Assembly (NCBI RefSeq): GCF_016595525.1
Contig: NZ_JAENII010000002.1
Coordinates: 62,001 to 126,000, forward strand
Reading direction: 5' to 3'
DNA from: Haloferula rosea
GTDB taxonomy: Bacteria; Verrucomicrobiota; Verrucomicrobiia; Verrucomicrobiales; Akkermansiaceae
DNA: 64,000 nt
Below are positions 1 to 64,000 of this stretch, one piece after another (position 1 is the first letter of the stretch; each line of letters opens with the position of its first letter). The position numbers and the translations under genes were made by a program. The notes below the pieces were generated by a model. The model searched no databases and was not told the DNA's origin. It saw only the letters and a list, made by a program, of their open reading frames with translations.

Positions 1-149
1 TCCCAGGCGTATTCGACCCGGTTTGTCTGACCGCCGTTGGTATTCCACTCCGGCCAGTAGAGCGGCTGGTGGTTGTGCCACATCCGGGAGACGAACACCG
101 TTTGAGCGGCGCATGGTCCCAGGAGCAGGAGAAGGATGGAGAGACGCAT
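1..149 (-). CDS. GH57-like secreted glycoside hydrolase, N-terminal fragment cut by window edge
   Basis: Only the first 49 codons lie in the window; the ATG is at 149-147 on the minus strand. They encode a hydrophobic leader (five consecutive Leu, then a Cys-Ala-Ala-Gln stretch that could be cut by signal peptidase I) followed by a Met-Trp-His-Asn-His-Gln-Pro motif and a Trp-Pro-Glu-Trp. The His-Asn-His-Gln-Pro block is the first conserved region of family GH57 alpha-amylase-like enzymes, where it begins the catalytic barrel. The assignment rests on that block alone. The gene lies 142 bp downstream of the outer-membrane barrel gene on the same strand, behind a strong hairpin, so it may be a separate transcript. 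No clear Shine-Dalgarno sequence is visible. Confidence 0.55.
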   Translation of the reverse strand, partial: MRLSILLLLLGPCAAQTVFVSRMWHNHQPLYWPEWNTNGGQTNRVEYAW

Positions 150-236
150 GGGTTTTCCGGCAGCGGGACGGAACATCCACCCTGCCTACCTTCCACATGG
201 CGAAGTCACCGTCATGGTTTACCTCGCAGGTGGGAA

Positions 237-271
237 GCGAATGGCCGGTGGATTCCGAACCGGCCATTCGC
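237..271 (-). terminator. 13-bp perfect inverted repeat, probable terminator of the barrel gene
   Basis: Bases 237-249 and 259-271 are perfect reverse complements (13 bp, GC-rich) around a 9-nt loop. The repeat starts 20 bases past the stop codon of the minus-strand gene ending at 291. Only a short pyrimidine run follows on the minus strand, so it is a strong hairpin but not a textbook intrinsic terminator. Confidence 0.55.
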
Positions 272-290
272 CAAGCGTCTCAAAGCGGCA

Positions 291-1394
291 TCAGAAGGAG
301 CACTGCCAGCCGATGGTGAAGGTGTAGTCCGTGCCGAGCCCGTAGCCATTGCGGTCCTGCCAAAGAGGGACGCGGAGGTCGGCGGCCAGACGCTGGCCTT
401 CCAGTGGTCCGGAAGGGAGCAGGAAGTTGGCGCCGATGAGGGCCTCGATCCGCTGCCCGCCGTAGTTCGTTCCGAATGCGGTGGGAACCGTGAGTCGGGC
501 GGGGGCAAATGGAGGGCGGAGCATCACATCGCTCTGCAGTCCGGCGAGCTCGTCTTCCCAGAGGTAGGACACCCCACCGCTGAGCGACATCCAACTCGCA
601 AGGGAGTAGGAGAACCAACTGTCGATGCCGAAGCGATTGCCGAGGCGATAGTCGTGGTGGTTGGTGCCGGTCCGGAGCGTGGCATGGGCCTGGGCTCCTG
701 CTGTCCACCGGTCGGCCGTGTAGACGTAGGTCAGGGAAGGAAGGACGTCGAAGGTGCCCGATCCCACCTGCATGGACGCGGGCAGTTGGCGCGGCAGCAG
801 GCCCCCGGGTCCCGGAACGAGGTCCTTCTCGCCAATTGAGGCCGTAGGTAGGCTGAAGGAGAGTCCTCCATGAAGGTGGTTCGGACCGTTGTCGAGGATG
901 CGGAAGAGAGCTCCAAGTTTGAGGTCGCCGATGCCGCTGCTCTTCGTGGTGAAGGTGCTGCTGCCTCCGTTGAGCATGACGAGCATGCCAGCGCGGGGAT
1001 CGATGCGGTGATCCATTTCCATGGTCGTGTAGGGCATCATGGCCATCAGCGTGACCTTGTCTGAGGGGGCATACATCAGGCCGAGCATGTGCATGTCCAT
1101 CTTCATCCGGGTGGGACTGACCACGTAGCCGGCGTTGTAGACTTCGGCCGGAGAAATGGCGTTGGATCCCTGATACATGCCGTCCATTTCCATGAACATG
1201 TAGCGGTAGGAGACCATCCACCCGCCCGCTTCGTGCATGTGGTCGCCCATGATGGAAATGGGAGCATGGCTGTCGGGCCTGAAGTGATCGTGATGCTGGT
1301 GGTGATCATGATCGCAGCTCTCGGTAATCGTGGGGGCTGCGGAGCCGGCGAATGCGGCGGAGACAAGTGAGGTGGATACAATAAGAGATTTCAT
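291..1394 (-). CDS. His/Met-rich outer-membrane beta-barrel (MetA-pathway/'transporter' type)
   Basis: A 367-aa exported protein with a signal peptide over about residues 1-19. A histidine cluster (residues 29-37) follows, then methionine-rich stretches near residues 66-75 and 98-107. The rest alternates short hydrophobic and polar stretches with many Gly and aromatic residues and ends in an aromatic residue (Phe), as outer-membrane barrels do. Proteins of this kind are usually annotated 'transporter' or compared with the MetA-pathway/phenol-degradation barrel family, and often sit beside copper or heavy-metal genes. The His and Met clusters suggest metal handling, but no substrate can be read from the sequence. 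Upstream on the same strand is a small exported Cys protein (1563-1970), probably co-functional. Confidence 0.7.
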   Translation of the reverse strand: MKSLIVSTSLVSAAFAGSAAPTITESCDHDHHQHHDHFRPDSHAPISIMGDHMHEAGGWMVSYRYMFMEMDGMYQGSNAISPAEVYNAGYVVSPTRMKMDMHMLGLMYAPSDKVTLMAMMPYTTMEMDHRIDPRAGMLVMLNGGSSTFTTKSSGIGDLKLGALFRILDNGPNHLHGGLSFSLPTASIGEKDLVPGPGGLLPRQLPASMQVGSGTFDVLPSLTYVYTADRWTAGAQAHATLRTGTNHHDYRLGNRFGIDSWFSYSLASWMSLSGGVSYLWEDELAGLQSDVMLRPPFAPARLTVPTAFGTNYGGQRIEALIGANFLLPSGPLEGQRLAADLRVPLWQDRNGYGLGTDYTFTIGWQCSF

Positions 1395-1562
1395 CTGAAA
1401 TTAGTGGTATTGAAGTTCGGGCGGGAATCCGCCCTTGGTAGGTCAAGTCAGGGGACCCGAAACGGCGGCATATGGGCGCGCTGCGGGTGGGCAACAACCC
1501 GTTGGAAGAACGGGTTGAGTCTTGTATGGAGCCGGCCAATGAGGACGGCGGTAGGCGTGGAC

Positions 1563-1970
1563 TCAAGCGTGCCTTGGTGGCGGCGAGTCGGGGGCGCTTG
1601 GCAGGAGCGGGGTGCTTGACGGGGGGCGAGGTCGCCCGGCGATGAGAAGGTCTTGCTCCGATGGGCTCTTGAGGTCCCAAGGACTGATGAGCGGGCAGGG
1701 TTTCAGTTCCAGTCCGGTTTCGAGTCCCCGGTGTCGCGGCCCCGGGCTGTCGGGGCCGTTGTCCTGCTGCTTGGCATCGGCGATGGCCACGCACAAGTCA
1801 CAGGGGTGTTCACCGTCAAAAGTCCGCCTCGCCCCCTCGACCCAGCCTTCGTCGGCGCTGTAGGTGATGAGCATCTGGGTCCAGGCGACTCCCTGAAGCA
1901 CGCCGTAGTGGCCGCCGCACAAGTGTAGGCAGCCGAGGAGGGCGACAATGAATCGGACAGGTGAACCCAT
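1563..1970 (-). CDS. Small exported Cys-motif protein of unknown function
   Basis: A 135-aa product if read from the ATG at 1970. It starts with a hydrophobic leader (about residues 6-20), then a conserved-looking core with a Phe-Asp-Gly-x-His-Pro-Cys-x-x-Cys motif (Cys57, Cys60), and ends in a Pro/Arg/Ser-rich tail. I recall similar small proteins with a His-Pro-Cys-x-Leu-Cys motif in related bacteria, near metal-linked outer-membrane proteins, but know no function. The Cys pair and the neighbouring His/Met-rich barrel suggest metal binding (inference). An upstream in-frame start at 1998 is possible. The 5' end faces the plus-strand rex gene, so the two share a short promoter region. The open frame extends further upstream, but that part is antisense to rex. 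Confidence 0.6.
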   Translation of the reverse strand: MGSPVRFIVALLGCLHLCGGHYGVLQGVAWTQMLITYSADEGWVEGARRTFDGEHPCDLCVAIADAKQQDNGPDSPGPRHRGLETGLELKPCPLISPWDLKSPSEQDLLIAGRPRPPSSTPLLPSAPDSPPPRHA

Positions 1971-2085
1971 GGGCGCGGGAGGGCATAGGTCGGGCATGGG
2001 GCTTCGCAAAGTGAAAATCGGCACGATTTGCCGGATTCGCTCCGAGCTTGACCCCGTCGGCGGTGGCGGGTTCTCTGCGTCGCCC

Positions 2086-2706
2086 GTGGAACGAATCGAT
2101 ATCCCCAAAAAGGCGATCTATCGCCTGTCCATCTACCATCGCTGCCTGAAGCGGTTGGTCGAGTTGGGCGAGGAGACGGTGAGTTCGTCAGCGCTGGCGA
2201 AGGCGGCCGGGGTGAAGCCGGCCCAGTTGCGGAAGGATTTGGCCTACTTCGGCCAATTCGGCACCCGTGGTCTGGGCTATCCGGTGGAGGCGCTGGCGGC
2301 GATGATTCGGGATGTTCTGGGTCGGGAGCGGCTGCAGCCGGTGGTTCTCGTCGGCGCCGGCAATCTGGGATCGGCGCTGCTGCGCTACCAGGGGTTCCAG
2401 AAGGAGGGTTTCGAGGTGGTGGCGGCATTCGATGCCGATCCGGAAGCTGCGGTCTCCCGTGGCGTCCAAGTCCCGGTGTTCTCCGAGAAGGAAATGGAGG
2501 AGAGGCTGCAGGCCGACGGCGTGCGTTTGGCGATTCTCTGTGTGCCCGGGCCCATTGCCCAGTCGCTGGCGAATCGTCTGGTGGCGGCCGGGGTGACGGG
2601 AATCCTGAACTTCTCTCCGGTCGTCCTCGAGGTCCCGGAGGAGGTGGTGGTCAACAACGTCGATCTGGCGCTGGAGCTTGAGCACCTGAGTTTCTTCGTC
2701 CGTTGA
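2086..2706 (+). CDS. rex: Redox-sensing transcriptional repressor Rex
   Basis: Rex represses respiration and fermentation genes and leaves DNA when NADH/NAD+ rises. The product has an N-terminal winged helix (about residues 10-65, with the Lys-Pro-Ala-Gln-Leu-Arg-Lys-Asp-Leu recognition segment and the Gly-Thr-Arg-Gly-x-Gly-Tyr wing). A Rossmann NAD-binding domain (Gly90-x-Gly92-x-x-Gly95) and the C-terminal family ending with Val-Asn-Asn-Val-Asp-Leu follow. I chose the GTG at 2086, giving 206 aa, because family members begin just before this Ile-Pro-Lys-Lys segment. The frame is open to an ATG at 1948, preceded by a good GAGGAGG, which would add 46 residues of non-Rex sequence and overlap the divergent gene. 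The sigma-factor gene starts 66 bp downstream. Confidence 0.93.
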   Translation: MERIDIPKKAIYRLSIYHRCLKRLVELGEETVSSSALAKAAGVKPAQLRKDLAYFGQFGTRGLGYPVEALAAMIRDVLGRERLQPVVLVGAGNLGSALLRYQGFQKEGFEVVAAFDADPEAAVSRGVQVPVFSEKEMEERLQADGVRLAILCVPGPIAQSLANRLVAAGVTGILNFSPVVLEVPEEVVVNNVDLALELEHLSFFVR

Positions 2707-2721
2707 GCCATGAAGGGTTCC

Positions 2722-2737
2722 GGGAAAAACTTTTCCC
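2722..2737. promoter_or_regulatory. 16-bp palindrome between rex and the ECF sigma gene
   Basis: GGGAAAA and TTTTCCC (7-bp arms) flank a central AC, nested inside outer CCGGG/CCCGG arms (to about 2745). It lies 15 bp after the rex stop and 35 bp before the preferred sigma start. It lacks the T-tract of a terminator and could be an operator or part of the sigma promoter. Confidence 0.3.
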
Positions 2738-2772
2738 AAGATCCCGGAGCGCCGGACGTTTCGAAGGATAGC

Positions 2773-3324
2773 ATGGCACGAACGCCTGCGGATCCAGAGA
2801 TGGTCGAGACCCGGGAACAATTCATTGAGCGCACCCTCGCCGAGTACGAGTCGCCGCTGATTGGATACGCCTATGGGTTCGTCCAGGATGTGGACCGTGC
2901 GCGGGACGTCGTGCAGGACACCTTCATCCGGCTTTGCAAGCAGGACATCGAGAAGGTCCGCGACGGTGTGAAAGGCTGGCTTTTCACGGTATGCCGGAAC
3001 CGGGCCCTGGATGTCCTGCGAAAGGAATCGCGGATGTCTTCGCTTGAGGAAAGTACCCACGAGCGAACGGCATCGGCCTCCGCAGGGCCGGATCAGGTGG
3101 TCGACAAGGATGAGCGGATCCAGGAGCTCATGACCTACATCGACCGGCTGTCCGACAACCAGAAGACCGTGATCCTTATGAAATTTCGAGACGGACTCAG
3201 CTACCACGAGATCGCCGACGCCACTGGGCTGACGAGCGGCAACATCGGGTTCCTGATCCATGCGGGTGTGAAGCGCCTGCGACAACTGCTGCCACCTGAC
3301 CTCATGGAGGGCCTCGACCGATGA
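2773..3324 (+). CDS. ECF-type RNA polymerase sigma factor
   Basis: A 183-aa sigma-70 family protein with only regions 2 and 4. Region 2 is about residues 22-88 (the Asp-Val-Val-Gln-Asp-Thr-Phe helix for core binding, then a Trp-Leu-Phe-Thr-Val-Cys-Arg-Asn segment). Region 4 is about residues 118-172 with a helix-turn-helix around Tyr-His-Glu-Ile-Ala-Asp-Ala-Thr-Gly. The ATG at 2773 is preferred because AAGGA stands 5 bases ahead; an ATG at 2710 would add 21 residues without family similarity. The stop overlaps the next start (ATGA, 3321-3324), a sign of translational coupling to its likely anti-sigma factor. The regulon is unknown. Confidence 0.9.
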   Translation: MARTPADPEMVETREQFIERTLAEYESPLIGYAYGFVQDVDRARDVVQDTFIRLCKQDIEKVRDGVKGWLFTVCRNRALDVLRKESRMSSLEESTHERTASASAGPDQVVDKDERIQELMTYIDRLSDNQKTVILMKFRDGLSYHEIADATGLTSGNIGFLIHAGVKRLRQLLPPDLMEGLDR

Positions 3325-4574
3325 AACTGACCCCTGAAGATCCAAGATTGTCGGCCTACTTGCTCGGCGAGTTGAGCGCAGAAGAGGCTGCGGAGGTGGA
3401 TCGCGCGGTGGCGGCGGATCCCGCGGTGCGGGTGAGTCTCAACGAGCTGCAGAAGACGATGAATTTCCTGTCGGGGGTCCTGGGTGGGCCGACCGAGGAG
3501 AAATTGTTGCCTGCGCAGCGGCAGGCGGTCCTGCGTGCGGGACGCGATGCCGATGATGCTGGCAAGGTCGTCGAGTTTGTCTCGGCGAAGAAGAGCATTC
3601 GCCCTTGGTTGACCGGGATGGCGGCAGCGGCAGCGATTGCCTTTGCAGCTGTCCTGCTCAATCAGATGGGGGGTGAGCGCGGTGGGGCCACGAACGAATG
3701 GGCGGACGAGATCGCCCTCCTGCCGATGCCCGGGCCGGGCGGAGCCGAGGGCTTGACGAACCCTGCCAAGGGGACCGCCGTGGAGTTCGAAATGCAGCGG
3801 CAGGTCGAGCAGCGCGGCAGCGCGTTCCTCGGGGAGGTCGCACGCAAGCTCGAACAGGTCCGGTTGCCTGAAGTCGACCGTTTGCCGGCGCCGACGAATT
3901 TGTCCGATTTTTCCGAGGCGGCCTCGGTGCGCCTTCCGGTCCTGGTGGGTAAGAGCAGCCCGGTCTGGGTGAATCGTTGGATGCAGGAGCATGGCGAGTT
4001 GCCTCCGAAGCGGCTTGTCCGTGTCGAGGAATTCATCAATTCGGTGTCCCTGCGCACGACCGATGAATTCGCTGGCCTCGGCTACGGCTGGGCGGTGATG
4101 GATTGTCCGTGGAATGCGGACAGTCGACTGGTGGCGGTCCAGGTCTCGGCGGGGAATGCCTCGGTGAAGGATTTGGAGCTGACATCCGTGTCGACTCAGC
4201 CGAGGCGGGTGTTGGGATCCTTCTCTCGCCGCTCTGACGAGTCATTGCCTACGGTGCTGCCTGCGGGGACCCGGACGCTTGTGATGATGGAGGTTCGTGC
4301 GAATGCTGCGTCGCTTGGGGAGCTTCAGATTCGCCATGGTGGCTCCGACAGGGTGCTGTCCTTTCCGTTCCCGGATGAGGAGATGGCGGTCTCGGCTGAA
4401 ATGGCCCGAGCCGTGACGATGGCCGGCTACGCGTTGTGGCTGCGTGGTGAGATCGAGAGCGAGGAATGGTTGCGGACCATCGACCGGGCGCGCGTTGTCG
4501 ACCCGGGAGCGATTCATCGCGAGTTGCAGCGAAGCATCGAGCTTGCCAAGTCCTTGGCCGAAGCAGGGCGTTGA
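3321..4574 (+). CDS. Membrane anti-sigma factor with YfbK-like flanking modules but no VWA domain
   Basis: A 417-aa protein. Residues 1-60 resemble the cytoplasmic anti-sigma helix bundle (Leu-Ser-Ala-Tyr-Leu-Leu-Gly-Glu-Leu-Ser start), and residues 96-114 form one transmembrane helix. The periplasmic part has a stretch near 215-265 like the N-terminal vWF_A module of YfbK proteins (Asn-Arg-Trp-Met, Leu-Pro-Pro, Val-Arg-Val-Glu-Glu-Phe-Ile-Asn, Cys-Pro-Trp). The C-terminus (about 285-415) resembles DUF3520, the YfbK tail (Arg-Val-Leu-Gly-Ser, then Ala-Leu-Trp-Leu-Arg-Gly). The VWA domain with its MIDAS motif that normally lies between them is absent. It is coupled to the sigma gene by a 4-bp overlap, which supports anti-sigma function. 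The YfbK relationship is by eye. Confidence 0.75.
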   Translation: MKLTPEDPRLSAYLLGELSAEEAAEVDRAVAADPAVRVSLNELQKTMNFLSGVLGGPTEEKLLPAQRQAVLRAGRDADDAGKVVEFVSAKKSIRPWLTGMAAAAAIAFAAVLLNQMGGERGGATNEWADEIALLPMPGPGGAEGLTNPAKGTAVEFEMQRQVEQRGSAFLGEVARKLEQVRLPEVDRLPAPTNLSDFSEAASVRLPVLVGKSSPVWVNRWMQEHGELPPKRLVRVEEFINSVSLRTTDEFAGLGYGWAVMDCPWNADSRLVAVQVSAGNASVKDLELTSVSTQPRRVLGSFSRRSDESLPTVLPAGTRTLVMMEVRANAASLGELQIRHGGSDRVLSFPFPDEEMAVSAEMARAVTMAGYALWLRGEIESEEWLRTIDRARVVDPGAIHRELQRSIELAKSLAEAGR

Positions 4575-4605
4575 CCTTCCGCGCTCGGGAGGATTCAGTG
4601 GCGCT

Positions 4606-5040
4606 GTGTCCCGACTGACGATTCCCGAGTATGCCATGGCGCTCGCCCATGTGGCGTCGCTGCGATCCGAAGATCCCTACCGCAAGGTGGGAGCGGCGGC
4701 CCTCGACTTTGACAACCGGGTGATCGGCACCGCCTACAACGGGCTGGCTCCGGGAGTCGATGCACCGGTCGGATTCTGGGACGACCGGGAGGGGAGACAG
4801 AAGTTCATGCTCCACGCCGAGGTGAACCTGTGCAGCTTGTTCCGCCGCGGCGAGGCCAAGCTGGTGGCCAGCACGACGATGCCGTGCACGGCCTGCATGC
4901 AGACGCTCTGTGCTTACGGCATCAAGGAGATCTACTATCGCGACGTCTATCAGGCATCCGATGCGCCTGAGATTGCGGAGCTTTACGGAGTGAAGCTCGA
5001 GCGGGTCGCGGACTACCCGCTCTCGATGGCCCAGTTGTAA
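4606..5040 (+). CDS. Zinc-dependent dCMP/cytidine-type deaminase
   Basis: A 144-aa deaminase-fold protein. It shows the zinc site His70-Ala-Glu72 and Pro-Cys94-x-x-Cys97, where Glu72 is the proton shuttle. An N-terminal segment, Leu-Arg-Ser-Glu-Asp-Pro-Tyr-Arg-Lys-Val-Gly-Ala, is typical of deoxycytidylate deaminases and the related ComE-type group. The likely role is pyrimidine salvage or dUMP supply; the exact substrate is not certain. The GTG at 4606 is chosen because it includes the conserved first helix; an ATG at 4636 would cut it off. It lies 31 bp after the anti-sigma gene and converges on the TPR gene, with a small imperfect hairpin (5041-5058) across the 9-bp gap. Confidence 0.82.
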   Translation: MSRLTIPEYAMALAHVASLRSEDPYRKVGAAALDFDNRVIGTAYNGLAPGVDAPVGFWDDREGRQKFMLHAEVNLCSLFRRGEAKLVASTTMPCTACMQTLCAYGIKEIYYRDVYQASDAPEIAELYGVKLERVADYPLSMAQL

Positions 5041-5049
5041 GCTGAGTGC

Positions 5050-5811
5050 TTACTCGGCGCCTTCCCCGATGTCGCCACCGTAGAAGCTCTTGATGTAGCC
5101 GAATTCCATCAGCGTATCCTTCCAGGGAGCGATCATGTTGGGGTTCCGGAAGATGCGCCCGGCACGTGCGAGGGCGATTTCGGCCTCGACCTCTTCACCT
5201 TGTTGGAAAGCCAGCGCGGCTTCCGCATAGTAGGGGAAGGGAGAGTCGTCCAAATGGTCATGACGGCCGGCGATTTCCTTGGCGGCATCCATGTCGTTGA
5301 GCTTGATCTTGCAAAGGAGCAGCTTGAACTCGACCAGGCGACTCATCTGCAGTTGCCGTTTGTCTTCGTCCATCATGGGGAGAATCCGCTCGAGGTAGCG
5401 TTCGCAGTCCTTCCACTCCTTTTTGACAAAGTGGACTTCGGCGATGTTGAAGAGGACGTTCGGGTTGTTCGGAGCCAGCGCGTTGGCCTTCTCGAAGTGC
5501 TTCATCGCCTTGTCAAAATTGCGGAATTCGACCTGGCAGGCACCGAACATGTTCTCGACGTCGGGTGAGTCGGCGAAGATCGACTCGGCATTCTTGAGTT
5601 CCTCGACCGTCTCGAAGATCCGCTTCTGTCCGAACAGTTCGCGGGCCTTCGTGAGGTGCTCGGCGAACTTTTCGCGACGATCTTCCGGGAGGTTCAGGTA
5701 ATCCTGCTCCCACTTCTGCAGATTGGGTTTGTCTTCGTTTCCGCTGTTCTGAGCGAATGCGGGGACGGCAAGAGCCAGCAGGGTGACGGCGAGGAGAGAT
5801 TGGATTTTCAT
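5050..5811 (-). CDS. Exported tetratricopeptide-repeat protein
   Basis: A 253-aa protein with a signal peptide (about residues 1-20, Ala-Phe-Ala cut site). Helical repeats fill residues 60-220, with TPR signatures such as Phe-Asp-Lys-Ala-Met-Lys-His-Phe-Glu-Lys-Ala and Ala-Pro-Asn-Asn-Pro-Asn. No enzymatic motif is visible. TPRs act as protein-interaction scaffolds, here in the periplasm or at a membrane, and the partner is unknown. It is the last gene of a possible minus-strand unit with nadD and the AraC regulator (80 bp gap), though it may have its own promoter. Confidence 0.8.
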   Translation of the reverse strand: MKIQSLLAVTLLALAVPAFAQNSGNEDKPNLQKWEQDYLNLPEDRREKFAEHLTKARELFGQKRIFETVEELKNAESIFADSPDVENMFGACQVEFRNFDKAMKHFEKANALAPNNPNVLFNIAEVHFVKKEWKDCERYLERILPMMDEDKRQLQMSRLVEFKLLLCKIKLNDMDAAKEIAGRHDHLDDSPFPYYAEAALAFQQGEEVEAEIALARAGRIFRNPNMIAPWKDTLMEFGYIKSFYGGDIGEGAE

Positions 5812-5890
5812 GGATCGAGGAAGATGTTCGGAGGAATCTAGGCGGTTTCCCGTGGATGGGCAAGCGAGGGCTTTCGTGGGAAGTAAGGCG

Positions 5891-6469
5891 CTAGGACTGG
5901 TAGAGCTGGTGCTTGATGATCAGTTCCTCCACGCCTTGGGGCAGCCATTCCGTGGGGATCTTCCCGATGCGCGCACCGTCCCGGATGGCGGACGACGAGG
6001 CGGGTTGGTCGCCATGAATGGGGTGCATGCGCCAGCCGTCCCGCGGCTCCGGCGGGGCACCGCGGGAGAACACGATGAATTCAAGGAGCTCGCAGAGCTT
6101 TTCGGGTTCTCGCCAGCGCGGGAGCGACTCCCACTGGTCGGTCCCGACCAACCAGAACAGGCGGCTGTCGGGCTCCTGGTGATGAATGCGCGCCGCGGTC
6201 TTGCAGGAGTACGATGGCGGAGGTTGGTGAAGTTCGGAGTCGTCGATGGTGGCCCAGGGAAGGTTCGCCAAGGCGACCTTGAGCATTTCCAGGCGCACGT
6301 CGGCCGGGGCCGGTGGATGGTCCAGCTTGTGCGGTGATACGCGGCAGGGGATGAATCGGACTTCATCGAGATCCAGTGCCTCAACGGCCTGTCGGGCGAT
6401 CTCAAGGTGACCACAGTGGATGGGATCGAAGCTTCCTCCGAACAGAGCGACTTTTCTGGCTGGGATCAT
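5891..6469 (-). CDS. nadD: Nicotinate-nucleotide adenylyltransferase
   Basis: A 192-aa enzyme that joins nicotinate mononucleotide and ATP to give deamido-NAD+, in NAD biosynthesis. The nucleotidyltransferase signature Gly-Gly-Ser-Phe-Asp-Pro-Ile-His-x-Gly-His is at residues 11-21. The second ATP-binding signature (Ser-Ser-Ser-Ala-Ile-Arg, about 158-163) stands near the C-terminus, and length matches the family. The start overlaps the stop of the upstream AraC-type gene by 4 bp (6466-6469). That is an odd partnership, because nadD usually sits with rsfS or proB/obg genes. Confidence 0.93.
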   Translation of the reverse strand: MIPARKVALFGGSFDPIHCGHLEIARQAVEALDLDEVRFIPCRVSPHKLDHPPAPADVRLEMLKVALANLPWATIDDSELHQPPPSYSCKTAARIHHQEPDSRLFWLVGTDQWESLPRWREPEKLCELLEFIVFSRGAPPEPRDGWRMHPIHGDQPASSSAIRDGARIGKIPTEWLPQGVEELIIKHQLYQS

Positions 6470-7212
6470 TTTTCCTGAAGGCTGCGGGCGTGTTCCCGAA
6501 AGGCGGCGGGTGGCATCCCGACGGTGGCGCGAAACTGCCGGGTCAGCGCGGTCTGGTCCCCATACCCACAGTCCAGGGCAATCTCGGCGATGGCGCGTCG
6601 GGTGGTGCGAAGCTGGTCCGCGGCATGGGCGATCCTGATCTTGCGGACGAACTGGGCGGTCGACAGGTGGAAGACTTTCTTCATCCGGCGGTCGAGTTGG
6701 GTTGGAGTCAGCCCGGCGATCTCAGCCAGCGTCTGGCTGCGCAGTTCGGAGTCGAGGTGGTTGCGCACGTGGTCGGCCACCCGGGCGATGCCGGACATTT
6801 CCAGTTCACCCGCTTCCGGGGTGCGCAGGTCACGGGACACGGAGGCGAGGCCGATGATCTCTCCGGAGCGGTCCTTCAACGGCACCTTGGTTGCAAGGTG
6901 CCAGCCGCTTCCTCCGCGTCGCTTGGTCACCAACTCGAGTTCGTTGACCAGGGATTTGCCGGTGGTGAGGACGTGCTGGTCCTGACTCTGGTAGGTGGCG
7001 GCGAGTTCCGCGGGGAAAAAATCCTGAGCACGCCGATGGAGCAGTCGCGAGCCATCCTTCAGCCCCAGTCGCTCGGCGAATGCCCGGTTGGCGGCCCGGT
7101 AGAAGCCGTCCCGGTCCTTCATGCAGAAGAGCACGTCCGGGAGCACGGCGAATAACGACTCGCAGAATCCAGGCGAGTCGATGCGATCCAGAAAGTCCCG
7201 GTCAGCGGCCAT
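6466..7212 (-). CDS. PAS-domain AraC-family transcriptional regulator
   Basis: About 248 aa from the ATG at 7212. The N-terminal half is a PAS-like sensor (about residues 15-130: Phe-Ala-Val-Leu-Pro-Asp-Val-Leu-Phe-Cys-Met-Lys-Asp, then a Gly-Leu-Ala-Ser-Val-Ser-Arg-Asp-Leu end strand). The C-terminal 100 residues carry the two helix-turn-helix motifs of AraC proteins, including the signature around Ala-Leu-Asp-Cys-Gly-Tyr-Gly-Asp-Gln. The frame is open to 7353, which would overlap divergent putA, so I favour 7212. It diverges from putA across about 110 bp, which makes putA a candidate target (inference). The ligand is unknown. Confidence 0.85.
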   Translation of the reverse strand: MAADRDFLDRIDSPGFCESLFAVLPDVLFCMKDRDGFYRAANRAFAERLGLKDGSRLLHRRAQDFFPAELAATYQSQDQHVLTTGKSLVNELELVTKRRGGSGWHLATKVPLKDRSGEIIGLASVSRDLRTPEAGELEMSGIARVADHVRNHLDSELRSQTLAEIAGLTPTQLDRRMKKVFHLSTAQFVRKIRIAHAADQLRTTRRAIAEIALDCGYGDQTALTRQFRATVGMPPAAFREHARSLQEK

Positions 7213-7324
7213 GACGTGAGACAAAAGCAGGCCGGTGAGGCCTCGGCAATCCCCGCCTTCTGACCGCAACCGACGGGGAGACTGTCGATTTCGGTCAAGA
7301 CCCCAGGGTGTATATTCGTAGGCT

Positions 7325-10300
7325 ATGGAGATCGGCAAAAAACGTCTGACCAAGGTGCGCGAATCATCAATGACCCATCGGGAACTGGCATTGGAAGCCG
7401 TGGAGCTTGCTCGTGAGCTTCTGGAAGCCGCCAGTCGGGGACGGCGGGTTTCCGAGCGGATTCAGTCCCACCAGCTTGCCGCCATGATGGATGACGGACC
7501 GGGGAAGGCATTCACCTTTGCCATGGCGGACCAGGTTTTCCGCCCCCCCAGTGCAGTGCGGCAGGCGCGGCGGTTCCGCGATCTTGTCGACGACTACGGG
7601 GCGCCTGTTTACCTGCCGACACCAGCGAGGGTGGCGATGAAGGCTGGAGAGTTGGCGTCCTGGGTGGCTCCAGATCTGGTGATGCCCCAGGTCGCCGGGC
7701 AGCTACGCCGCGAAAGCGCATCGGTCATTCTCCCTGCCGAGCCTGAAGAACTCAACCGGCATGTCGCCAAGCGCCGGAAGGCGGGAATGCGGTTGAACCT
7801 GAATCAACTGGGGGAAGCGGTGCTCGGGGAAGGGGAGGCCGCCAAGCGGTTGAATGCGAATCTGGAACGACTGGAGGACCCGAATTGCGACTACATTTCG
7901 GTCAAGTTCTCGGCCATCTACAGTCAGATCCACGCGGTGGGTTTTGAGGAAACGCTGGTCGAGCTGAAGCATCGCCTCCGTTTGCTCTACCGGGCGGCGA
8001 TGAAGAATCCGTCCAAGGACGGAGCTCCGAAGTTCGTGAATCTCGACATGGAGGAATACCGTGACCTCCGCTTGACCTGCGATGCGTTCCGCCAAGTACT
8101 GGAGGAACCGGAGTTCCACGGCCTGGAGGCCGGGATCGTGCTGCAGGCCTATCTTCCGGATGCCTGGTCGGTGCAGAAGGAGCTGATCGAATGGGCGAAG
8201 ACCCGGGTCGATGCCGGGGGTGCCGGAATCAAGATTCGCTTGGTGAAGGGAGCCAATCTGGCGATGGAGAGGGTGGATGCCGAGGTCCATGACTGGGCGC
8301 TCGCACCCTACGGCAGCAAGCACGAGGTGGATGCGAACTTCAAACGCATGCTCCATGAAGGCTGCAAGCCGGAGAATGCGAAGGTCGCCCGCCTCGGGGT
8401 GGCGAGCCACAATCTGTTTGATGTCGCCTACGGGCTCCTGTTGAGGGCAAGCGAAGGGGTTGAGGAGCAGGTCGAATTCGAGATGTTGGAGGGGATGGCC
8501 AATCATCAGGCTCGTGTCGTCCGGGATGTGGCAGATGGCTTGTTGCTGTATGCGCCGGTGGTCCGGAAGGAAGACTTTCCGAGTGCCATCGCCTATCTCG
8601 TGCGTCGTCTGGACGAGAATACGTCACCGGAGAACTTCCTGCATGATCTCTTCGGCATGAAGCCGGGGGATGCAGCGTGGGAGCGGCAGAAGCAGCGGTT
8701 TTTGCAGGCGTGCGAGGCGATCGAGTCGACAGGCTACGGGCCGAACCGCCAGCAGGATCGCTCGACGGAAGCCCCCGCTTCTCTCCCGTTGGACCATCCG
8801 TTCCATAATGAACCGGACACTGATTGGTCGCTGTCGGCCAATGTCGAGTGGATCCGGGATAAGGTCGAGGCCATGAAGGCGGGGGAGGTGGAGCGAATCC
8901 CGCTTCAAGTCGGCGGACAATTCGAGCAAGGGGCGGATGAGACCGAGGTGGCGGATCCTTCGCGCCCGGGAGCCCCCGCCTACAGTCATGGGCTTGCTGA
9001 TTCTACCGGGGTGCAGGAGGCGCTGGACTGCGCAGTGGCGGCAGGTGCGGCGTGGGACGCGCGCGGGATCGATGAACGGAGCCAGGTTCTGGCGGCAGTG
9101 GCGGTCGAATTGGCGGAGGTGCGGGGTGAAGCGGTGGCTGCGATGGTGATGGATGCCGGAAAATCGGTGATGGAGGGCGACGTCGAAGTGAGCGAGGCCG
9201 TTGATTTCGCAAACTACTACGCCCGTAGTCTCAAGGATCCGGGGTGGTTCGATGGATCGGACATGGAACCGGTCGGCGTGGTGGTGGTGACGCCCCCGTG
9301 GAACTTCCCCTTCGCCATTCCTTGCGGAAGCGTGCTGGCTCCGCTGGCGGCGGGATGCACGGTCATTCTCAAGCCGGCTCCAGAGACCGTGCTGTCCGCG
9401 TGGGTGATGGTCAACGCGCTATGGAGTGCCGGGATTCCCAAGGAGGTTCTCCAATTCGTGCCATGTCCGGACAATGAAATCGGGCGCTCCCTCGTCACCG
9501 ATCCACGGGTGGGTGCCGTGGTGCTCACGGGGGCGTATGAGACGGCCCGGATGTTCCTTTCCTGGAAAACCGACATGCGCCTGCTGGCCGAGACGTCGGG
9601 GAAGAACGCGCTGATTGTTTCTGCCGCGGCCGACCCGGATCTTGCGGTGAAGGACCTGGTGCGGAGCGCATTCGGGCATGCCGGTCAGAAGTGCTCGGCG
9701 GCATCGCTGGGTATCATCGAGGCCGAGGTCTATGACGATCCGGATTTCCGCCGCAGGCTGAAGGATGCGGCGGAGTCGCTGAAGGTCGGGCCTTCGTGGT
9801 CGTATGACTGCATGGTCACACCGGTCGTCAGGCCTCCTGGCGAGGAGTTGCACCGCGCACTGACCACTCTGGACGCGGGGGAGTCGTGGCTGTTGGAACC
9901 TCGAATGATCGACGGCAATCCATGTCTGTGGTCACCGGGCATCAAGCTGGGTGTAGAGCCCGATAGTTGGTTCCGGCGGACCGAGTGTTTCGGGCCGGTG
10001 CTGGGACTGGTGAGGGCGCGCGATCTCGATCACGCCATGGCCATTCAGAATGACTCCGAGTTCGGGTTGACCGGCGGGATTCATTCGCTCGACCCTGCTG
10101 AGGTCGACGAGTGGCGCGAGCGTGTGGAAGTCGGGAATGCCTACATCAACCGTCCGATCACCGGCGCGATCGTGCAGCGTCAGCCATTCGGCGGTTGGAA
10201 GCGGTCGAGCTTTGGTCCGGGGGCGAAAGCAGGAGGCCCGAACTACGTGGCCCAGTTCGGCCGCTGGAGAGACGCTTCGGAACCCCAATTTCGCAGTGGT

Positions 10301-10846
10301 CTCAGCAAGGACGTCGAGGAATTGCTCAAGCAGATGGGAGACGAGTCCTTGGTGCCCGCGGCTGAGAGCGACGCCTTCTGGATGAAGCGGGAGTTCGGGA
10401 TCGATCACGACCCGAGCGGACTTCGCTGTGAGCGCAATGTCTTCCGTTACCGGCCGATTCCCCGCGTGCTGCTTCGCGCTTCAAATGAGAAGGACCTCGC
10501 CCGGATGTGCTTGGCAGCCTCGGTCGCAGGTTGCGAGGTCGAGCTCTCTTTGGATCCATCAATGGCTCGTCCGAGTTGGACCAAACGATTCCCGATATGG
10601 AGTGAGTCAGAGGCGCAGTTGGCGGACCGCTTGCGCGCCGGAAGACATGGGCTGGGTCTGCTCCGTTGCGACCAAGTGGGAGCGAAATTGGTCGAGTCGG
10701 CACTCGATGAGGGCATTCGTTTGGTGTCTGGCGCTCCGGTGATGAACGGAAGGGTCGAAATGACTGCGTGTTTCTACGAGCAATCGGTGTCTGAGACCCT
10801 ACATAGGCATGGATCAGTATTGCCCACCGCCGAAGAGCTGGCATAG
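7325..10846 (+). CDS. putA: Bifunctional proline dehydrogenase / L-glutamate-gamma-semialdehyde dehydrogenase
   Basis: A 1173-aa enzyme that oxidises proline to glutamate in two steps. Residues about 120-440 form the FAD-binding proline-dehydrogenase barrel (for example Gln-Ala-Tyr-Leu-Pro-Asp-Ala-Trp and Arg-Leu-Val-Lys-Gly-Ala-Asn). Residues about 520-1000 form the aldehyde dehydrogenase, with Pro-Trp-Asn-Phe-Pro, catalytic Glu756 and nucleophile Cys790 in Gly-Gln-Lys-Cys-Ser. There is no N-terminal ribbon-helix-helix, so it is not the self-repressing trifunctional type. A C-terminal extension of about 150 residues follows the dehydrogenase. The ATG at 7325 lies just after a TATATT (-10-like) element; an ATG at 7370 is an alternative. 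A strong terminator follows at 10907-10949. Confidence 0.95.
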   Translation: MEIGKKRLTKVRESSMTHRELALEAVELARELLEAASRGRRVSERIQSHQLAAMMDDGPGKAFTFAMADQVFRPPSAVRQARRFRDLVDDYGAPVYLPTPARVAMKAGELASWVAPDLVMPQVAGQLRRESASVILPAEPEELNRHVAKRRKAGMRLNLNQLGEAVLGEGEAAKRLNANLERLEDPNCDYISVKFSAIYSQIHAVGFEETLVELKHRLRLLYRAAMKNPSKDGAPKFVNLDMEEYRDLRLTCDAFRQVLEEPEFHGLEAGIVLQAYLPDAWSVQKELIEWAKTRVDAGGAGIKIRLVKGANLAMERVDAEVHDWALAPYGSKHEVDANFKRMLHEGCKPENAKVARLGVASHNLFDVAYGLLLRASEGVEEQVEFEMLEGMANHQARVVRDVADGLLLYAPVVRKEDFPSAIAYLVRRLDENTSPENFLHDLFGMKPGDAAWERQKQRFLQACEAIESTGYGPNRQQDRSTEAPASLPLDHPFHNEPDTDWSLSANVEWIRDKVEAMKAGEVERIPLQVGGQFEQGADETEVADPSRPGAPAYSHGLADSTGVQEALDCAVAAGAAWDARGIDERSQVLAAVAVELAEVRGEAVAAMVMDAGKSVMEGDVEVSEAVDFANYYARSLKDPGWFDGSDMEPVGVVVVTPPWNFPFAIPCGSVLAPLAAGCTVILKPAPETVLSAWVMVNALWSAGIPKEVLQFVPCPDNEIGRSLVTDPRVGAVVLTGAYETARMFLSWKTDMRLLAETSGKNALIVSAAADPDLAVKDLVRSAFGHAGQKCSAASLGIIEAEVYDDPDFRRRLKDAAESLKVGPSWSYDCMVTPVVRPPGEELHRALTTLDAGESWLLEPRMIDGNPCLWSPGIKLGVEPDSWFRRTECFGPVLGLVRARDLDHAMAIQNDSEFGLTGGIHSLDPAEVDEWRERVEVGNAYINRPITGAIVQRQPFGGWKRSSFGPGAKAGGPNYVAQFGRWRDASEPQFRSGLSKDVEELLKQMGDESLVPAAESDAFWMKREFGIDHDPSGLRCERNVFRYRPIPRVLLRASNEKDLARMCLAASVAGCEVELSLDPSMARPSWTKRFPIWSESEAQLADRLRAGRHGLGLLRCDQVGAKLVESALDEGIRLVSGAPVMNGRVEMTACFYEQSVSETLHRHGSVLPTAEELA

Positions 10847-10906
10847 TTCTCGCGCTTCGCCTCGGTGCGGGGTCGGGTGATCTGGGGGGAGAGCTCGATT
10901 TCTGCC

Positions 10907-10949
10907 CGGGGCGAAGTCTTTTATTTTCAAGGCTTCGCCCCGCTTTTTT
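10907..10949 (+). terminator. Rho-independent terminator of putA
   Basis: A 10-bp perfect stem (CGGGGCGAAG at 10907-10916 with CTTCGCCCCG at 10933-10942) around a T/A-rich 16-nt loop, followed on the plus strand by C and six T (10944-10949). It lies 60 bp past the putA stop and just before the convergent uxaC stop. Confidence 0.9.
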
Positions 10950-10954
10950 GAGCC

Positions 10955-12376
10955 TTAATCCTGATTAAAATGACGCTCTGCGTTCTCGGATGAGACATGG
11001 CGGACCAGATCGGCCAGCGCATCAAAATCCTCCGGCAACTCGCCCCGATCGGCCTCTGAACCGATCAAATTGCACAAAATCCGGCGAAAATATTCGTGTC
11101 GTGGGAACGAGAGGAACGAGCGCGAGTCCGTGAGCATGCCGACGAAGCGGGAAAGTAGTCCGGTGCTTGAAAGGGCATTCAGTTGCATCTCCATCCCTTC
11201 CTTCTGGTCCATGAACCACCAGCCGGAGCCGAACTGGATTTTCCCGGCCACGCTGCCGTCCTGGAATGCACCGCTCATCGCGGCGAAGAGGTAGTTGTCT
11301 GCCGGGTTGATGTTGTAGAGCACCATCTTCGGCAGGGCATTCTCGGCGGCGAGGGCGCCGAGGTAGTTCACCAATCCGGGACCTTGTTGGAAGTCGCCGA
11401 TGGTATCGAATCCGCTGTCGGGTCCGATCTTCTCGAATCCGTTAGGGTTGGTATTCCGGAATGGCCCGAGGTGCAGTTGCTTCGTCCAGCCGCGGGAGGC
11501 ATCGAGTCGTCCGAGGAAGAGCAGGAGATAGAAGCAGAACTTCTCCTTGTCCTCCGGCGAGGCTGCCTGACCACTCCGTGCGTTTTCGAAAATGATGGCG
11601 GCATCCGCGTCGTCACAACGAACTGCCGGACAGGCATCGAGCCCGTGGTCGGAAAGCCGGGCGCCAGCTTCGTGGAAGTCGTCGTGACGCTTGTGGATCG
11701 CGGTCAGCAGATCGCCGAGCTGGGTGATGTCGTGGTCGGTGACGGCTTCGAGTCGATCGACCCACTCATTGAATACCGCGGGATTGTCGACGGTGAACAC
11801 CTTGTCCGGGCGGAAGGTCGGCCGCACGGCGATCCCGAGGTCACTGTTCGTGATGGCTTCGTGGTGCTCCAGCGAGTCGACCGGATCATCGGTGGTCCCG
11901 ACCATCCGCACGTTGCACTTCTTCATCAAGCCACGCGCGCTGAAATCCTCGTCGAGCAGCCGTTCGTTGGCCCGCTGCCAGATCTCATCGGCTGTCTCAG
12001 GGCTGAGGAGCAGGTCGATGCCGAAGAAACGCTGAAGCTCGAGATGCGTCCAGTGGTGAATCGGGTTGCGCAGGGCGCGGGGAATGGTCGCCGCCCAGGC
12101 CTGGAATTTCTCTTCGGGCGAGGCGCTGCCGGTGATGAACCGTTCGTCGACGCCGTTGGCTCGCATCAGGCGCCACTTGTAGTGGTCCCCACCGAGCCAG
12201 ATCTCGCTGAGGTTCGACCAACGCTGGTCGTTGGCGATTTCATCTGCTGGAAGGTGGCAGTGGTAGTCGTAGATCGGCAAGCCATCGGCCACTTCGTGGA
12301 AAAGGCGCTTGGCGGTCGGCGAGTAGAGAAGGAAGTCCCGGTCAGGATAAGGCATGGGAAAGCTCACCACAGGCAC
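10955..12376 (-). CDS. uxaC: Glucuronate (uronate) isomerase
   Basis: A 473-aa amidohydrolase-fold enzyme that isomerises D-glucuronate to D-fructuronate and D-galacturonate to D-tagaturonate, the entry step of hexuronate breakdown. The N-terminus shows Asp-Phe-Leu-Leu-x-Ser-x-Thr-Ala-x-x-Leu and the metal-binding Asp-Tyr-His-Cys-His-Leu. Downstream lie the family's Gly-Thr-Thr-Asp-Asp-Pro-Val-Asp-Ser-Leu and a conserved Trp-Trp-Phe-x-Asp segment. An ATG 7 codons in (12355) is an equally good start. It stands alone without uxuA/uxuB or kdg genes, but fits a uronate-containing glycan diet. Confidence 0.95.
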   Translation of the reverse strand: MPVVSFPMPYPDRDFLLYSPTAKRLFHEVADGLPIYDYHCHLPADEIANDQRWSNLSEIWLGGDHYKWRLMRANGVDERFITGSASPEEKFQAWAATIPRALRNPIHHWTHLELQRFFGIDLLLSPETADEIWQRANERLLDEDFSARGLMKKCNVRMVGTTDDPVDSLEHHEAITNSDLGIAVRPTFRPDKVFTVDNPAVFNEWVDRLEAVTDHDITQLGDLLTAIHKRHDDFHEAGARLSDHGLDACPAVRCDDADAAIIFENARSGQAASPEDKEKFCFYLLLFLGRLDASRGWTKQLHLGPFRNTNPNGFEKIGPDSGFDTIGDFQQGPGLVNYLGALAAENALPKMVLYNINPADNYLFAAMSGAFQDGSVAGKIQFGSGWWFMDQKEGMEMQLNALSSTGLLSRFVGMLTDSRSFLSFPRHEYFRRILCNLIGSEADRGELPEDFDALADLVRHVSSENAERHFNQD

Positions 12377-12439
12377 GCCCAGGCAATCAAGCGAAGTTGT
12401 CTGACAGATGGGTTGTCGTTAGAGCGCTTGCTTTGGGGT

Positions 12440-12560
12440 CCGCCTGATTCGAGCGTGGGGATGGCGTCGACCATCTGGCAGGCTTGGTCCTCGTTGTATT
12501 ACGGATGGGGAGGCATGGACACTTCGCCCCAGACGCCGACGCCGTCATAGTAGGATGAGC
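12440..12560 (-). pseudogene. Ghost of a c-type cytochrome C-terminus
   Basis: In the 350-bp gap between uxaC and nrnA, one minus-strand frame encodes Gly-Val-Gly-Val-Trp-Gly-Glu-Val-Ser-Met-Pro-Pro-His-Pro. A TAA (12501-12499) follows, then Asn-Glu-Asp-Gln-Ala-x-x-Met-Val-Asp-Ala-Ile-x-x-Leu. This matches the end of class I cytochrome c domains: the Met ligand in Trp-Gly-x-x-x-Met-Pro-Pro, then the last helix ending Met-Val-x-x-Ile-Leu-x-Leu. The Cys-x-x-Cys-His haem site and the rest of the domain are not found and a stop interrupts the helix, so this looks like decayed sequence. The frame overlaps the start of nrnA. The remaining bases of the gap show no other gene. Confidence 0.45.
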
Positions 12561-12726
12561 CGTGCTGTTCACGCTGGGTGACTGCTGGGTTCGCAAGCGA
12601 ACCTGAGACAGAATCTTGCACGTCCGTCCGGTCAATCTGGTGGCCGGACGGGTTCCGGGAGGCTTTGTCCTTGCCTGAGCGGGGTGCATCGTGAGAATCC
12701 GCGCCCCCCGACGGGGAAGCGTCCTT

Positions 12727-13728
12727 ATGGAAACCGAAGAACTCATCGCCGGGATCGGCCGCTGGATTCAGGAATACGATTCCTTTGTCCTGCTTAGCCA
12801 CGTGCGTCCTGACGGCGACGCGATCGGTTCGCAGATTGCCCTCGGTTTCGCGCTGGAGGCTGCCGGCAAGAAGGTGCGCCTGATCAACGAGGATGGATTA
12901 CCCGGCAATCTGGGCTTCATGAGTGGATCGGACCGGATTGAAACCCCACCTGCCGAGCCCATCGAAACCGATGTGGTGATCGCACTGGATACGGCGACCC
13001 AACCCCGTCTGGGTGAGCGATCCTTGGCGGCGGTGGCCGGTTGCAAGCGCTGGATCAACATCGACCACCACAAGTCGAATCCCGGCTACGGGGACTTTCC
13101 GTTGATCGATGCGGGGAGTCCTGCGACCGGTCAGATCGTGTATCGCCTGATTCGTGAGTTCGATCTGCCGATGCCGGATGAGTCGCGCGACGCCATTTAT
13201 GTGGCGACATCGACGGATACCGGATCATTCCAGTATCCGAGCACGAATGCGGAAACTTACGAAATGGCGGCCGATCTGATCCGCCGGGGTGCCGATATCG
13301 GCACGCTCAACTCACAGACCTACAACAGCCATCCTCTGCGCCGGGTTTCGCTGATGCGCGCTCTGCTCAATACGATGGAGCTCGTATGCGACGATCGCGT
13401 GGCCTACTGGTCGCTGACCCGGGAGGTGATCGATGATCTCGGCATCAAGCCGGAGGACAGCGAAGGCCTGATCGACATCATCCGGGGGATCGACACGGTC
13501 ATCGTTGCGATCTTCTTCGAGGAGCTGGCGGACGGGAAGATCCGGGTGTCGATGAGGTCGAAGGACCCGCGGGCCGACGTGTGCCGGATCGGCATGAAGT
13601 TCGGCGGTGGCGGGCATTCGCTGGCGGCGGGAATCCGCATGCCGGGGCCCATTTCCGACGCCCGGGCGAGGCTGCTGAGCGTCGTGGAGGAGGAAATTTC
13701 AAAGATCGAGAACGAAGCAACAACATGA
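12727..13728 (+). CDS. nrnA: DHH-family phosphoesterase, NrnA-like (nanoRNase/pAp phosphatase)
   Basis: A 333-aa DHH/DHHA1 protein. Metal ligands appear in Ser-His25-x-x-Pro-Asp29-Gly-Asp31-Ala-x-Gly-Ser and the Asp113-His114-His115 motif. The C-terminal DHHA1 domain carries Gly-Gly-Gly-Gly-His-x-x-Ala-Ala-Gly. NrnA proteins degrade very short RNAs and dephosphorylate pAp. The ATG at 12727 is preferred over a GTG at 12691 because a GGGGAAG lies just ahead and the family begins here. The stop overlaps the truB start (ATGA, 13725-13728), placing it first in a coupled nrnA-truB-ribF operon. This is a common bacterial arrangement, often downstream of rbfA. Confidence 0.92.
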   Translation: METEELIAGIGRWIQEYDSFVLLSHVRPDGDAIGSQIALGFALEAAGKKVRLINEDGLPGNLGFMSGSDRIETPPAEPIETDVVIALDTATQPRLGERSLAAVAGCKRWINIDHHKSNPGYGDFPLIDAGSPATGQIVYRLIREFDLPMPDESRDAIYVATSTDTGSFQYPSTNAETYEMAADLIRRGADIGTLNSQTYNSHPLRRVSLMRALLNTMELVCDDRVAYWSLTREVIDDLGIKPEDSEGLIDIIRGIDTVIVAIFFEELADGKIRVSMRSKDPRADVCRIGMKFGGGGHSLAAGIRMPGPISDARARLLSVVEEEISKIENEATT

Positions 13729-14459
13729 GTCATCCCAATCCTGTTTCCGGTGTTCCCAGCGGCGTGCTGCTGGTCGACAAGGCCCCTGACATGACGTCCC
13801 ATGACGCCGTCGCGATCGCGCGTCGGTCACTGGGTACGAAGAAAATCGGTCACTGCGGAACGCTGGACCCGATGGCCACCGGGCTGCTGATGCTGGTGAT
13901 TGAGCGCGGGACCAAGATCCAGGACCTCCTGATGAGTGAGGACAAGGAGTATGAAGGCACCCTGACGCTGGGGGCTACGACATCGACCCAAGACAGGCAG
14001 GGCGAGATTCTGGAGGAGAAGGAAGTCGGCGACTTGAGTGACGAGCAGGTCGATGAGGCATTCGGCAAGTTCACCGGTGCCTTCGAGCAGATTCCTCCCA
14101 TGGTTTCGGCGATCAAGAAGGACGGTGTGCCGCTCTACAAACTCGCCCGCAAGGGCAAGGTGGTGAAGCGTGATCCGCGTCCGGTCGAGGTCCACGACTA
14201 CGAGATCCTTCGTACTGAGCTTCCCGAGGTGGATTTCCGGGTCAAGTGCTCGAAGGGGTTCTACGTCCGGACGTATGCCCACGACATCGGTGCCGAACTG
14301 GGTTGCGGTGCACACCTCAGTGCGTTGCGGCGCACCCGCTCCGGGAAGTTCACCCTCGACCGTGCGGTTTCGGTCGAGACCCTGAAGCACGGCGATCGTG
14401 AGGACCTTTTCAAGGCGATGATCAGCCTCGCTGAGATCTCGCTCATGCGTGGCGCTTGA
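13725..14459 (+). CDS. truB: tRNA pseudouridine-55 synthase
   Basis: A 244-aa TruB-family enzyme that makes pseudouridine 55 in the T-loop of tRNAs. The catalytic Asp48 stands in His-Cys-Gly-Thr-Leu-Asp-Pro-Met-Ala-Thr-Gly. The Gly-Phe-Tyr-Val-Arg-Thr-x-x-x-Asp-Ile-Gly segment near residue 185 and the His-Leu-x-x-Leu-Arg-Arg-Thr-Arg-Ser-Gly segment are also family landmarks. The C-terminal PUA domain of longer homologues is absent or minimal. The frame is open back to 13581, but the ATG at 13725 overlaps the nrnA stop by 4 bp and begins at the family N-terminus. The 3' end overlaps ribF by 11 bp. Confidence 0.95.
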   Translation: MSHPNPVSGVPSGVLLVDKAPDMTSHDAVAIARRSLGTKKIGHCGTLDPMATGLLMLVIERGTKIQDLLMSEDKEYEGTLTLGATTSTQDRQGEILEEKEVGDLSDEQVDEAFGKFTGAFEQIPPMVSAIKKDGVPLYKLARKGKVVKRDPRPVEVHDYEILRTELPEVDFRVKCSKGFYVRTYAHDIGAELGCGAHLSALRRTRSGKFTLDRAVSVETLKHGDREDLFKAMISLAEISLMRGA

Positions 14460-15432
14460 GCCGATCGAAAACTCCGGCTTGGCCCCGGGCCCGACAACGG
14501 GGCATGGTTTCCCCGTGAGGCGCCTGACATCCATCCACCAACTCGAAGGCCCGGTGCATTTGGCTCTCGGGGTGTTCGATGGGGTGCATGTCGGGCACCA
14601 GGCGGTGATCGAGCGGGCGGTGCAGGCGGCTGCCGCGGAGGGGGGGCGTGCCGGTGTGCTGACTTTCGATCCTTACCCTCTGTGGGTGCTGGCACCTGAG
14701 AAGGCGCCGAAGCGATTGCTGGCCTCGCTCGACCACAAGGCGGCGATCCTTGAACCGATGGGAGTGGATTTCCTGTTGGCGGTGCCCTTCGATGAGGAAA
14801 GGGCGCGGGTGGAGGCAGTAGATTTCGTCCAGGAACTGATTGATGCCGGGACCCGGACGCTTGCCGCGGGCGAGGATTGGAGATTCGGCTACAAGAGGGA
14901 GGGCGACCGAAATCTGCTGCGTTCGCTGTCTGATCAGCTGGGTTTCCGTTTCGAAGCGGTGCCTCCGGTCATGGTCGATGGGGAGCGGGTGAGTAGTACG
15001 CGGATCCGCCAAGCGGTCAGGGATGGGAATCTGGATGCGGCGGCGAGGATGCTGGGGCGGCCCTACACGGTGGCTGGACGGGTGGTCGAGGGGCAGAAGC
15101 TCGGTCGGCAACTGGGATTTCCCACGGCCAACCTCGAGCGCGGCGACGAACAGTATCCGCCCGACGGAGTCTGGGCGGTGCGCGCGATGGTCGGGAGGGA
15201 ATGCCACCCGGGGGTGGCGAACCTGGGGAATCGACCCACGGTGCCAGGGGACGAGCGGACGCTTGAGGTCCACCTGCTCGACGGAGAGAGGGATCTGTAT
15301 GGCGAGATGATGGAGGTGGAGTTCATCGCCCATTTGCGCCCGGAGCAGAAATTCGACTCTCTGGAGGCCCTGAAGGCGCAGATTTCACAGGATGTCGACG
15401 CCGCCAAGGGGCGTCTGGCTGGACTCCACTAA
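14449..15432 (+). CDS. ribF: Bifunctional riboflavin kinase / FAD synthetase
   Basis: A 327-aa enzyme that makes FMN and then FAD. The N-terminal adenylyltransferase domain (about residues 25-190) has Gly-Val-Phe-Asp-Gly-Val-His-x-Gly-His and, later, Val-Ser-Ser-Thr-Arg-Ile-Arg. The C-terminal flavokinase domain (about 200-325) shows Gly-Arg-x-Leu-Gly-Phe-Pro-Thr-Ala-Asn-Leu and Gly-Val-Ala-Asn-Leu-Gly-x-Arg-Pro-Thr. The GTG at 14449 overlaps the truB stop. A start nearer the domain (about 14518) is possible because the first 20 residues look non-conserved. It closes the nrnA-truB-ribF operon; no FMN riboswitch is seen. Confidence 0.94.
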   Translation: MALEPIENSGLAPGPTTGHGFPVRRLTSIHQLEGPVHLALGVFDGVHVGHQAVIERAVQAAAAEGGRAGVLTFDPYPLWVLAPEKAPKRLLASLDHKAAILEPMGVDFLLAVPFDEERARVEAVDFVQELIDAGTRTLAAGEDWRFGYKREGDRNLLRSLSDQLGFRFEAVPPVMVDGERVSSTRIRQAVRDGNLDAAARMLGRPYTVAGRVVEGQKLGRQLGFPTANLERGDEQYPPDGVWAVRAMVGRECHPGVANLGNRPTVPGDERTLEVHLLDGERDLYGEMMEVEFIAHLRPEQKFDSLEALKAQISQDVDAAKGRLAGLH

Positions 15433-15548
15433 CGGACACCGGCGAATGAGGTAAACACCTTGTGGTTACGGGGTGGAAATCAGGGAAAATTCCCGGATTT
15501 TCGGCTTACGCTTGGGACGATCGGTCCCTATACATCCCCAAAACCCGA

Positions 15549-18029
15549 ATGCGTTTGATCGAACCTTCGTCCCCATTTTCAAGGCGGCCTCTGAGGCTGC
15601 TGCTGACCGCCGCCCTGATGGTGCCGCCTGTGCTGCATGCCCAGAGTTCCTCTTCGGACCTGGCGAGAGCCGAGCTGCAGCGTCGGGCCAACGCTGTCTC
15701 CGAAGCTCAGGAACTCATCAAGCAGGGCGACGAGGCCTATGAGGCGGCTCGCTATGCTGAGGCCTCAACGGCTTACCGTGGTGCGCTTGACTTGATGCCT
15801 GCTGGTGCTCCGGTGATTGCAGCGCAGCGGGAGGCGACCCTTCAGCGCTACGTTCAGGCTTCGGTCGAGGAAGCAAAGGAACTGCGCCGATTCGGCAATC
15901 TCGAAGCGGCCAATGCAGCCGTCGAGCGTGTGCTGGTCGATGACCTCGCACCTGACGCGCCGGAGGCCCTGGCCATGCGCGAGCAACTCGCCGACCCGAT
16001 TCGCACGAATCCAGCGAGTTCCCCCGAGCATACGGCCGACATCGAAGAGGTGCGTCTGCTCCTCTACAAGGCGGATGGTGCGTTCATGCTCGGCAAACTG
16101 GATGAGGCCAAAGCCGTTTACGAGGATGTGCTCCAAGTGGACTCGACGAACTCCGCCGCACGTCGCGGCATGGAGAAAGTCGCAGCCGCAAAGTCCGACT
16201 ACTACCGGGCGGCCTACGATCAGACCCGTGCCGAGATGCTCTCCATGGTCGATGCGGAGTGGGAATTGTCCCTGCCTCCCGTGGGTGACCTCGGCACCGC
16301 CGGTGACTACCGGACGAATGTCGACACCTCGACCTACATCGACAAACTTTCGCGGATCGTCCTGCCGATCGTGGTGATGGACGATATCACGCTGCCTGAG
16401 GCGATCGACTTCATCCGTCAGCGTGCCATCGAGCTGGATACCTTTGAATTGGACCCTGCCAAGCGGGGAATCAACATCGTGCTCGACCTCGGCGGACCCG
16501 ACTCGGAAGTCGGGAATCGAATCCGTGAGAAACGATTCAACCTGAATCTCCGCAACGTGCCATTGAAGGAGCTGATCGGCTACCTGACCGAGGCGACCGG
16601 CACGGTTGCCTTGGAGCAGCCATTCGCTCTAGTCCTCCGGCCCGCCGGTGCGGATTCGCCGGACATGGTGGTCAAGACCTACCGTGTGCCCCCGGATTTC
16701 CTCACCTCGGGAGGAAGCGGCGGTGACGACGGCGGTGCGGACCTTGACCCATTCGCCCAACAGCCTGACCAGGGTGCACTTCCACGGCGTCTGACCGCTG
16801 AGCAGGTCCTGAAGGATCGGGGGGTGAGTTTCCCGGAGGGGGCATCCGCCAACTTCAACGCCGCTACGAGCACACTTCGGGTGCGCAATACGATGACGAA
16901 TCACTCGCTCGTCGATCAGGTCGTTGATCTGCTGGCGAATGAAGAGCCCACGGCCGTGATCGTCGACGTGAAGATGATCAAGACCACCCAGTCCCGGCTG
17001 GAAGAACTCAGCTTCGATTGGCTTCTCGGTGATTTTGGCTTCGGGAGTGAAGGCGGGGTTCCAGGCGTCAACAAAGGCTTCCTGACCGGCGGTACGCAGG
17101 GCAACGGCGGCGACCTCGGGGATATCCCGGTGCCACTCGCGTTTGCGAACAGCGCCAGACCGGTCACCGCAGGGAACCGGAGTGGTCCGGGCGCCATTGC
17201 GAACAACTCCATCGACGATTTGCTTTCAGGTGGTGGACGGGGCTTTGGCGCTTCGAGCGCACGAGCTCCGGGTGCGCTCTGGGTGAATGGACAGTTCAAC
17301 AGCACCCAGGTCTCGATGCTGATGCGTGGTCTCGACCAAAAGACCGGCATCGATCTGGCAGCCGTGCCATCCGTGACCACCCGCAGTGGCCAGGCCGCTT
17401 CGGTGCGTGTCACACGCGAGTTCATTTACCCCACGGAGTACGAACCGCCTGAACTTCCCAACCAAGTCGGCGGGACGCTCGTCGATCTGGATACCGGCGA
17501 GTTGGTCGACCAGGACGTTGGCATTGTGCCCGTGACTCCGGCGACACCGACCTCGTTCGAGATGCGGGAGGTCGGGATCGTGCTCGATGTGCTTCCGACC
17601 GTGAGTCAGGACAAGAGCTACGTGGACATTAGTATCAAGCCCGACATCACGGACTTCGATGGCTTCATCAACTACGGAACTCCCATTCTGGCCGGTCAGA
17701 CCACCACGATCAACCCGAACCCGGTCAATCTGGGTGGTCTGTTCCAGACATCGGACGTGGTCATCACGCCGAACGAGATCCTGATGCCGGTCTTCTCGAA
17801 GATCGGCACGGAGACCTCTCTCACCGTGGCGGACAAGGCGACGGTCGTGATCGGTGGCCTGTTGGAGGAACGTTCGCAGAACGTGGAGGACAAGACTCCC
17901 ATCCTCGGCGACATCCCCGTGGTCGGCCGGCTCTTCCAGAGCAAGGCGTCCAGACCCGTGAAGACCGCCATCATCTTCCTCGTCACGGTCCGGGTGGTGG
18001 ATGGTGCCGGTCGTCCGTTCAATCCGTAA
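15549..18029 (+). CDS. Secretin-family outer-membrane pore, Amuc_1098-like, with N-terminal TPR region
   Basis: An 826-aa exported protein. A signal peptide (about residues 15-36, ending Leu-His-Ala-Gln) precedes a TPR-like helical region (about 45-230, with repeats such as Gly-Asp-Glu-Ala-Tyr-Glu-Ala-Ala-Arg-Tyr-Ala-Glu-Ala). An N0/secretin short domain follows (about 290-360, Phe-Asn-Leu-Asn-Leu-Arg-Asn-Val-Pro-Leu-Lys-Glu-Leu). The secretin core takes up about 560-815 (Glu-x-Gly-Ile-Val-Leu-Asp-Val-Leu-Pro-Thr, Val-Val-Ile-Gly-Gly-Leu, and Pro-Ile-Leu-Gly-Asp-Ile-Pro-Val-Val-Gly-Arg-Leu-Phe). Secretins form the pores of type II secretion and type IV pili. The TPR-secretin layout resembles Amuc_1098 of Akkermansia, but the PilM/N/O-like neighbours of that cluster are not here. 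The ATG at 15549 suits the leader; the frame is open to 15462. Confidence 0.87.
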   Translation: MRLIEPSSPFSRRPLRLLLTAALMVPPVLHAQSSSSDLARAELQRRANAVSEAQELIKQGDEAYEAARYAEASTAYRGALDLMPAGAPVIAAQREATLQRYVQASVEEAKELRRFGNLEAANAAVERVLVDDLAPDAPEALAMREQLADPIRTNPASSPEHTADIEEVRLLLYKADGAFMLGKLDEAKAVYEDVLQVDSTNSAARRGMEKVAAAKSDYYRAAYDQTRAEMLSMVDAEWELSLPPVGDLGTAGDYRTNVDTSTYIDKLSRIVLPIVVMDDITLPEAIDFIRQRAIELDTFELDPAKRGINIVLDLGGPDSEVGNRIREKRFNLNLRNVPLKELIGYLTEATGTVALEQPFALVLRPAGADSPDMVVKTYRVPPDFLTSGGSGGDDGGADLDPFAQQPDQGALPRRLTAEQVLKDRGVSFPEGASANFNAATSTLRVRNTMTNHSLVDQVVDLLANEEPTAVIVDVKMIKTTQSRLEELSFDWLLGDFGFGSEGGVPGVNKGFLTGGTQGNGGDLGDIPVPLAFANSARPVTAGNRSGPGAIANNSIDDLLSGGGRGFGASSARAPGALWVNGQFNSTQVSMLMRGLDQKTGIDLAAVPSVTTRSGQAASVRVTREFIYPTEYEPPELPNQVGGTLVDLDTGELVDQDVGIVPVTPATPTSFEMREVGIVLDVLPTVSQDKSYVDISIKPDITDFDGFINYGTPILAGQTTTINPNPVNLGGLFQTSDVVITPNEILMPVFSKIGTETSLTVADKATVVIGGLLEERSQNVEDKTPILGDIPVVGRLFQSKASRPVKTAIIFLVTVRVVDGAGRPFNP

Positions 18030-18073
18030 TTGGAAGCCGGGCTATCTTGCCTGCTTCTCCATCTTGATTTCGC

Positions 18074-19606
18074 ATGTCCGACTCCGACCAGGAGAGCTAC
18101 TCGCTCGATGAGATGATGAACCGCCTGCGATCGCAGGGGGAGCAAGCCGCCGAAGGGGACGAACGTCTGGTCACCCGACCGGACGGCACCCAAGTGGTCA
18201 AGGTGCGCAAGCGCAAACGCCGTTCGCACCAACCCCACAAGGAAGAGGAAATGAAGCGCCGCAAGCGCAGCCTGGTCGTTGCGGCTCTGGTGTCCGTGGT
18301 GGTCGTTTCCCTCGCTCTCGGGATCTTTGGCTGGGTGCTTTACCTGAATGGCTCGGGGTATCGCGATCAGGTGGTGGCTCGCGTGGAGCAGTGGACCGGT
18401 GCCGAGGTGGAGATGAGATCGTTCCGCGCCACCCCGGTGAGCGCCGCTGCGGATCTGATGCAGCTCTCATGGCCCGAGACCAGTCCGGTGGCGCGTATGA
18501 AACTCAATGCCGTTCGCGGCGACCTCCGTTTGAGCAGTCATTTGAGTGGCACCTGGAGGGGGGAGCGCATGGTGGCGGGGTCCGGTGAGATCGTGCTGCG
18601 GGCTGCTGCTGCCGCGGGTGAGGAATCGACGACTTTGGTGGACGAGGAATTGCCCTTCCAGTCGCCCATGCAGGTGTCACGACTGAATGTGGTGTTCGGC
18701 GACGGCGAAAGGGCTGCTCTGGCTCTCCGCGAGACCCAGGCACTCATGACGGTGCCGGATCCGGCGCTGCCATCATCCAACATCATTTTTGAAGGTGGCA
18801 CGACGCGCCTTGGTCGATGGGGATTGTTCGAAGTGGATTCGGCCTCGTTGAGCTTGTCCTCATCGGGGGTGCGGCTCGGGAACCTGCGGCTCGGATCGGA
18901 AGCCGCCCCGGAAGCCGTGATCCGCCTGAGCGGCGAGAATTTCCCGGACATCGCGGTCCGTGGCGGACCTACGGTGCTGGGCCTTGAGGTCAGGGAGATT
19001 CCGTCCGCACTCCTGCTTGGACCCAGCATGGGGACATTGATCGAGGGCCGATTCGAGACTCCCGACGGGGACGATTCCAGTCGCTGCGAGCTGGATGTGA
19101 CCAACCTGGAAACCCTCAGGATTTCCGGTGCAGTGCACAATACTAAGGCCACTTCGCTCAAGTTGTTCCGACTCCAGATGTTCGATGCACTTGCCGAGAT
19201 GATGGACAATCCCCGGTTTACCCAACCGCGGTTCGAGAAGCGCTCGAGCTTGCGGTTCGAACGCACCATGACGGGAGTGAGACTCAGTGAGATCAACCTG
19301 GATTCCGATGGCATGCTGCGTCTGCGCGGCGAGATGAGCGAGGCCAATGGCAAGCTCTCCGGGGCCCTTCAGGTCGGTATTCCGGAGATCCTCATGGCGG
19401 CGGCGCCGTCCCGGGAAGTCCCGCTGGTTTTCCGCGAAAGCAGCCAAGGCTATCGCTGGTGCACCGTCCGGCTCTCGGGGACGACCTCCAAGCCCGTTGA
19501 TGACCTGGCCAGCCAGTTCCAGCAGGCGAGAGAGGGGAGTTCACCCACCACGACTGGAGCCCGCGGCCTCGACGATGAGTTCCGCGACCTCACCACGCCG
19601 GAGTAG
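18074..19606 (+). CDS. Membrane-anchored protein of unknown function downstream of the secretin
   Basis: A 510-aa protein. A charged cytoplasmic N-terminus (residues 1-65, rich in Lys/Arg at 43-65) precedes one transmembrane helix (about 66-91) and a large periplasmic part made of short beta-type stretches. Its composition recalls AsmA-like or bridge-type lipid-transfer proteins, and repeated Arg-Leu-Ser-Gly/Leu-Arg-Leu-Gly phrases support a beta-rich fold, but I do not recognise a family. It lies 44 bp after the secretin gene on the same strand, so co-transcription and a role in the same envelope complex are plausible. The C-terminus is low-complexity and Ser/Thr/Arg-rich. Confidence 0.7.
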   Translation: MSDSDQESYSLDEMMNRLRSQGEQAAEGDERLVTRPDGTQVVKVRKRKRRSHQPHKEEEMKRRKRSLVVAALVSVVVVSLALGIFGWVLYLNGSGYRDQVVARVEQWTGAEVEMRSFRATPVSAAADLMQLSWPETSPVARMKLNAVRGDLRLSSHLSGTWRGERMVAGSGEIVLRAAAAAGEESTTLVDEELPFQSPMQVSRLNVVFGDGERAALALRETQALMTVPDPALPSSNIIFEGGTTRLGRWGLFEVDSASLSLSSSGVRLGNLRLGSEAAPEAVIRLSGENFPDIAVRGGPTVLGLEVREIPSALLLGPSMGTLIEGRFETPDGDDSSRCELDVTNLETLRISGAVHNTKATSLKLFRLQMFDALAEMMDNPRFTQPRFEKRSSLRFERTMTGVRLSEINLDSDGMLRLRGEMSEANGKLSGALQVGIPEILMAAAPSREVPLVFRESSQGYRWCTVRLSGTTSKPVDDLASQFQQAREGSSPTTTGARGLDDEFRDLTTPE

Positions 19607-19681
19607 TCCGACGCCTTCCGGTGTTCTTTGCTTGTGGCGGAACCCATGAGGTTTCACATTGGCGCAACTTCCGTAGTGACC

Positions 19682-20845
19682 ATGCACGCATCCTCCCTGC
19701 AACCGTTCTTTGAGAACTTCGGCCAAGCTGGCGCCCCCCACGCCTCAGGAGTCAATTCCTCGGCTGGAGGACGATTGGAGAAGATGCTGCAGGCTCCCGT
19801 GGACGCCCCGGGCCGGGGTATCCTCCTGCGCTCACCACGGGCTGGATTCGGCAAAACCCATTTGTTGGAACAGCTCCGCCAGAGCATGGCCGGGACTCAC
19901 GAGTTTCTTCCGCTTCGCCCGCTCGACGGTCGCCATGTCGATCCCTCGGCCGCCATCGAGGATGCCATTCGAAGACTGACCAAGCAGTTGCCTGCGTCCG
20001 GAGGCCTGACTTCGCTGGACCTTCATGCCCGCCACATTCTGGCCAGTGGGCTGCAACCTTTGGTGATTTCCGGGGAAGTGCCCTGTCAGGATCGCGAGAC
20101 TGCCGCTGCCGCGTTGCAGAAACGTCCCGTCGAGACCTTCGACTTCCATCATCCCCAGGCCGTCACGGCTCACTGGACGCGCGAGAACTTCGAAGTGCTC
20201 GGTCCTCGCCTAGCCCTTGAGGTCAGTCGCTTGACCGGTTGCTCGCTGAATCAGGTGGCCTTCTGGGTCGCCGCCTTCTTCCGCTACGCCGTGGCTTCGC
20301 CCGAGCACCCCGGTCGGGCTGGTTCGCTGATGGAAACGGCCGCGACCGGTGCCGACGCCGAACGCTTCGGCACCCTTCTCGCCTTGCTCTCCCGACTCCG
20401 CCGCGTGGTCCTGATCATCGATGACCTCGAAGGAGTTCACGGTGATCCAGATGGAGCTCGTCGCGTCGCTGGTTTTCTTGCAGGGGTTCGTCAGGAGGCA
20501 CCCCGCGCCGACCTTGTCGTCTCTGTGAATGACGACGTCTGGGAAAGCGCCTTCATTCCCGCTCTCAGTGGGGGCTTGCTGGACCGGCTTTCCGAACAGA
20601 CCGTCCGACTCGATCCGCTCAATGATGACCAGGTGGTTTCGTTGCTTGCGTCCCGTGGACATGGCGATGGACGCGCACTTCTCGACCGTCTTCGCCTCAG
20701 TCCGGAAGACCGCTACGCCCGCCGCGTCCTGCGTCTCGCGTCCGAGTGGTTGGAAGCGAATGCCCCTCATAGCACGCCGGAATCCGCCGATTCCGAAGGG
20801 GGGGAAGGGGAGGCTGCAGGTCAGTCCACCGAGCCCACCCAGTAA
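19682..20845 (+). CDS. P-loop ATPase (AAA/STAND type) of unknown function
   Basis: About 387 aa from the ATG at 19682 (alternative ATG at 19646). A P-loop-like segment at residues 51-61 reads Ser-Pro-Arg-Ala-Gly-Phe-Gly-Lys58-Thr-His-Leu. It lacks the first Gly of a strict Walker A but keeps Gly-Lys-Thr. A hydrophobic strand ending Ile-Ile-Asp-Asp-Leu-Glu (about 243-248) serves as Walker B. A C-terminal segment with Val-Arg-Leu-Asp-Pro-Leu resembles the small helical domain of ATPases that sense partners. There is no signal peptide or membrane segment, so it is probably cytoplasmic. It follows the secretin and the membrane protein on the same strand with a 75-bp gap, so it might energise or regulate that system; this is inference from position. 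Confidence 0.7.
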   Translation: MHASSLQPFFENFGQAGAPHASGVNSSAGGRLEKMLQAPVDAPGRGILLRSPRAGFGKTHLLEQLRQSMAGTHEFLPLRPLDGRHVDPSAAIEDAIRRLTKQLPASGGLTSLDLHARHILASGLQPLVISGEVPCQDRETAAAALQKRPVETFDFHHPQAVTAHWTRENFEVLGPRLALEVSRLTGCSLNQVAFWVAAFFRYAVASPEHPGRAGSLMETAATGADAERFGTLLALLSRLRRVVLIIDDLEGVHGDPDGARRVAGFLAGVRQEAPRADLVVSVNDDVWESAFIPALSGGLLDRLSEQTVRLDPLNDDQVVSLLASRGHGDGRALLDRLRLSPEDRYARRVLRLASEWLEANAPHSTPESADSEGGEGEAAGQSTEPTQ

Positions 20846-20956
20846 CCTTGGCAGAGGCCTCCAAAAAGGAATGGTTTTCTGGCCATTTTCTCCTTGCCAG
20901 AACCGCACGGTCGATTGCATCTTCCGCCCGCCCTGCGAGGGGCAACCACAAATCAT

Positions 20957-21031
20957 TCCGGTGTAGCTCAGCGGTAGAGCGGGTGGCTGTTAACCACTAG
21001 GTCCTTGGTTCGATCCCAAGCGCCGGAGCCA
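20957..21031 (+). tRNA. tRNA-Asn (anticodon GTT)
   Basis: A complete cloverleaf. The acceptor stem is TCCGGTG (20957-20963) paired with CGCCGGA (21021-21027), with one G-T wobble. A D-arm GCTC...GAGC, an anticodon stem GGTGG/CCACT around the loop CTGTTAA (anticodon GTT), and a T-arm with GGTTCGATCC follow. The discriminator is G and CCA is encoded (21029-21031). It stands alone and is followed by decayed sequence. Confidence 0.96.
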
Positions 21032-21251
21032 AATGAAGGCCTCATCCTTATACGGATCGGGGCCTTTTCCTTTTCTCGGGTCAATCCACTCGAAACCCTA
21101 CTGGGAGGAAGTTCCTCCAGAGCTGCCAAGGATGAAATCCCCAGTGTTGCTTCTGCTTTCGGACAAGCGTGTGAGAAGGTCACCCTCGGCGGAGCGTTCC
21201 GAGCCAGGTTCGATGGACACTTGGTGGTTCCCCGGGGAACGGGGGACACAG

Positions 21252-21277
21252 AAAACCCCACCCGGTTCTGGGTGGGG
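21252..21277 (-). terminator. Orphan terminator hairpin, copy of the one at 32233-32259
   Basis: CCCCACCC (21256-21263) pairs with GGGTGGGG (21270-21277) across a 6-nt loop; on the minus strand the stem is followed by four T. The same hairpin, with near-identical flanks, terminates the Gfo/Idh gene at 32303. Confidence 0.6.
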
Positions 21278-21324
21278 GCTGGCGATTGCTTGCAGGGAAT
21301 CGGCGACCACCCGGGACGGGTGGT

Positions 21325-21440
21325 CCGATGTCCGGTAGCTCGTAACCTTTGCTCCGGGTCGACTGTGTATCTTGGTGGCCTCGTCTTTACCGCGATCGGT
21401 CGCGGGGTGGCCCCGTTCTTTCGGGTTGAGGGGGCCATCC
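21325..21440 (-). pseudogene. 3' remnant of a Gfo/Idh/MocA oxidoreductase gene
   Basis: The minus strand encodes Pro-Leu-Asn-Pro-Lys-Glu, then Asp-Glu-Ala-Thr-Lys-Ile-His-Ser-Arg-Pro-Gly-Ala-Lys and, after a one-base frame change, Tyr-Glu-Leu-Pro-Asp-Ile-Gly. This parallels the end of the intact oxidoreductase at 32303-33592 (Pro-Leu-Lys-Trp-Asp-Pro, [11 protein letters not shown], Tyr-Glu-Leu-Pro-Asp-Ile-Gly). The stop codon of the intact copy (TAA) reads as CCA here. Similarity continues through the 3' untranslated part into the shared terminator. The upstream 1.2 kb of the gene is gone. Confidence 0.6.
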
Positions 21441-21819
21441 CGTGAGTCCAACTAGTGTCACTGTAGTAGATTCGCTTGATATGCTCGCCGGCTACCGTGC
21501 CGAACAGGGAACCGTCCCGCCAATACGAAATCGATCGTGGTGTCCGGGTGCTGCGTTCTGGCGCCTGACGGGCGGGGGACGCCATCCCGTAGTGGACGGG
21601 AGTTGGAGTCGGATCGATCCAATGCGTCGCAGTGTGGATTGGGTTCCGCACGGCGAGGCGGATTGTGGATCGTGTCGTGGGTTTCTGTGTGGGCTTTTGA
21701 CACCGACCAGAACATCCACCGTGGCGACGGGGCGATTTTCCAGTGAGATCAAGGCTCGCATGAAGCAGGTCGACAAGGCCGGCGGCCTATTCACCCGGCA
21801 GGCCGTCGGAATCAGGAAT

Positions 21820-24800
21820 TCAGCTCGACAGCAAGGATGACATTGCTGCGACGATCCTTACGAAGCGTCTCGGCTCAGACGCAGGATCGAACGCGAAGAT
21901 CCAGCGGGTGAACCCGGAAGGAACATCGGATTGATCAGCGGCAGGGACGGCATGTTCGTTGTCCGGAAGCCAGGACAGGAGGTCGATACACGATTCAAAA
22001 TCGACGACGATGCCCCCGGTCGGAGAAAGGTCACGCAGGACTACTTTCATGCCTGATAGGTCGATCGAGAGAGGCCACGAGTTCGGGGTGGTGGGATCGG
22101 TGCCAAAGACAAACTCGGCGAGGTCGCTGAGGTTGTCGTCGTCGCCGTTCGCCGCAGCGAGAGCCGCGCGACCCCCAGCGGTCGGGAGCCCATTTTCCCG
22201 CGCCCAGTCGATGAAGGTGTCGCGTTGATCGGCGGGGCCGTAGGTGAACTGGGCCGTGGCGGTCGTGTTGGTGTCAGAGATCACGCGAACCCAGTGTGCA
22301 TTGAACCCGGCCGGGAACAGGTGGTTGAGCGTTTCCCCGGCCGCCAAGGAGAAGGTCTGGTAAGTGGACCACGTTTCGTCGGCGAGGAAATCAACCTGAA
22401 CGGTGATGGTGGCGGCGTCGGTGACGGACAAGGTCAATTCCTTGCGGTCGTATCCATACATCAGGTAGGGATTGGACGGGGTGTTGGCGGTCACGGCGGT
22501 ATCCTTCCACGGACCACCCTTGCCGCGCGGCTCGCCCATGCGCCAGATGTCATCGACTTCGCCGAGCCAGAGGCCGGCACCGGACGGGCTGCGTACGAGC
22601 GAATCACTGGCAGGGGCGTCGTCGAGCACCCCGCTGAGGACGAGAAGCCCACGCCATGAGGTGAAGTCGGTGATCCTTTTGCCATGAGTGGCCAGAGGAC
22701 GCATCAACCGTTTGCCGCCGGAATTGTCGCGGGGGACCTCGTAGAACGTACCATGCAGGTTGAAGAGCTTCCTTTCGGTCACGACCTCGCGCTCGCCACG
22801 GGCCCAGCCCGCCAAGAAGGGGGAGTCATAGAGCGGATCGAGCATCGGCAAGCGGTAGCGTGTTCCCCCGTCATCAATCCAAGCGGATGCGGCATCGCTG
22901 CCGAATTCCTTGTTCAAGGCGCCATCCGCCCGCAGATCGGCCTCGGCGGCACTGTTGGAAACATCTTCCAATTCCATCGCGCCGCCGATCCGGTGATAGC
23001 CGCTGTCAGACGCGAACTCGAGCCTCAGCGAATCATCCGCCATCACACGCAGGATGCCGTCGGAATGGGGAGTGGTCGTATCCCGGATGTCCGCGAGCGC
23101 CGCGAAACGGTCAGTGCCGATCGAGGCCACTGAGGCATGCGGGTAGGGATTGGACATGTGGATGAAGGCCGTGAAACTGGTGCTCGACCCACTGGCGACA
23201 AGGCGAACCCATTCCCCGGGCAGGTCACTGATCAGCTCGTAGAGGTAGCCTCCCGGTGGCACATTGACCGTGGATTGCGTCGTCCAGGTTCCATCACCGG
23301 GAGAAGTCTGGACCTCGATATCGACCGCGGCAGCACCGGCGTTGCGGAGGTGCAGCGTACGCTGGGAGAAGCCGTTGATCAGGAAGGGCTCCGAAGTGTC
23401 GCCGTTTGCCACGGCCTCGTTCAGCCACACCGAACCATGGCCCGATGGTGCTCCCCATTGATTGAGATCCTCCAGCTGACCAAACCAGAAGTTCGACTGG
23501 GCACGAAGGGCCAGGGCATTGTCGAACTTCGAAGCGTCGTTCTTCGCCATGACGAGGCGACCATCGAACATGCAGTAGTCCACTGGCATCTTGTAGTAGC
23601 CGCAGATCGGCGCGAGACCCGAGAAGTCGGTGGGAGAGAAGGTCGGCGGGAAGTCGAAAAAGAGTCCGTGCATGTGCATCAGGTAGGGCGACCCCGGCGT
23701 CGAAGGATCGAGCTGCCGGATGCGCGGCCACTCGGTATGCCAGCCGTGGGAACCATCATGGCTGTATGAGGCCTTCGGCAGTCTCCAGGTGTTCCAGGTT
23801 CCTCCCTCGAAGACCCGCAAGACGACGGATTTTGCATCGAAACCGGTCGCCCAGACCGGGTCGGTTGCCGGATTCTGGTTTCCCCGGATGCCGCCCGGCC
23901 CCGTCACCTCGCAATGCTGGACCGTGAAATCCTGGGTCCACCCGGCAATGTAGTCCGGCTGCCCGGCCACCGGACCGGAGTTGTGTTCGTAGGTGGTGTT
24001 GCTGTTGATCGCCGGGAGTGACAGGTAGCTGTTGCCGTTGTCCGCATAGGTCGTTCCATCCCACCGGGCGAGAGCACCCGATGGGCCCAAGGGCGTGCCT
24101 TGTCCTCTGGGGCGCCCATTGTTGGCGACGATCAGGTGGCCCTGTCCGGTGAAGGCACCCTTGCCATGGTAACCGAAGAGAAACTTGTCACCCGTGCCCT
24201 GCACGTCCGGATAGCGGGTGATGAAGGACAGGTCATTGACGTTCACATCGTAGACTCCATCTTCCATCGTGAACATGTAGATCCGGTTGTCCGGGTCGGT
24301 GAGGTGCGCGGTCGTCGCCGTGTGGCGGCCGGGTGCGGCTGAGTAAGGCAGGTTGCGGACGTTGCGTGAGGCGTCGATGAAGTGCGGACCGATGATCAAC
24401 TGGTTGGACGGCTCGTGGATGAAACGGTTGGCAGGCGTGCCCCCGAGGGATTCGGGGCGTGTGATCCGAGTCAACTGATCATCAATCTCGTAAAGCTTGT
24501 TCGTCGAATCTCCATTCGGGATATGAGGACCGTAGGTGATGGCCCAGAGCCGATCCGCCCACGGTACCACCGCTCCGATGCCCACCTCCAGATGGGAACT
24601 TGAAACAGCCAGATGGGGATAGACTCCGGAAATCTCGACCACCTTTTCAGGGGCGGGCGGCTCGACGGGAACCCCGGTGTCGACAACCGAAATGTCGTCC
24701 CAGGTCGCCCCCCCGGAAGCGCTCTCCAACCGAATGGTTTCGAAATTCAGCCCACTGCCGGACCCGTGGAACCCGCTTATCGCGGCGCTGGTCGTGAAAT

Positions 24801-25896
24801 TCACACCATCGGTCGAAAGACCGATGGTGTAGCTGCCAACCCCCGATCCGCCACCGAGCGTATCACTGCCCTGGATCCGCAGGTGGTAGATGGTGCCGGA
24901 AGCGACCGGGTAGGCGAGCGCCTGCGCCCACGAACCCGAAAAGCGGTCGATACCCGAAGTGCCGATTCGCAGAGTGATGAAATCGCCCGCATTGGCATCG
25001 TCACGCAGCCGGATCCGCTGGGTCTGGTTCAACGAATCCAGTCGGAACTGAAGATCCACGCGGAAGTCGGAAAGCGCGTCGGCATCGGTCGGAGCGAAGT
25101 CCTGATGGATCGATGCAGCCAAAGCCGATGTGGTCTCGGCCATTGGCGTGCCGGTATTGGCGGAAGACGTGCCGCTCCATCCGAGATCGTATGGCGTGGC
25201 TTCGAATCCGGGATTCTCGATGAGATTGGCGCCATCGGCCGGCTCGACACTGGCATAAACCTCATAGAAGTCCGCTGCGTTGAGATCCCCGATCATGATG
25301 CCGGAGATCGGGGTTCCCGGTTCCAGGTTGCTACCTGAGGCGTCCTTGAGATCCGTGAAGTCAAAAGCAACACCGTCAATCGACCGACCGCTGAGTCCAT
25401 TGGTGACGAGCGTGCCGTCATTGCGCACCGTCGACCAACCGGAGAGGCTGACGGCTTCGCCAAGCGACCCGTCGGCAAGGAGTGCCTGGACTTGCACGTC
25501 GTCGTTCCCCCCATCCTCGAAAACGAAGAAATCGGGGTCGGCATCCGTGTCGGTGAAGTTGCCGGCGTCCGATCGGAGCAAGAGGACGCCCTGACCCAGA
25601 TCCAAGCTTCCCGCCTCGCCGGTGAGAACGTTGTTATCATGGACCGCGGGGCCCGGATGGGGAGTGGTTCCGGCAGGCACGCTGGTTCCCGCCACATAGG
25701 GAAAGCCGGCGAACTGGTCGCCCGACGAGCCTTCTGCGGTGAGCGACGCGGTGCCTCCGGCGTAGGAAGAACCGGCCACGGTTGCGGACGCGAGTGAGCC
25801 ATCGGGATGCAGGACGACCGAGTCGATCCCGACCCCAGCCGCAAGGGCTGCGGCAGGCGCGAGGAGCAGAGAGATGACGATGTTTCGGGAATTCAT
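21820..25896 (-). CDS. Large exported protein with lectin-like N-terminal module; function unknown
   Basis: A 1358-aa protein with a signal peptide (about residues 1-20, Ala-Ala-Leu-Ala-Ala) from the ATG at 25896; the frame is open upstream without a leader. Residues about 235-405 form a carbohydrate-binding-like module shared with the PEP-CTERM protein next door (Arg-Leu-Arg-Asp-x-x-Asn-Ala-Gly-Asp, then Gly-Phe-His...Phe-Glu-Thr-Ile-Arg). Residues about 430-1250 have repeated Trp/Gly-rich blades (such as Ala-Ile-Thr-Tyr-Gly-Pro-His and Phe-Trp-Phe-Gly-Gln-Leu-Glu-Asp) that suggest a beta-propeller. The C-terminal 100 residues carry the Phe-Ile-Asp-Trp-Ala-Arg-Glu-Asn-Gly and Leu-Ala-Glu-Phe-Val-Phe-Gly-Thr-Asp-Pro motifs common at the ends of exported proteins in this phylum. 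No catalytic motif is recognised. The next gene upstream is 109 bp away. Confidence 0.75.
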   Translation of the reverse strand: MNSRNIVISLLLAPAAALAAGVGIDSVVLHPDGSLASATVAGSSYAGGTASLTAEGSSGDQFAGFPYVAGTSVPAGTTPHPGPAVHDNNVLTGEAGSLDLGQGVLLLRSDAGNFTDTDADPDFFVFEDGGNDDVQVQALLADGSLGEAVSLSGWSTVRNDGTLVTNGLSGRSIDGVAFDFTDLKDASGSNLEPGTPISGIMIGDLNAADFYEVYASVEPADGANLIENPGFEATPYDLGWSGTSSANTGTPMAETTSALAASIHQDFAPTDADALSDFRVDLQFRLDSLNQTQRIRLRDDANAGDFITLRIGTSGIDRFSGSWAQALAYPVASGTIYHLRIQGSDTLGGGSGVGSYTIGLSTDGVNFTTSAAISGFHGSGSGLNFETIRLESASGGATWDDISVVDTGVPVEPPAPEKVVEISGVYPHLAVSSSHLEVGIGAVVPWADRLWAITYGPHIPNGDSTNKLYEIDDQLTRITRPESLGGTPANRFIHEPSNQLIIGPHFIDASRNVRNLPYSAAPGRHTATTAHLTDPDNRIYMFTMEDGVYDVNVNDLSFITRYPDVQGTGDKFLFGYHGKGAFTGQGHLIVANNGRPRGQGTPLGPSGALARWDGTTYADNGNSYLSLPAINSNTTYEHNSGPVAGQPDYIAGWTQDFTVQHCEVTGPGGIRGNQNPATDPVWATGFDAKSVVLRVFEGGTWNTWRLPKASYSHDGSHGWHTEWPRIRQLDPSTPGSPYLMHMHGLFFDFPPTFSPTDFSGLAPICGYYKMPVDYCMFDGRLVMAKNDASKFDNALALRAQSNFWFGQLEDLNQWGAPSGHGSVWLNEAVANGDTSEPFLINGFSQRTLHLRNAGAAAVDIEVQTSPGDGTWTTQSTVNVPPGGYLYELISDLPGEWVRLVASGSSTSFTAFIHMSNPYPHASVASIGTDRFAALADIRDTTTPHSDGILRVMADDSLRLEFASDSGYHRIGGAMELEDVSNSAAEADLRADGALNKEFGSDAASAWIDDGGTRYRLPMLDPLYDSPFLAGWARGEREVVTERKLFNLHGTFYEVPRDNSGGKRLMRPLATHGKRITDFTSWRGLLVLSGVLDDAPASDSLVRSPSGAGLWLGEVDDIWRMGEPRGKGGPWKDTAVTANTPSNPYLMYGYDRKELTLSVTDAATITVQVDFLADETWSTYQTFSLAAGETLNHLFPAGFNAHWVRVISDTNTTATAQFTYGPADQRDTFIDWARENGLPTAGGRAALAAANGDDDNLSDLAEFVFGTDPTTPNSWPLSIDLSGMKVVLRDLSPTGGIVVDFESCIDLLSWLPDNEHAVPAADQSDVPSGFTRWIFAFDPASEPRRFVRIVAAMSSLLSS

Positions 25897-26005
25897 GAGA
25901 TGCTGATGGGGTAAGTACGCACGGTCGGAGCAGACCGGAAGGGCCTGCCGGTGGATTCGCTGTGCAGGGAAATTTCGGATTTCGGGTTGGTCGACCGCCC
26001 AGGTT

Positions 26006-26740
26006 CTACCTCCGCCGACGGAGCAGTCCGAGAACTCCAAGTCCACCAAGCAACACGATCGAGGGCTCGGGAACCACACTCACCGCGTCGATCCGCAGCG
26101 TCGAGGTGCCGGCCTCGAAACGAATTGTCTCGAAGTCCACACCAGGCGAAAAGGCGTGGAACCCGGTGATGTCGCCGCTGGTGGTGTAGTCGACTCCATT
26201 GGTCGAATACCCGATCGTATAGCTACGGCTTGCCAGATCGAGGTCGCTCCCGATCACGCGGATGTAGTAGGTCGTCCCCGCAGCAAAGGCGGCATCGATC
26301 GCGGTGTTCCAGCCTCCGCTGAAATAGCTGAGCGCGGCCCCTCCGCCGGTCGCGGCTGTCTCGAAACCGAGCGTGATCAGGTCACCGGCATTGTTGTTGT
26401 CGCGGAGGCGGAAGCGCTGGTCGGAGGTGGTGCTTAAGGCACTCGTTCTGAAAGCGAAGTCGAGTTGGAAGTCATAGTTCTCGGCTGTCGCGATCGTGCG
26501 GGGATCCCCGCTGAAGTCCTGCGTGATCGAATTCCCTGAAGTCAGCAACGCATCGTGACTCCCGGAGGCGAAGCCGCCGGCATCCGATGCGGAGCCCGTC
26601 CACCCGGTGGGGAAGGTGCCACTGGTGTCCTCGAAGTCACCGTTGACCAGAGAGTAGGCAGCTGAAGCCGCTTGGGGAGTGATCCCGATCGCCGCAATGG
26701 CGATGGGAAAGATGTGGAGGAGCCTGTTTCGTGATTTCAT
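26006..26740 (-). CDS. PEP-CTERM exported protein with lectin-like module
   Basis: A 244-aa protein with a signal peptide (about 1-28, Ala-Ser-Ala-Ala). A single jelly-roll-like domain (Asn-Gly-Asp-Phe-Glu-Asp start, Gly-Trp-Thr-Gly) precedes a C-terminal sorting signal: Val-Pro-Glu-Pro-Ser at about residue 223, a hydrophobic helix with Leu-Gly-Leu-Leu, and a terminal Arg-Arg-Arg-Arg. PEP-CTERM proteins are processed by exosortase (EpsH/XrtA type), which must be encoded elsewhere. The ATG at 26740 is chosen because it starts the leader; an open frame runs 11 codons further. The gene is 29 bp after the DNRLRE gene, probably co-transcribed. Confidence 0.87.
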   Translation of the reverse strand: MKSRNRLLHIFPIAIAAIGITPQAASAAYSLVNGDFEDTSGTFPTGWTGSASDAGGFASGSHDALLTSGNSITQDFSGDPRTIATAENYDFQLDFAFRTSALSTTSDQRFRLRDNNNAGDLITLGFETAATGGGAALSYFSGGWNTAIDAAFAAGTTYYIRVIGSDLDLASRSYTIGYSTNGVDYTTSGDITGFHAFSPGVDFETIRFEAGTSTLRIDAVSVVPEPSIVLLGGLGVLGLLRRRR

Positions 26741-26769
26741 GAGTTGGATTGATGGAGAGGTTTCGGGGG

Positions 26770-29700
26770 TCATTCGGTCTCGATGCGGTAAAACGCTTTT
26801 CCTGCAGGTGCGTCAGAACCTGTTGCGGTGTAGGTGCCACCAGTGATCCCTGAAGCGATCTCCTGGAAGGTCTGCATCCCGTCGGTGGAGAGCATGACGC
26901 GGCACGCTTGGCTCGCTGGCACCGTCGTCCAGTTGAGGGTGAAGGAACCTGGACCACCGCTGACGCTTTCGACAGAGATCTCAAGGTCCGGGTTGAGATT
27001 GAGGTCGACGACGACGTTATCGACGGTGTAGGTCCCGCGCCCGGCATCCGTGCGTCTGAACTGCAGCCCGCCCAGTTCCAAAAGCAGCGCATTGCCGTGG
27101 AACTGGTCGAAGCCAGTCAGCGAGGTGTTGATCGCCCCGCCAACGAGATGGACATCGTAGCTGGCGGCCGCCGTGCCAACCCCGTGAAAATCGAGGGTGA
27201 GGTTGTAGTTTACCCCCGTCGCGATCCCCGTGATTCCCGTCGTCTGCCAGCCGTCGGGTCCTTCCCAGCCCACACCGTTGAAGAACTGCAGCTCTCCGGC
27301 ACTGGTCACTCGTCCGGTAAGCAAGTCGCCCCCACCCGGAGGATTCAGTCGGAAATGCAGACTGCGATCGGTGCCAGCCGAGTCGATCCTGAAATCGAAC
27401 GAGAGCGATCCGTTGCTGATGGTAAGATCGCCGAAAGTCTGGCCGAAGTCTCCCAAACCGGTCGAGGTCGCGGAGTGAACGCCGGTGATCGGGGTCGTCG
27501 ACTCGATGCTGAAGCCCGTGCCTGTCCAGCCTGACAGATCGCCGGTTTCGAAGTCGCCATTGGCCAGCAGCTGGGAAGGATCGATCAGTGTGCAGGTCCA
27601 ATCGAAGCCGTCGGGGCTTGAAGCGGGAGTGGTCGTCAATCCGATGGATGTCGAAAGCGGGACGCCAGTTGTCGCCGAGCTGAGATCACACGCGATCTCA
27701 ACCACTGCAGTCGCCCCCGGGTTGAGTGTGGCTGGCAGCGACGGAGAGACGACGGAAAAGGTGGGGTCGCCGAAGGTCACCGAATCGAGATCAATGGAGG
27801 CTGTCGCACCGTCGTTGCGAACCGTGAAGGTGGCACTTGCGGTCGTGTCGGGAAGAAAGGCCTGAGCGTCAGTCGGAACCGCGAGAACCGACAGCAACGG
27901 ATCCGGGGCGGTGCCATTGAAGAAGCTGGCGTCATCCACCCAGAAGGAGGTCGCGAAACCGCCATTCGCATTCGAACTCGCGCTAAGGTCGGAAGTGATG
28001 AAGGCATGCCCGGCAGGTGTGGACGTCGTCCCGTTCACGCCGTGAAAGGCAGTCAAGCCGGTGGCGGTTCCCGACGAAAAGCTGTCCGCTCCGGAGACTT
28101 TCTCCACGTTGATCTCATAGGAGGCACCCGGCGTGCCGAAGCCGCTTCCGGTGACGGTCAGCCTGTAAACATTGATGACATCCAGAGGGTCGCTCGTGGG
28201 GTCCAGCGCTCCGTCACCGGCGGAAGCACCGTTGTCAACCGAGCCGTCGATGGCTCCGATCCCGAGAGGAATACAGGAAACTCCGTCGAAGACATGGAAA
28301 TCCGGAGTGCCGGAGGTGGCATTCCCGTCGGGAAGATAGGCCAGATTGATCAAGGTCGAGCCTGCTTCGGCATCTCCGAAGCCGGGATTCGGCGCGGCAG
28401 CGTCATCGGCGAAGAGCACCCATTGGAAGGTCCGGTCCTGAAACGAACCGTCCGCCGCGTTGCCGGTATAGTCCGCAAAACTGGCTACGGAAGTCGGAGT
28501 GAAAAAGGCCGTAACCTGGAAGTCGCTCGAGCCGTCGGGAATGGTCGTGCTTTGCGCCAGCGCGTCCGGAGCCCCTGCTTCAGGGTCCATGACGCCCTTG
28601 ATCCTCGCCATCCCGGCCGAGCCGGGTGCGATGCCGGGAGTGACGGAAGTCGCCCCCCCGTCCCATCCAGCCAGCGAGACATCCATGTAGGGATTGGTTC
28701 CGAAACGTTGTCCCACCGCGTAAATGGTCGAGCTGAGAGGAACCTCGGTGTCATAGCCGTCGGCCGGTGCGGTGCCAACGGTTGTCGTGTCGATGACAAG
28801 CGTGCCGGAGAAGGATCCTGCGGTCGATCCGTTCGCAATCACCTCGATGCTCAGGGTGTCACCGTCTCCGAGTGTGGAGCCGACGGCCGGGTTGATCGTG
28901 CCAAGCGTGAATGCACCCGAGGAATCAGGAGCGGGGAGGACGGAGATCGAGTCCACCGTGACCGTTCCGGTTCCCGATCCACTGGTAACCTCGTAGAGCA
29001 GCGTGCGGGTCTGATTTCCGCCGGTCTGGTAAACTGCGGGGAAGGCAAGGTCGGCGTCCGGGGATGCGACCGAAAGCCCGAACGTGGGATCCACTGAATT
29101 GACCGAGTAATCGATGCTCAATGAGGCATGACGCGCCGTGTTGGCCGACCGGTCGCTCGTGATCGATCCGAAGCTGGAGTAGGTCGGGGATTGCAGGATC
29201 AGGTTGAGGGTTCCCGGGGTCGCTGCGTTCTCGATCGCGGTGGACAGCGCATTGACATCAAGGGGCAGACTCGAGTTGTCATTGTCCGCAGTCGCATCCC
29301 ACCCAAGCACGGCATTGGCCAAGAGGGCGCCGAGCGTCCCGCCGGCGGTCGTGTCTCCTGTCGCCGGGCTGCCGTCACCGTCTGGGTCCGCCCAGGTGGA
29401 GGACAAGTCGATAAAATCGAAGTCATAGCTTCGGACGTTGAGGCTCCCTGTGCCCTCAAAGCTCCGCCCGCGCCGCTCGTAGAGCGTGAGCGTTGCGGAA
29501 TTGATGGTCAGACTCCCGAAATCACCGCCGCCAAGATTCGCCACATCGTCGGTGAGCTGCGACACGTCGAAGCCGAGTAGCGGCCGGAGTTGGTCGACTG
29601 CGAAGTTCTGCCCGACCAGCACCTCGTTGTCGGCGTCGCTGTTCTGAGGAGAGGTGCCCCCTCCCGCATCGATGCGGATGTAGGTATCCTGCGATACGGT

Positions 29701-29805
29701 CACGTCGAGGCTGGCGGCCGGAGCGATGCCAGTGCCCAAAGCAAGGGCCAGAATGAGTCCGGAGACGCAAGGGCGGGGTGGAGACAGGAGGAGGTTTCGG
29801 GACAT
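26770..29805 (-). CDS. DNRLRE-domain exported protein
   Basis: A 1011-aa protein with a signal peptide (about residues 12-32, Pro-Ala-Ala-Ser). Residues about 35-245 match the DNRLRE domain, a carbohydrate-binding-type jelly roll found in many secreted polysaccharide-active proteins (Asp-Thr-Tyr-Ile-Arg, Leu-Val-Gly-Gln, Arg-Pro-Leu-Leu-Gly-Phe-Asp-Val). The middle contains immunoglobulin-like strands with Phe-x-Val-Arg-Asn-x-Gly (choice-of-anchor-like). A jelly-roll-like segment lies around 790-960, and the C-terminus ends with Ala-Phe-Tyr-Arg-Ile-Glu. I see no catalytic residues. It is first in the minus-strand unit with the PEP-CTERM gene and diverges from the ECF sigma/FecR-LamG pair, which may control it. 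Confidence 0.78.
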   Translation of the reverse strand: MSRNLLLSPPRPCVSGLILALALGTGIAPAASLDVTVSQDTYIRIDAGGGTSPQNSDADNEVLVGQNFAVDQLRPLLGFDVSQLTDDVANLGGGDFGSLTINSATLTLYERRGRSFEGTGSLNVRSYDFDFIDLSSTWADPDGDGSPATGDTTAGGTLGALLANAVLGWDATADNDNSSLPLDVNALSTAIENAATPGTLNLILQSPTYSSFGSITSDRSANTARHASLSIDYSVNSVDPTFGLSVASPDADLAFPAVYQTGGNQTRTLLYEVTSGSGTGTVTVDSISVLPAPDSSGAFTLGTINPAVGSTLGDGDTLSIEVIANGSTAGSFSGTLVIDTTTVGTAPADGYDTEVPLSSTIYAVGQRFGTNPYMDVSLAGWDGGATSVTPGIAPGSAGMARIKGVMDPEAGAPDALAQSTTIPDGSSDFQVTAFFTPTSVASFADYTGNAADGSFQDRTFQWVLFADDAAAPNPGFGDAEAGSTLINLAYLPDGNATSGTPDFHVFDGVSCIPLGIGAIDGSVDNGASAGDGALDPTSDPLDVINVYRLTVTGSGFGTPGASYEINVEKVSGADSFSSGTATGLTAFHGVNGTTSTPAGHAFITSDLSASSNANGGFATSFWVDDASFFNGTAPDPLLSVLAVPTDAQAFLPDTTASATFTVRNDGATASIDLDSVTFGDPTFSVVSPSLPATLNPGATAVVEIACDLSSATTGVPLSTSIGLTTTPASSPDGFDWTCTLIDPSQLLANGDFETGDLSGWTGTGFSIESTTPITGVHSATSTGLGDFGQTFGDLTISNGSLSFDFRIDSAGTDRSLHFRLNPPGGGDLLTGRVTSAGELQFFNGVGWEGPDGWQTTGITGIATGVNYNLTLDFHGVGTAAASYDVHLVGGAINTSLTGFDQFHGNALLLELGGLQFRRTDAGRGTYTVDNVVVDLNLNPDLEISVESVSGGPGSFTLNWTTVPASQACRVMLSTDGMQTFQEIASGITGGTYTATGSDAPAGKAFYRIETE

Positions 29806-29945
29806 GGTTTGGGAGTTTTTTGAAGCGAACACAACGTCCGCCTGAAATCGGGGTGTTCCCACCTGCGCGGGCTATCACATGAAATTTCGAAATCTTTGAT
29901 TTTGTGTGTGATTCGGCCCTGGTTGTGACACTCAACAGGTAAGGA

Positions 29946-30515
29946 ATGAATCCCGAACCTCCACAGACCGCCGAACTGATCGGAACCGCACGCCGCGGCG
30001 ATCGCGGTGCATTTGGAGAACTTGTCCGACTCCACGAAGGCTGGCTGCGGGCGTTCCTCCGCGCGCGCCTCCGCGACTGGGCCAGTGCCGACGACCTGGC
30101 TCAGGAGAGTTTCATTACCGCATACCTCCGGCTGAAGCACCTGCAGGACGACAGCGCATTCGAGCCGTGGCTGCGTGGCATCGCCGTCAATCACTTGAGA
30201 AATCACATCCGCAAGAAACGGGAACTGCACGTCGGCGGGACTGAAGACCTGCAGCCGCTTTGCGACGAAGTGTTTTGGGGTGGGGAGGACACGTCTCGTG
30301 AGGGGCCGCGCATGGACGCCCTCCGGACCTGCCTCGGACGGATTACCGGCCCTTCCAGGGAATTGCTCGCCCAACGCTACACGGTGGGAAAGAGTGTCCG
30401 TGAGATCGCGGCAGAGAGCGGCCGGGGATACTCGGCCTTGTCAATGCAGTTTCACCGACTTCGGGAGAATCTGGCGAACTGCATCCGGCAGGAACAGGAA
30501 GGAGGCGAGGCATGA
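29946..30515 (+). CDS. ECF-type RNA polymerase sigma factor paired with FecR-LamG
   Basis: A 189-aa sigma-70 family protein. Region 2 is about residues 18-90 (Leu-Val-Arg-Leu-His-Glu, Asp-Asp-Leu-Ala-Gln-Glu-Ser-Phe, Trp-Leu-Arg-Gly-Ile-Ala). Region 4 is about 125-180 with a helix-turn-helix at Ser-Val-Arg-Glu-Ile-Ala-Ala-Glu-Ser. It starts at the ATG at 29946 with AGGTAAGGA directly ahead. The last 4 bp overlap the anti-sigma gene, the usual coupling for these pairs. The 140-bp divergent gap to the DNRLRE gene is AT-richer than its surroundings and probably holds both promoters. Confidence 0.9.
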   Translation: MNPEPPQTAELIGTARRGDRGAFGELVRLHEGWLRAFLRARLRDWASADDLAQESFITAYLRLKHLQDDSAFEPWLRGIAVNHLRNHIRKKRELHVGGTEDLQPLCDEVFWGGEDTSREGPRMDALRTCLGRITGPSRELLAQRYTVGKSVREIAAESGRGYSALSMQFHRLRENLANCIRQEQEGGEA

Positions 30516-32077
30516 AGAACCACCAGGACAGAATCGCGCGCTTCATCGACGGTGATCTCGGCGAGGACGAACTTGCCGACCTCCGACGGCTGGCCAAGTC
30601 CGACAAGGAACTCGCCACCGTCATCGCAGAGCACTCCTCGGTCGACGCGTTGATGAGTGTCGCGCTCCAGGACGACCTGTCGCGCGAACGCTGGATCGAA
30701 GCGACGGAAGCCCGCAGCCTCGATGCCGACCGCGAGACATTCGTTGACGGTGTTGAGCGAGGACTCGGACGACGAATCGGACGAACCCGCCTCCAGTGGT
30801 TTGCCGCGGCTGCGGTGCTGCTGCTTGCCGCCGTGCTCTCGTGGAACCTGCTTCTCAGACCCGAACCGGTTGGAACCATCGTCAGCCGCGAATCGACCGA
30901 TACGATCCTCAACCAACGTGAAGAGACAAAGATTTTTGCCGGGGAACCCTTCCGGATCGCCCGTGGTCTCGTGCAGATCGAACTCGAAGGTCGTGGCACC
31001 ATGATCTTGGAAGGTCCGGTCGAGATCGAGTGGACCGCACCGATGAAGGCGTCCTTGTCGTACGGGCGGCTGCACATGAGGGTGACGCCCTCCGGGCGGG
31101 GCTACGAGGTCCTGACACCAGGCGGACGTGTGGTCGACCTTGGCACCGAATTCGGAATTTCGGTCGATCATGCCAGCGGGATGGTCGAGACCCACGTACT
31201 CGATGGTGAGGTGGAGACTTCGGTCGGTAGCGATTCTCCCGTGCTTCTTGAGAAGGACGACGCGCTGCGCTTTGGCACGGGTCAGAGTGAGAGGATCCCC
31301 GCCGACCCGGGACAGTTCTATTCTTCCCTACCTGCGCGTTCCCACGGCGAGGTCCCCCATGTTGCGTGGCCGATGGACTTGCTCGACGGCGGTATTTGCA
31401 CGGCGATCGACAGCGGCATGGGCGGGGAGAACTCCGACCTGATCGCCCACGCCGCCGTTGGTAGCGGCGGGCCGGTGGCAACGACCGGTGTGCAGGGCGG
31501 GGCGGTCGCGCTCGACGGACAGGGAGCCTATCTCGAGAGCGGTTTCCAGGGAATCGGCGGGACGGACCCACGAACCGTGACCTTCTGGCTGAGGGTCCCC
31601 GAAGACCTCGAGAGCGATGAGGGATTCGCGATTCTTTCGTGGGGCCGTTTCAGGAGTCCGGACTGGGGCTCGGTGTGGCAGGTTTCCATCAACATGCTCG
31701 ACTACGACGGGCCTCGCGGACGTCTCCGGCTCGGCACCCATGGCGGGATGGCGATCGGCACCCGGGACCTTCGGGACGGAAAATGGCACCATGTGGCGGT
31801 GGTCCTCTATCCCGCTCTGAGGCCGGACGCGGGCAAGCACGTGCTCCTCTACGTCGACGGCGAGTTCGAACCGGTTTCCCAGCGGGTGCTGGGCGTCATC
31901 GATACCGAGATCGACCCGCAAGGCCACGGCGTGTGGGTTGGCCGGGACATCACCCACCACCCAGCCGACCCGGGCCGACCACGCTACTTCCGCGGCGATG
32001 TTGACGAAGTGGAGATCTTCGGTGGGGCGCTTTCGTCGGAGCAGATCGGGCGAGTCATGACCGGACAGTCTCCGTGA
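30512..32077 (+). CDS. Membrane anti-sigma factor with FecR and LamG domains
   Basis: A 521-aa protein. Residues 1-60 form the cytoplasmic anti-sigma segment (Ile-Ala-Arg-Phe-Ile-Asp-Gly-Asp-Leu-Gly). A transmembrane helix at about 96-113 and a FecR domain at about 120-250 follow (Thr-Pro-Gly-Gly-Arg-Val-Val-Asp-Leu-Gly-Thr-Glu-Phe-Gly). A LamG/concanavalin-like lectin domain fills about 290-515 (Gly-Lys-Trp-His-His-Val-Ala-Val-Val, Leu-Tyr-Val-Asp-Gly, Gly-Asp-Val-Asp-Glu-Val-Glu-Ile-Phe). FecR-LamG anti-sigma proteins are typical of Verrucomicrobiota and Planctomycetota. The LamG domain probably senses extracellular glycan or a surface protein (inference). Unlike Bacteroidota FecR systems, no TonB-dependent transducer lies nearby. 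Confidence 0.9.
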   Translation: MKNHQDRIARFIDGDLGEDELADLRRLAKSDKELATVIAEHSSVDALMSVALQDDLSRERWIEATEARSLDADRETFVDGVERGLGRRIGRTRLQWFAAAAVLLLAAVLSWNLLLRPEPVGTIVSRESTDTILNQREETKIFAGEPFRIARGLVQIELEGRGTMILEGPVEIEWTAPMKASLSYGRLHMRVTPSGRGYEVLTPGGRVVDLGTEFGISVDHASGMVETHVLDGEVETSVGSDSPVLLEKDDALRFGTGQSERIPADPGQFYSSLPARSHGEVPHVAWPMDLLDGGICTAIDSGMGGENSDLIAHAAVGSGGPVATTGVQGGAVALDGQGAYLESGFQGIGGTDPRTVTFWLRVPEDLESDEGFAILSWGRFRSPDWGSVWQVSINMLDYDGPRGRLRLGTHGGMAIGTRDLRDGKWHHVAVVLYPALRPDAGKHVLLYVDGEFEPVSQRVLGVIDTEIDPQGHGVWVGRDITHHPADPGRPRYFRGDVDEVEIFGGALSSEQIGRVMTGQSP

Positions 32078-32232
32078 CACCCTGGTCGTCGTCGTTCTTG
32101 TGACCTGGCGATTGTTAGGGTGGCGGGAGTGCGATGGGGAAGTCCGTGCTGGTCCAAGCGGGACTCGTAGGCGGTGGGCCTGGAGAGGGGGTGCGATCGG
32201 CCGATCGTTGTCTCCTCGGGAATGGGGAAACG

Positions 32233-32259
32233 AAAAACCCCACCCGGTTTCGGGTGGGG
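32233..32259 (-). terminator. Rho-independent terminator of the Gfo/Idh gene
   Basis: A 9-bp perfect stem (CCCCACCCG at 32238-32246 with CGGGTGGGG at 32251-32259) and a GTTT loop. On the minus strand it is followed by five T (A at 32233-32237). It lies 44 bp past the oxidoreductase stop, in the 225-bp convergent gap after the FecR-LamG gene. A diverged copy exists at 21252-21277. Confidence 0.85.
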
Positions 32260-32302
32260 CTCGGCAAATGCTTGAAGAGAACCGTCAAGCACCCCGGACG
32301 GG

Positions 32303-33592
32303 TTATCCGATGTCCGGCAACTCGTAGCCTGCGCGTCTTGGACGGCTCTGCATCTTGGCGGCTTCGGCATCGTTGGTGATCTTCTCGGCGACGGGATCCC
32401 ACTTCAAGGGGCGCACCAGTCGCTCGGCGATGCCTGCCAGTTGACAAATGGATCCACTGCGGTGGCCGACGGTGGCCGGGCAGATCGTCGGCTTGCGGGA
32501 CTTGATGGAATCAATGAAATTCCTGCGGTGGTCCTTGGACTCGTAAACCTGGATGTCGTTCGCGCCGAAGCGGTGGCGCACCAGGTCCTTGGGAAGGCTC
32601 TCGATCTTGCCGCGGCTGACGTGCACTTCGCCTTCGGTGCCGATGAAGCGGATCATGTGGCCGTGATCGGGCTTCTTGTCGCGCCAGACCGTGATGCCGT
32701 CGGCGTAGCGGTAGTGATGGTGCTTGTTCCCGTCATATCCTGCCGGGATGAACTCGACCGGACCGGTGTCGTCGCGATCCAACGCCCACTGGACGATGTC
32801 GAAATGGTGGGCGCCCCAGTCACCGAACTTGCGGCTACCATAGTCCCAGTAACAACGCCAGCCGCCTCCGTAGTGTCCCCTCGTCCGGTTGTCCGAATAC
32901 TCGTAGAATGGGGTGGGGCCAAGCCAGCGATCGTAGTCGAATCCTTCCGGAACCGGGACGATCTTCTCCTTCTCCGGGGGCTGCGGGAAGCTACCAAGCC
33001 TGCAGTAGACCTCCTTGATGTCACCGATCAATCCGTTGCGCACAAGATTGGCCGCGATCCGGAAATGGACGGACGAACGTTGCTGGGAGCCGACCTGAAC
33101 GATGCGGCCATACTTCTTCTCGGCCTCGACCATCTTCTGGCCTTCTTCGATCGTCAGAGTCATCGGCTTTTCGACATAGACGTCCTTTCCGGCCTTCATC
33201 GCTTCCAGGGCGATCGCCGCATGCCAGTGATCGGGGGTCGTCACGCAGACGACGTCGATGTCCGGGTTTGAGATCACTTCCTCGTACTTCGAGGTCGCTT
33301 GCAGGCCCTTGTGGCCTCGGTCGGCGAGCTTCTTCTCCGCATTCTGGAGGGCCGACTGCCGGACGTCGCAGATCGCGATGGGTTGGACGTCCTTCATGCT
33401 GGCGAAGCTCACCATGTGTCCCTGCGAGATCTGTCCGACACCGATGAAGCCGATGCCGAGGCGCGAGTTGGCTCCGGCGGCATTCTTGTTGCCGAGTGTC
33501 TCGGCACGGACGATTTGCGGTCCTGCAACGGCAGCTCCAAGGGATGTCTTGAGAAAGCGGCGACGGGACGAATCGGAAGGGTTGTATTTCAT
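32303..33592 (-). CDS. Tat-exported Gfo/Idh/MocA-family oxidoreductase
   Basis: A 429-aa protein starting at the ATG at 33592. A twin-arginine signal stands at residues 9-30 (Ser-Arg-Arg-Arg-Phe-Leu-Lys, then a hydrophobic stretch). An NAD(P)-binding Rossmann domain follows (Gly-Phe-Ile-Gly-Val-Gly-Gln-Ile), then the signature Val-Glu-Lys-Pro-Met-Thr, with the catalytic-position Lys, and the C-terminal alpha/beta domain with Trp-Gly-Ala-His-His-Phe-Asp. These enzymes oxidise or epimerise sugars and cyclitols; the Tat-exported branch is expanded in this phylum and carries its cofactor across the membrane. The substrate is unknown. It appears monocistronic, with its own terminator. Confidence 0.9.
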
Positions 33593-34201
33593 CGACACCA
33601 GAATGATCAAGCGATGGCCAGTTTCAAGTTGGATTCACGTCTTCACAGAGTGTTCAAAGTAGAGTGCGATGGATGGTGAACTGTCCAGTGAATGAGTGTG
33701 CAACCGCGAGGTCTCGGATGATCGAGCTCGGGTGATTGCTCAATGCTGTTAGGCTGCGGTCTCCCAGGCGAGGTTGTCGGATTGGTTCATTGGTGCCCGC
33801 CGAGTGGAGCGCGTTGACGAGTGGGTGGGCCTCCTGCTCTGTGTGGAGGGGACGGGGCGCTTGCACCAGCGGTCTAGGGAGCAAGAAGTGGTAGCGGGTT
33901 TCTTGAGGCCAGCTGGGAACCCACAACCCTTCACTTCACCGGAGGGACGCGCCAAGGGAATAATGATCTCAGCGCGTCGGGGGCCTGGTTGCTCGCTGCT
34001 TTGCGCTGATTGCCCTGCAATGTTCGAGCGGTCCCAGCCCGGTTTGGCGATTCTCGAAACCCAGTTCCTGGCTTTGATTGCTTGACGGCTGTGGGGTGGT
34101 GCCGTTTGATTACTCCAATGGTGCAGCGGATGGGTATTTTCATGATTGCCCATCCCGTCAGGTTTCTACCGTAGATCGCTGCCTCAAAACCTACACAATC
34201 C
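33593..34201. other. Intergenic region upstream of the Gfo/Idh gene and pseudopilin
   Basis: About 600 bp between divergent genes. Frames of up to about 134 codons exist on both strands (for example minus 33749-34153), but they are mutually antisense, rich in Pro/Arg/Ser and have no motif I recognise. I see no clear repeat, RNA or insertion sequence. The distal part should hold the pseudopilin promoter and the proximal part the oxidoreductase promoter. Confidence 0.5.
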
Positions 34202-34924
34202 ATGAAAAACAACCCAGATGATAAAAGGTTTAAGCAGACGGGCGTCGGTTCGCTGAGACGGCCTGGGGTGACCCTTCTTGAGCTAATGATCGGGATCGTG
34301 ATCATCGTGGTACTTGCGGCCCTCTCGCTTCCACTGGCGCGCAAGATGAACGGGGCGGCCGAGGCCGCAACCTGCATGTCGAACGTGCGACAGGTGGGCG
34401 GCGCGATCTTGATGTATGCAGGTGACAACCACCAGAGGTTGCCTCCCTTGCAGCCTGCGTTCGATCGTGAGTTGGGCAAGCGACCTCCGATCTGGACGGT
34501 TTATCTCGCGAACAAGGGCTATCTTTGGGATGGCGTGGGAACGCTGCCTTGCGGCACCGGTGTTTGGACCTGTCCTAGCTGTGATTTCATGTCCGATGCC
34601 TATGGAGGCTACGGCGTCGTTGAAGGAAGCATCTTCGTCTACGAGGAGATGCGCCCGGAGGGGGTCAGGGAGCCAGGATCGCTGCGTCTCAACCGGATCA
34701 AGCGGCCGGCTAGTACTTGGTTGGTGGGGGATACTTCTCCAAGTGCCGACGAGTTGAACAAAGGTTGGTATGCCCTGTGGCCGAACCCATCTCGATGGAG
34801 TGGTCACGGACCGGCAGCGCGACATGGGGGAAAGGTCAATGTGTGCATGGCGGATGGCCATGCCGAAGCACTAACCGTCAGGGAGATTGCCGAGCGCGAG
34901 ATCACCTTCGATGTGATCCGGTGA
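34202..34924 (+). CDS. Type II-secretion-like pseudopilin with H-X9-DG motif
   Basis: A 240-aa protein with a prepilin-type leader: Arg-Arg-Pro-Gly22, then Val-Thr-Leu-Leu-Glu27-Leu and a hydrophobic helix (about 23-47). Cleavage would fall after Gly22, with Glu at +5. The globular part has two Cys (Thr-Cys-Pro-Ser-Cys) and near the C-terminus the H-X9-DG motif (about residues 208-219). That motif marks the DUF1559-like pseudopilins expanded in Planctomycetota and Verrucomicrobiota. It stands alone between divergent and convergent neighbours, so its secretion apparatus must be encoded elsewhere; the secretin at 15549-18029 is one candidate. Confidence 0.87.
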   Translation: MKNNPDDKRFKQTGVGSLRRPGVTLLELMIGIVIIVVLAALSLPLARKMNGAAEAATCMSNVRQVGGAILMYAGDNHQRLPPLQPAFDRELGKRPPIWTVYLANKGYLWDGVGTLPCGTGVWTCPSCDFMSDAYGGYGVVEGSIFVYEEMRPEGVREPGSLRLNRIKRPASTWLVGDTSPSADELNKGWYALWPNPSRWSGHGPAARHGGKVNVCMADGHAEALTVREIAEREITFDVIR

Positions 34925-35159
34925 TCAGTTGTGGAATCAGAGGATCGAGCCCCGGCCATCCGGCAGGAGAGTAGTGTATCCGTTGCAGCTGGATGCGGCG
35001 AACGACCTTGGTGAATCAGCGCCTGCTCAGAAGCTTCTGTGTAATCTCGTAGACCCGAATAATTCTCCCGCCATGGAGTGTCAGTGGATCGCTGTCCTCT
35101 CAATTATCAATCGCCAAAGCTAAGGGCCAAGGAGGAGTTAGCCCACCCAAGCTTCAGTT

Positions 35160-36611
35160 TTACGGACTCTTCCGATGACTTGGGGTGTTCACGATCCTCT
35201 GCAGTTCCTTCCTCAACCGACTGACCAGTTCGGGGTGGGCGGTGACTTGGTTAACCTGCTCAGATGAGTCCTTGATCATGTCGTAGAGCTGCTCTTCAGG
35301 CTCGTCCAATGCCTTGGGAGGGTCCTCAGAAAAGCCACCTGAACCAGCCTTCGAGATGAATTTCCAGCGGCCGGAGCGGATGATCATGGTATCCTTTCGT
35401 GCCGCCTTCATGACCAGCGCTGGCCGCACCGATTGATTGGCGTCTTGGCTACCATCAAGCAGGGGCAGAAAGCTGAAGCTGTCCGGACCTGCTTCGTCTG
35501 GAAGGCTGAGACCAAGAATGTCGGAGAACGTTGCCAATAGATCGGTGAAGCCGATCGTTTGTGAACATTGCGAGTTCGGGTTCACTGCTCCAGGCCAGCG
35601 GACCAGGAAGGGCACTCGGTGTCCTCCTTCCCAGGCGTCACCCTTCATGCCCCGAAGGCCTCCAACGGCGTCGTGATCGAACTTATCGACATCCTTCTCA
35701 TACCAAACCGGGCCATTGTCTGACGTGAAAAGGATCAAGGAATCGTCAACCATGTCGGCCTTGTGCAACGCGTCGAATACGCGTCCGACCTCATGATCCA
35801 CCATCGCGACAAAGTCGCCGTAAAGTCCGGCACCGCTCGAACCGATGAACTGTTCGTCAGGAAGCCAAGGTGTGTGTGGTCCCGTCAGGGCGAGGTAAAG
35901 GAAGAGTGGCTTGCGTTCGGGTGGTTCGCTGGCTGCATGCCTGCTGATGATGCTGCAGGCATTATCGGTGAGAGTGGTCAACACGGTCGATAGATCCAGT
36001 CCCGGAGCACAGCCACCTTCCCGCCAGAACTTGCCCTGTATCGGCGACCAGTCTTTCGATCTGCTTGCCCGGATGTCGTCCGTCGGCGGAGCGACCGGCC
36101 TGTCGTTACGGATGAAGAAATAGGGTGGAATGTCGGTGGATGCCCTGAGTCCGAAGAACTCGTCGAATCCGCAGTCGACCGGACCACCGGGAAGAGGTCG
36201 GTCGTAGCCTTGTTCTTCAAATCCGAGATGCCACTTTCCGACCATACTGGTGTGGTATCCGTGCTCTTTGAGCAGGCTCGCGAGGGTCATCTGACCCGTC
36301 TCGATCAAGGCATGCTTTGGCCATCTGGTGACGTCTGTGCGAAAGGGGTAGCGGCCAGTCATCAAGCCGTAGCGTGAGGGGTGACAGAGTGGGCCGGCAG
36401 CGTGGGCATCCGTGAACCTCATTCCCTCTTTGGCGAGACGGTCGATGTGAGGTGTCGGGATCTTCGATCGAGGATTGTAGCAACCCACGTCGCCGTAGCC
36501 CATGTCGTCTGCGAGAATGACGATGATGTTTGGTGATCGGGCGGTGACCGTGGACTCTGCGAGGAATATCAGCACAAGAAGCCGCAGAGCCTGAGGGACG
36601 AAAAAGTTCAT
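35160..36611 (-). CDS. Exported arylsulfatase-type sulfatase (S1)
   Basis: A 483-aa formylglycine sulfatase with a signal peptide (about 1-24). Metal-binding Asp35-Asp36 stands in Leu-Ala-Asp-Asp-Met-Gly-Tyr. The modified Cys76 is in Cys-His-Pro-Ser-Arg, followed by Leu-Met-Thr-Gly-Arg. Further landmarks are Gly-Lys-Trp-His-Leu-Gly and Phe-Thr-Ser-Asp-Asn-Gly-Pro. It removes sulfate esters, probably from an algal or host glycan, and needs an anaerobic (anSME) or FGE maturase not found here. It is the last gene of the minus-strand glycan operon, 37 bp after another sulfatase. Confidence 0.94.
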   Translation of the reverse strand: MNFFVPQALRLLVLIFLAESTVTARSPNIIVILADDMGYGDVGCYNPRSKIPTPHIDRLAKEGMRFTDAHAAGPLCHPSRYGLMTGRYPFRTDVTRWPKHALIETGQMTLASLLKEHGYHTSMVGKWHLGFEEQGYDRPLPGGPVDCGFDEFFGLRASTDIPPYFFIRNDRPVAPPTDDIRASRSKDWSPIQGKFWREGGCAPGLDLSTVLTTLTDNACSIISRHAASEPPERKPLFLYLALTGPHTPWLPDEQFIGSSGAGLYGDFVAMVDHEVGRVFDALHKADMVDDSLILFTSDNGPVWYEKDVDKFDHDAVGGLRGMKGDAWEGGHRVPFLVRWPGAVNPNSQCSQTIGFTDLLATFSDILGLSLPDEAGPDSFSFLPLLDGSQDANQSVRPALVMKAARKDTMIIRSGRWKFISKAGSGGFSEDPPKALDEPEEQLYDMIKDSSEQVNQVTAHPELVSRLRKELQRIVNTPSHRKSP

Positions 36612-36648
36612 GCTTTGAAGTGGTGGGAAGTTGCTTGATTGGCACGAG

Positions 36649-38121
36649 CTAGCGTTTTTCGGGGAAACCCTTTGCGAGTAGTGCCTTCAAGCGCTTCACA
36701 AGTTCCGCACGCTCCGGGTTGCCACCGAGGTTGTAATACTCTCCCGAGTCGTCCTGATGATCATAGAGTTCGATTCCCTTTTCACCGTGCGGACCCCATT
36801 CCGTGTAACGCCAGCGGGCGGTTCGCACACTCCTTCCGACGGTGCTTCCCCGATTGACCTGAGAGTAGGCGGCGGCTTTGCCCGGTTTGCTTGGATCGTC
36901 CAGAACCGGGCGCAAGCTCTGACCCGAAAGTTTATGCGGAGGCTCCAGACCGGCGTAATCGATCAGGGTTGGATAAAGGTCGACGAACTCGATGAGTGCT
37001 TCAGTTGGTTCTCCCATTCCCTTTGCCCCCGGAACCCATGCGATCATCGGTGCACGCGCGCCGAGTTCGTGAACGGTGACCTTATTCCACCACCCGTGCT
37101 CTCCGAGATGGTAGCCATGATCTCCGATGAGAATCACCATTGTATTGCTCCATAGATCCAAACGGTCCAAGGACTCGAAGACTCTTCCAAGTTGTGCGTC
37201 GGCGAAGCTGACACAGGCCTGATAGGCACGCTTGAACTCCCGGCGCTCCTTGGCAGTGAAGGAAGAGAAGTCTTTAGCATTGGGGATGGCGTATTGGACT
37301 TGCCGGCTCTTGTCGCTTGGCTCTTCGGGGAGTTTGGTCGAATCCTCGGGATAGAGGTCGAAGTATTTTGCTGGTGCGATGAACGGGTCGTGAGGCTTGT
37401 GCAATCCAAGTGCGAGGAAGAACGGTTGACCATGGCGTTCTTCGAGAATCCGCAGAGCCTCGCTGGTGTTCAGCCCATCGGCCTGACCATTGTCATCACC
37501 CTCAGCAGCGAGCCATTTGCACCAAGGGAGTCGCCCGTTTGTAAGGTCCCTGCCGACACCGGTCTTGCCGATCTTCGGGGCATTCCGCATCCCGTCGTAG
37601 AAATGATCCCATGAGAGTGGATCTTCAAAAAGCACGGGACGGGCTTCCTCATCCTGACCCAGGTGGAAGATCTTGCCGATTCCTGCCGTGTAGTAGCCGT
37701 TCTGACGAAAGAGCTGAGGCAGGCTGACGGTGTCGGGCAGTTTGGTTCTGAAGGGGACCTTGTTCGAAACAACGCCGCTCTCATCCGGTCGCAGGCCTGA
37801 GAGAAATGATGAACGGCTCGGATTGCAAACCGGGTACTGGGCGTAGGCACGATGGCAAAGCATTCCCATCGCGGCGAGTCGGTCGAAGTTGGGCGAAACC
37901 ACCTCGCTGACACCATAGCATGCAAGTTCGGGCCTCAGATCATCCACCACGATGAAGAGGACGTTGAGCGGCTCATCGGTCTTCTCTGTTTCAACAGCGT
38001 GAGTAGATAGGGTGACGCTGAAAGCCAGTGCGATGATCGATCCCGTGGTTCTGATCGCTTTGATTGGCCATGGGGTCGTCTCAGGGAGGCTGGGGAGCCG
38101 GGTGCCGGATGGTCGTTTCAT
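36649..38121 (-). CDS. Exported iduronate-2-sulfatase-like sulfatase (S1)
   Basis: A 490-aa sulfatase with a late-starting hydrophobic leader (about residues 22-42). Asp60-Asp61 is in Val-Val-Asp-Asp-Leu-Arg-Pro. The catalytic Cys99 stands in Val-Cys-Asn-Pro-Ser-Arg-Ser-Ser. The Val-Asp-Asp-Leu-Arg-Pro-Glu-Leu start, the Gly-Lys-Ile-Phe-His segment and the Leu-Gly-Leu-His-Lys-Pro-His segment are typical of the iduronate-2-sulfatase-like branch. Members of that branch act on several sulfated sugars, so this does not prove iduronate. It lies within the operon, 60 bp after the GH71/99-like gene. Confidence 0.92.
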   Translation of the reverse strand: MKRPSGTRLPSLPETTPWPIKAIRTTGSIIALAFSVTLSTHAVETEKTDEPLNVLFIVVDDLRPELACYGVSEVVSPNFDRLAAMGMLCHRAYAQYPVCNPSRSSFLSGLRPDESGVVSNKVPFRTKLPDTVSLPQLFRQNGYYTAGIGKIFHLGQDEEARPVLFEDPLSWDHFYDGMRNAPKIGKTGVGRDLTNGRLPWCKWLAAEGDDNGQADGLNTSEALRILEERHGQPFFLALGLHKPHDPFIAPAKYFDLYPEDSTKLPEEPSDKSRQVQYAIPNAKDFSSFTAKERREFKRAYQACVSFADAQLGRVFESLDRLDLWSNTMVILIGDHGYHLGEHGWWNKVTVHELGARAPMIAWVPGAKGMGEPTEALIEFVDLYPTLIDYAGLEPPHKLSGQSLRPVLDDPSKPGKAAAYSQVNRGSTVGRSVRTARWRYTEWGPHGEKGIELYDHQDDSGEYYNLGGNPERAELVKRLKALLAKGFPEKR

Positions 38122-38181
38122 GGGTGGATCGAAAGACTGAAGAGTGGATCTGGGGCCGGGTGCTGTTGGGGACGGAGGGAA

Positions 38182-39483
38182 CTACTCAGGTATGGCCTTG
38201 CTTGGGCTGATTTCGCCACGGATGAGTTGACCTGCTTTTTCGGCAAGCCGCAGGTAGTGATCGGATGGAAGGCCTTCCATGCCCAGCAGCCTTGCGCCAT
38301 TGCCGGTGGGGGGAGTATCAGTGCATTTGAAGATAGCGGTTCCCTCGTCGACTTCGTCAAACATGGCGACATAGATCATGCTGGCCCCTGCTTCCCGGCA
38401 TGCCAGGACCTGATCCCACATGAACCTTCCCTTAAGGCGGGGGATGGCGTTCAGTTCTCCCTTGTTCTGATTGTGCCAACTGAATCCGGGGAAGACGACA
38501 GGCATGTAGGTGATGCTGTGTTCCTTGGCCCAGATGATGTCCGGTGCCCAGTGGTTCTTGGCATGCCTCTGCACGCCTTTGAGATTACCGAACCTTCCGA
38601 CACTCCAAGGACTGAGGATATCCGCCAATAGGAGCACTTCGTGAAGTCTGTCGTCGGTGAGAGCATCGCGTTCTCTGGTGCGCCAGCCAGTGGGAATGCC
38701 CAGCATGATGCTGCAGCCATCGGCTTTCAGTTTACGTATCAATCGTTCACCTGCCTGGAGGTCAGGTCGACGTTTCGCGTCGTCCTTGAAACCTACGCCC
38801 CAAATCGTGACCAAGGGCTTGCCTTCATGATGCTGATAGGCCGGATCATCGGTGATCTCCATTCTCTGACGCAGCATTCTCCAGTCGGAGAATACGGTCT
38901 CCACTGCTCCTTCACGGATCCCGCTGAGGTCATACATCACCGAGTAGGTCCGGCCATGACGGTTCGCGCCTTCGCGGGCGCTCGACAAGACCATGTCCTT
39001 GTGGTGGCGCAGATCAGCGTGATTGAGCCCATTGGCAAATCGCTGGATGAACGCACCATCAATCCCATATTGCTGCATCCATTGGAAATGCCGCAGGACT
39101 GTTCGCCGGTCATAGGAAGAGAACACCGTTGCCGGCGTCCCCCGATCATCGAGGAAACCCGTCTCATAGAGCTCGTCATCGGCGAACTCCGAGACGTCAG
39201 GCCACATGTCGACGCCGATGTTATCTGGAGCAAATGGCTGCCTTCGGTTCTTGGCCCAATGGGTCCATCCGAGGTCGGCGCCGTCGCCCTCGCAGTTGAA
39301 CCATCCTTGATAGCCGGTCATTACCTTGCCTTCAAGGGTCGTCGGGTCCGTGCCGCGGATGCTTGGCCCCGTGTAGGGTTGAAGAATCCCGGTATCGGCC
39401 TCCTTTGAGAAAGTGTTGAGCGCTAGCAGGCATGTCATCCCAACTGCGAAGAGCGGATTCATGCTGGAGTTGGATGCCTTCAT
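38182..39483 (-). CDS. Exported GH71/99-like glycoside hydrolase
   Basis: A 433-aa protein from the ATG at 39483, with a leader (about residues 9-27). The barrel region shows Gly-Tyr-Gln-Gly-Trp-Phe, Trp-Pro-Asp-Val-Ser-Glu, His-Phe-Gln-Trp-Met-Gln-Gln-Tyr-Gly-Ile-Asp-Gly, Met-Tyr-Asp-Leu-Ser-Gly and Phe-Pro-Gly-Phe-Ser-Trp. This is the GH71/99-like clan, whose characterised GH99 members are endo-alpha-mannosidases and mannanases and GH71 members alpha-1,3-glucanases. Product specificity is not readable. It is a close paralogue of the C-terminal domain of the fusion protein at 56392-59220, which supports both acting on the same glycan. Confidence 0.87.
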   Translation of the reverse strand: MKASNSSMNPLFAVGMTCLLALNTFSKEADTGILQPYTGPSIRGTDPTTLEGKVMTGYQGWFNCEGDGADLGWTHWAKNRRQPFAPDNIGVDMWPDVSEFADDELYETGFLDDRGTPATVFSSYDRRTVLRHFQWMQQYGIDGAFIQRFANGLNHADLRHHKDMVLSSAREGANRHGRTYSVMYDLSGIREGAVETVFSDWRMLRQRMEITDDPAYQHHEGKPLVTIWGVGFKDDAKRRPDLQAGERLIRKLKADGCSIMLGIPTGWRTRERDALTDDRLHEVLLLADILSPWSVGRFGNLKGVQRHAKNHWAPDIIWAKEHSITYMPVVFPGFSWHNQNKGELNAIPRLKGRFMWDQVLACREAGASMIYVAMFDEVDEGTAIFKCTDTPPTGNGARLLGMEGLPSDHYLRLAEKAGQLIRGEISPSKAIPE

Positions 39484-39551
39484 CGACGTGGGAGGCTGGT
39501 TCTCATCAGGGTCGTGGCGCCAGATGGCTGGAAGGGTGCCATGGCTTTGAG

Positions 39552-40910
39552 TCATGTGAGGTCGGGTTCCCAGCCAGTGCGATATTCGCGTTTCAGAAAT
39601 GCCCGCACTTCGGGGAGCCCACGTGCTTCCATACGCTCCATGTCCCAATCGATTTTCTTTCCGACCCGCACCGCGAGGTTTCCAGCAAGGACCATTTCGG
39701 TAAGTGGTCCGGCGTGGTCCTCGAAGTTTGAGACCGGTTTGGGGCCTTCCCCACGGATTGCACGGCAGAGTTCCTGGGTGGGTCCACCTTTCACACGGGC
39801 GTAGACCTTCTTGATCGTTCGAGCCTTTTTCTTCAGTTCAGCAGGGAAAAGAATGGGTGCCGTGTTGCAGTAGGCGTCGTTGAAGAAGATCGTACCCTCG
39901 GTGCCGACGAAGACCTGACCGAACTCGCTGTTCAGTTTGAGGTCTTTCGGAAGACCGGGGGGACGCACGAATTCCTTGTCCGTATTCGGATCGGCGACTC
40001 CGTCTTGCCAGATGATCTTGACGGGTCCGCGTTCTCCTTTCGTGGGAAAGTCGTAGACGATGGTGGCACGCTTCGGTGCCATCGTTTCATCAAACTCCGA
40101 TACTTTGCTGGCTTCGACCACGAAGTCTCCTTTCAAGTCGAGTGCCCAGAAGGCCGAGTTCATGCTGTGGCAGCCGATGTCACCGAGGGCCCCGCATCCG
40201 TAGTCCCAGAAGCCCCGCCATTTGAACGGATGGATTTCCGGGGTGTAGGGACGCTCGGTAGCGCAGCTTCCCTGCCATACCTCCCAGTTGATTGTGTCAG
40301 GCACCGGGCTTCCGGGGAAAGTCAGGCCCGTCCCTTGGGGCCAGATCGGACGGTTGGTCCAGTAGTAAACCTCCTTCACTTCGCCGATCAGTCCGGCTTC
40401 AATCCATTCCCGGAGCAAGCGGGTTCCCTGCATGGTTGCCCCTTGGTTTCCCATGACGGTCAGAACACCCTTCTCCTTGGCGAATTTCGCCAGTGCGCGG
40501 GTTTCCCAAAGGGTGTTGCACATTGGTTTTTGGACCATGACGGGCTTGCCATGCTTGATTGCTTCGCAGGCGATCGGGAAGTGCATGTGATCCGGGGTGG
40601 ATACGGTCACCACGTCGATCTGATCAGCAACTTCAGCGAACATTTCCCGGTAGTCCGAGAAGTAGGGTGCTTCAGGAAATCTGGTAATCGCTTTCCGGGC
40701 CTGATTCTTGTCGACATCGCAAAGGAAGCTCACGCGATTGCCTGGGGCGATTTCGGAAATGTCACTCCATCCTTTGCCTCCGCAACCAATGGCGGCGACA
40801 TGGAGTTCGTTGAGCTTTTTTTCCTGCCCTAGCAGGAGGTTCGGTGCGAATGCGCTGCCAGCGAGTGCGGTGGCGGATCTGATGAAGTTTCGTCGGGATG
40901 GATTCTGCAT
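39552..40910 (-). CDS. Tat-exported Gfo/Idh/MocA-family oxidoreductase of the glycan operon
   Basis: A 452-aa protein with a Tat signal (Ser5-Arg6-Arg7-Asn-Phe-Ile, hydrophobic to about residue 28). The NAD(P)-binding domain begins Val-Ala-Ala-Ile-Gly-Cys-Gly-Gly-Lys-Gly. The motif Val-Gln-Lys-Pro-Met-Cys is the Glu-Lys-Pro signature with Gln in place of Glu. The alpha/beta domain has Tyr-Gly-Cys-Gly-Ala-Leu-Gly-Asp-Ile-Gly-Cys-His. Placement between the lyase-like and hydrolase genes suggests it modifies a sugar released from the same glycan, in the periplasm. It is not closely similar to the copy at 32303. Confidence 0.9.
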   Translation of the reverse strand: MQNPSRRNFIRSATALAGSAFAPNLLLGQEKKLNELHVAAIGCGGKGWSDISEIAPGNRVSFLCDVDKNQARKAITRFPEAPYFSDYREMFAEVADQIDVVTVSTPDHMHFPIACEAIKHGKPVMVQKPMCNTLWETRALAKFAKEKGVLTVMGNQGATMQGTRLLREWIEAGLIGEVKEVYYWTNRPIWPQGTGLTFPGSPVPDTINWEVWQGSCATERPYTPEIHPFKWRGFWDYGCGALGDIGCHSMNSAFWALDLKGDFVVEASKVSEFDETMAPKRATIVYDFPTKGERGPVKIIWQDGVADPNTDKEFVRPPGLPKDLKLNSEFGQVFVGTEGTIFFNDAYCNTAPILFPAELKKKARTIKKVYARVKGGPTQELCRAIRGEGPKPVSNFEDHAGPLTEMVLAGNLAVRVGKKIDWDMERMEARGLPEVRAFLKREYRTGWEPDLT

Positions 40911-40955
40911 GATGAAGTTCGGGATGATCAGAGTTCTAGAAGAATGAAAGGGAGA

Positions 40956-43900
40956 TCAGGGGTCAGGGTAAGCTACGGTGAGTCTGAAGAAGCGGGCCCC
41001 CGTGGCCGCCGGCAGCTCAAAGATGATTTGGTCGTAGTAGATGTCGTGCGGTTCCAGGTCGATCTGAGTGAGATTTGTTTCCTGCCATGAGCCGTCGGTT
41101 AGATCGTGGCTGGCTTCGATCTGGTAGATCAAAAGAGGGTCGCCCTTCCTGATCAGGTGACTCAGGGTGAGGGGGCTTGTTGTTGAGATGCCGGGAGCGA
41201 TCCCACGGTTGGATGCATCCGTAGGGTCTCCGTTGAATGCGTATTCGTAAAAGTTGCTTCGTCCATCTTTATCGTGGTCGTGATCGCTGGTGCCAATATC
41301 GGCTCCCCAGGTGTCCGCCCACACTTCATAGCCTGTTGTTGGTGGGGTCGCGGTGACCTTTGTGATGTTGGACTCGAGGTCGTATTCGACGAATACTGTG
41401 CCGGTGCTGCCGTAGCCGGTTATCTTCCCTGCGGTGACGTAGTTGTTGATGTCGATGGTGCGATCTCCCGGTAGCGTCATGGAGCCGACCTCGATATCGA
41501 TCACCGATGCCCCCTTGATCGATGCGGTGGGGTGAAGATCAGAAAGCATCAGGGTGCCTCCGTCGGAGATGCGGACCGAGCCTGTGCCATCGATCCAACC
41601 GAGGCCAAGTTGACCCGCGACGGTCACCGTGCCCCCCTCAATCTCCAGAGAACCGTTTGATGGATTGTGGAAGCCTATCCAGAGGTGGTCCTCCACAGAA
41701 AGGGTGGCCCCCGAAGTGACCTTCACCGTGGCATCCCGGTTATATCCCACTGCCGTCCATCGGGTTTGCCCATAGGGATCGAGGCCGGCGACAAGATGAG
41801 CCCCGGATGCGAGTGTGAGAAGGTTTCCATTCAATGTGCCATTGTCTCCTGCCACGAGCTGGGCAACCGTTGCAGGTGCGTCCAGCGTGCACGCAGCAGC
41901 ACCCTCTACGTTGAACACCACCTTGAGGTGCTGGGCTTGATCAATCGGAGCCACGTTGCCCGTCCAGTGAGTGTCGACGCCCCAGGCTTCGGCTCCGGTC
42001 GCATTCCATACCGTAGCCGTCGGTTCCGGTGGAGTGCCCGTGATCGTGGTTTTGCCAGCGTTGGTGATGTCGAAGTCGAAGGAAGGAAGCGCGGTTCCAG
42101 CATGAGTTGTGAGCCATCCCTCTTCGATGTAGTGGGTGAGAAGTTCCCGATGATCCCCATCGAGGATGAGCAGGCCGTCGGTGAGGTCGAGACTTCCACC
42201 TTCGCTCATGGAGAGTGCCGTGGCGGACAGGGACCCAGCAGAGAGGATGACTGTGCCCGTTGATCCAGGGAAGGGGGCAATGACAAGGCTGCCGACGATA
42301 TTTGTGTTGCCCCCGTTCACGCGGAAAAATCCTTGGCCATCGTATCCAACAAACAGGTCGCCTCCGCAGGTCGCTTGCCCATCGTTGATGTCGAGGGTGC
42401 CGGCGTGGTTGGCGTCGTCACCCAGGATGATCCATTCAACCGTGTTCAATGAGCCGCCATCGATCAGAAGGGGAGACGTTGCGATTGCCGTGGTGCCGAT
42501 GTTGAGATTCCTTGATGTGGCTGAAGTTTCCGGGTGGATCACGGGAGGCGTCGAGGATTGATCGTTTACCACGGCCGAAACAGTTCCATCAGGATGTTGG
42601 TTGGTCCAGTTGCCATCACTGTTCCAATCGTCGTTTCCCTCGGCATTGGTCCATATGGTGTCGGTTCCTGAAGGCGCTTCATCGATACGGAGGTTCGCGA
42701 TGCTTGTCACATTGGACGTGTTTGCCGGCATCTGACCGGGGACGGTGTTGATGATGTTGCCTGTGAATGTCGCCGATGCCGACGGATCGATGATGAGGTA
42801 TGGCCGTCCATTGGGAAGGTGGTTTCTCAGGTTGCCACCGATGTTCGTGAGTGAGGCGTCATCCTGAAGCTTGAAGGTTCCGGCCTGCCCGCCGGGAGCG
42901 ATATGGAAGAGTTGCAACTCAACGTCCCCGTCTCTGAGTACGGAGCTGAATTGATGAGAACCCCAACCGGCAAGACTGAACATGGTGAAAGGTCGATCCA
43001 GTGAGGTCCCGGTTTCGAGATAGCGACCGGCCGTTGCGTTGACGGTAACGATTTGCGAATTAATCGGTGCTAGATCGCTGCCGCCAACTTGCTCGATGAG
43101 CATGGCAATGGTGCATTGATCGACGCCCATTCCGAGGCAGTGGCCGGATGGACCACCCGTGCCTTCAGCGACGAGATGAAATCCCCTTGCCCCTCCAAAG
43201 ACAAAGTTCTGGTGGAGAACCTGCCCCGTCATGTCCCCGAAAAGGTAAGGGGTCGCGTCCCGCCAAAGGATTTCATGGATGTCGTCCGCGGTATCGAACG
43301 GGATGCTTTCGTAGTAGTTTCCGGCGTGGGTGTAGGCGGATGGATTGAGTTGGCAATTGTGGATCTGTCCGTCGGTCGTTCCGTTTCCGACATGAATGCC
43401 GGTCTTGAGCGCTGTGGAGAAGATGTAGTCGATGTAGTGCCGGTCACACCGATGGGTCGCGAGATCGAGGAGTTGGTAGGGGATCGTTGCCGACAGGTTC
43501 AGGACGTGGATGTCGGGTCCCAATCCCCGCAGAAGGTAAGGGTAAGGGACCTTGCCGTAGTTCACGGCATCATTCTCATCATGAATTTGATCCGGATAGT
43601 GAAACGAGATTCCGCGCAATCCAGACCCACCTTCGAGTTGGATGAAGGGGGTGCCGTCGGCGTTGTCGTACCCCGAATGAATGTTGAGCAAACTACCCTT
43701 GACCTTGGTGTCGTGAGGAAGATCGAAGACACCCCGCAATTCCACTCCGCCAGGGATTACGAGAGGGCTGTTCATCCGGTAGGTGCCCCCCGGAACGAAT
43801 ACTGTGCCACCACCTTGATTCGCGGCTGCGGTGAGCGCGGCTTGGAAAGCGGGGGCATCGTCCGCGATGCCGTCGCCAACAGCCTGGTACGGTAGATCCG

Positions 43901-45956
43901 TGACCACGAAGAGGTCGGTTGAGACCGGGCGGCGAGGATCGCTGGGCATCCGGTATTCGTAATCGGGGAGGGGTCTTGCGCTGATCGGGTTGTGATCGAT
44001 TAGCACAGGAAAGGGTGACCGATTTACAATCCGAGAAGGTCCTGCGAAACGATTTCCAAGAATGGACGCGCCACGCACCCCATCTCGCAGTTCCAAGTGA
44101 ATCGGTGAGGTCCCGGCGAAATCCGAGTCGATCAGAGAGAGGTAGCCTCCACTCAGTCGGATGGGACCCTTCTGGATGTCACAGCTCATCAGGGAGACTC
44201 TTGCTTCGCCATCGCTACGGATCGCCACCACGTTCGCATCAATGCTGCAGGTATGGAAGGAGTTGGCCTCCGAGGCCCCGGAGGCGATGTGGATGCCAAT
44301 CTCGGCATCGGTGATGGAGAATCGCGTGAACTGATAGCCGGCGTAGGCGCTGGCCTCGACGAAAACCCCGGTTCGGCAACCTGCGAGATCGAAGCCGTAG
44401 GACTGGCCGTTCGGGAAGTGGCCGTCATGCCGACCGGGTCGAAGCGCAAGCCCGATGTGATACCCTTCGATCCTGACGTAGCACGAGTAGGACCAGTCAA
44501 TGCGGCGAACGATGATGCCGGTGGCCTCATCAAGAAGCCACGCCTCATGCTCGCCCGAAGCAGGAGCTCCAGGCAGGCCGGATCCGGCCCAGAAGTCAGG
44601 TGAGAAATGGACGGATTCGATGCGGCCGATGTCGGCAAGGCAATCGAACTCCAAACCGGTCTTCAGTGGGGTGCCGTAGATGTGCCGAACGAAGGGGCGT
44701 GCCGTGGTACCGTTGATGAACGTTGTGAATCCAAACCAGGAGTTGAGTAGCGTGATGTTCTCGATCGTGGCGCCGCCGCCGTTTCCGAGGGTAGGAGGGT
44801 AGGGTTGCGGGTTTCCTGAGACCTGTTCCGGATACCAGATGGTGATTCCGCGGACGCCCGCACTGTTGTTGAGTTTGATGAACGGAGGGGCGTTCTCGTC
44901 GCCACGCCCAGCGTAGGCATTCAGCACGGTACCCACCACTGCATCACCCGCTATCGGAGTTTTCCAATCCCCTCGGAGTGTCACCCCTTGAGGGATGACG
45001 AGATTGCCATCCAGCCGGTAGTGCCCTGCCGGGAGGAATAGCGCTCCTCCTCCAAGATTTCCCAGCATGGTCAGGGCGTCCTGAATGAGTTGGGTGACAT
45101 CAGTCACGCCATCGGCCACGATGCCGAAGTCGTTGACTGCATCGAAGGGAGTGATGACCCAGTCGGTCGTCGGATGGATGGTACTTACGACTCTCCATTG
45201 TGCGGGGATCGGCGTTGCAATTGCCCGGATCGTGGTCATGCCCGGATGACTGACATCGTAATCGTAAATTGGGGTGCCGCTTCCGCCGTATCCCGTGATT
45301 TTTCCTGCGGAGATGTAGTCGAGGATGGCAGTTGAACGATCACCCTGAATGACAATCGAGCCTTCGGCGATATCGACAACCGAGGTTCCGCTGAGCGAGC
45401 GTGTGGGATGGAGTTGGTCGAGCTTGAGTTGGCCTCCGTTCTCGATGGTGATCGTGCCTGTGCCTCCTTCCCAGCCGAGGCCCAACTGACCGGATACTTC
45501 GACGGTTCCTCCGTCGATGTGCAGCGTCCCGTTCGCTCCGGAGTTGAATCCGATCCACAAGTGGTCGGCGAAGACTGCGGTTCCGCCGCCTTGAACGACC
45601 AGTCGGCTGCCCGCCTGACTGTAGCCGATGGCGGACCAAACGTCTCCGGTGGTCAGCGTGCCACCATCAAGAACGTGCAATTCGCTTCCAGAACCGTCGA
45701 CGTCCATGACAAGGTGATGGATGTCTTGGAGAGCGTTGATCTCGCAGGTCGCTGCATTGCCGACGTTGAATACCCCTTTGGTTTCAGCAGGAGGGGAATC
45801 CGCAGGGATCCCGTTTGTCCAGTTGCCAACGTCTGCCCAATCTCCGGTGTCGGGAGCAACGACAGGAGGTGCGTTTGCCGCTGGGTTCCAGACAGTGTCA
45901 GCGAAGGATGAGCCGGCAAGAATCAGCAGTGAAATGGAGCAGGAGCGGATATTCAT
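40956..45956 (-). CDS. Giant exported double pectate-lyase-like beta-helix protein
   Basis: A 1666-aa protein with a signal peptide (about 1-20, Ser-Ser-Phe-Ala-Asp). Two pectate-lyase-superfamily (Pectate_lyase_3/GH28-like) beta-helix modules stand in tandem. The first starts with Phe-Gly-Ile-Val-Ala-Asp-Gly-Val-Thr-Asp and the second with Tyr-Gln-Ala-Val-Gly-Asp-Gly-Ile-Ala-Asp-Asp, each followed by Gly-Gly-Gly...Leu/Val-Pro-x-Gly-x-Tyr-Arg. N- and C-terminal beta-repeat regions flank them and are copies of each other (Asp-His-Leu-Trp-Ile-Gly-Phe, Gly-Gln-Leu-Gly-Leu-Gly-Trp, Ala-Gly-Lys-Ile-Thr-Gly-Tyr-Gly). A short His-Asp-Lys-Asp-Gly-Arg-Ser-Asn dockerin-like stretch precedes the last 90 residues. 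Probably a surface polysaccharide lyase or binder; the active site is not identified. Confidence 0.85.
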   Translation of the reverse strand: MNIRSCSISLLILAGSSFADTVWNPAANAPPVVAPDTGDWADVGNWTNGIPADSPPAETKGVFNVGNAATCEINALQDIHHLVMDVDGSGSELHVLDGGTLTTGDVWSAIGYSQAGSRLVVQGGGTAVFADHLWIGFNSGANGTLHIDGGTVEVSGQLGLGWEGGTGTITIENGGQLKLDQLHPTRSLSGTSVVDIAEGSIVIQGDRSTAILDYISAGKITGYGGSGTPIYDYDVSHPGMTTIRAIATPIPAQWRVVSTIHPTTDWVITPFDAVNDFGIVADGVTDVTQLIQDALTMLGNLGGGALFLPAGHYRLDGNLVIPQGVTLRGDWKTPIAGDAVVGTVLNAYAGRGDENAPPFIKLNNSAGVRGITIWYPEQVSGNPQPYPPTLGNGGGATIENITLLNSWFGFTTFINGTTARPFVRHIYGTPLKTGLEFDCLADIGRIESVHFSPDFWAGSGLPGAPASGEHEAWLLDEATGIIVRRIDWSYSCYVRIEGYHIGLALRPGRHDGHFPNGQSYGFDLAGCRTGVFVEASAYAGYQFTRFSITDAEIGIHIASGASEANSFHTCSIDANVVAIRSDGEARVSLMSCDIQKGPIRLSGGYLSLIDSDFAGTSPIHLELRDGVRGASILGNRFAGPSRIVNRSPFPVLIDHNPISARPLPDYEYRMPSDPRRPVSTDLFVVTDLPYQAVGDGIADDAPAFQAALTAAANQGGGTVFVPGGTYRMNSPLVIPGGVELRGVFDLPHDTKVKGSLLNIHSGYDNADGTPFIQLEGGSGLRGISFHYPDQIHDENDAVNYGKVPYPYLLRGLGPDIHVLNLSATIPYQLLDLATHRCDRHYIDYIFSTALKTGIHVGNGTTDGQIHNCQLNPSAYTHAGNYYESIPFDTADDIHEILWRDATPYLFGDMTGQVLHQNFVFGGARGFHLVAEGTGGPSGHCLGMGVDQCTIAMLIEQVGGSDLAPINSQIVTVNATAGRYLETGTSLDRPFTMFSLAGWGSHQFSSVLRDGDVELQLFHIAPGGQAGTFKLQDDASLTNIGGNLRNHLPNGRPYLIIDPSASATFTGNIINTVPGQMPANTSNVTSIANLRIDEAPSGTDTIWTNAEGNDDWNSDGNWTNQHPDGTVSAVVNDQSSTPPVIHPETSATSRNLNIGTTAIATSPLLIDGGSLNTVEWIILGDDANHAGTLDINDGQATCGGDLFVGYDGQGFFRVNGGNTNIVGSLVIAPFPGSTGTVILSAGSLSATALSMSEGGSLDLTDGLLILDGDHRELLTHYIEEGWLTTHAGTALPSFDFDITNAGKTTITGTPPEPTATVWNATGAEAWGVDTHWTGNVAPIDQAQHLKVVFNVEGAAACTLDAPATVAQLVAGDNGTLNGNLLTLASGAHLVAGLDPYGQTRWTAVGYNRDATVKVTSGATLSVEDHLWIGFHNPSNGSLEIEGGTVTVAGQLGLGWIDGTGSVRISDGGTLMLSDLHPTASIKGASVIDIEVGSMTLPGDRTIDINNYVTAGKITGYGSTGTVFVEYDLESNITKVTATPPTTGYEVWADTWGADIGTSDHDHDKDGRSNFYEYAFNGDPTDASNRGIAPGISTTSPLTLSHLIRKGDPLLIYQIEASHDLTDGSWQETNLTQIDLEPHDIYYDQIIFELPAATGARFFRLTVAYPDP

Positions 45957-46014
45957 GATCGGGAGTCGCCGTGGCCGGGGCAACGATGGAGGGCGCGAGG
46001 CGGAAGGGTTGCCC

Positions 46015-47214
46015 TCAGGGATGTGGAGTGAGTTCGCTGAGCGAAATCCGGTGGGTTTCCTCGAGCTTCTCTTCGGCGAAGAACCGCGCGGTCAGAGTCG
46101 GGTCGGCAGAGGTCGTATCCACGTCGATCATTGCCCATGGGCGGATTGGGTTGCGTGCAACACCAGAAGAGGTGATCTGGGTGACCGGATAGCCCATTCC
46201 ATGGTCCTGTTGTTTGAATTCGTTGCGATGGATGTCGCCGGAGTGGAAGACAACCCCGGGAATCCGGTTCTGGTTGATGTAGCGGCTGATGACCTTGATT
46301 TCATCTGGGTAGCGTGAACCCATGATGTCGTAGCCGTTGACCACCACTTTGAAAGTGGCCTTCGATTTCTTCAGTCCTGACAGCAGCCAGTTGCGCTGTG
46401 CTTCACCGAACTGGGTCTTGCCCTTTGGTTTCGGGGTATGTTCGTCGTCGCGATGGTAGCGGTCGTCCATCACGAAGAACTGCACATCGCCCCACTCGAA
46501 GCTGTAGAAAACTCCTGGGATCTCCTTGGTGCCGTAGGTGGGGTTGGCCCAAAGATCCTTGAACGCCCTGAGTGACTCTTCCTTCCCGGGGGTGAGCCTG
46601 TGAGAGTCGTTCGGGCCGTAGTCATGATCGTCCCAGGTCGCATAGGTCGGAACGTTGGCGATCAGTGAAGCGAAGTTCGCGATACGACGCTGCTGGAAGT
46701 GGTGGTCGCGAATGATGTGATACTTGGTGCTGTCGGAATAAGTGTTGTCACCCGCCATGATGTGGAAGGCCGGCTTCTGGCGGATGGCCTCATCCCATGC
46801 TGGCTGTTGAGGGAAGCCCTTGGCGTCCATGCAAGACGTCAAGAGGTAGCTGAATGATTGGGGGCTTGAGGGCCGAGGAGCTGTCGTGAAACTTCCTTCG
46901 GAAGGCTCTCCACCGGCCGGACGCATCGTGTATTGGTATTGGGTCGATGCGTTCAGTCCCGTGATCTCGTGGCGGTACACGGCGGAGCCTGCACGGACCG
47001 GACGGGCGATCGTTTTCTCGGCTGCCACTGAGTCCGAGGTGGCTGGCCAATAGGAAAGTTCGCAGGAATCAGCCTCCGAATCATAGGCCCAGAGCAGGCA
47101 GCCGGTTGAGGTGGTGTGGCCCACCATGGGGCCTGACTCGAATGATGAGGCTTGCTGGGTCAGGGCAGCGCTCGTCGTAGCCAGAACGATGCGAAACGTG
47201 ATGAAGCGGAGCAT
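46015..47214 (-). CDS. Exported PhoD-type alkaline phosphatase/phosphodiesterase
   Basis: A 399-aa metallophosphoesterase of the PhoD family, with a leader of about 24 residues. An N-terminal fibronectin-like domain (Gly-Pro-Met-Val-Gly-His-Thr-Thr-x-Thr) precedes the catalytic domain. Metal-ligand motifs are Met-Ala-Gly-Asp-Asn-Thr-Tyr, Thr-Trp-Asp-Asp-His-Asp-Tyr-Gly-Pro-Asn-Asp and Val-Val-Phe-His-Ser-Gly-Asp-Ile-His. PhoD releases phosphate from phosphodiesters and monoesters. Within this operon it may clear phosphate decorations of the glycan, or simply gain phosphate. It lies 43 bp after the mannosidase gene. Confidence 0.91.
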   Translation of the reverse strand: MLRFITFRIVLATTSAALTQQASSFESGPMVGHTTSTGCLLWAYDSEADSCELSYWPATSDSVAAEKTIARPVRAGSAVYRHEITGLNASTQYQYTMRPAGGEPSEGSFTTAPRPSSPQSFSYLLTSCMDAKGFPQQPAWDEAIRQKPAFHIMAGDNTYSDSTKYHIIRDHHFQQRRIANFASLIANVPTYATWDDHDYGPNDSHRLTPGKEESLRAFKDLWANPTYGTKEIPGVFYSFEWGDVQFFVMDDRYHRDDEHTPKPKGKTQFGEAQRNWLLSGLKKSKATFKVVVNGYDIMGSRYPDEIKVISRYINQNRIPGVVFHSGDIHRNEFKQQDHGMGYPVTQITSSGVARNPIRPWAMIDVDTTSADPTLTARFFAEEKLEETHRISLSELTPHP

Positions 47215-47257
47215 GGGTTTGCCGATTGGGTTTCGTTCTTTCTCCGTCGCCCGAAGA

Positions 47258-49543
47258 CTAGTCCGGGCTCTCCTCCCAGTTCCGGCCTTCGTCGGCGATG
47301 GTGTCGAGGTGTTTCATGAAGCCGAGGCTTCGGGCATGCGGGATATCCGGAGTCCACAGTCGTCGGGGTGGTGCGTTACCCCATGCAGGACGGTTCATGC
47401 CGACGTAGTGGTCGAACAGGACAGGGGGTTTTGCCTGGTGAGCGGACGAGTGTTCACACCGTGTGGGGTCGAAGGATTCGTCGAACCGGAGGATGAAGTG
47501 AAAGTCGTGCCAACCTTGGTCGGAAAAGCGTCTTGAGAAGGCTGGTTTCAGTTCGGAGTCTCCGGTCCATGCCATCAACGGTGAACGTAGTAGAGTGAAC
47601 TGCCATGTATCGCCGTCGAGTCGGGAGCTGTAGGTATCGGGTGTATGAAGTGATAGGGAAGCCCCTGGCATTTGGACGCTGTCCCAGCCGCAGAATGGCA
47701 TTTCGTCGACGCCGGGCTTGCGGGTAACATGGCCGCCTGCCAGCCCGCTGTTCCAAGTGTTTGGGTAAGCTTGGAGGTGGATGGGGAGTTGCAGCAGCTT
47801 GTGCCGCTCCGAGAAGACGACATGGAGGTTGATGTGAACCTCGGGTTTCCCCTCGTATACGGTTACCGCGATTCGGATCTTGGAGTCACCCAGTGTCTGG
47901 TCGGCAAACATTCGGGCCCGGATCGGTCCCTCGTCTTCAAGTGTCCATTCCAGGTCGGTCAGATTGCCAGCAAGAGCTTCTTCAAATGCCGTATTGTGGA
48001 AGACCCAGGTATCTCCCTGATCTTCGCGCAGCTGAAGGCTTATGCCTTCCTTGCCCAGGAATTCCTTTCCGTTCCATTTCAACGAGCGGATTCCGTTCGG
48101 AGACAACTCGGCCGACAGCTTGCCATTGCTGAGGCAGAGGCCTTGTAGTCTGACCGGATCCACTGGAGGCGGGATCTCCCCTTCGGCGGCATCCAGCAGT
48201 TTCAGGACCCGGGACCCTTTGGCAGAGACCTCCAGCGGCAGGACGGCCCGGTGCATCATGGGGCCGGTGTTCGGTTCCGATGTAATCAATTGGTAGGGGA
48301 CCGGGTTCCCTTCCTCGTCGGCGAACCAACGGGTTCCCCAATCATCGAAATCAATGAACGGTTCGCATTCCACATGGCCGTCGAACGAGTGGTCGGAGCC
48401 GTTTAGGATTACCAGGCGCTGCACGTCCTCGCAAGGTAGGTTCGCGCGTGCATGACGGCGCGAGATGCGGACGATCTCCTCTTCGCCAATAATCCCGGCC
48501 CGGCCCTGCATGTGACGGGTCGAAACGTAGGAGGACGGGACACTTGTGCCGGCCAGAATGTCGTGGAACTGCGTGAATGCGAGATCGTGCCAGGCAGTGT
48601 TGATTCGCTCGATCGAGTCGTGGGTGGATTTGCTGCCGGTGCAGAATGCGTGAGCCAACTCCTCGGCCTGTTCAAGCAACCTCTCAGTGCGGTGTTGAAC
48701 CTGCTTCACATCGTGCATCACGCTGTAGCAACCGGGGAAGGTTTTCTGGAGTTCGTAGTCCACGATGGGAACGAGATCCCTCTTTGCCTCGGCCGCGGAG
48801 TAGAACTCGTCCACAGTGCTGAAGCGGAGTTCGACATCGCCGAATGAGTTCTGATGTTTCAACAGCCATTCAATGTTCGCTTTCGTCGGTCCACCTCCGT
48901 GGTTCCCAAGGCCATAGAACATCATGGTGTGTCCAAGGGCGGGGTCGGCTGCCTTGACGCTAAGATCGATCTGTCCCTCAAGGTCATCACTACGGGTGAC
49001 GTAGGCTGGTGCGATCCGGAATCCCAGGATCTCGGAACCACCGGAACCACGCCATCGAAAGGTCTGGGCCGGCAGCTTGACCTGACTCTCATTCGGACGA
49101 TGAAAGACATATCCGCGATAACCGACGTCGCACAGAATGTCAGGAAGGGTGGCTGGATGGCCAAAGGTGTCGACGTTATAGCCGATTCTCGGGCTCACTC
49201 CGAAACGGTCCTTGAAGTAGCGCTGCCCGAGTTCGATCTGCTTTTTCCACCCTGCTGCTGTCGGGAGGTTGGCATCGGGTTGAATCAGTTGCCCTCCAGC
49301 GATCGACCAGCGCCCGGATTCGATCAGGGCTCGGACCTCGTTGAAGAGCCCGGGATCCAGTTCTTCCACCCATTGGTAGAGCCATGATTCTCCACGTGTG
49401 TAGCGGAACTCGGGATATTCGTGGCAGCGATCGACCGCAGAGCGAAATGTGGCGAGTGCTTCATCTACACCTGCCTGCCAATTCCATAGCCAGATCGGGT
49501 CGAGGTGTGCATTTGCGATAAGGTGGACGACCATTTTGCTCAT
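47258..49543 (-). CDS. GH38 alpha-mannosidase, cytoplasmic
   Basis: A 761-aa family GH38 enzyme that removes alpha-linked mannose from oligosaccharides. The N-terminal catalytic domain has zinc ligands His13 and Asp15 in Asn-Ala-His-Leu-Asp-Pro-Ile-Trp-Leu-Trp. The catalytic nucleophile and third ligand is Asp125 in Tyr-Asn-Val-Asp-Thr-Phe-Gly-His-Pro, and the helical domain carries Gln-Phe-His-Asp-Ile-Leu-Ala-Gly-Thr. No signal peptide is present, so imported oligosaccharides would be cut in the cytoplasm. It is first in the seven-gene minus-strand unit and faces the divergent regulatory region with an operator candidate about 90 bp ahead. Confidence 0.95.
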   Translation of the reverse strand: MSKMVVHLIANAHLDPIWLWNWQAGVDEALATFRSAVDRCHEYPEFRYTRGESWLYQWVEELDPGLFNEVRALIESGRWSIAGGQLIQPDANLPTAAGWKKQIELGQRYFKDRFGVSPRIGYNVDTFGHPATLPDILCDVGYRGYVFHRPNESQVKLPAQTFRWRGSGGSEILGFRIAPAYVTRSDDLEGQIDLSVKAADPALGHTMMFYGLGNHGGGPTKANIEWLLKHQNSFGDVELRFSTVDEFYSAAEAKRDLVPIVDYELQKTFPGCYSVMHDVKQVQHRTERLLEQAEELAHAFCTGSKSTHDSIERINTAWHDLAFTQFHDILAGTSVPSSYVSTRHMQGRAGIIGEEEIVRISRRHARANLPCEDVQRLVILNGSDHSFDGHVECEPFIDFDDWGTRWFADEEGNPVPYQLITSEPNTGPMMHRAVLPLEVSAKGSRVLKLLDAAEGEIPPPVDPVRLQGLCLSNGKLSAELSPNGIRSLKWNGKEFLGKEGISLQLREDQGDTWVFHNTAFEEALAGNLTDLEWTLEDEGPIRARMFADQTLGDSKIRIAVTVYEGKPEVHINLHVVFSERHKLLQLPIHLQAYPNTWNSGLAGGHVTRKPGVDEMPFCGWDSVQMPGASLSLHTPDTYSSRLDGDTWQFTLLRSPLMAWTGDSELKPAFSRRFSDQGWHDFHFILRFDESFDPTRCEHSSAHQAKPPVLFDHYVGMNRPAWGNAPPRRLWTPDIPHARSLGFMKHLDTIADEGRNWEESPD

Positions 49544-49632
49544 ATTTCAGTGGAAAGTCTCTGTGAAAGGTGGCGCTACGCGTTTCTGCGACGGGGGACT
49601 TGGATTGGTGATACAGGTCTTGGAAGGGTGAG

Positions 49633-49643
49633 TAAACGATAAA
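49633..49643. promoter_or_regulatory. LacI-type operator candidate upstream of GH38
   Basis: TAAACGATAAA, an imperfect relative of the AAACG-centred sites at 49878, 50021 and 54205. It ends 90 bp before the GH38 start codon on the opposite strand, a plausible promoter distance for the minus-strand operon. Confidence 0.4.
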
Positions 49644-49877
49644 CCATGTCTTAGCTCAATTCTGAATCGTTGAATCCTGGATCGATTGTCCGGAAGAGAG
49701 GTAGAATTTTGAGTGCAGCGCTTGAGTTGAAGGTGCTATAAAATGCTGGCCATTAGTCGGTCATCTCACTGTTGCTGGTGTCATTGTCAGAGAGGGCGGG
49801 GGATTCCGTTGATGCATCGCGATCCACGTTCTTACTTCCTGTAGTGCAAAAAGAGCTTGGCATGGTGACGGAATGGA

Positions 49878-49890
49878 ATTAAACGATTAC
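49878..49890. promoter_or_regulatory. LacI-type operator candidate
   Basis: ATTAAACGATTAC contains AAACGATTA. The same nine bases occur as the reverse complement inside the site at 54205-54223. It lies mid-way in the divergent region and could serve either unit. Confidence 0.45.
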
Positions 49891-49955
49891 GCAGCGAATG
49901 GAAATCGGTATTTGGATCGTATAGACGCGGTCGTATTCGAGTTCAATTCGCTGCG
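49890..49955. other. Long-range inverted repeat, possible RNA leader structure
   Basis: CGCAGCGAAT (49890-49899) and ATTCGCTGCG (49946-49955) are perfect 10-bp reverse complements around a 46-nt loop. The loop itself contains two CGTAT repeats. It adjoins the operator candidate at 49878. If transcribed with the 956-aa protein gene it would sit about 140 nt before the start codon. Confidence 0.3.
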
Positions 49956-50020
49956 ATAATGCTTTGAGGACCCGGTTTGGGTTGAGCGTGATAGATTGGC
50001 CTCCGAAAGGATTCTCTTGG

Positions 50021-50032
50021 TAAAACGTTTGA
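50021..50032. promoter_or_regulatory. LacI-type operator candidate upstream of the 956-aa surface protein
   Basis: TAAAACGTTTGA, with the perfect central palindrome AAACGTTT (50023-50030). The central CG is typical of LacI-family operators. It ends 62 bp before the ATG at 50095. Confidence 0.5.
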
Positions 50033-50094
50033 CTCATGATTCTGTTTTAATTGAAGCCGCTACGATTGCCTAAACCCCAGAAAGACCAAAACCT

Positions 50095-52965
50095 ATGAAA
50101 CTACCCAATAACCTGAAGTCCTGGGCCCTGCCCACCATGGCCATGTCGCTGGCCTTTCCTGCAGTGAGCTACGCAGCTCAGCCAAGTGATACCGAATGGA
50201 ACGCAGGGGGCGACGGGAACTGGGCGGATTCGACATGGACCGGGGTGATTCCCACCACCGGCAGTTTGGCGGGAATTCTGACGGGAGACACCGTGACCGT
50301 GGCTGCCCCTGCTGCATCTGATCTTGAGCAACTGGTAATCGCTGGATCTTCGACTCTGTTGGTGAATTCCTCGATTGGGATCGTTGGTACTGACAAGATC
50401 GACAACGACCCGGATCCAGATACTCCAGCGACAGGTCTGTTCGTCAGCGCCGGAACGTTGAGTATCAATTCAGGAGGTTCCTTGAGTGTAAACACCGGGG
50501 GAGAGTTCAAGGTCGCCGAGTCGAACACGGCGAATCTCAATCTGTCCGCGGGTGCAGCAATCACCACGGATAGGTTGGTGATTCTGGGGCTTGAGGGCGG
50601 AGCACTCGGGACTCTGACACAGACAGACGGAACCTTGACTCACACAGGCACTGAGTTCCGCATCGGAAACTTTGATGGAGTAGGGGTATACGACATCAGT
50701 GGGGGAACGGCCTCAATCAACACCCTGAAGGTCGGTTATGCAGGTCTTGGGAACGGAAGTTTCAATGTTTCCGGTGCATCGACCAATGTCACATTGAATG
50801 GAACAACGAGCATTGGGTGGGACTCCCGAAGCAGTGGTTCGATCAGTGTTTCCGACGGCACGGTCAACCTCAACCGCATTCGAATTGGTGTCGCTGGGGG
50901 AGTGCCCACTAGCGGAACGAGGACCGCGGCGTTCACTCAATCCGGCGGAACTGTGGACTTCAGCGACCGGATCGACATTGGCAGCAGTACGCCTTCCGCG
51001 ATGTTGAACTCCTACAGTATTTCCGGCGGTTCCCTCACTGTGACCAACACGATCTCCGTGGGTGCAGGAGCTGAGGCGAACGGGACCTTCAATGTGTCGG
51101 GAACCGGTGATGCTGAAGCCCGCGTGATCATCGTAGCACCCGAGGCCAACAGCACGGGCAATGTGGTCGTGACCGGGGGTGGACTCACTGTGGTTGATGA
51201 AATTACCGTGGGCCCGAATCCAAGCCCGACTGCGTCGGCCAGTGTGACGGTGAGCGATGACGGGTTTCTGGAAACAGACAATCTACGACTTCGAAATGGA
51301 TCGGTGACACAAAGCGGCGAGTTCAGCGAAGTCTTCATTCCCGCTGGAGGGGGTGGGTTTTTCGTGGGACTTGATACAACCGGGGATGCGACCTACAGCA
51401 TGGAGGATGGCACGCTGACCAGCGAAACGCGGCTGAGGATTGGAGTGGGTGCGACTGGCACGAACCTCTTCGATCAGACCGGAGGTGAAGTGATCATCAA
51501 TAACCGTCTTGATGTCGTTGAAAACGGAGGGGCAAGCAGCACCTACCAGATATCAGGAGGAACATTGAGCACCACAGGGGACGCCTTCATCGGTGCGTTT
51601 GGCTCTGGGACCGGCTTGTTCGACGTCAGTGGTTCGGCGGACGTCATGATTGGAGGAAACATGGCGATCGGGAGAAACAGCACGGTCGGTCTCGTCAATC
51701 TAACCAGTGGTGTGGTCACCGCAAATGAGATCATCCTGGGAGAGAATGCTGCCGGTGGCAGCATGCTGGATGTCAGCGGTGACGCGTCACTCAGTGGCAC
51801 TTCGTTGAAACTTCAGAACGGAACGCTGAACCAATCAGACATTGACAGCCTCGTGGACATCACCGGCGAGCTGCGCATGGGCGCGGACGGCTCTGTCGAT
51901 GCGACCTACAACATGCAGGGCGGAATGCTCGTCACAGGGAGCCGGATGCATTTCTCTTTCGGTGCGACGCCGCGGAACGTGACTTTCAATCAGACGGGTG
52001 GCGATGTGGAGATCGGTGCACGCATTGACATCGGTGAGGTCGCCGGCCCAACCAACTCTTATGACATATCCGGTGGAAGTCTCTCCCTCACGGGTGGTGA
52101 CAGCCGGATCCTGGTTGGTGCTTTTGGTGATGGAACGGGATCGCTCAATGTCAGTGGAACCGCCGAAGTCGATGCTGGGTCAATCGTGCTTGGTGAGAGC
52201 CCGACTGCCGTGGGAACGGTGAATCTGGATGGTGGAGTCCTGATCACCGATCTCATCAAGACGGGAGGCGCGGCTGCAGGAACGCAGACCCTCAATCTCA
52301 ATGGGGGAACGATTCGGGCTGCTTCCAACGTGACCGACCTCATCTCGGGCAATCTTCCAAGCAACCTCCTTGCAGGAGGAGTGACTTTCGATGTCCCTGA
52401 TGCTTCTTGGTCGGTGATCACGAACAGCGTGATGACCGGGGTTGGTGGTCTGACGAAGATTGGTCCGGGCAAGCTGACGGTCACCGGGGTGCAGGCCTAT
52501 ACCGGAGACACCCGGGTGGAGGAAGGTGTCCTTTGTATCGAGGAGCCATTCTTGGATTCGGGCAGTAATGTCTACCTCTACACCGGAACCGAACTGGATC
52601 TTGTGTTTGATGCGTCCATGACGATCGGCACGCTTTTCATTGATGATGTTGCCCAGGCGCCTGGAACCTTCAATTCCTCGAATACTCCGCTGATCACGGG
52701 GCTGGGGGAGCTTGAGTCCACCACAGGGGGCACCTCGGCGGACCCGGAGATCGTCTCGATCACCCGGGTCGGTTCGACGGTCACCATTGTGATGACCGGA
52801 GAACCCAACACGACCTACGTATGTCAGAGTTCCCTCGACCTGAGTGGTTTCGCGCCCATCGCGACCACACCTTCCACCGTGACCACCGATGGCAATGGTG
52901 ACGCCATATTCACCGTCGATGCGACGGAAGACCGGAAGTTCTACGTGGTTGAGGAAGCTCCATGA
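50095..52965 (+). CDS. Exported beta-repeat surface protein (autotransporter-associated-repeat type)
   Basis: A 956-aa protein with a signal peptide (about 1-27, Val-Ser-Tyr-Ala-Ala). Residues about 110-740 form many short Gly/Thr/Ser-rich repeats of roughly 45-50 residues, each with a Tyr-x-Ile-Ser-Gly-Gly-x-Leu or Phe-Asn-Val-Ser-Gly phrase, which points to a long beta-solenoid. Near residues 780-810 is one autotransporter-associated beta-strand repeat (Gly-Gly-Leu-Thr-Lys-Ile-Gly-Pro-Gly-Lys-Leu, Tyr-Thr-Gly-Asp-Thr). The C-terminal domain (from about 880) is Ig-like. No enzymatic motif and no translocator barrel are present. It heads the plus-strand arm of the locus, behind an operator candidate, so it is probably a glycan-binding or adhesive surface protein (inference). 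Confidence 0.83.
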   Translation: MKLPNNLKSWALPTMAMSLAFPAVSYAAQPSDTEWNAGGDGNWADSTWTGVIPTTGSLAGILTGDTVTVAAPAASDLEQLVIAGSSTLLVNSSIGIVGTDKIDNDPDPDTPATGLFVSAGTLSINSGGSLSVNTGGEFKVAESNTANLNLSAGAAITTDRLVILGLEGGALGTLTQTDGTLTHTGTEFRIGNFDGVGVYDISGGTASINTLKVGYAGLGNGSFNVSGASTNVTLNGTTSIGWDSRSSGSISVSDGTVNLNRIRIGVAGGVPTSGTRTAAFTQSGGTVDFSDRIDIGSSTPSAMLNSYSISGGSLTVTNTISVGAGAEANGTFNVSGTGDAEARVIIVAPEANSTGNVVVTGGGLTVVDEITVGPNPSPTASASVTVSDDGFLETDNLRLRNGSVTQSGEFSEVFIPAGGGGFFVGLDTTGDATYSMEDGTLTSETRLRIGVGATGTNLFDQTGGEVIINNRLDVVENGGASSTYQISGGTLSTTGDAFIGAFGSGTGLFDVSGSADVMIGGNMAIGRNSTVGLVNLTSGVVTANEIILGENAAGGSMLDVSGDASLSGTSLKLQNGTLNQSDIDSLVDITGELRMGADGSVDATYNMQGGMLVTGSRMHFSFGATPRNVTFNQTGGDVEIGARIDIGEVAGPTNSYDISGGSLSLTGGDSRILVGAFGDGTGSLNVSGTAEVDAGSIVLGESPTAVGTVNLDGGVLITDLIKTGGAAAGTQTLNLNGGTIRAASNVTDLISGNLPSNLLAGGVTFDVPDASWSVITNSVMTGVGGLTKIGPGKLTVTGVQAYTGDTRVEEGVLCIEEPFLDSGSNVYLYTGTELDLVFDASMTIGTLFIDDVAQAPGTFNSSNTPLITGLGELESTTGGTSADPEIVSITRVGSTVTIVMTGEPNTTYVCQSSLDLSGFAPIATTPSTVTTDGNGDAIFTVDATEDRKFYVVEEAP

Positions 52966-53013
52966 TCTGAGGGCCCCAAGGGTCCTTTGGAGATTGTCTT
53001 TGACCTTCTAGCA

Positions 53014-53043
53014 AGCGGCGGGGGAGCTACCTCCCTCGCCGTT
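53014..53043 (+). terminator. Hairpin after the beta-repeat gene
   Basis: A 13-bp stem with two G-T wobbles (53014-53026 with 53031-53043) and a CTAC loop, 48 bp past the stop. Only a weak T-rich tail follows (GTTCTATT). It would separate the surface-protein gene from lacI. Confidence 0.45.
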
Positions 53044-53088
53044 CTATTCCCAGACTTCCGGCGTTTGCTGCCCGCATCTTTCATCCTC

Positions 53089-53100
53089 TGGAAAATTTCT
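53089..53100. promoter_or_regulatory. TGGAAAATTTCT element, copy 1 (upstream of LacI gene)
   Basis: This 12-mer ends 33 bp before the lacI start and recurs exactly at 54301-54312 upstream of the symporter. Its core GAAAATTTC is near-palindromic, which suits a second protein-binding site shared by the two promoters. Confidence 0.35.
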
Positions 53101-53133
53101 AGCAACATTCGACAAGCAAACTAAGATCAAGTC

Positions 53134-54159
53134 ATGGCTGTTGGACGAGGTGGCACAAAGCTCAAGGACATTGCTGATTTGGTCGGATGTTCGTTGGCAA
53201 CCGTCTCGAACGCCATCAATGGTCGAGGGCGGATGAGTGAAGACATGCGCAGGGAGATCCTCGCGAAATGTGCTGAGCTCAATTTCGTGCCGAATTCGGC
53301 AGGACGGAGCCTCCGCCTGCAGCGCGCCGATGCCGTCGGCGTCATCTACGCTCCGTCTTTTGCGGAACTGTTTGGCAATATTTTCTATGCTCGAATCATG
53401 GAGGGCTTGTCCGAGACCTTTGGTGAGGCGGGTCTGGATCTCATCCTCGGCAACCGAAAGGACTCAGACGGATTGCCTTCGATCGTCAGGCAAGGGAAGG
53501 TTGATGCGCTCGTGGTCCTGGCGGGGGTTTTTGAAGCAGATGCCTATGAGAGTTTGCGCAACTGTCCGGTTCCCGTGTGCATGGTCGATGGGCATGTCGG
53601 TGCACTCGAAGCAGACGCAGTGACCAGTGACGGTTTCGGTGGGGGGCGGTTGGTCGCTGAGTACCTGGTTCGCGAAGGTCATCAGAACGTCCGTATGGTG
53701 GCCTACAAGAATCCGCTGTACAATATCGAGCAACGGATTGCGGGTTTCCTATCGGGGCTTCGGGCCTCCGGTGTGGAGGCCAGGGAAGACGATGTGGTCA
53801 TCCGGATTTCAGACAACGCCGAGGCAGGCGAAAGGGTTCTGGACAGTCTCGAGTCAGGTGAGGCTCCAACGGCTGTCTTCGCAGTCAACGACACCCTTGC
53901 AGAATACCTGGCAACCGAGTTGCAGAAGCGCGGGAAAAACGTTCCTGGTGACGTTTCCTTGGTTGGATTTGACGATGACCCGATCGCACGTCGATGCGAG
54001 CCTGCTTTGACCACCGTCGGAATGGACAAGCGGGTATTTGGATCGATCAGCGCGGGTCTTGTGCTCGAAAGGTTGGCGAAACCGGAAAAGCCATTGGTTC
54101 ATCATGTACAACCGACCCGGATGGTGATTCGTGATTCGGTCAGCAACCTCGGGGGGTGA
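53134..54159 (+). CDS. LacI-family transcriptional regulator of the glycan locus
   Basis: A 341-aa regulator. The N-terminal helix-turn-helix (about residues 4-27) reads Leu-Lys-Asp-Ile-Ala-Asp-Leu-Val-Gly-Cys-Ser-Leu-Ala-Thr-Val-Ser-Asn-Ala-Ile. The hinge with Arg-Ser-Leu-Arg follows at about 55. A periplasmic-binding-protein-like effector domain occupies 62-335, with Ile-Tyr-Ala-Pro-Ser-Phe and Val-Gly-Phe-Asp-Asp-Asp-Pro. Such proteins bind a sugar and release AT-rich operators with a central CG, like the AAACG elements here. It lies between the surface protein and symporter genes, so it probably controls the locus locally. The effector sugar is unknown. Confidence 0.93.
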   Translation: MAVGRGGTKLKDIADLVGCSLATVSNAINGRGRMSEDMRREILAKCAELNFVPNSAGRSLRLQRADAVGVIYAPSFAELFGNIFYARIMEGLSETFGEAGLDLILGNRKDSDGLPSIVRQGKVDALVVLAGVFEADAYESLRNCPVPVCMVDGHVGALEADAVTSDGFGGGRLVAEYLVREGHQNVRMVAYKNPLYNIEQRIAGFLSGLRASGVEAREDDVVIRISDNAEAGERVLDSLESGEAPTAVFAVNDTLAEYLATELQKRGKNVPGDVSLVGFDDDPIARRCEPALTTVGMDKRVFGSISAGLVLERLAKPEKPLVHHVQPTRMVIRDSVSNLGG

Positions 54160-54204
54160 CTCAATACGCCCGACGAAAGATTCGGACGATCCATGTAAGA
54201 AGGG

Positions 54205-54223
54205 AAAACGTTTAATCGTTTGA
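54205..54223. promoter_or_regulatory. Composite LacI-type operator candidate upstream of the symporter
   Basis: AAAACGTTTAATCGTTTGA: two overlapping CG-centred elements, AAACGTTT (54206-54213) and the reverse complement of CAAACGATTAAA. The first matches the palindrome at 50023, the second the site at 49878. It lies 45 bp after lacI and 208 bp before the symporter start. Confidence 0.5.
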
Positions 54224-54300
54224 TGAAAATGAGCACTGATATTTTGGAGTCGATCCAGGGAAGCTTGGCAAGCTCACGTGCCACCTCATTATGATCGGGA

Positions 54301-54312
54301 TGGAAAATTTCT
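54301..54312. promoter_or_regulatory. TGGAAAATTTCT element, copy 2 (upstream of symporter)
   Basis: Exact 12-bp match to 53089-53100, located 119 bp before the symporter start. Confidence 0.35.
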
Positions 54313-54431
54313 CACCATGGACGCCTTCTCAAGAGACGGCGTCATCACAAGTGCGCTGTGGCGGAGCAGGTGAAGGCAGACCGCAAACGGAGTCCGCTGT
54401 CGGGCGAAACGAGTTCAATTGAACCATCGTC

Positions 54432-56399
54432 ATGGGAGCAGCTGGCTACTTTGGAACGGTCGACTACGTGTTCATGGGACTTTATGTCCTGATCTTGATC
54501 TTCCTTGGGTTCTATTTGAAACGACTCGCTTCCCGCAGTCTGGACAACTACATCTGCGGTGGGAAGAACATCCCGTGGTGGGCCATGGGAATTTCGGGGA
54601 TGGCCAGCTTTCTGGATCTTGCTGGTACTGCGGTCATCGTCTCCTTTCTTTTCCTGCTTGGCCCGCAAGGGTTGTTTGTGGAGTTCCGCGGTGGTGCGGT
54701 GTTGGTTCTTCCTTTCATGATGCTATGGACCGGGAAGTGGCACCGCCGTTCGGGTTGCCTCACCGGGGCGCAGTGGAACATCTATCGATTCGGTGATTGC
54801 TGGGGAGGCCGGGCATCACAGTTGATGGGAGTCATCGCGACTGTCCTGACGACGATCGGAATGCTTGCGTATTTGATCATTGGAGCGGGTATTTTCCTTT
54901 CGACCTTCCTCCCATATCCACCCGAACACTGTTCTCTGGCACTTCTGGTGATGGCCACGCTCTACACGATGATGTCGGGATTCTACGGGGTGATCTTCAC
55001 CGATTTGTTTCAGGTGTGCATCATTCTTGCGGCGGTGATTTACATTTCCTTCAAGGCGTTCACCGGAATCGGTGACGTTAGTGAGATCAGTCAGGTCGCC
55101 AGAGAGGTTACGGGCAATCCTGATTGGATCAGTGGGATTCCCAAGTGGAACGCTTGGGTGCCGGAGGGATATGAAGTCTACAAGCATCTCATCATCTTTG
55201 CCTCGTTCTACCTTGTGCGGACGGTTGTCGCCGGCATCGGGACCGGGGCGGATCCCCGGTACTTCGGTGCCAAGAACGACCGGGAATGTGGCAAGCTATC
55301 GATGCTATGGACCGTTCTGATGACCGTTCGTTGGCCGATGATGATCGGGATTGCCGTCATGGGGCTCTATCTAGTGAAGGATCTTCTCCCGGAACAGGAG
55401 AAGATGGGAGAAGCCACGGAGTTGATTCAGGCGGCTTACCCGGACACCTCAAAACCCGGATGGGGTGCTCTGATCTCAGATATTTCCAATAGACCTGAGA
55501 ACCACGATCCGGAGTTGGTCGCGGGCTTGCAGGCTCTGTTGGGAGCGGAGAAGTGGGCCGAGAAGATGAACCTTCTGAGTTTCGAGGGAACGGTGAATCC
55601 CGAAAAAATTCTTTCTGCGGTTCTGATGATTTCCGTCGCTGAAGGCATGCGTGGCATTCTGGTGATCGCGCTTGTCGCTGCGGCTCTCTCGACGTTCGGA
55701 AGTTGGGTGAATCTCGCGACGGGGCAGTTCGTCAATGACTTCTACAAGAAGTGGATGAGGCCCAAGGCGCAGACCAAGGAACTGATCTTCGCAAGTTGGG
55801 GGACGGTGATCGGGATCGTCACATTCAGCTTCTTGTTCTCACGAACCCTGGACAGCATCAATGACATCTGGGGGTGGATGATGATGGGATTCGGGGCAGG
55901 ATTCCTGGTCCCCAGTTTCCTCAGGCTCTATTGGTGGCGATTCAATGGTAGCGGTAGCGCGATCGGCACGCTTCTTGGAATCATGGCAGCGATCATCCAG
56001 CGCCTGCTCTGGCCCGATCTGAATGAGGTCTGGCAGTTCGTTTTCGTGCTTTCCGTCGGGTTGGTCAGTTCCGTGACTGCAGCACTGCTCACCGAGCCGA
56101 CTGATCCCGCGGTGCTAAAGAAGATGTATCTCGAGACTCGGCCCTTTGGGGTCTGGGGTCACCTCAAGGACACTTTGTCGCCCGAGGAACGGGAGAAAAC
56201 AAGTCGGGAGCACCGGGATGACATCCGGGCTCTGCCTTTTGCCTTGGTGTGGCAGACGACTCTGTTTCTCGCACCGATGCTTTTCATTATTCACAATTGG
56301 AAGGGATTTGCGGGGGCTTCCATGATCTGTATAGTTGCGTCTGCCGCGCTCTACTTTCTTTGGTTCAGGAAACAGCCTGAAGGGAACTACTATGACTGA
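54432..56399 (+). CDS. Sodium/solute symporter (SSS family)
   Basis: A 655-aa membrane protein with about 13-14 hydrophobic helices in the SSS/LeuT arrangement. It begins with Tyr-Val-Phe-Met-Gly-Leu-Tyr and the family's [16 protein letters not shown] segment. It shows [14 protein letters not shown] in helix 2, around the sodium site. Such carriers import monosaccharides and other small solutes with sodium. Its place in the locus makes it the likely sugar importer. The next gene overlaps its end by 8 bp. Confidence 0.93.
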
Positions 56400-59220
56400 T
56401 GGAGCGGACTTGAACGGTAATTCGCCCGGCAGGGTGATGAGATGGGTCATCTTCGCCTTGGTTGCGGTAGGCTGGCGATCACTTCTTGGTGCGGGTCAGG
56501 TTTTGGTCCCGCCAAGCGGTGATCTGCAGGCGGTATTGGATCAGGGCGACGACCTCCTCCTCGAGCAGCAAGGTTTATATGAGCTTTCAGAAGCTCTGGA
56601 ATTCAAGAAAGAGGGGCAGAGTATCCTTACTGCCGGGGCGACCCATCCCAGCGAGTTCGCGACGCTTCGGCTCGCGGATCCCGGGCAGACATGTCTCGTC
56701 ATGGCGGATGGTGTGAAGGGGGCGAAGATCGCCCATGTGATCCTCGATGGTGCCCGGTATGAGCTCTCGGGTCCTCCTCCGAGATCGGATTTTGGAAAGG
56801 ACATGGCGCTTGCGTTCTTTGGTGGTCAGGGAGGTGATGGGCAGGTGGTTCGGGAGTGTGTGTTCCTGAACTCCCGAAGTTGTTCCACACTGAAGGTCCA
56901 TGAAGGGGCGTCAGGGGTTCTGGTAGAGAACAACCTCATTTTCGGAGCGGGTTCGGATTGCCGGGGAAACGGGCGCGCAGTGTCGGAGGGGCGGATCCAC
57001 TGGAGTGGCGGCATTACCTTTGCTGCCCGTGACTCGATTGTTCGAAGCAACCTTATCATTGATCCGACAAATGCGGGGATCGTTCTATTCGGCAGCCCGG
57101 GCACAACCGTCGAGGGCAATGTGGTTGCGGCGGTGTCCCGAGAGTCTCTGGGAGGCATCAGTTTGGTAGATTCAATTGATTTCTATCGCTTGGCGAAAGA
57201 CGGAACGGACTGCCGAGGCTTGGTGGTGAAGAACAATCAGGTCGAGGCATTGGGCGCCAGAGTCCACATGGGGTTTCCGATCGGAGCGCCTCAGTGGGCC
57301 CCGGAGAAGCGTGGTCGTTTCCTGATCGGTGGTAGTGTTGTCGGAAACACGATGTCTGGTGGTGCCGCCGGGTATGGATTTGTAGCTCATACGGTCAAGG
57401 GGGGGACGATTGAAGGGAACCGTAGCCTCGCGAGTTACTCGGGGCTTTCGGATGGCCTGGCAGCGACCAACAGGCCTCACGAACCGACTGGATTTGTATA
57501 TGATCCCCAGACAGTCCTGGATTGCAGGCTTCAGGATGATTTCATTGCCTGCGATCCGCACATCGATCACCTCCTTCGATGCAATTACGGTCCCATGGAT
57601 GATCAGGGTCGAAGGGTTTACCCGTATGGCAAGGAAGAGGCTGAGGCTGTGGTGAGGGCGGCCTATCGGGAGATCCTAGGTCGTGAGGCCGATCCTGATG
57701 GGCTTGTTTCACGGATCGTCGCTTTGCAAGAGAACCAACTGAATGCCGACACACTCCGGCGGATCCTGATGGGAAGTGAAGAGTTCAAGCAACGCCATGG
57801 GTTCGTTCCACCTGATGATCTCCAACTCTTTCGGGGCGATCTGTGGTTGTCTCTCTGCGATTCCATCATTGCGGATGGGGAGGGGTGGCCAGCAGCGAAA
57901 GCAATCTATCAGAAGGCGAAGAGCCTGCTTGTTCAGGAGCCGAGTGCTCGCCGAAAGATGGTGTCAGCACGGGCAAGCACGCTGACGGGGCGGGTCATGT
58001 GTGGATACCAGGGGTGGTTCCGGGCGGAGGGCGATGGAACCGGGTTGGGTTGGAAGCATTACCGGAATCCGACGAGCCACCAGTTCAGGCCGGGCCATGC
58101 CGGGATTGAGTACTGGCCTGACATGAGTGAGTTGGCGGACCATGAGAAGTTTGAAACTGCATTTCGTCACTCCAATGGATCGCCGGCGCATGTGTTCAGT
58201 TCGGACGTCAAGGATACCGTCGTGAGGCACTTCAAGTGGATGCGAGACTATGGTATCGATGGCGTGTTCGTGCAGCGCTTTGTCACCGAGGTGACGGGGC
58301 GGGATGGTAGACGGATCGACGCGAATACCCGTTCTTGTGACCGCGTGCTGAAACACTGCCGTGAGGGTGCCAATCGCTACGACCGCACCTACGCAGTGAT
58401 GTATGACCTGACCGGCATGCCATCCGGGCATACAGCAGCGATCATCGAGGATTGGCGACATCTCGTGCGTGGCATGGGGATCACAAGGGGTGCTCGTGAT
58501 AAGGCCTACCAACGGCATGGGGGCAAACCGGTGGTCGCCATCTGGGGTGTCGGTTTTGCCGATGGGCGTCGGTATGGGTCAAAGGACTGTGAGGAGTTGA
58601 TCGACTTCCTCAAGAACGATCCGGAGTGTGGTGGCGTCACGGTGATGTTGGGGACTCCGACGGGGTGGCGAACCGGCGATAGGGATGCAGGCCCATTCGA
58701 CGAGTGGGCTCCGATCTATCGCTCGGCGGACATCATTTCCCCTTGGACCGTCGGTCGTTTCGGAGGTCAGGAGTCCGCACGCACCTATGCGGCGGGGCGG
58801 GCGAAGGCGGATCGCGAATGGTGTGAGTCGGAAGGGAAGGAGTTCATGCCGGTCGTTTTTCCCGGGTTCGGTTGGTCGAACCTGAAGAAGGGGACCAAGG
58901 AGAACCCGAATGCCTTCATTGATCGGGAGGGAGGTCGCTTCCTGTGGGCGCAGTATGAATCCCTCGTGTCGCAGGCGGGAGCGACGATGGTCTATCAGGC
59001 GATGTTCGACGAATTGGATGAGGGAACCCAGATTTTCAAGGTCAGCAATGACCCTCCGGTCGGGGAGAGCCGCTTCGAGTCCTACGAAGATCTACCATCC
59101 GACCACTACCTATGGCTGGTGGGCGAAGCGACCCGCATGGTCCGTCGGGAAATGCCACCGAGCCGGGATCTCCCGGTTCGCCCCGTTGATCGTGGGAAAC
59201 CGGGTGCTCCGGCCGAATAG
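56392..59220 (+). CDS. Fusion protein: beta-helix, DUF4214 and GH71/99-like hydrolase
   Basis: A 942-aa protein from the ATG at 56392, overlapping the symporter stop by 8 bp. It has a leader or anchor (about residues 17-35) and a right-handed beta-helix region (about 40-400, with Val-Ile-Leu-Asp-Gly-Ala and [10 protein letters not shown]). A DUF4214-like helical segment lies at about 418-470 ([14 protein letters not shown], Met-Gly-Ser-Glu-Glu-Phe). A GH71/99-like catalytic domain follows (about 526-925, Gly-Tyr-Gln-Gly-Trp-Phe, [11 protein letters not shown], Phe-Pro-Gly-Phe-Gly-Trp). The hydrolase part is a close paralogue of the 38182-39483 enzyme. The combination is unusual, and I know no precedent. 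Confidence 0.85.
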
Positions 59221-59297
59221 CCGTCTGGGGGTCCCTCGGCGCGGCGATGGAGGTAAGCCCTCGCTATGATTGGAGAAGGATGCCCTGATTCCGTCTC

Positions 59298-60737
59298 CTA
59301 GCGCTTGTTCTGGCCGCGCTGGGGGGCGAGCGGGAGCTCGTCCTGGTAGGATTTCAGACGGCGCAGCATCTTGGTACGAAGCTCCTTGTATTCAGGGTTG
59401 TTGGCGAGATTCACGAGTTCGTCGGGATCCTTTTCCAGGTCATAGAGGCATTCGTATGGCCCGTCCTTCTCTTCGTGATAGACGGCGAACTTGTATCTTT
59501 CACCTCGGACACCGCGCCAGTCATTGAATGACTTGAATTTGTGTTCGACGAAGATGTCTGTGCGCCAGTCTGGCGCCGATTCCCCCTCAATGAGGGGAAC
59601 GAGCGAAAGGCCTTGGTGGACTTCGGAGGGCTTGATGCCGGCAAAGTCGCTGAACGTGGGGGCGAAGTCGATGTTGCTGACGAGCTGGTCGATCACGCGA
59701 CCTCGTTTGTCGTCGGCGAGCCGTGGATCGTAGATGATGAGCGGGACATTGAGCGATTGCTCGTAGTGGTTCCATTTCCCGGCGGTGCCGCGGTCTCCGA
59801 GCATGAAGCCGTTGTCGGCCGAATAGATGACGATGGTGTTTTCATCGAGTCCCTTGTCTTCAAGGGTCTTGAGGATGCGGGCAATGGCGTTGTCGATTCC
59901 GCTGATCATGCGGTAGTAGGCACGGATGTTGGTTTGGTACTTCTCCGGAGTGTCCCAGCGCCAGTAGTAGCGAAGGGTGTTGAGATTGGACTTCTCCCTC
60001 AGAAACGGAGGCATCGCCTTGTTGAATTTTTCGTTCGCGAGGCGTGGAGCGGGGATGGTGATGTCCTCGTACATGCCGTCGGTGGATTCCGGCCACTGGA
60101 AGTGATACCCCGGTCGCTTGTCTCCATCCTCGGCGTGGGAGGCATTGAAACTGACGGACATGCAGAACGGCTTGTCCTTCGGGTTGGACTCGATGAATTC
60201 GATGGCAGCGTCCGCACACAGATCGGTCTCATGGCGCTTCGATCCGTCGGGCATCTTGTGCAGATAGGGAGTGCGGTTGATGCCCTTGAAAAAGTCGAAC
60301 TCGGGTTGCAGGCCCGGCCGGGCGAACTTCATGCCGTATTTTCCGGCAAATCCAATGCGGTATCCGGCGTCCTTGAGGAGGGCTGGATAGCTGGTCTTGA
60401 TATACTCGGCCGGGACGGGGAGCTCTCCGAAGTTGTAACCGTGGCTGTGCTGGGTCAGGCCGCTGAAGATCGAGGCACGGCTTGCGGCGCAGATCGGGAC
60501 TTGGCAGAACGAATTCGTGAAGCGGACGCCTTCGGCAGCCAGCTTGTCGAGAGTCGGGGTCTTGATCAGATCGTTGCCATAGCAGCCGAGCACGTCGCTG
60601 CGTTGGTCGTCGGCCAGAAGAAAGATGATGTTTGGCGGAGTGCCCTTGGTCGCGGCTGAAGAGGTGGCGGTCGCCAAGAGGGCAGCGGCGCCCACAAGCG
60701 GGGCGAAAATGGTGAACAGGGAAGGTTTCTTATTCAT
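59298..60737 (-). CDS. Exported sulfatase with Cys-Ala-Ala-Ser-Arg active site (S1)
   Basis: A 479-aa sulfatase with a signal peptide (about 1-29). Metal ligands Asp43-Asp44 are in Leu-Ala-Asp-Asp-Gln-Arg-Ser-Asp. The formylglycine Cys83 stands in Ile-Cys-Ala-Ala-Ser-Arg-Ala-Ser, where Ala takes the usual Pro position, as is tolerated in some sulfatases. Gly-Lys-Tyr-Gly-Met and Tyr-Ser-Ala-Asp-Asn-Gly-Phe follow. It is convergent with the fusion gene (77-bp gap) and downstream of the esterase gene on the same strand. Confidence 0.92.
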   Translation of the reverse strand: MNKKPSLFTIFAPLVGAAALLATATSSAATKGTPPNIIFLLADDQRSDVLGCYGNDLIKTPTLDKLAAEGVRFTNSFCQVPICAASRASIFSGLTQHSHGYNFGELPVPAEYIKTSYPALLKDAGYRIGFAGKYGMKFARPGLQPEFDFFKGINRTPYLHKMPDGSKRHETDLCADAAIEFIESNPKDKPFCMSVSFNASHAEDGDKRPGYHFQWPESTDGMYEDITIPAPRLANEKFNKAMPPFLREKSNLNTLRYYWRWDTPEKYQTNIRAYYRMISGIDNAIARILKTLEDKGLDENTIVIYSADNGFMLGDRGTAGKWNHYEQSLNVPLIIYDPRLADDKRGRVIDQLVSNIDFAPTFSDFAGIKPSEVHQGLSLVPLIEGESAPDWRTDIFVEHKFKSFNDWRGVRGERYKFAVYHEEKDGPYECLYDLEKDPDELVNLANNPEYKELRTKMLRRLKSYQDELPLAPQRGQNKR

Positions 60738-60889
60738 GGTGACTGGCGCGGAGAATACGGGTGTTTGGGGAAATTCCGATCACGATTTCAGGGGATTGGA
60801 GTCATATTTTTGGGGGAGGTGCCGGTCGCGAGGGGAAGGGTTGGAGCTCTGGAACCCGATTGGGACAAGGTGGGTTGCCAGGCGCGCGG

Positions 60890-61876
60890 CTAGTTGGCGG
60901 ACGGGGTATCCAGAAGCCGGATCATGGATTGAGCCATTGATTCTCCGATCAGGTAGTAGGTTTCCCAGTTTCTCATCCAGTGGTACTCCTGCTTTGACGG
61001 AGACTCCTCCTGCGATCGCTGGAAGTCGCGGGTCTCGACGCCTCCGACATTGCCGGCGAACTGTGGGTATTTTTCGGGCTCGGCGAGCGCGAGCTGGGCG
61101 ACCATGAGTTTCTCGACCTTGGCCTTGTATCGTTTGGGGATCTCCCAGCCACCCATGCCGGTATTGGCGATCACGACGGGCAGTTTCTCAATTCCGAGGT
61201 CGCGGCGCAGGTCCTGCACGAGATGGACAAGGTTCTCTTCATAGGCGTCGACCGCTGTCTGATTGATCCGGTCGTTCCACCCTTGGTGCCAGCCGAAACC
61301 GACGATCTCGAATCCCTGGCTCGAATCGTGAGGGTAGTAGGTCTTCAGGTTGCCGGTGACTTCCTTCGTAATCCGGAGGATCTCGGTGTAATGAAACCCC
61401 TTGTCTCCATCCTTCTCGGGTTTGGGATGGTCGCCGGCACTGGGCGGTAGGAAGTTGTGAAAAAGCGAGCGACCGCCCCAGGCGCACTTGATGAGCAGTA
61501 CCGGTTCCTCGTAGTGGTCGGCCATCTCGATGCCGAATCCGTATTCCGGTCCGATGTGGTCCGGACTGGCTCCGTAGCCGGTCGTGAGCCACCCCTGCTG
61601 GGGGTTCTTCGGATCCGACAGGTTCACGATCCAGACATCGTCCCGGACGACGGGTTCTCCGTCCGGATCGACCAGATGAACGTATGCCTTGGGCTTCTCT
61701 TTCACGTAGGATTCCATCGTGCCCGGGCGGCCCTTGACCTGTCCGAATCCCACCATGTTCGATTGGCCCGCGAGGAGGAAGATCTTGAGCTTTCCGGATT
61801 GCGGGGCGGGTTCGGCCTGGACTTGCAAAGCGATGAGCATGGTCAGGACGAGGATCCGGGTGAGTGCATTGATCAT
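60890..61876 (-). CDS. Exported SASA/CE6-type carbohydrate esterase
   Basis: A 328-aa SGNH-type esterase from the ATG at 61876, with a leader (about 1-21). The nucleophile Ser39 stands in Leu-Ala-Gly-Gln-Ser-Asn-Met. The block Trp-His-Gln-Gly-Trp-Asn-Asp carries the oxyanion and supporting residues of the sialate O-acetylesterase-like family. It would remove acetyl groups from sugars so that sulfatases and hydrolases can act. The frame is open 55 codons upstream without a leader. It precedes the third sulfatase by 152 bp on the same strand, and may be co-transcribed with it. Confidence 0.9.
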   Translation of the reverse strand: MINALTRILVLTMLIALQVQAEPAPQSGKLKIFLLAGQSNMVGFGQVKGRPGTMESYVKEKPKAYVHLVDPDGEPVVRDDVWIVNLSDPKNPQQGWLTTGYGASPDHIGPEYGFGIEMADHYEEPVLLIKCAWGGRSLFHNFLPPSAGDHPKPEKDGDKGFHYTEILRITKEVTGNLKTYYPHDSSQGFEIVGFGWHQGWNDRINQTAVDAYEENLVHLVQDLRRDLGIEKLPVVIANTGMGGWEIPKRYKAKVEKLMVAQLALAEPEKYPQFAGNVGGVETRDFQRSQEESPSKQEYHWMRNWETYYLIGESMAQSMIRLLDTPSAN

Positions 61877-62071
61877 GACGGGAGGTGCGTGGGTTCTGAT
61901 GGGTTCATGCCGCGGGATTCTCTGCCGCTCTTTGAAGAACAGGTTACCGATCGGAACGGATACGGGTCGCTCGATGTCGTTCCTGTCAGCTCTCTCGGAG
62001 TCACCACGGTTGGCTGAAATCGCTGGCTTTAGAGGTGGCAAGGAACCTGCTGTCGACTATGAGGAAAGAAC

Positions 62072-63661
62072 GTGAAGTCCCAAGCTCCCAGTATTTTCAA
62101 CGACGTGCTCGGTCCCGTGATGCGTGGGCCAAGCAGCTCTCATAGTGCGGCCGCGAATCGCATCGGGCGGATCGCCCGGGATCTGGTGGGTGAGTCCATC
62201 ACGAAAGTGGTCGTGCGCTACGATCCGAATGGTTCGTTGGTGACGACCCACCGCGATCAGGGTACCGACCTCGGCTTGTACAGCGGACTTCTCGGGTGGA
62301 CTCCTGAAGACGAGAGGTTGCCGACCTATGCGGCGGAACTGGAAAGACAGGGGATCGAGGTCGATGTTCGCTACGAGTCGTTTGATGCGCCCCATCCGAA
62401 TTTCTATCGTCTGGAGCTCACGGGAGGTTCAGGTCGGAACGAGTTCCTCGACGCCATCTCGACAGGTGGGGGGATGATCGAGTTGGTGGCAGTGGACCGA
62501 GTTCCACTCCAAGCGCCTGGCGATCTGGAGCTGACAATTTTCTGGATGGACGCCGAGCCGGAACCCGGGCTGTGGAGTGGTCATCCCGCAGCAGGTGAGA
62601 GCGAAAGTGTCCACTGGCACCAAGGGGATGGCCGGGGACTTCTCGTCTTCTCAAGCCGGTCTGCCTTGTCGGATGTCGAAGGGCTGGCCGGCCAATTGGG
62701 TGCCACGAGGCACCGCGTGCTGCGGGCGGTGCTGCCGGTGCTGTCGAGGAGGGAACTCAAGTTGCCGTTCCATACCTGTGCCGAGATGGTTGAGACGGAA
62801 GACTATCGTAGCATGTCTCTGGCGGAACTGGCGATCGCCTATGAAGCGGCGCGCAGTGGGGAGGGAGCTGAGCAGGTGCTTGCGAGGATGTCGGAAATCG
62901 CTGAGATCATGAAGTCGGCGGTGGTGACCGGTCTGTCGGGGACCGACTATGAGGACCGGATTCTTCCCTCCCAATCGCCGGGATTTACGAAGGCGGATCA
63001 GGAAGGGAGATTGATCGAATCGGACGTCAACAACCGGATCATTCGCTATGTGTCGGCCATCATGGAGGTGAAGAGTTCGATGGGGGTGATCGTCGCGGCT
63101 CCAACGGCGGGGTCCTGCGGTGCGATGCCCGGGGCGGTGCTGGCGGTGGCCGACAGCATGGGTGCGGAAGCTTCAGAGGTCTCCAAGGCTTTGCTGATCG
63201 CCGGGCTGATCGGGGTGTTCATCGCACGGGATGCGACCTTCGCGGCAGAAGAGGGGGGATGCATGGCCGAGTGCGGGTCGGGATCTGCCATGGCCGCCGC
63301 TGCAATGGTGTACCTTGCCGGAGGCTCGAATGATCAGATGCTCGGTGCGGCTTCCATGGCACTGCAGAACAATCTGGGAATGATTTGTGATCCGGTGGCG
63401 AATCGGGTGGAGGCACCTTGTCTTGGCAGGAATGTCATGGCGGCTACGAACGCTCTGGCATGCGCGAACATGGCTCTCGGTGGCTATGACCATCTGGTGC
63501 CCTTGGACGAAGTGATCCACACGATGAACAAGGTCGCGGAAGCGATGCCGCGCGAGCATTGCTGCACGGCCCTCGCCGGTTTGTCGGTCACGCCGACCTC
63601 CGCACGCATTGCGGACCGACTCGAGAAGGGCGGATGCAAGGGGTGTGGGGCTCCCGGGTGA
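62072..63661 (+). CDS. sdaA: L-serine ammonia-lyase, iron-sulfur dependent
   Basis: A 529-aa single-chain serine dehydratase that converts L-serine to pyruvate and ammonia. The beta domain comes first (Gly-Pro-Ser-Ser-Ser-His-Ser, about residues 19-25). The alpha domain follows with Pro-Thr-Ala-Gly-Ser-Cys-Gly-Ala-Met-Pro-Gly and two further conserved Cys regions (Glu-Gly-Gly-Cys-Met-Ala-Glu-Cys-Gly, Cys-Asp-Pro-Val...Pro-Cys) for the 4Fe-4S cluster. It starts at the GTG at 62072 with GAGGAAA ahead. It interrupts the glycan-related genes and looks like ordinary metabolism. Confidence 0.94.
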   Translation: MKSQAPSIFNDVLGPVMRGPSSSHSAAANRIGRIARDLVGESITKVVVRYDPNGSLVTTHRDQGTDLGLYSGLLGWTPEDERLPTYAAELERQGIEVDVRYESFDAPHPNFYRLELTGGSGRNEFLDAISTGGGMIELVAVDRVPLQAPGDLELTIFWMDAEPEPGLWSGHPAAGESESVHWHQGDGRGLLVFSSRSALSDVEGLAGQLGATRHRVLRAVLPVLSRRELKLPFHTCAEMVETEDYRSMSLAELAIAYEAARSGEGAEQVLARMSEIAEIMKSAVVTGLSGTDYEDRILPSQSPGFTKADQEGRLIESDVNNRIIRYVSAIMEVKSSMGVIVAAPTAGSCGAMPGAVLAVADSMGAEASEVSKALLIAGLIGVFIARDATFAAEEGGCMAECGSGSAMAAAAMVYLAGGSNDQMLGAASMALQNNLGMICDPVANRVEAPCLGRNVMAATNALACANMALGGYDHLVPLDEVIHTMNKVAEAMPREHCCTALAGLSVTPTSARIADRLEKGGCKGCGAPG

Positions 63662-63750
63662 GAGTGACGGGAACTTGTGGTGTTCTAACAGTCTGAGTCC
63701 CTGTACCCGGTCAGGTCGCCCTGCATCGCGGCCGGCTTTGATTGCGTGAG

Positions 63751-64000
63751 CTACTTCTTCGTTCTTTTCGAGCCGGGTTTTGGATAGACCTGCACCCTTT
63801 TTGCCCAGGCCTGCCACGCTTCCGACATGGAGTTCACCCGTTCCGGATGTGTGGACGCGAGGTTGTTGAGTTCGGTGCCGTCCTTTTCCATGTGGTAAAG
63901 TTCCCATCGGTTTGGCTTGAGTCCATCGGCAGGAGTCACGTTCATCCCCACCAGTTTCCACTCGCCGTCGCGCACGAAGGCGTTGTTCTCGTGTTCGATG
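63751..64000 (-). CDS. Arylsulfatase C-terminus, cut by window edge
   Basis: The minus strand is open from 64000 to a TAG at 63753-63751, about 83 codons. It encodes Glu-His-Glu-Asn-Asn-Ala-Phe-Val-Arg-Asp-Gly-Glu-Trp-Lys-Leu-Val, then Trp-Glu-Leu-Tyr-His-Met-Glu-Lys-Asp-Gly-Thr-Glu-Leu-Asn-Asn-Leu. That is the standard end of arylsulfatase-type S1 sulfatases. The tail ends Lys-Arg-Thr-Lys-Lys. The active-site part lies beyond the window, making at least four sulfatases in the locus. Confidence 0.85.
   Translation of the reverse strand, partial: IEHENNAFVRDGEWKLVGMNVTPADGLKPNRWELYHMEKDGTELNNLASTHPERVNSMSEAWQAWAKRVQVYPKPGSKRTKK

Follow-up and report, generated by a model that had tools for sequence, protein, structure and literature searches.

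Haloferula rosea carries a gene in which a parallel β-helix, a helical domain resembling DUF4214 and a glycoside hydrolase barrel share one reading frame, raising the question of whether this joining is genuine and what each part contributes to the breakdown of which glycan. A preliminary description had taken it for a new domain combination, forming a surface enzyme that holds and cuts a polysaccharide and is tied to uptake by overlap with an importer gene. We find that the protein is a probably secreted β-helix–DUF4214-type–GH99-like fusion and a variant of an architecture found elsewhere. The best overall explanation, to which we give about an even chance, is a secreted enzyme that degrades a glycan through its C-terminal GH99-like barrel, with the β-helix and DUF4214 as a partner module. 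The features of the window, by which we mean the whole stretch of 64,000 nucleotides analysed, are as follows.

35160..38121, minus strand: two sulfatase genes, 35160-36611 and 36649-38121 (window survey)
38182..39648, minus strand: second GH99-like enzyme, stand-alone, of a different clade (window survey, tree)
47258..49543, minus strand: GH38 α-mannosidase, no signal sequence by eye (window gene survey)
53134..54159, plus strand: LacI-family regulator, conserved with the symporter and GH99-like gene (Pfam, locus comparison)
54432..56399, plus strand: sodium:solute symporter (SSS/SSF family), 655 aa, 8-bp overlap with the fusion gene (Pfam, NCBIfam)
56392..59220, plus strand: fusion gene, 942 aa, signal-like N-terminus, β-helix, DUF4214-like and GH99-like domains (ORF list, Pfam, AF2, fold comparison)
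56392..56496, plus strand: likely secretion signal, residues 1-35, predicted helix 13-31 (AF2; signal judged by eye)
56497..57549, plus strand: right-handed parallel β-helix, residues 36-386 (Pfam, AF2, fold comparison)
56881..57213, plus strand: four replaced, otherwise invariant positions, W164C (56881-56883), D206G (57007-57009), D227N (57070-57072) and Y274C (57211-57213) (alignment)
57553..57939, plus strand: DUF4214/phycobilisome-linker-type helical domain, residues 388-516 or about (family profile, alignment, Foldseek)
57982..59166, plus strand: GH99-like (β/α)8 catalytic domain, residues 531-925 (Pfam, AF2, Foldseek, fold comparison, alignment)
59011..59022, plus strand: E-L-D-E motif, E874 and E877, aligned to the GH99 catalytic EWHE (alignment)
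59298..60737, minus strand: sulfatase, convergent neighbour, CAASR motif (Pfam)

An intact frame and its three domains

The fusion frame runs uninterrupted from ATG to stop (an upstream TTG start would give 961 aa), and the same fusion recurs in other genomes, which together rule out an assembly error or frameshift. The overlap with the importer gene was also correctly described, given a start at ATG 56392: the symporter gene ends at 56399 and the two share 8 bp (56392-56399). An alternative in-frame ATG at 56437 would abolish this overlap; we favour ATG 56392 for its better upstream AAGGGA, judged by eye.

Searched as a single sequence against Pfam, the protein matches all three domains under their curated cut-offs: Beta_helix at E 1.3e-4 (22 bits against 25.9), DUF4214 (PF13946) at E 0.23 (12 bits against 23.2) and GH99 (PF16317) at E 6e-6 (26 bits against 33; 27.2 bits in a whole-genome Pfam search, still below). 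The β-helix and DUF4214 assignments thus do not pass a profile search on this sequence alone, and yet both are upheld by family profiles and fold, so that the three domains stand in the order originally given. Among 11 modules, Beta_helix is matched by 11 at E up to 1 (best 3.4e-7) and DUF4214 by 7 at the same limit (best 0.0072), and the AF2 model of the fusion protein has a mean pLDDT of 84.7.

The barrel, first described as GH71/99-type, proved to be so and to lie closer to GH99. Its AF2 model superposes on GH99 4ad5 with Z 33.4 over 319 residues (rmsd 2.6, 17% identity), ranks 1-28 of the fold comparison are GH99 chains, and Foldseek gives E 9.4e-15 for GH99 against 7.4e-7 for GH71. The window barrel shares the (β/α)8 fold of the endo-α-1,2-mannosidases/mannanases of GH99 (BtGH99, BxGH99, human MANEA) and has two glutamates, E-x-x-E, at the same place, whereas it differs in its low identity, its score below the Pfam cut-off and its fusion to a β-helix and DUF4214. 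As it falls below the PF16317 cut-off, we name it GH99-like and do not file it as GH99. E874 and E877 are present in 48 of 48 barrel rows, and in 22 of 22 in a second, smaller alignment, and their stretch aligns to GH99 FNEWHEGTQI. The available portion of PMC13421300 gives the motifs as EWHE in GH99 and DYGE in GH71; DYGE is absent from the window barrel, which has ELDE instead. The window barrel shows no departure from otherwise universal positions in the 22-row alignment. It is probably an active GH99-like domain. RefSeq names the same barrel 'glycoside hydrolase family 71/99-like', and the window copy is 43% identical to a Persicobacter protein so named.

Over 60 aa the helical domain shares 45% identity with the protein L106, in which DUF4214 is matched by three stretches (2.3e-18, 66.5 bits). 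Its family profile finds phycobilisome-linker chains at a whole-sequence E of 4.6e-9, which is a sum over weak repeats, and phycobilisome entries take Foldseek ranks 1-29, although no single match is strong (best E 0.12; VIA Z not above 4.5). Given this homology to accepted DUF4214 copies, the linker fold and a profile score below the cut-off, we call it DUF4214-type. It shares sequence profile and fold with DUF4214 and the phycobilisome linkers and differs in being a single copy between two enzyme-type domains. Pfam DUF4214 has no match at E up to 0.001 across the H. rosea genome, because the window copy is itself below the cut-off.

The preliminary description had read DUF4214 as a sign of surface or S-layer association, for which we find no support: Pfam and NCBIfam matches at E up to 1 include no S-layer homology or anchoring domain in the window protein, the three DUF4214 proteins checked combine it with βγ-crystallin-like domains, and its relatives of known structure are phycobilisome linkers. 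Residues 1-60 of the window protein contain no Cys; some relatives look lipoprotein-like by eye.

Fused, split and module-less relatives

The architecture is not unique, contrary to the original claim of novelty, although the architecture itself was correctly recognised: a search for the same domain order found seven other fused proteins in six genomes of Kiritimatiellia and Phycisphaerae (the L024 copy is truncated on its 5' side by the end of the contig), making 8 in 7 genomes with the window copy. Two Lentisphaera genomes have the pieces as three neighbouring genes, one each for the GH99-like enzyme, the symporter and the β-helix/DUF4214 module (L114 and L008, the latter from Lentisphaera marina; L116 is the same stretch as L008). 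Of 84 related barrel loci 80 were kept (L001-L080), and the barrel is fused to the module in only three of them (L001, L002, L024), with a separate module gene in one more (L008). In L141 the module is linked to carbohydrate-binding domains, as it is in L140 as far as the cut contig shows, and barrel relatives are fused to GH43 (L061) or to an isomerase-like barrel (L121, L122). AU tests rejected the fused forms as one clade, with p-AU of 7e-6 for the GH tree (32 rows), 2e-6 for the module and 0.04 for the first 11 modules; the result fits either gain with losses or repeated gain.

The proposed tie between enzyme and importer holds beyond this genome. The SSS symporter gene immediately precedes the fusion gene in the window, L001, L170, L171 and L172, stands two genes further upstream in L002, and sits beside a stand-alone GH99-like enzyme in L003-L009; in all, 11 of the 80 loci have one. 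Six Verrucomicrobia loci lack the β-helix/DUF4214 module, and there a stand-alone GH99-like enzyme and sulfatases come after the symporter (the sulfatases in 6/6: L003, L004, L005, L006, L007, L009). Identity to the window in five of them is 63-69% for LacI, 81-84% for the symporter and 62-69% for the hydrolase; L005 is alike, but its contig begins inside the symporter gene. The same pair fused, split into adjacent genes or module-less in a similar operon offers a natural test of what the β-helix contributes.

The β-helix and its replaced residues

Residues ~35-385 of the AF2 model match β-helix enzymes with Z up to 27.3 (top 8jaz), and no single β-helix family comes out clearly ahead in the fold search. 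With 8jaz, AlgE4/AlgE6 and RbmB the window protein shares a right-handed β-helix over residues 32-388 (Z 22.6-27.3); at only 13-16% identity it differs from them as a candidate enzyme without family assignment. AlyGC, a PL6 enzyme, surfaced through a weak sequence-profile match alone (E 0.077) and not in the fold search, and it may still prove to be related.

In the β-helices of 20 modules, 27 positions away from the Asn ladder hold a polar or aromatic residue with almost no variation, and 13 of these residues are kept in two further modules at 29-32% identity, a pattern that suggests catalysis. The window copy has 5 departures from otherwise universal positions as against 0-2 in each of 19 other sequences, a count made post hoc and biased by near-twin rows (L008/L114, L175/L177) unable to show any, so that the fair controls are L113, L115, L117 and L176, with 0-1 each. 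W164, D206, D227 and Y274 are replaced in the window copy alone among the modules examined and are retained even in L141 (32%) and the Streptomyces module L169 (29%); from their register in the DSSP string of the AF2 model, rather than from coordinates, we judge that they would sit in the active site. The domain as a whole has not decayed: the ratio of β-helix to GH divergence is 1.2-1.5 in pairs with the window and 0.8-2.3 in other pairs, the loss being limited to specific residues, and since its overall rate of change is unremarkable, the β-helix may still be active. We infer that the β-helix of the relatives is probably an enzyme in its own right and that the window β-helix may no longer catalyse, or may catalyse differently. 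The idea of a protein that holds and cuts is plausible for the window copy, whereas in its relatives the β-helix looks like a separate enzyme.

Two other readings of how the halves cooperate were weighed. It could be that the β-helix here is still catalytic (lyase-, epimerase- or hydrolase-like), though through an altered site, both halves cutting one polymer; many of the nearest folds are indeed enzymes (8jaz, the AlgE epimerases, RbmB, GH28 polygalacturonases), R162, W204, D224, R250, Y265 and W302 are retained, the link of the module to carbohydrate-binding domains is common for catalytic modules, and overall constraint is normal, and yet the loss of two aspartates, a tyrosine and a tryptophan in this copy alone makes such a true two-enzyme fusion unlikely. 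That β-helix and DUF4214 were never enzymatic, serving instead to bind or display and so to fix the enzyme to polymer or cell surface, we regard as improbable: β-helices may serve as adhesins, as in PfbA, one of the Foldseek matches, and the relatives of DUF4214 are assembly linkers, whereas the near-invariant residues described above point to catalysis and no surface-anchoring domain appears among the Pfam and NCBIfam matches.

As a tentative extension, which we consider rather doubtful, the module may be an undescribed carbohydrate-active enzyme family of Verrucomicrobiota, Kiritimatiellota and Planctomycetota, a partner of GH99-like and elsewhere GH2 enzymes, repeatedly fused or split, and turned into a non-catalytic guide in this genome. 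The small conserved β-helix family is a candidate carbohydrate-active enzyme for which the window copy, with four core residues missing, provides a built-in control.

The glycan target and a proposed mechanism

Judged by its neighbours, the likeliest target is a sulfated α-mannose-containing glycan. GH38 is encoded in the same gene run as the fusion in L170, L171, L172 and L142 and adjoins the split operon in L114 and L116; in the window it lies 6.8 kb upstream on the opposite strand. As a constant neighbour it fails: of the 80 loci just three have it (L008, L046, L057), the six nearest to the window do not, and the covered parts of L001 and L002 do not either; this scarcity lowered our confidence in the preferred explanation while raising it for a barrel that is not a mannanase. 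That barrel would act on α-glucan or another α-linked glycan, GH38 and the sulfatases serving other steps, a reading that we hold to be possible, though short of probable. The specificity of the '71/99-like' superfamily is unclear, and the Prevotella member PmGH99, in the part of PMC13421300 available, had no detectable activity on whole yeast cells, low activity elsewhere, and pointed to α-glucan; relatives of the window barrel are fused to GH43 or an isomerase-like barrel, and GH38 is missing from the nearest loci. PmGH99 carries DYGE (same source), however, and the E-x-x-E of the window is GH99-like and unlike the DYGE of GH71, which with the GH38 genes beside the fused gene argues for a mannosidic substrate. 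In Flavobacteriia, according to the accessible text of PMC6298971, GH38 loci are devoid of sulfatases and sulfatase-rich loci carry GH92, so the pairing in the window is not the one described there.

In the explanation that we prefer, of a secreted enzyme working through its barrel, the barrel would, by analogy with GH99, act as a retaining enzyme on an internal α-mannosidic (or similar α-) linkage, which it would cleave by means of E874 and E877. The β-helix and DUF4214 would form a conserved partner module, encoded separately in Lentisphaera and joined to the barrel in this and six further genomes, and the fusion may bring both parts to the same polymer chain together. The β-helix of the relatives probably acts on the same or a neighbouring linkage; that of the window, its four residues lost, most likely serves just to bind or position the chain, or else acts with an altered specificity, with DUF4214 a presumed helical spacer between β-helix and barrel. 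Short products could then be imported by the sodium symporter encoded in the overlapping gene, and the sulfatases and the GH38 α-mannosidase may finish the glycan.

No description of the β-helix–DUF4214–GH99-like architecture was found in the accessible parts of the literature searched; the combination is absent from the titles and abstract starts of papers on DUF4214, and searches linking GH99 with GH71/Verrucomicrobia, Kiritimatiell- or Lentisphaera plus sulfatase returned no papers. Two long frames (937 and 1314 aa) from Bacteroidota searches, inspected by eye for a sulfatase-fused relative, were neither one. A close parallel is PbSulf1-GH195 of Polaribacter, for which the available sections of PMC13063451 describe a domain distantly related to GH99 that forms one protein with its partner there and is spread with it over two genes in Ochrovirga, much as the fused window and split Lentisphaera forms, and acting with sulfatases on a sulfated α-1,3-mannan; it differs from the window protein in that the partner is a sulfatase rather than a β-helix and that secretion is by T9SS (same source).

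Domain architecture of the fusion protein

The fusion gene begins with an ATG that falls 8 bp within the symporter gene, and its uninterrupted frame of 942 amino acids is clean of the frameshift that would have pointed to an assembly error.

54432-56399, Na+/solute symporter (SSS) gene
56392-59220 (+), fusion gene: signal-like N-terminus, β-helix, DUF4214-type domain and GH99-like barrel

With this single protein sequence, Pfam matched the GH99, β-helix and DUF4214 parts, all below the curated cut-offs. The AF2 model, for which an alignment of 50 sequences was the input, is good (mean pLDDT 84.7) and recovers the three-part layout, with β-strand rungs at residues 36-386, helices at 388-513 and the barrel at 535-917. 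The closest solved structures to the barrel are GH99 endo-α-mannosidases (Z 33.4 over 319 residues), and for the β-helix an alginate epimerase/lyase ranks first at Z 27.3. Other β-helix proteins score only slightly lower, among them hydrolases, epimerases, phage tailspikes and polygalacturonases. The domains named in the preliminary description are mostly right. The fusion combines known parts in a way that is rare, and a single feature of it is unusual.

The DUF4214 match of the single sequence is weak. The domain is 45% identical across 60 residues to L106, a protein with three stretches that score 66.5 bits for DUF4214 on their own, and the family profile reaches phycobilisome linkers at a whole-sequence E of 4.6e-9, summed over several weak repeats. 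When the domain was modelled alone, phycobilisome chains filled the top 29 ranks, each weakly (best E 0.12), and a second structural comparison gave a VIA Z of at most 4.5. On the L106 alignment, the linker profile and the model of the domain alone we accept it as DUF4214-type. The surface or S-layer role previously drawn from this domain is unsupported; no S-layer tie of the fusion protein was found. Loci L101-L104, L106 and L110 encode small proteins that look secreted and contain between one and three DUF4214-type copies; Pfam scans of L102, L103 and L106 showed βγ-crystallin-like domains in all three.

GH99 enzymes act by a retaining mechanism, which by analogy may also apply to the window barrel. 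None of the 48 rows of the barrel alignment lacks E874 or E877, and both residues align with the GH99 stretch FNEWHEGTQI. PMC13421300 gives EWHE as the motif of GH99 and DYGE as that of GH71; the window barrel resembles the former in its E-x-x-E and differs from the latter in having no DYGE.

Distribution and gene context

Both halves were matched by three of the 80 related loci kept out of 84 (L001, L002 and L024), L001 holding two fused copies in tandem and one stand-alone module (β-helix plus DUF4214-type part). The L024 gene is interrupted by a contig end, its missing 5' part probably being L142 on a separate contig. Kiritimatiellia supply further fused copies (L170, L171, L172), for a total of eight fused proteins in seven genomes, the window's included. 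The combination, described earlier as new, was correctly observed but is not unique to this genome. At E < 1e-100 the module was found in 5/387 genomes of the window's phylum (one-sequence query), 6/240 of Kiritimatiellia and 2/294 of Planctomycetota, samples that overlap in part. Within the window's family the protein was matched in 35 of 97 genomes and the module in two, this genome, which has one copy, and G085; only here is it fused.

In the GH tree the window barrel groups with L082, L086 and the enzymes of five of the six loci L003-L007 and L009 (support 100/98), the L009 enzyme falling outside; in the module tree the window module groups with six fused Kiritimatiellia modules and one stand-alone module (100/100). 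A single clade of fused forms was ruled out in the GH and module halves alike.

Two Lentisphaera genomes (L114 is one; L008 and L116 are the same single stretch) carry the GH99-like enzyme, symporter and module as three adjacent genes, with symporter 61-62% and module 45-47% identical to those of the window and, as listed, a 17-bp overlap between the symporter and module frames. In L003-L007 and L009 the symporter is 81-84% identical, and directly after it come a stand-alone enzyme (62-69%) and sulfatases; LacI (63-69%) is found in five of the six, the L005 contig being cut. Four (L003, L004, L006, L007) have an extra sulfatase between LacI and symporter that the window does not. As this symporter-enzyme pairing is conserved across loci, the proposed tie to uptake is stronger than the 8-bp overlap alone would make it. 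The LacI of L009 also lies near a homologue (38-40%) of another window protein.

50095-52965 (+), 956-aa protein with passenger-associated-transport repeat

Stand-alone modules lie immediately 3' of GH2 genes in L113, where the order is GH38 then GH2, and in L117. The L140 contig starts within the module, which is followed by Ig-like and carbohydrate-binding domains.

L113:2655-6362 and L117:9547-12405, GH2 genes directly upstream of the stand-alone module
L141:4213-6255, protein with a CBM_4_9 domain between β-helix and DUF4214-like parts

Replaced residues in the β-helix

Apart from the Asn ladder, the β-helix has 27 polar or aromatic positions at which no more than one of 20 modules differs. 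In the DSSP string of the model several of them, R162/W164, W204/D206, D224/D227, R250/E251 and R290/H292, fall on the same turn of successive rungs. The window β-helix differs from an otherwise uniform residue at five positions (W164C, D206G, D227N, A235S, Y274C), compared with 0 to 2 such sole departures in each of the remaining 19. Since near-twin rows cannot show sole departures, a fair comparison is with the lone rows L113, L115, L117 and L176, which have 0-1. Among the positions compared, 13 polar or aromatic ones not in the ladder are retained even in modules as distant as 32% and 29% identity (two modules), and the window has lost four of these. These losses were noticed post hoc, not predicted. 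The barrel shows no departure from otherwise universal positions, and the β-helix overall diverges no faster than usual. The β-helix is thus best read as still under constraint but changed at its centre, with its activity probably lost or altered.

L169:2650-4191, distant β-helix relative (29-30%) without annotation, on a Streptomyces linear plasmid typed as mobilizable

Candidate substrate

In L170, L171, L172, L114, L142 and L116 the run of genes with the fusion or split operon also includes a GH38 α-mannosidase gene, and in L113 one lies near the module; at 35-50 kb the window has its own GH38 gene together with two sulfatases and a second GH99-like gene. On the other side, with five GH38 queries added, GH38 was present in only 3/80 kept loci (L001-L080) and in none of the six closest to the window. 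We infer that the likeliest target would be a sulfated α-mannose-containing glycan. A parallel is PbSulf1-GH195 of Polaribacter, in which, according to PMC13063451, a domain distantly related to GH99 is fused to a sulfatase, the same pair being split in Ochrovirga and acting on sulfated α-1,3-mannan. Two reports call for caution about this target: activity of the '71/99-like' PmGH99, which has DYGE, was not detectable on whole yeast cells (PMC13421300), and GH38-type α-mannan loci of Flavobacteriia are described as without sulfatases (PMC6298971).

The second GH99-like enzyme of the window belongs to a different clade of the tree. Among relatives, the GH43 fusion of L061 may be the source of 'xylosidase' names.

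38182-39648 (-), second GH99-like enzyme, stand-alone, beside two sulfatases
L121:691-2646 and L122:1886-3889 (same genus), xylose-isomerase-like barrel (AP_endonuc_2) joined to a GH99-like domain
L061:3785-6514, GH99-like domain fused to GH43, Bacteroidales genome
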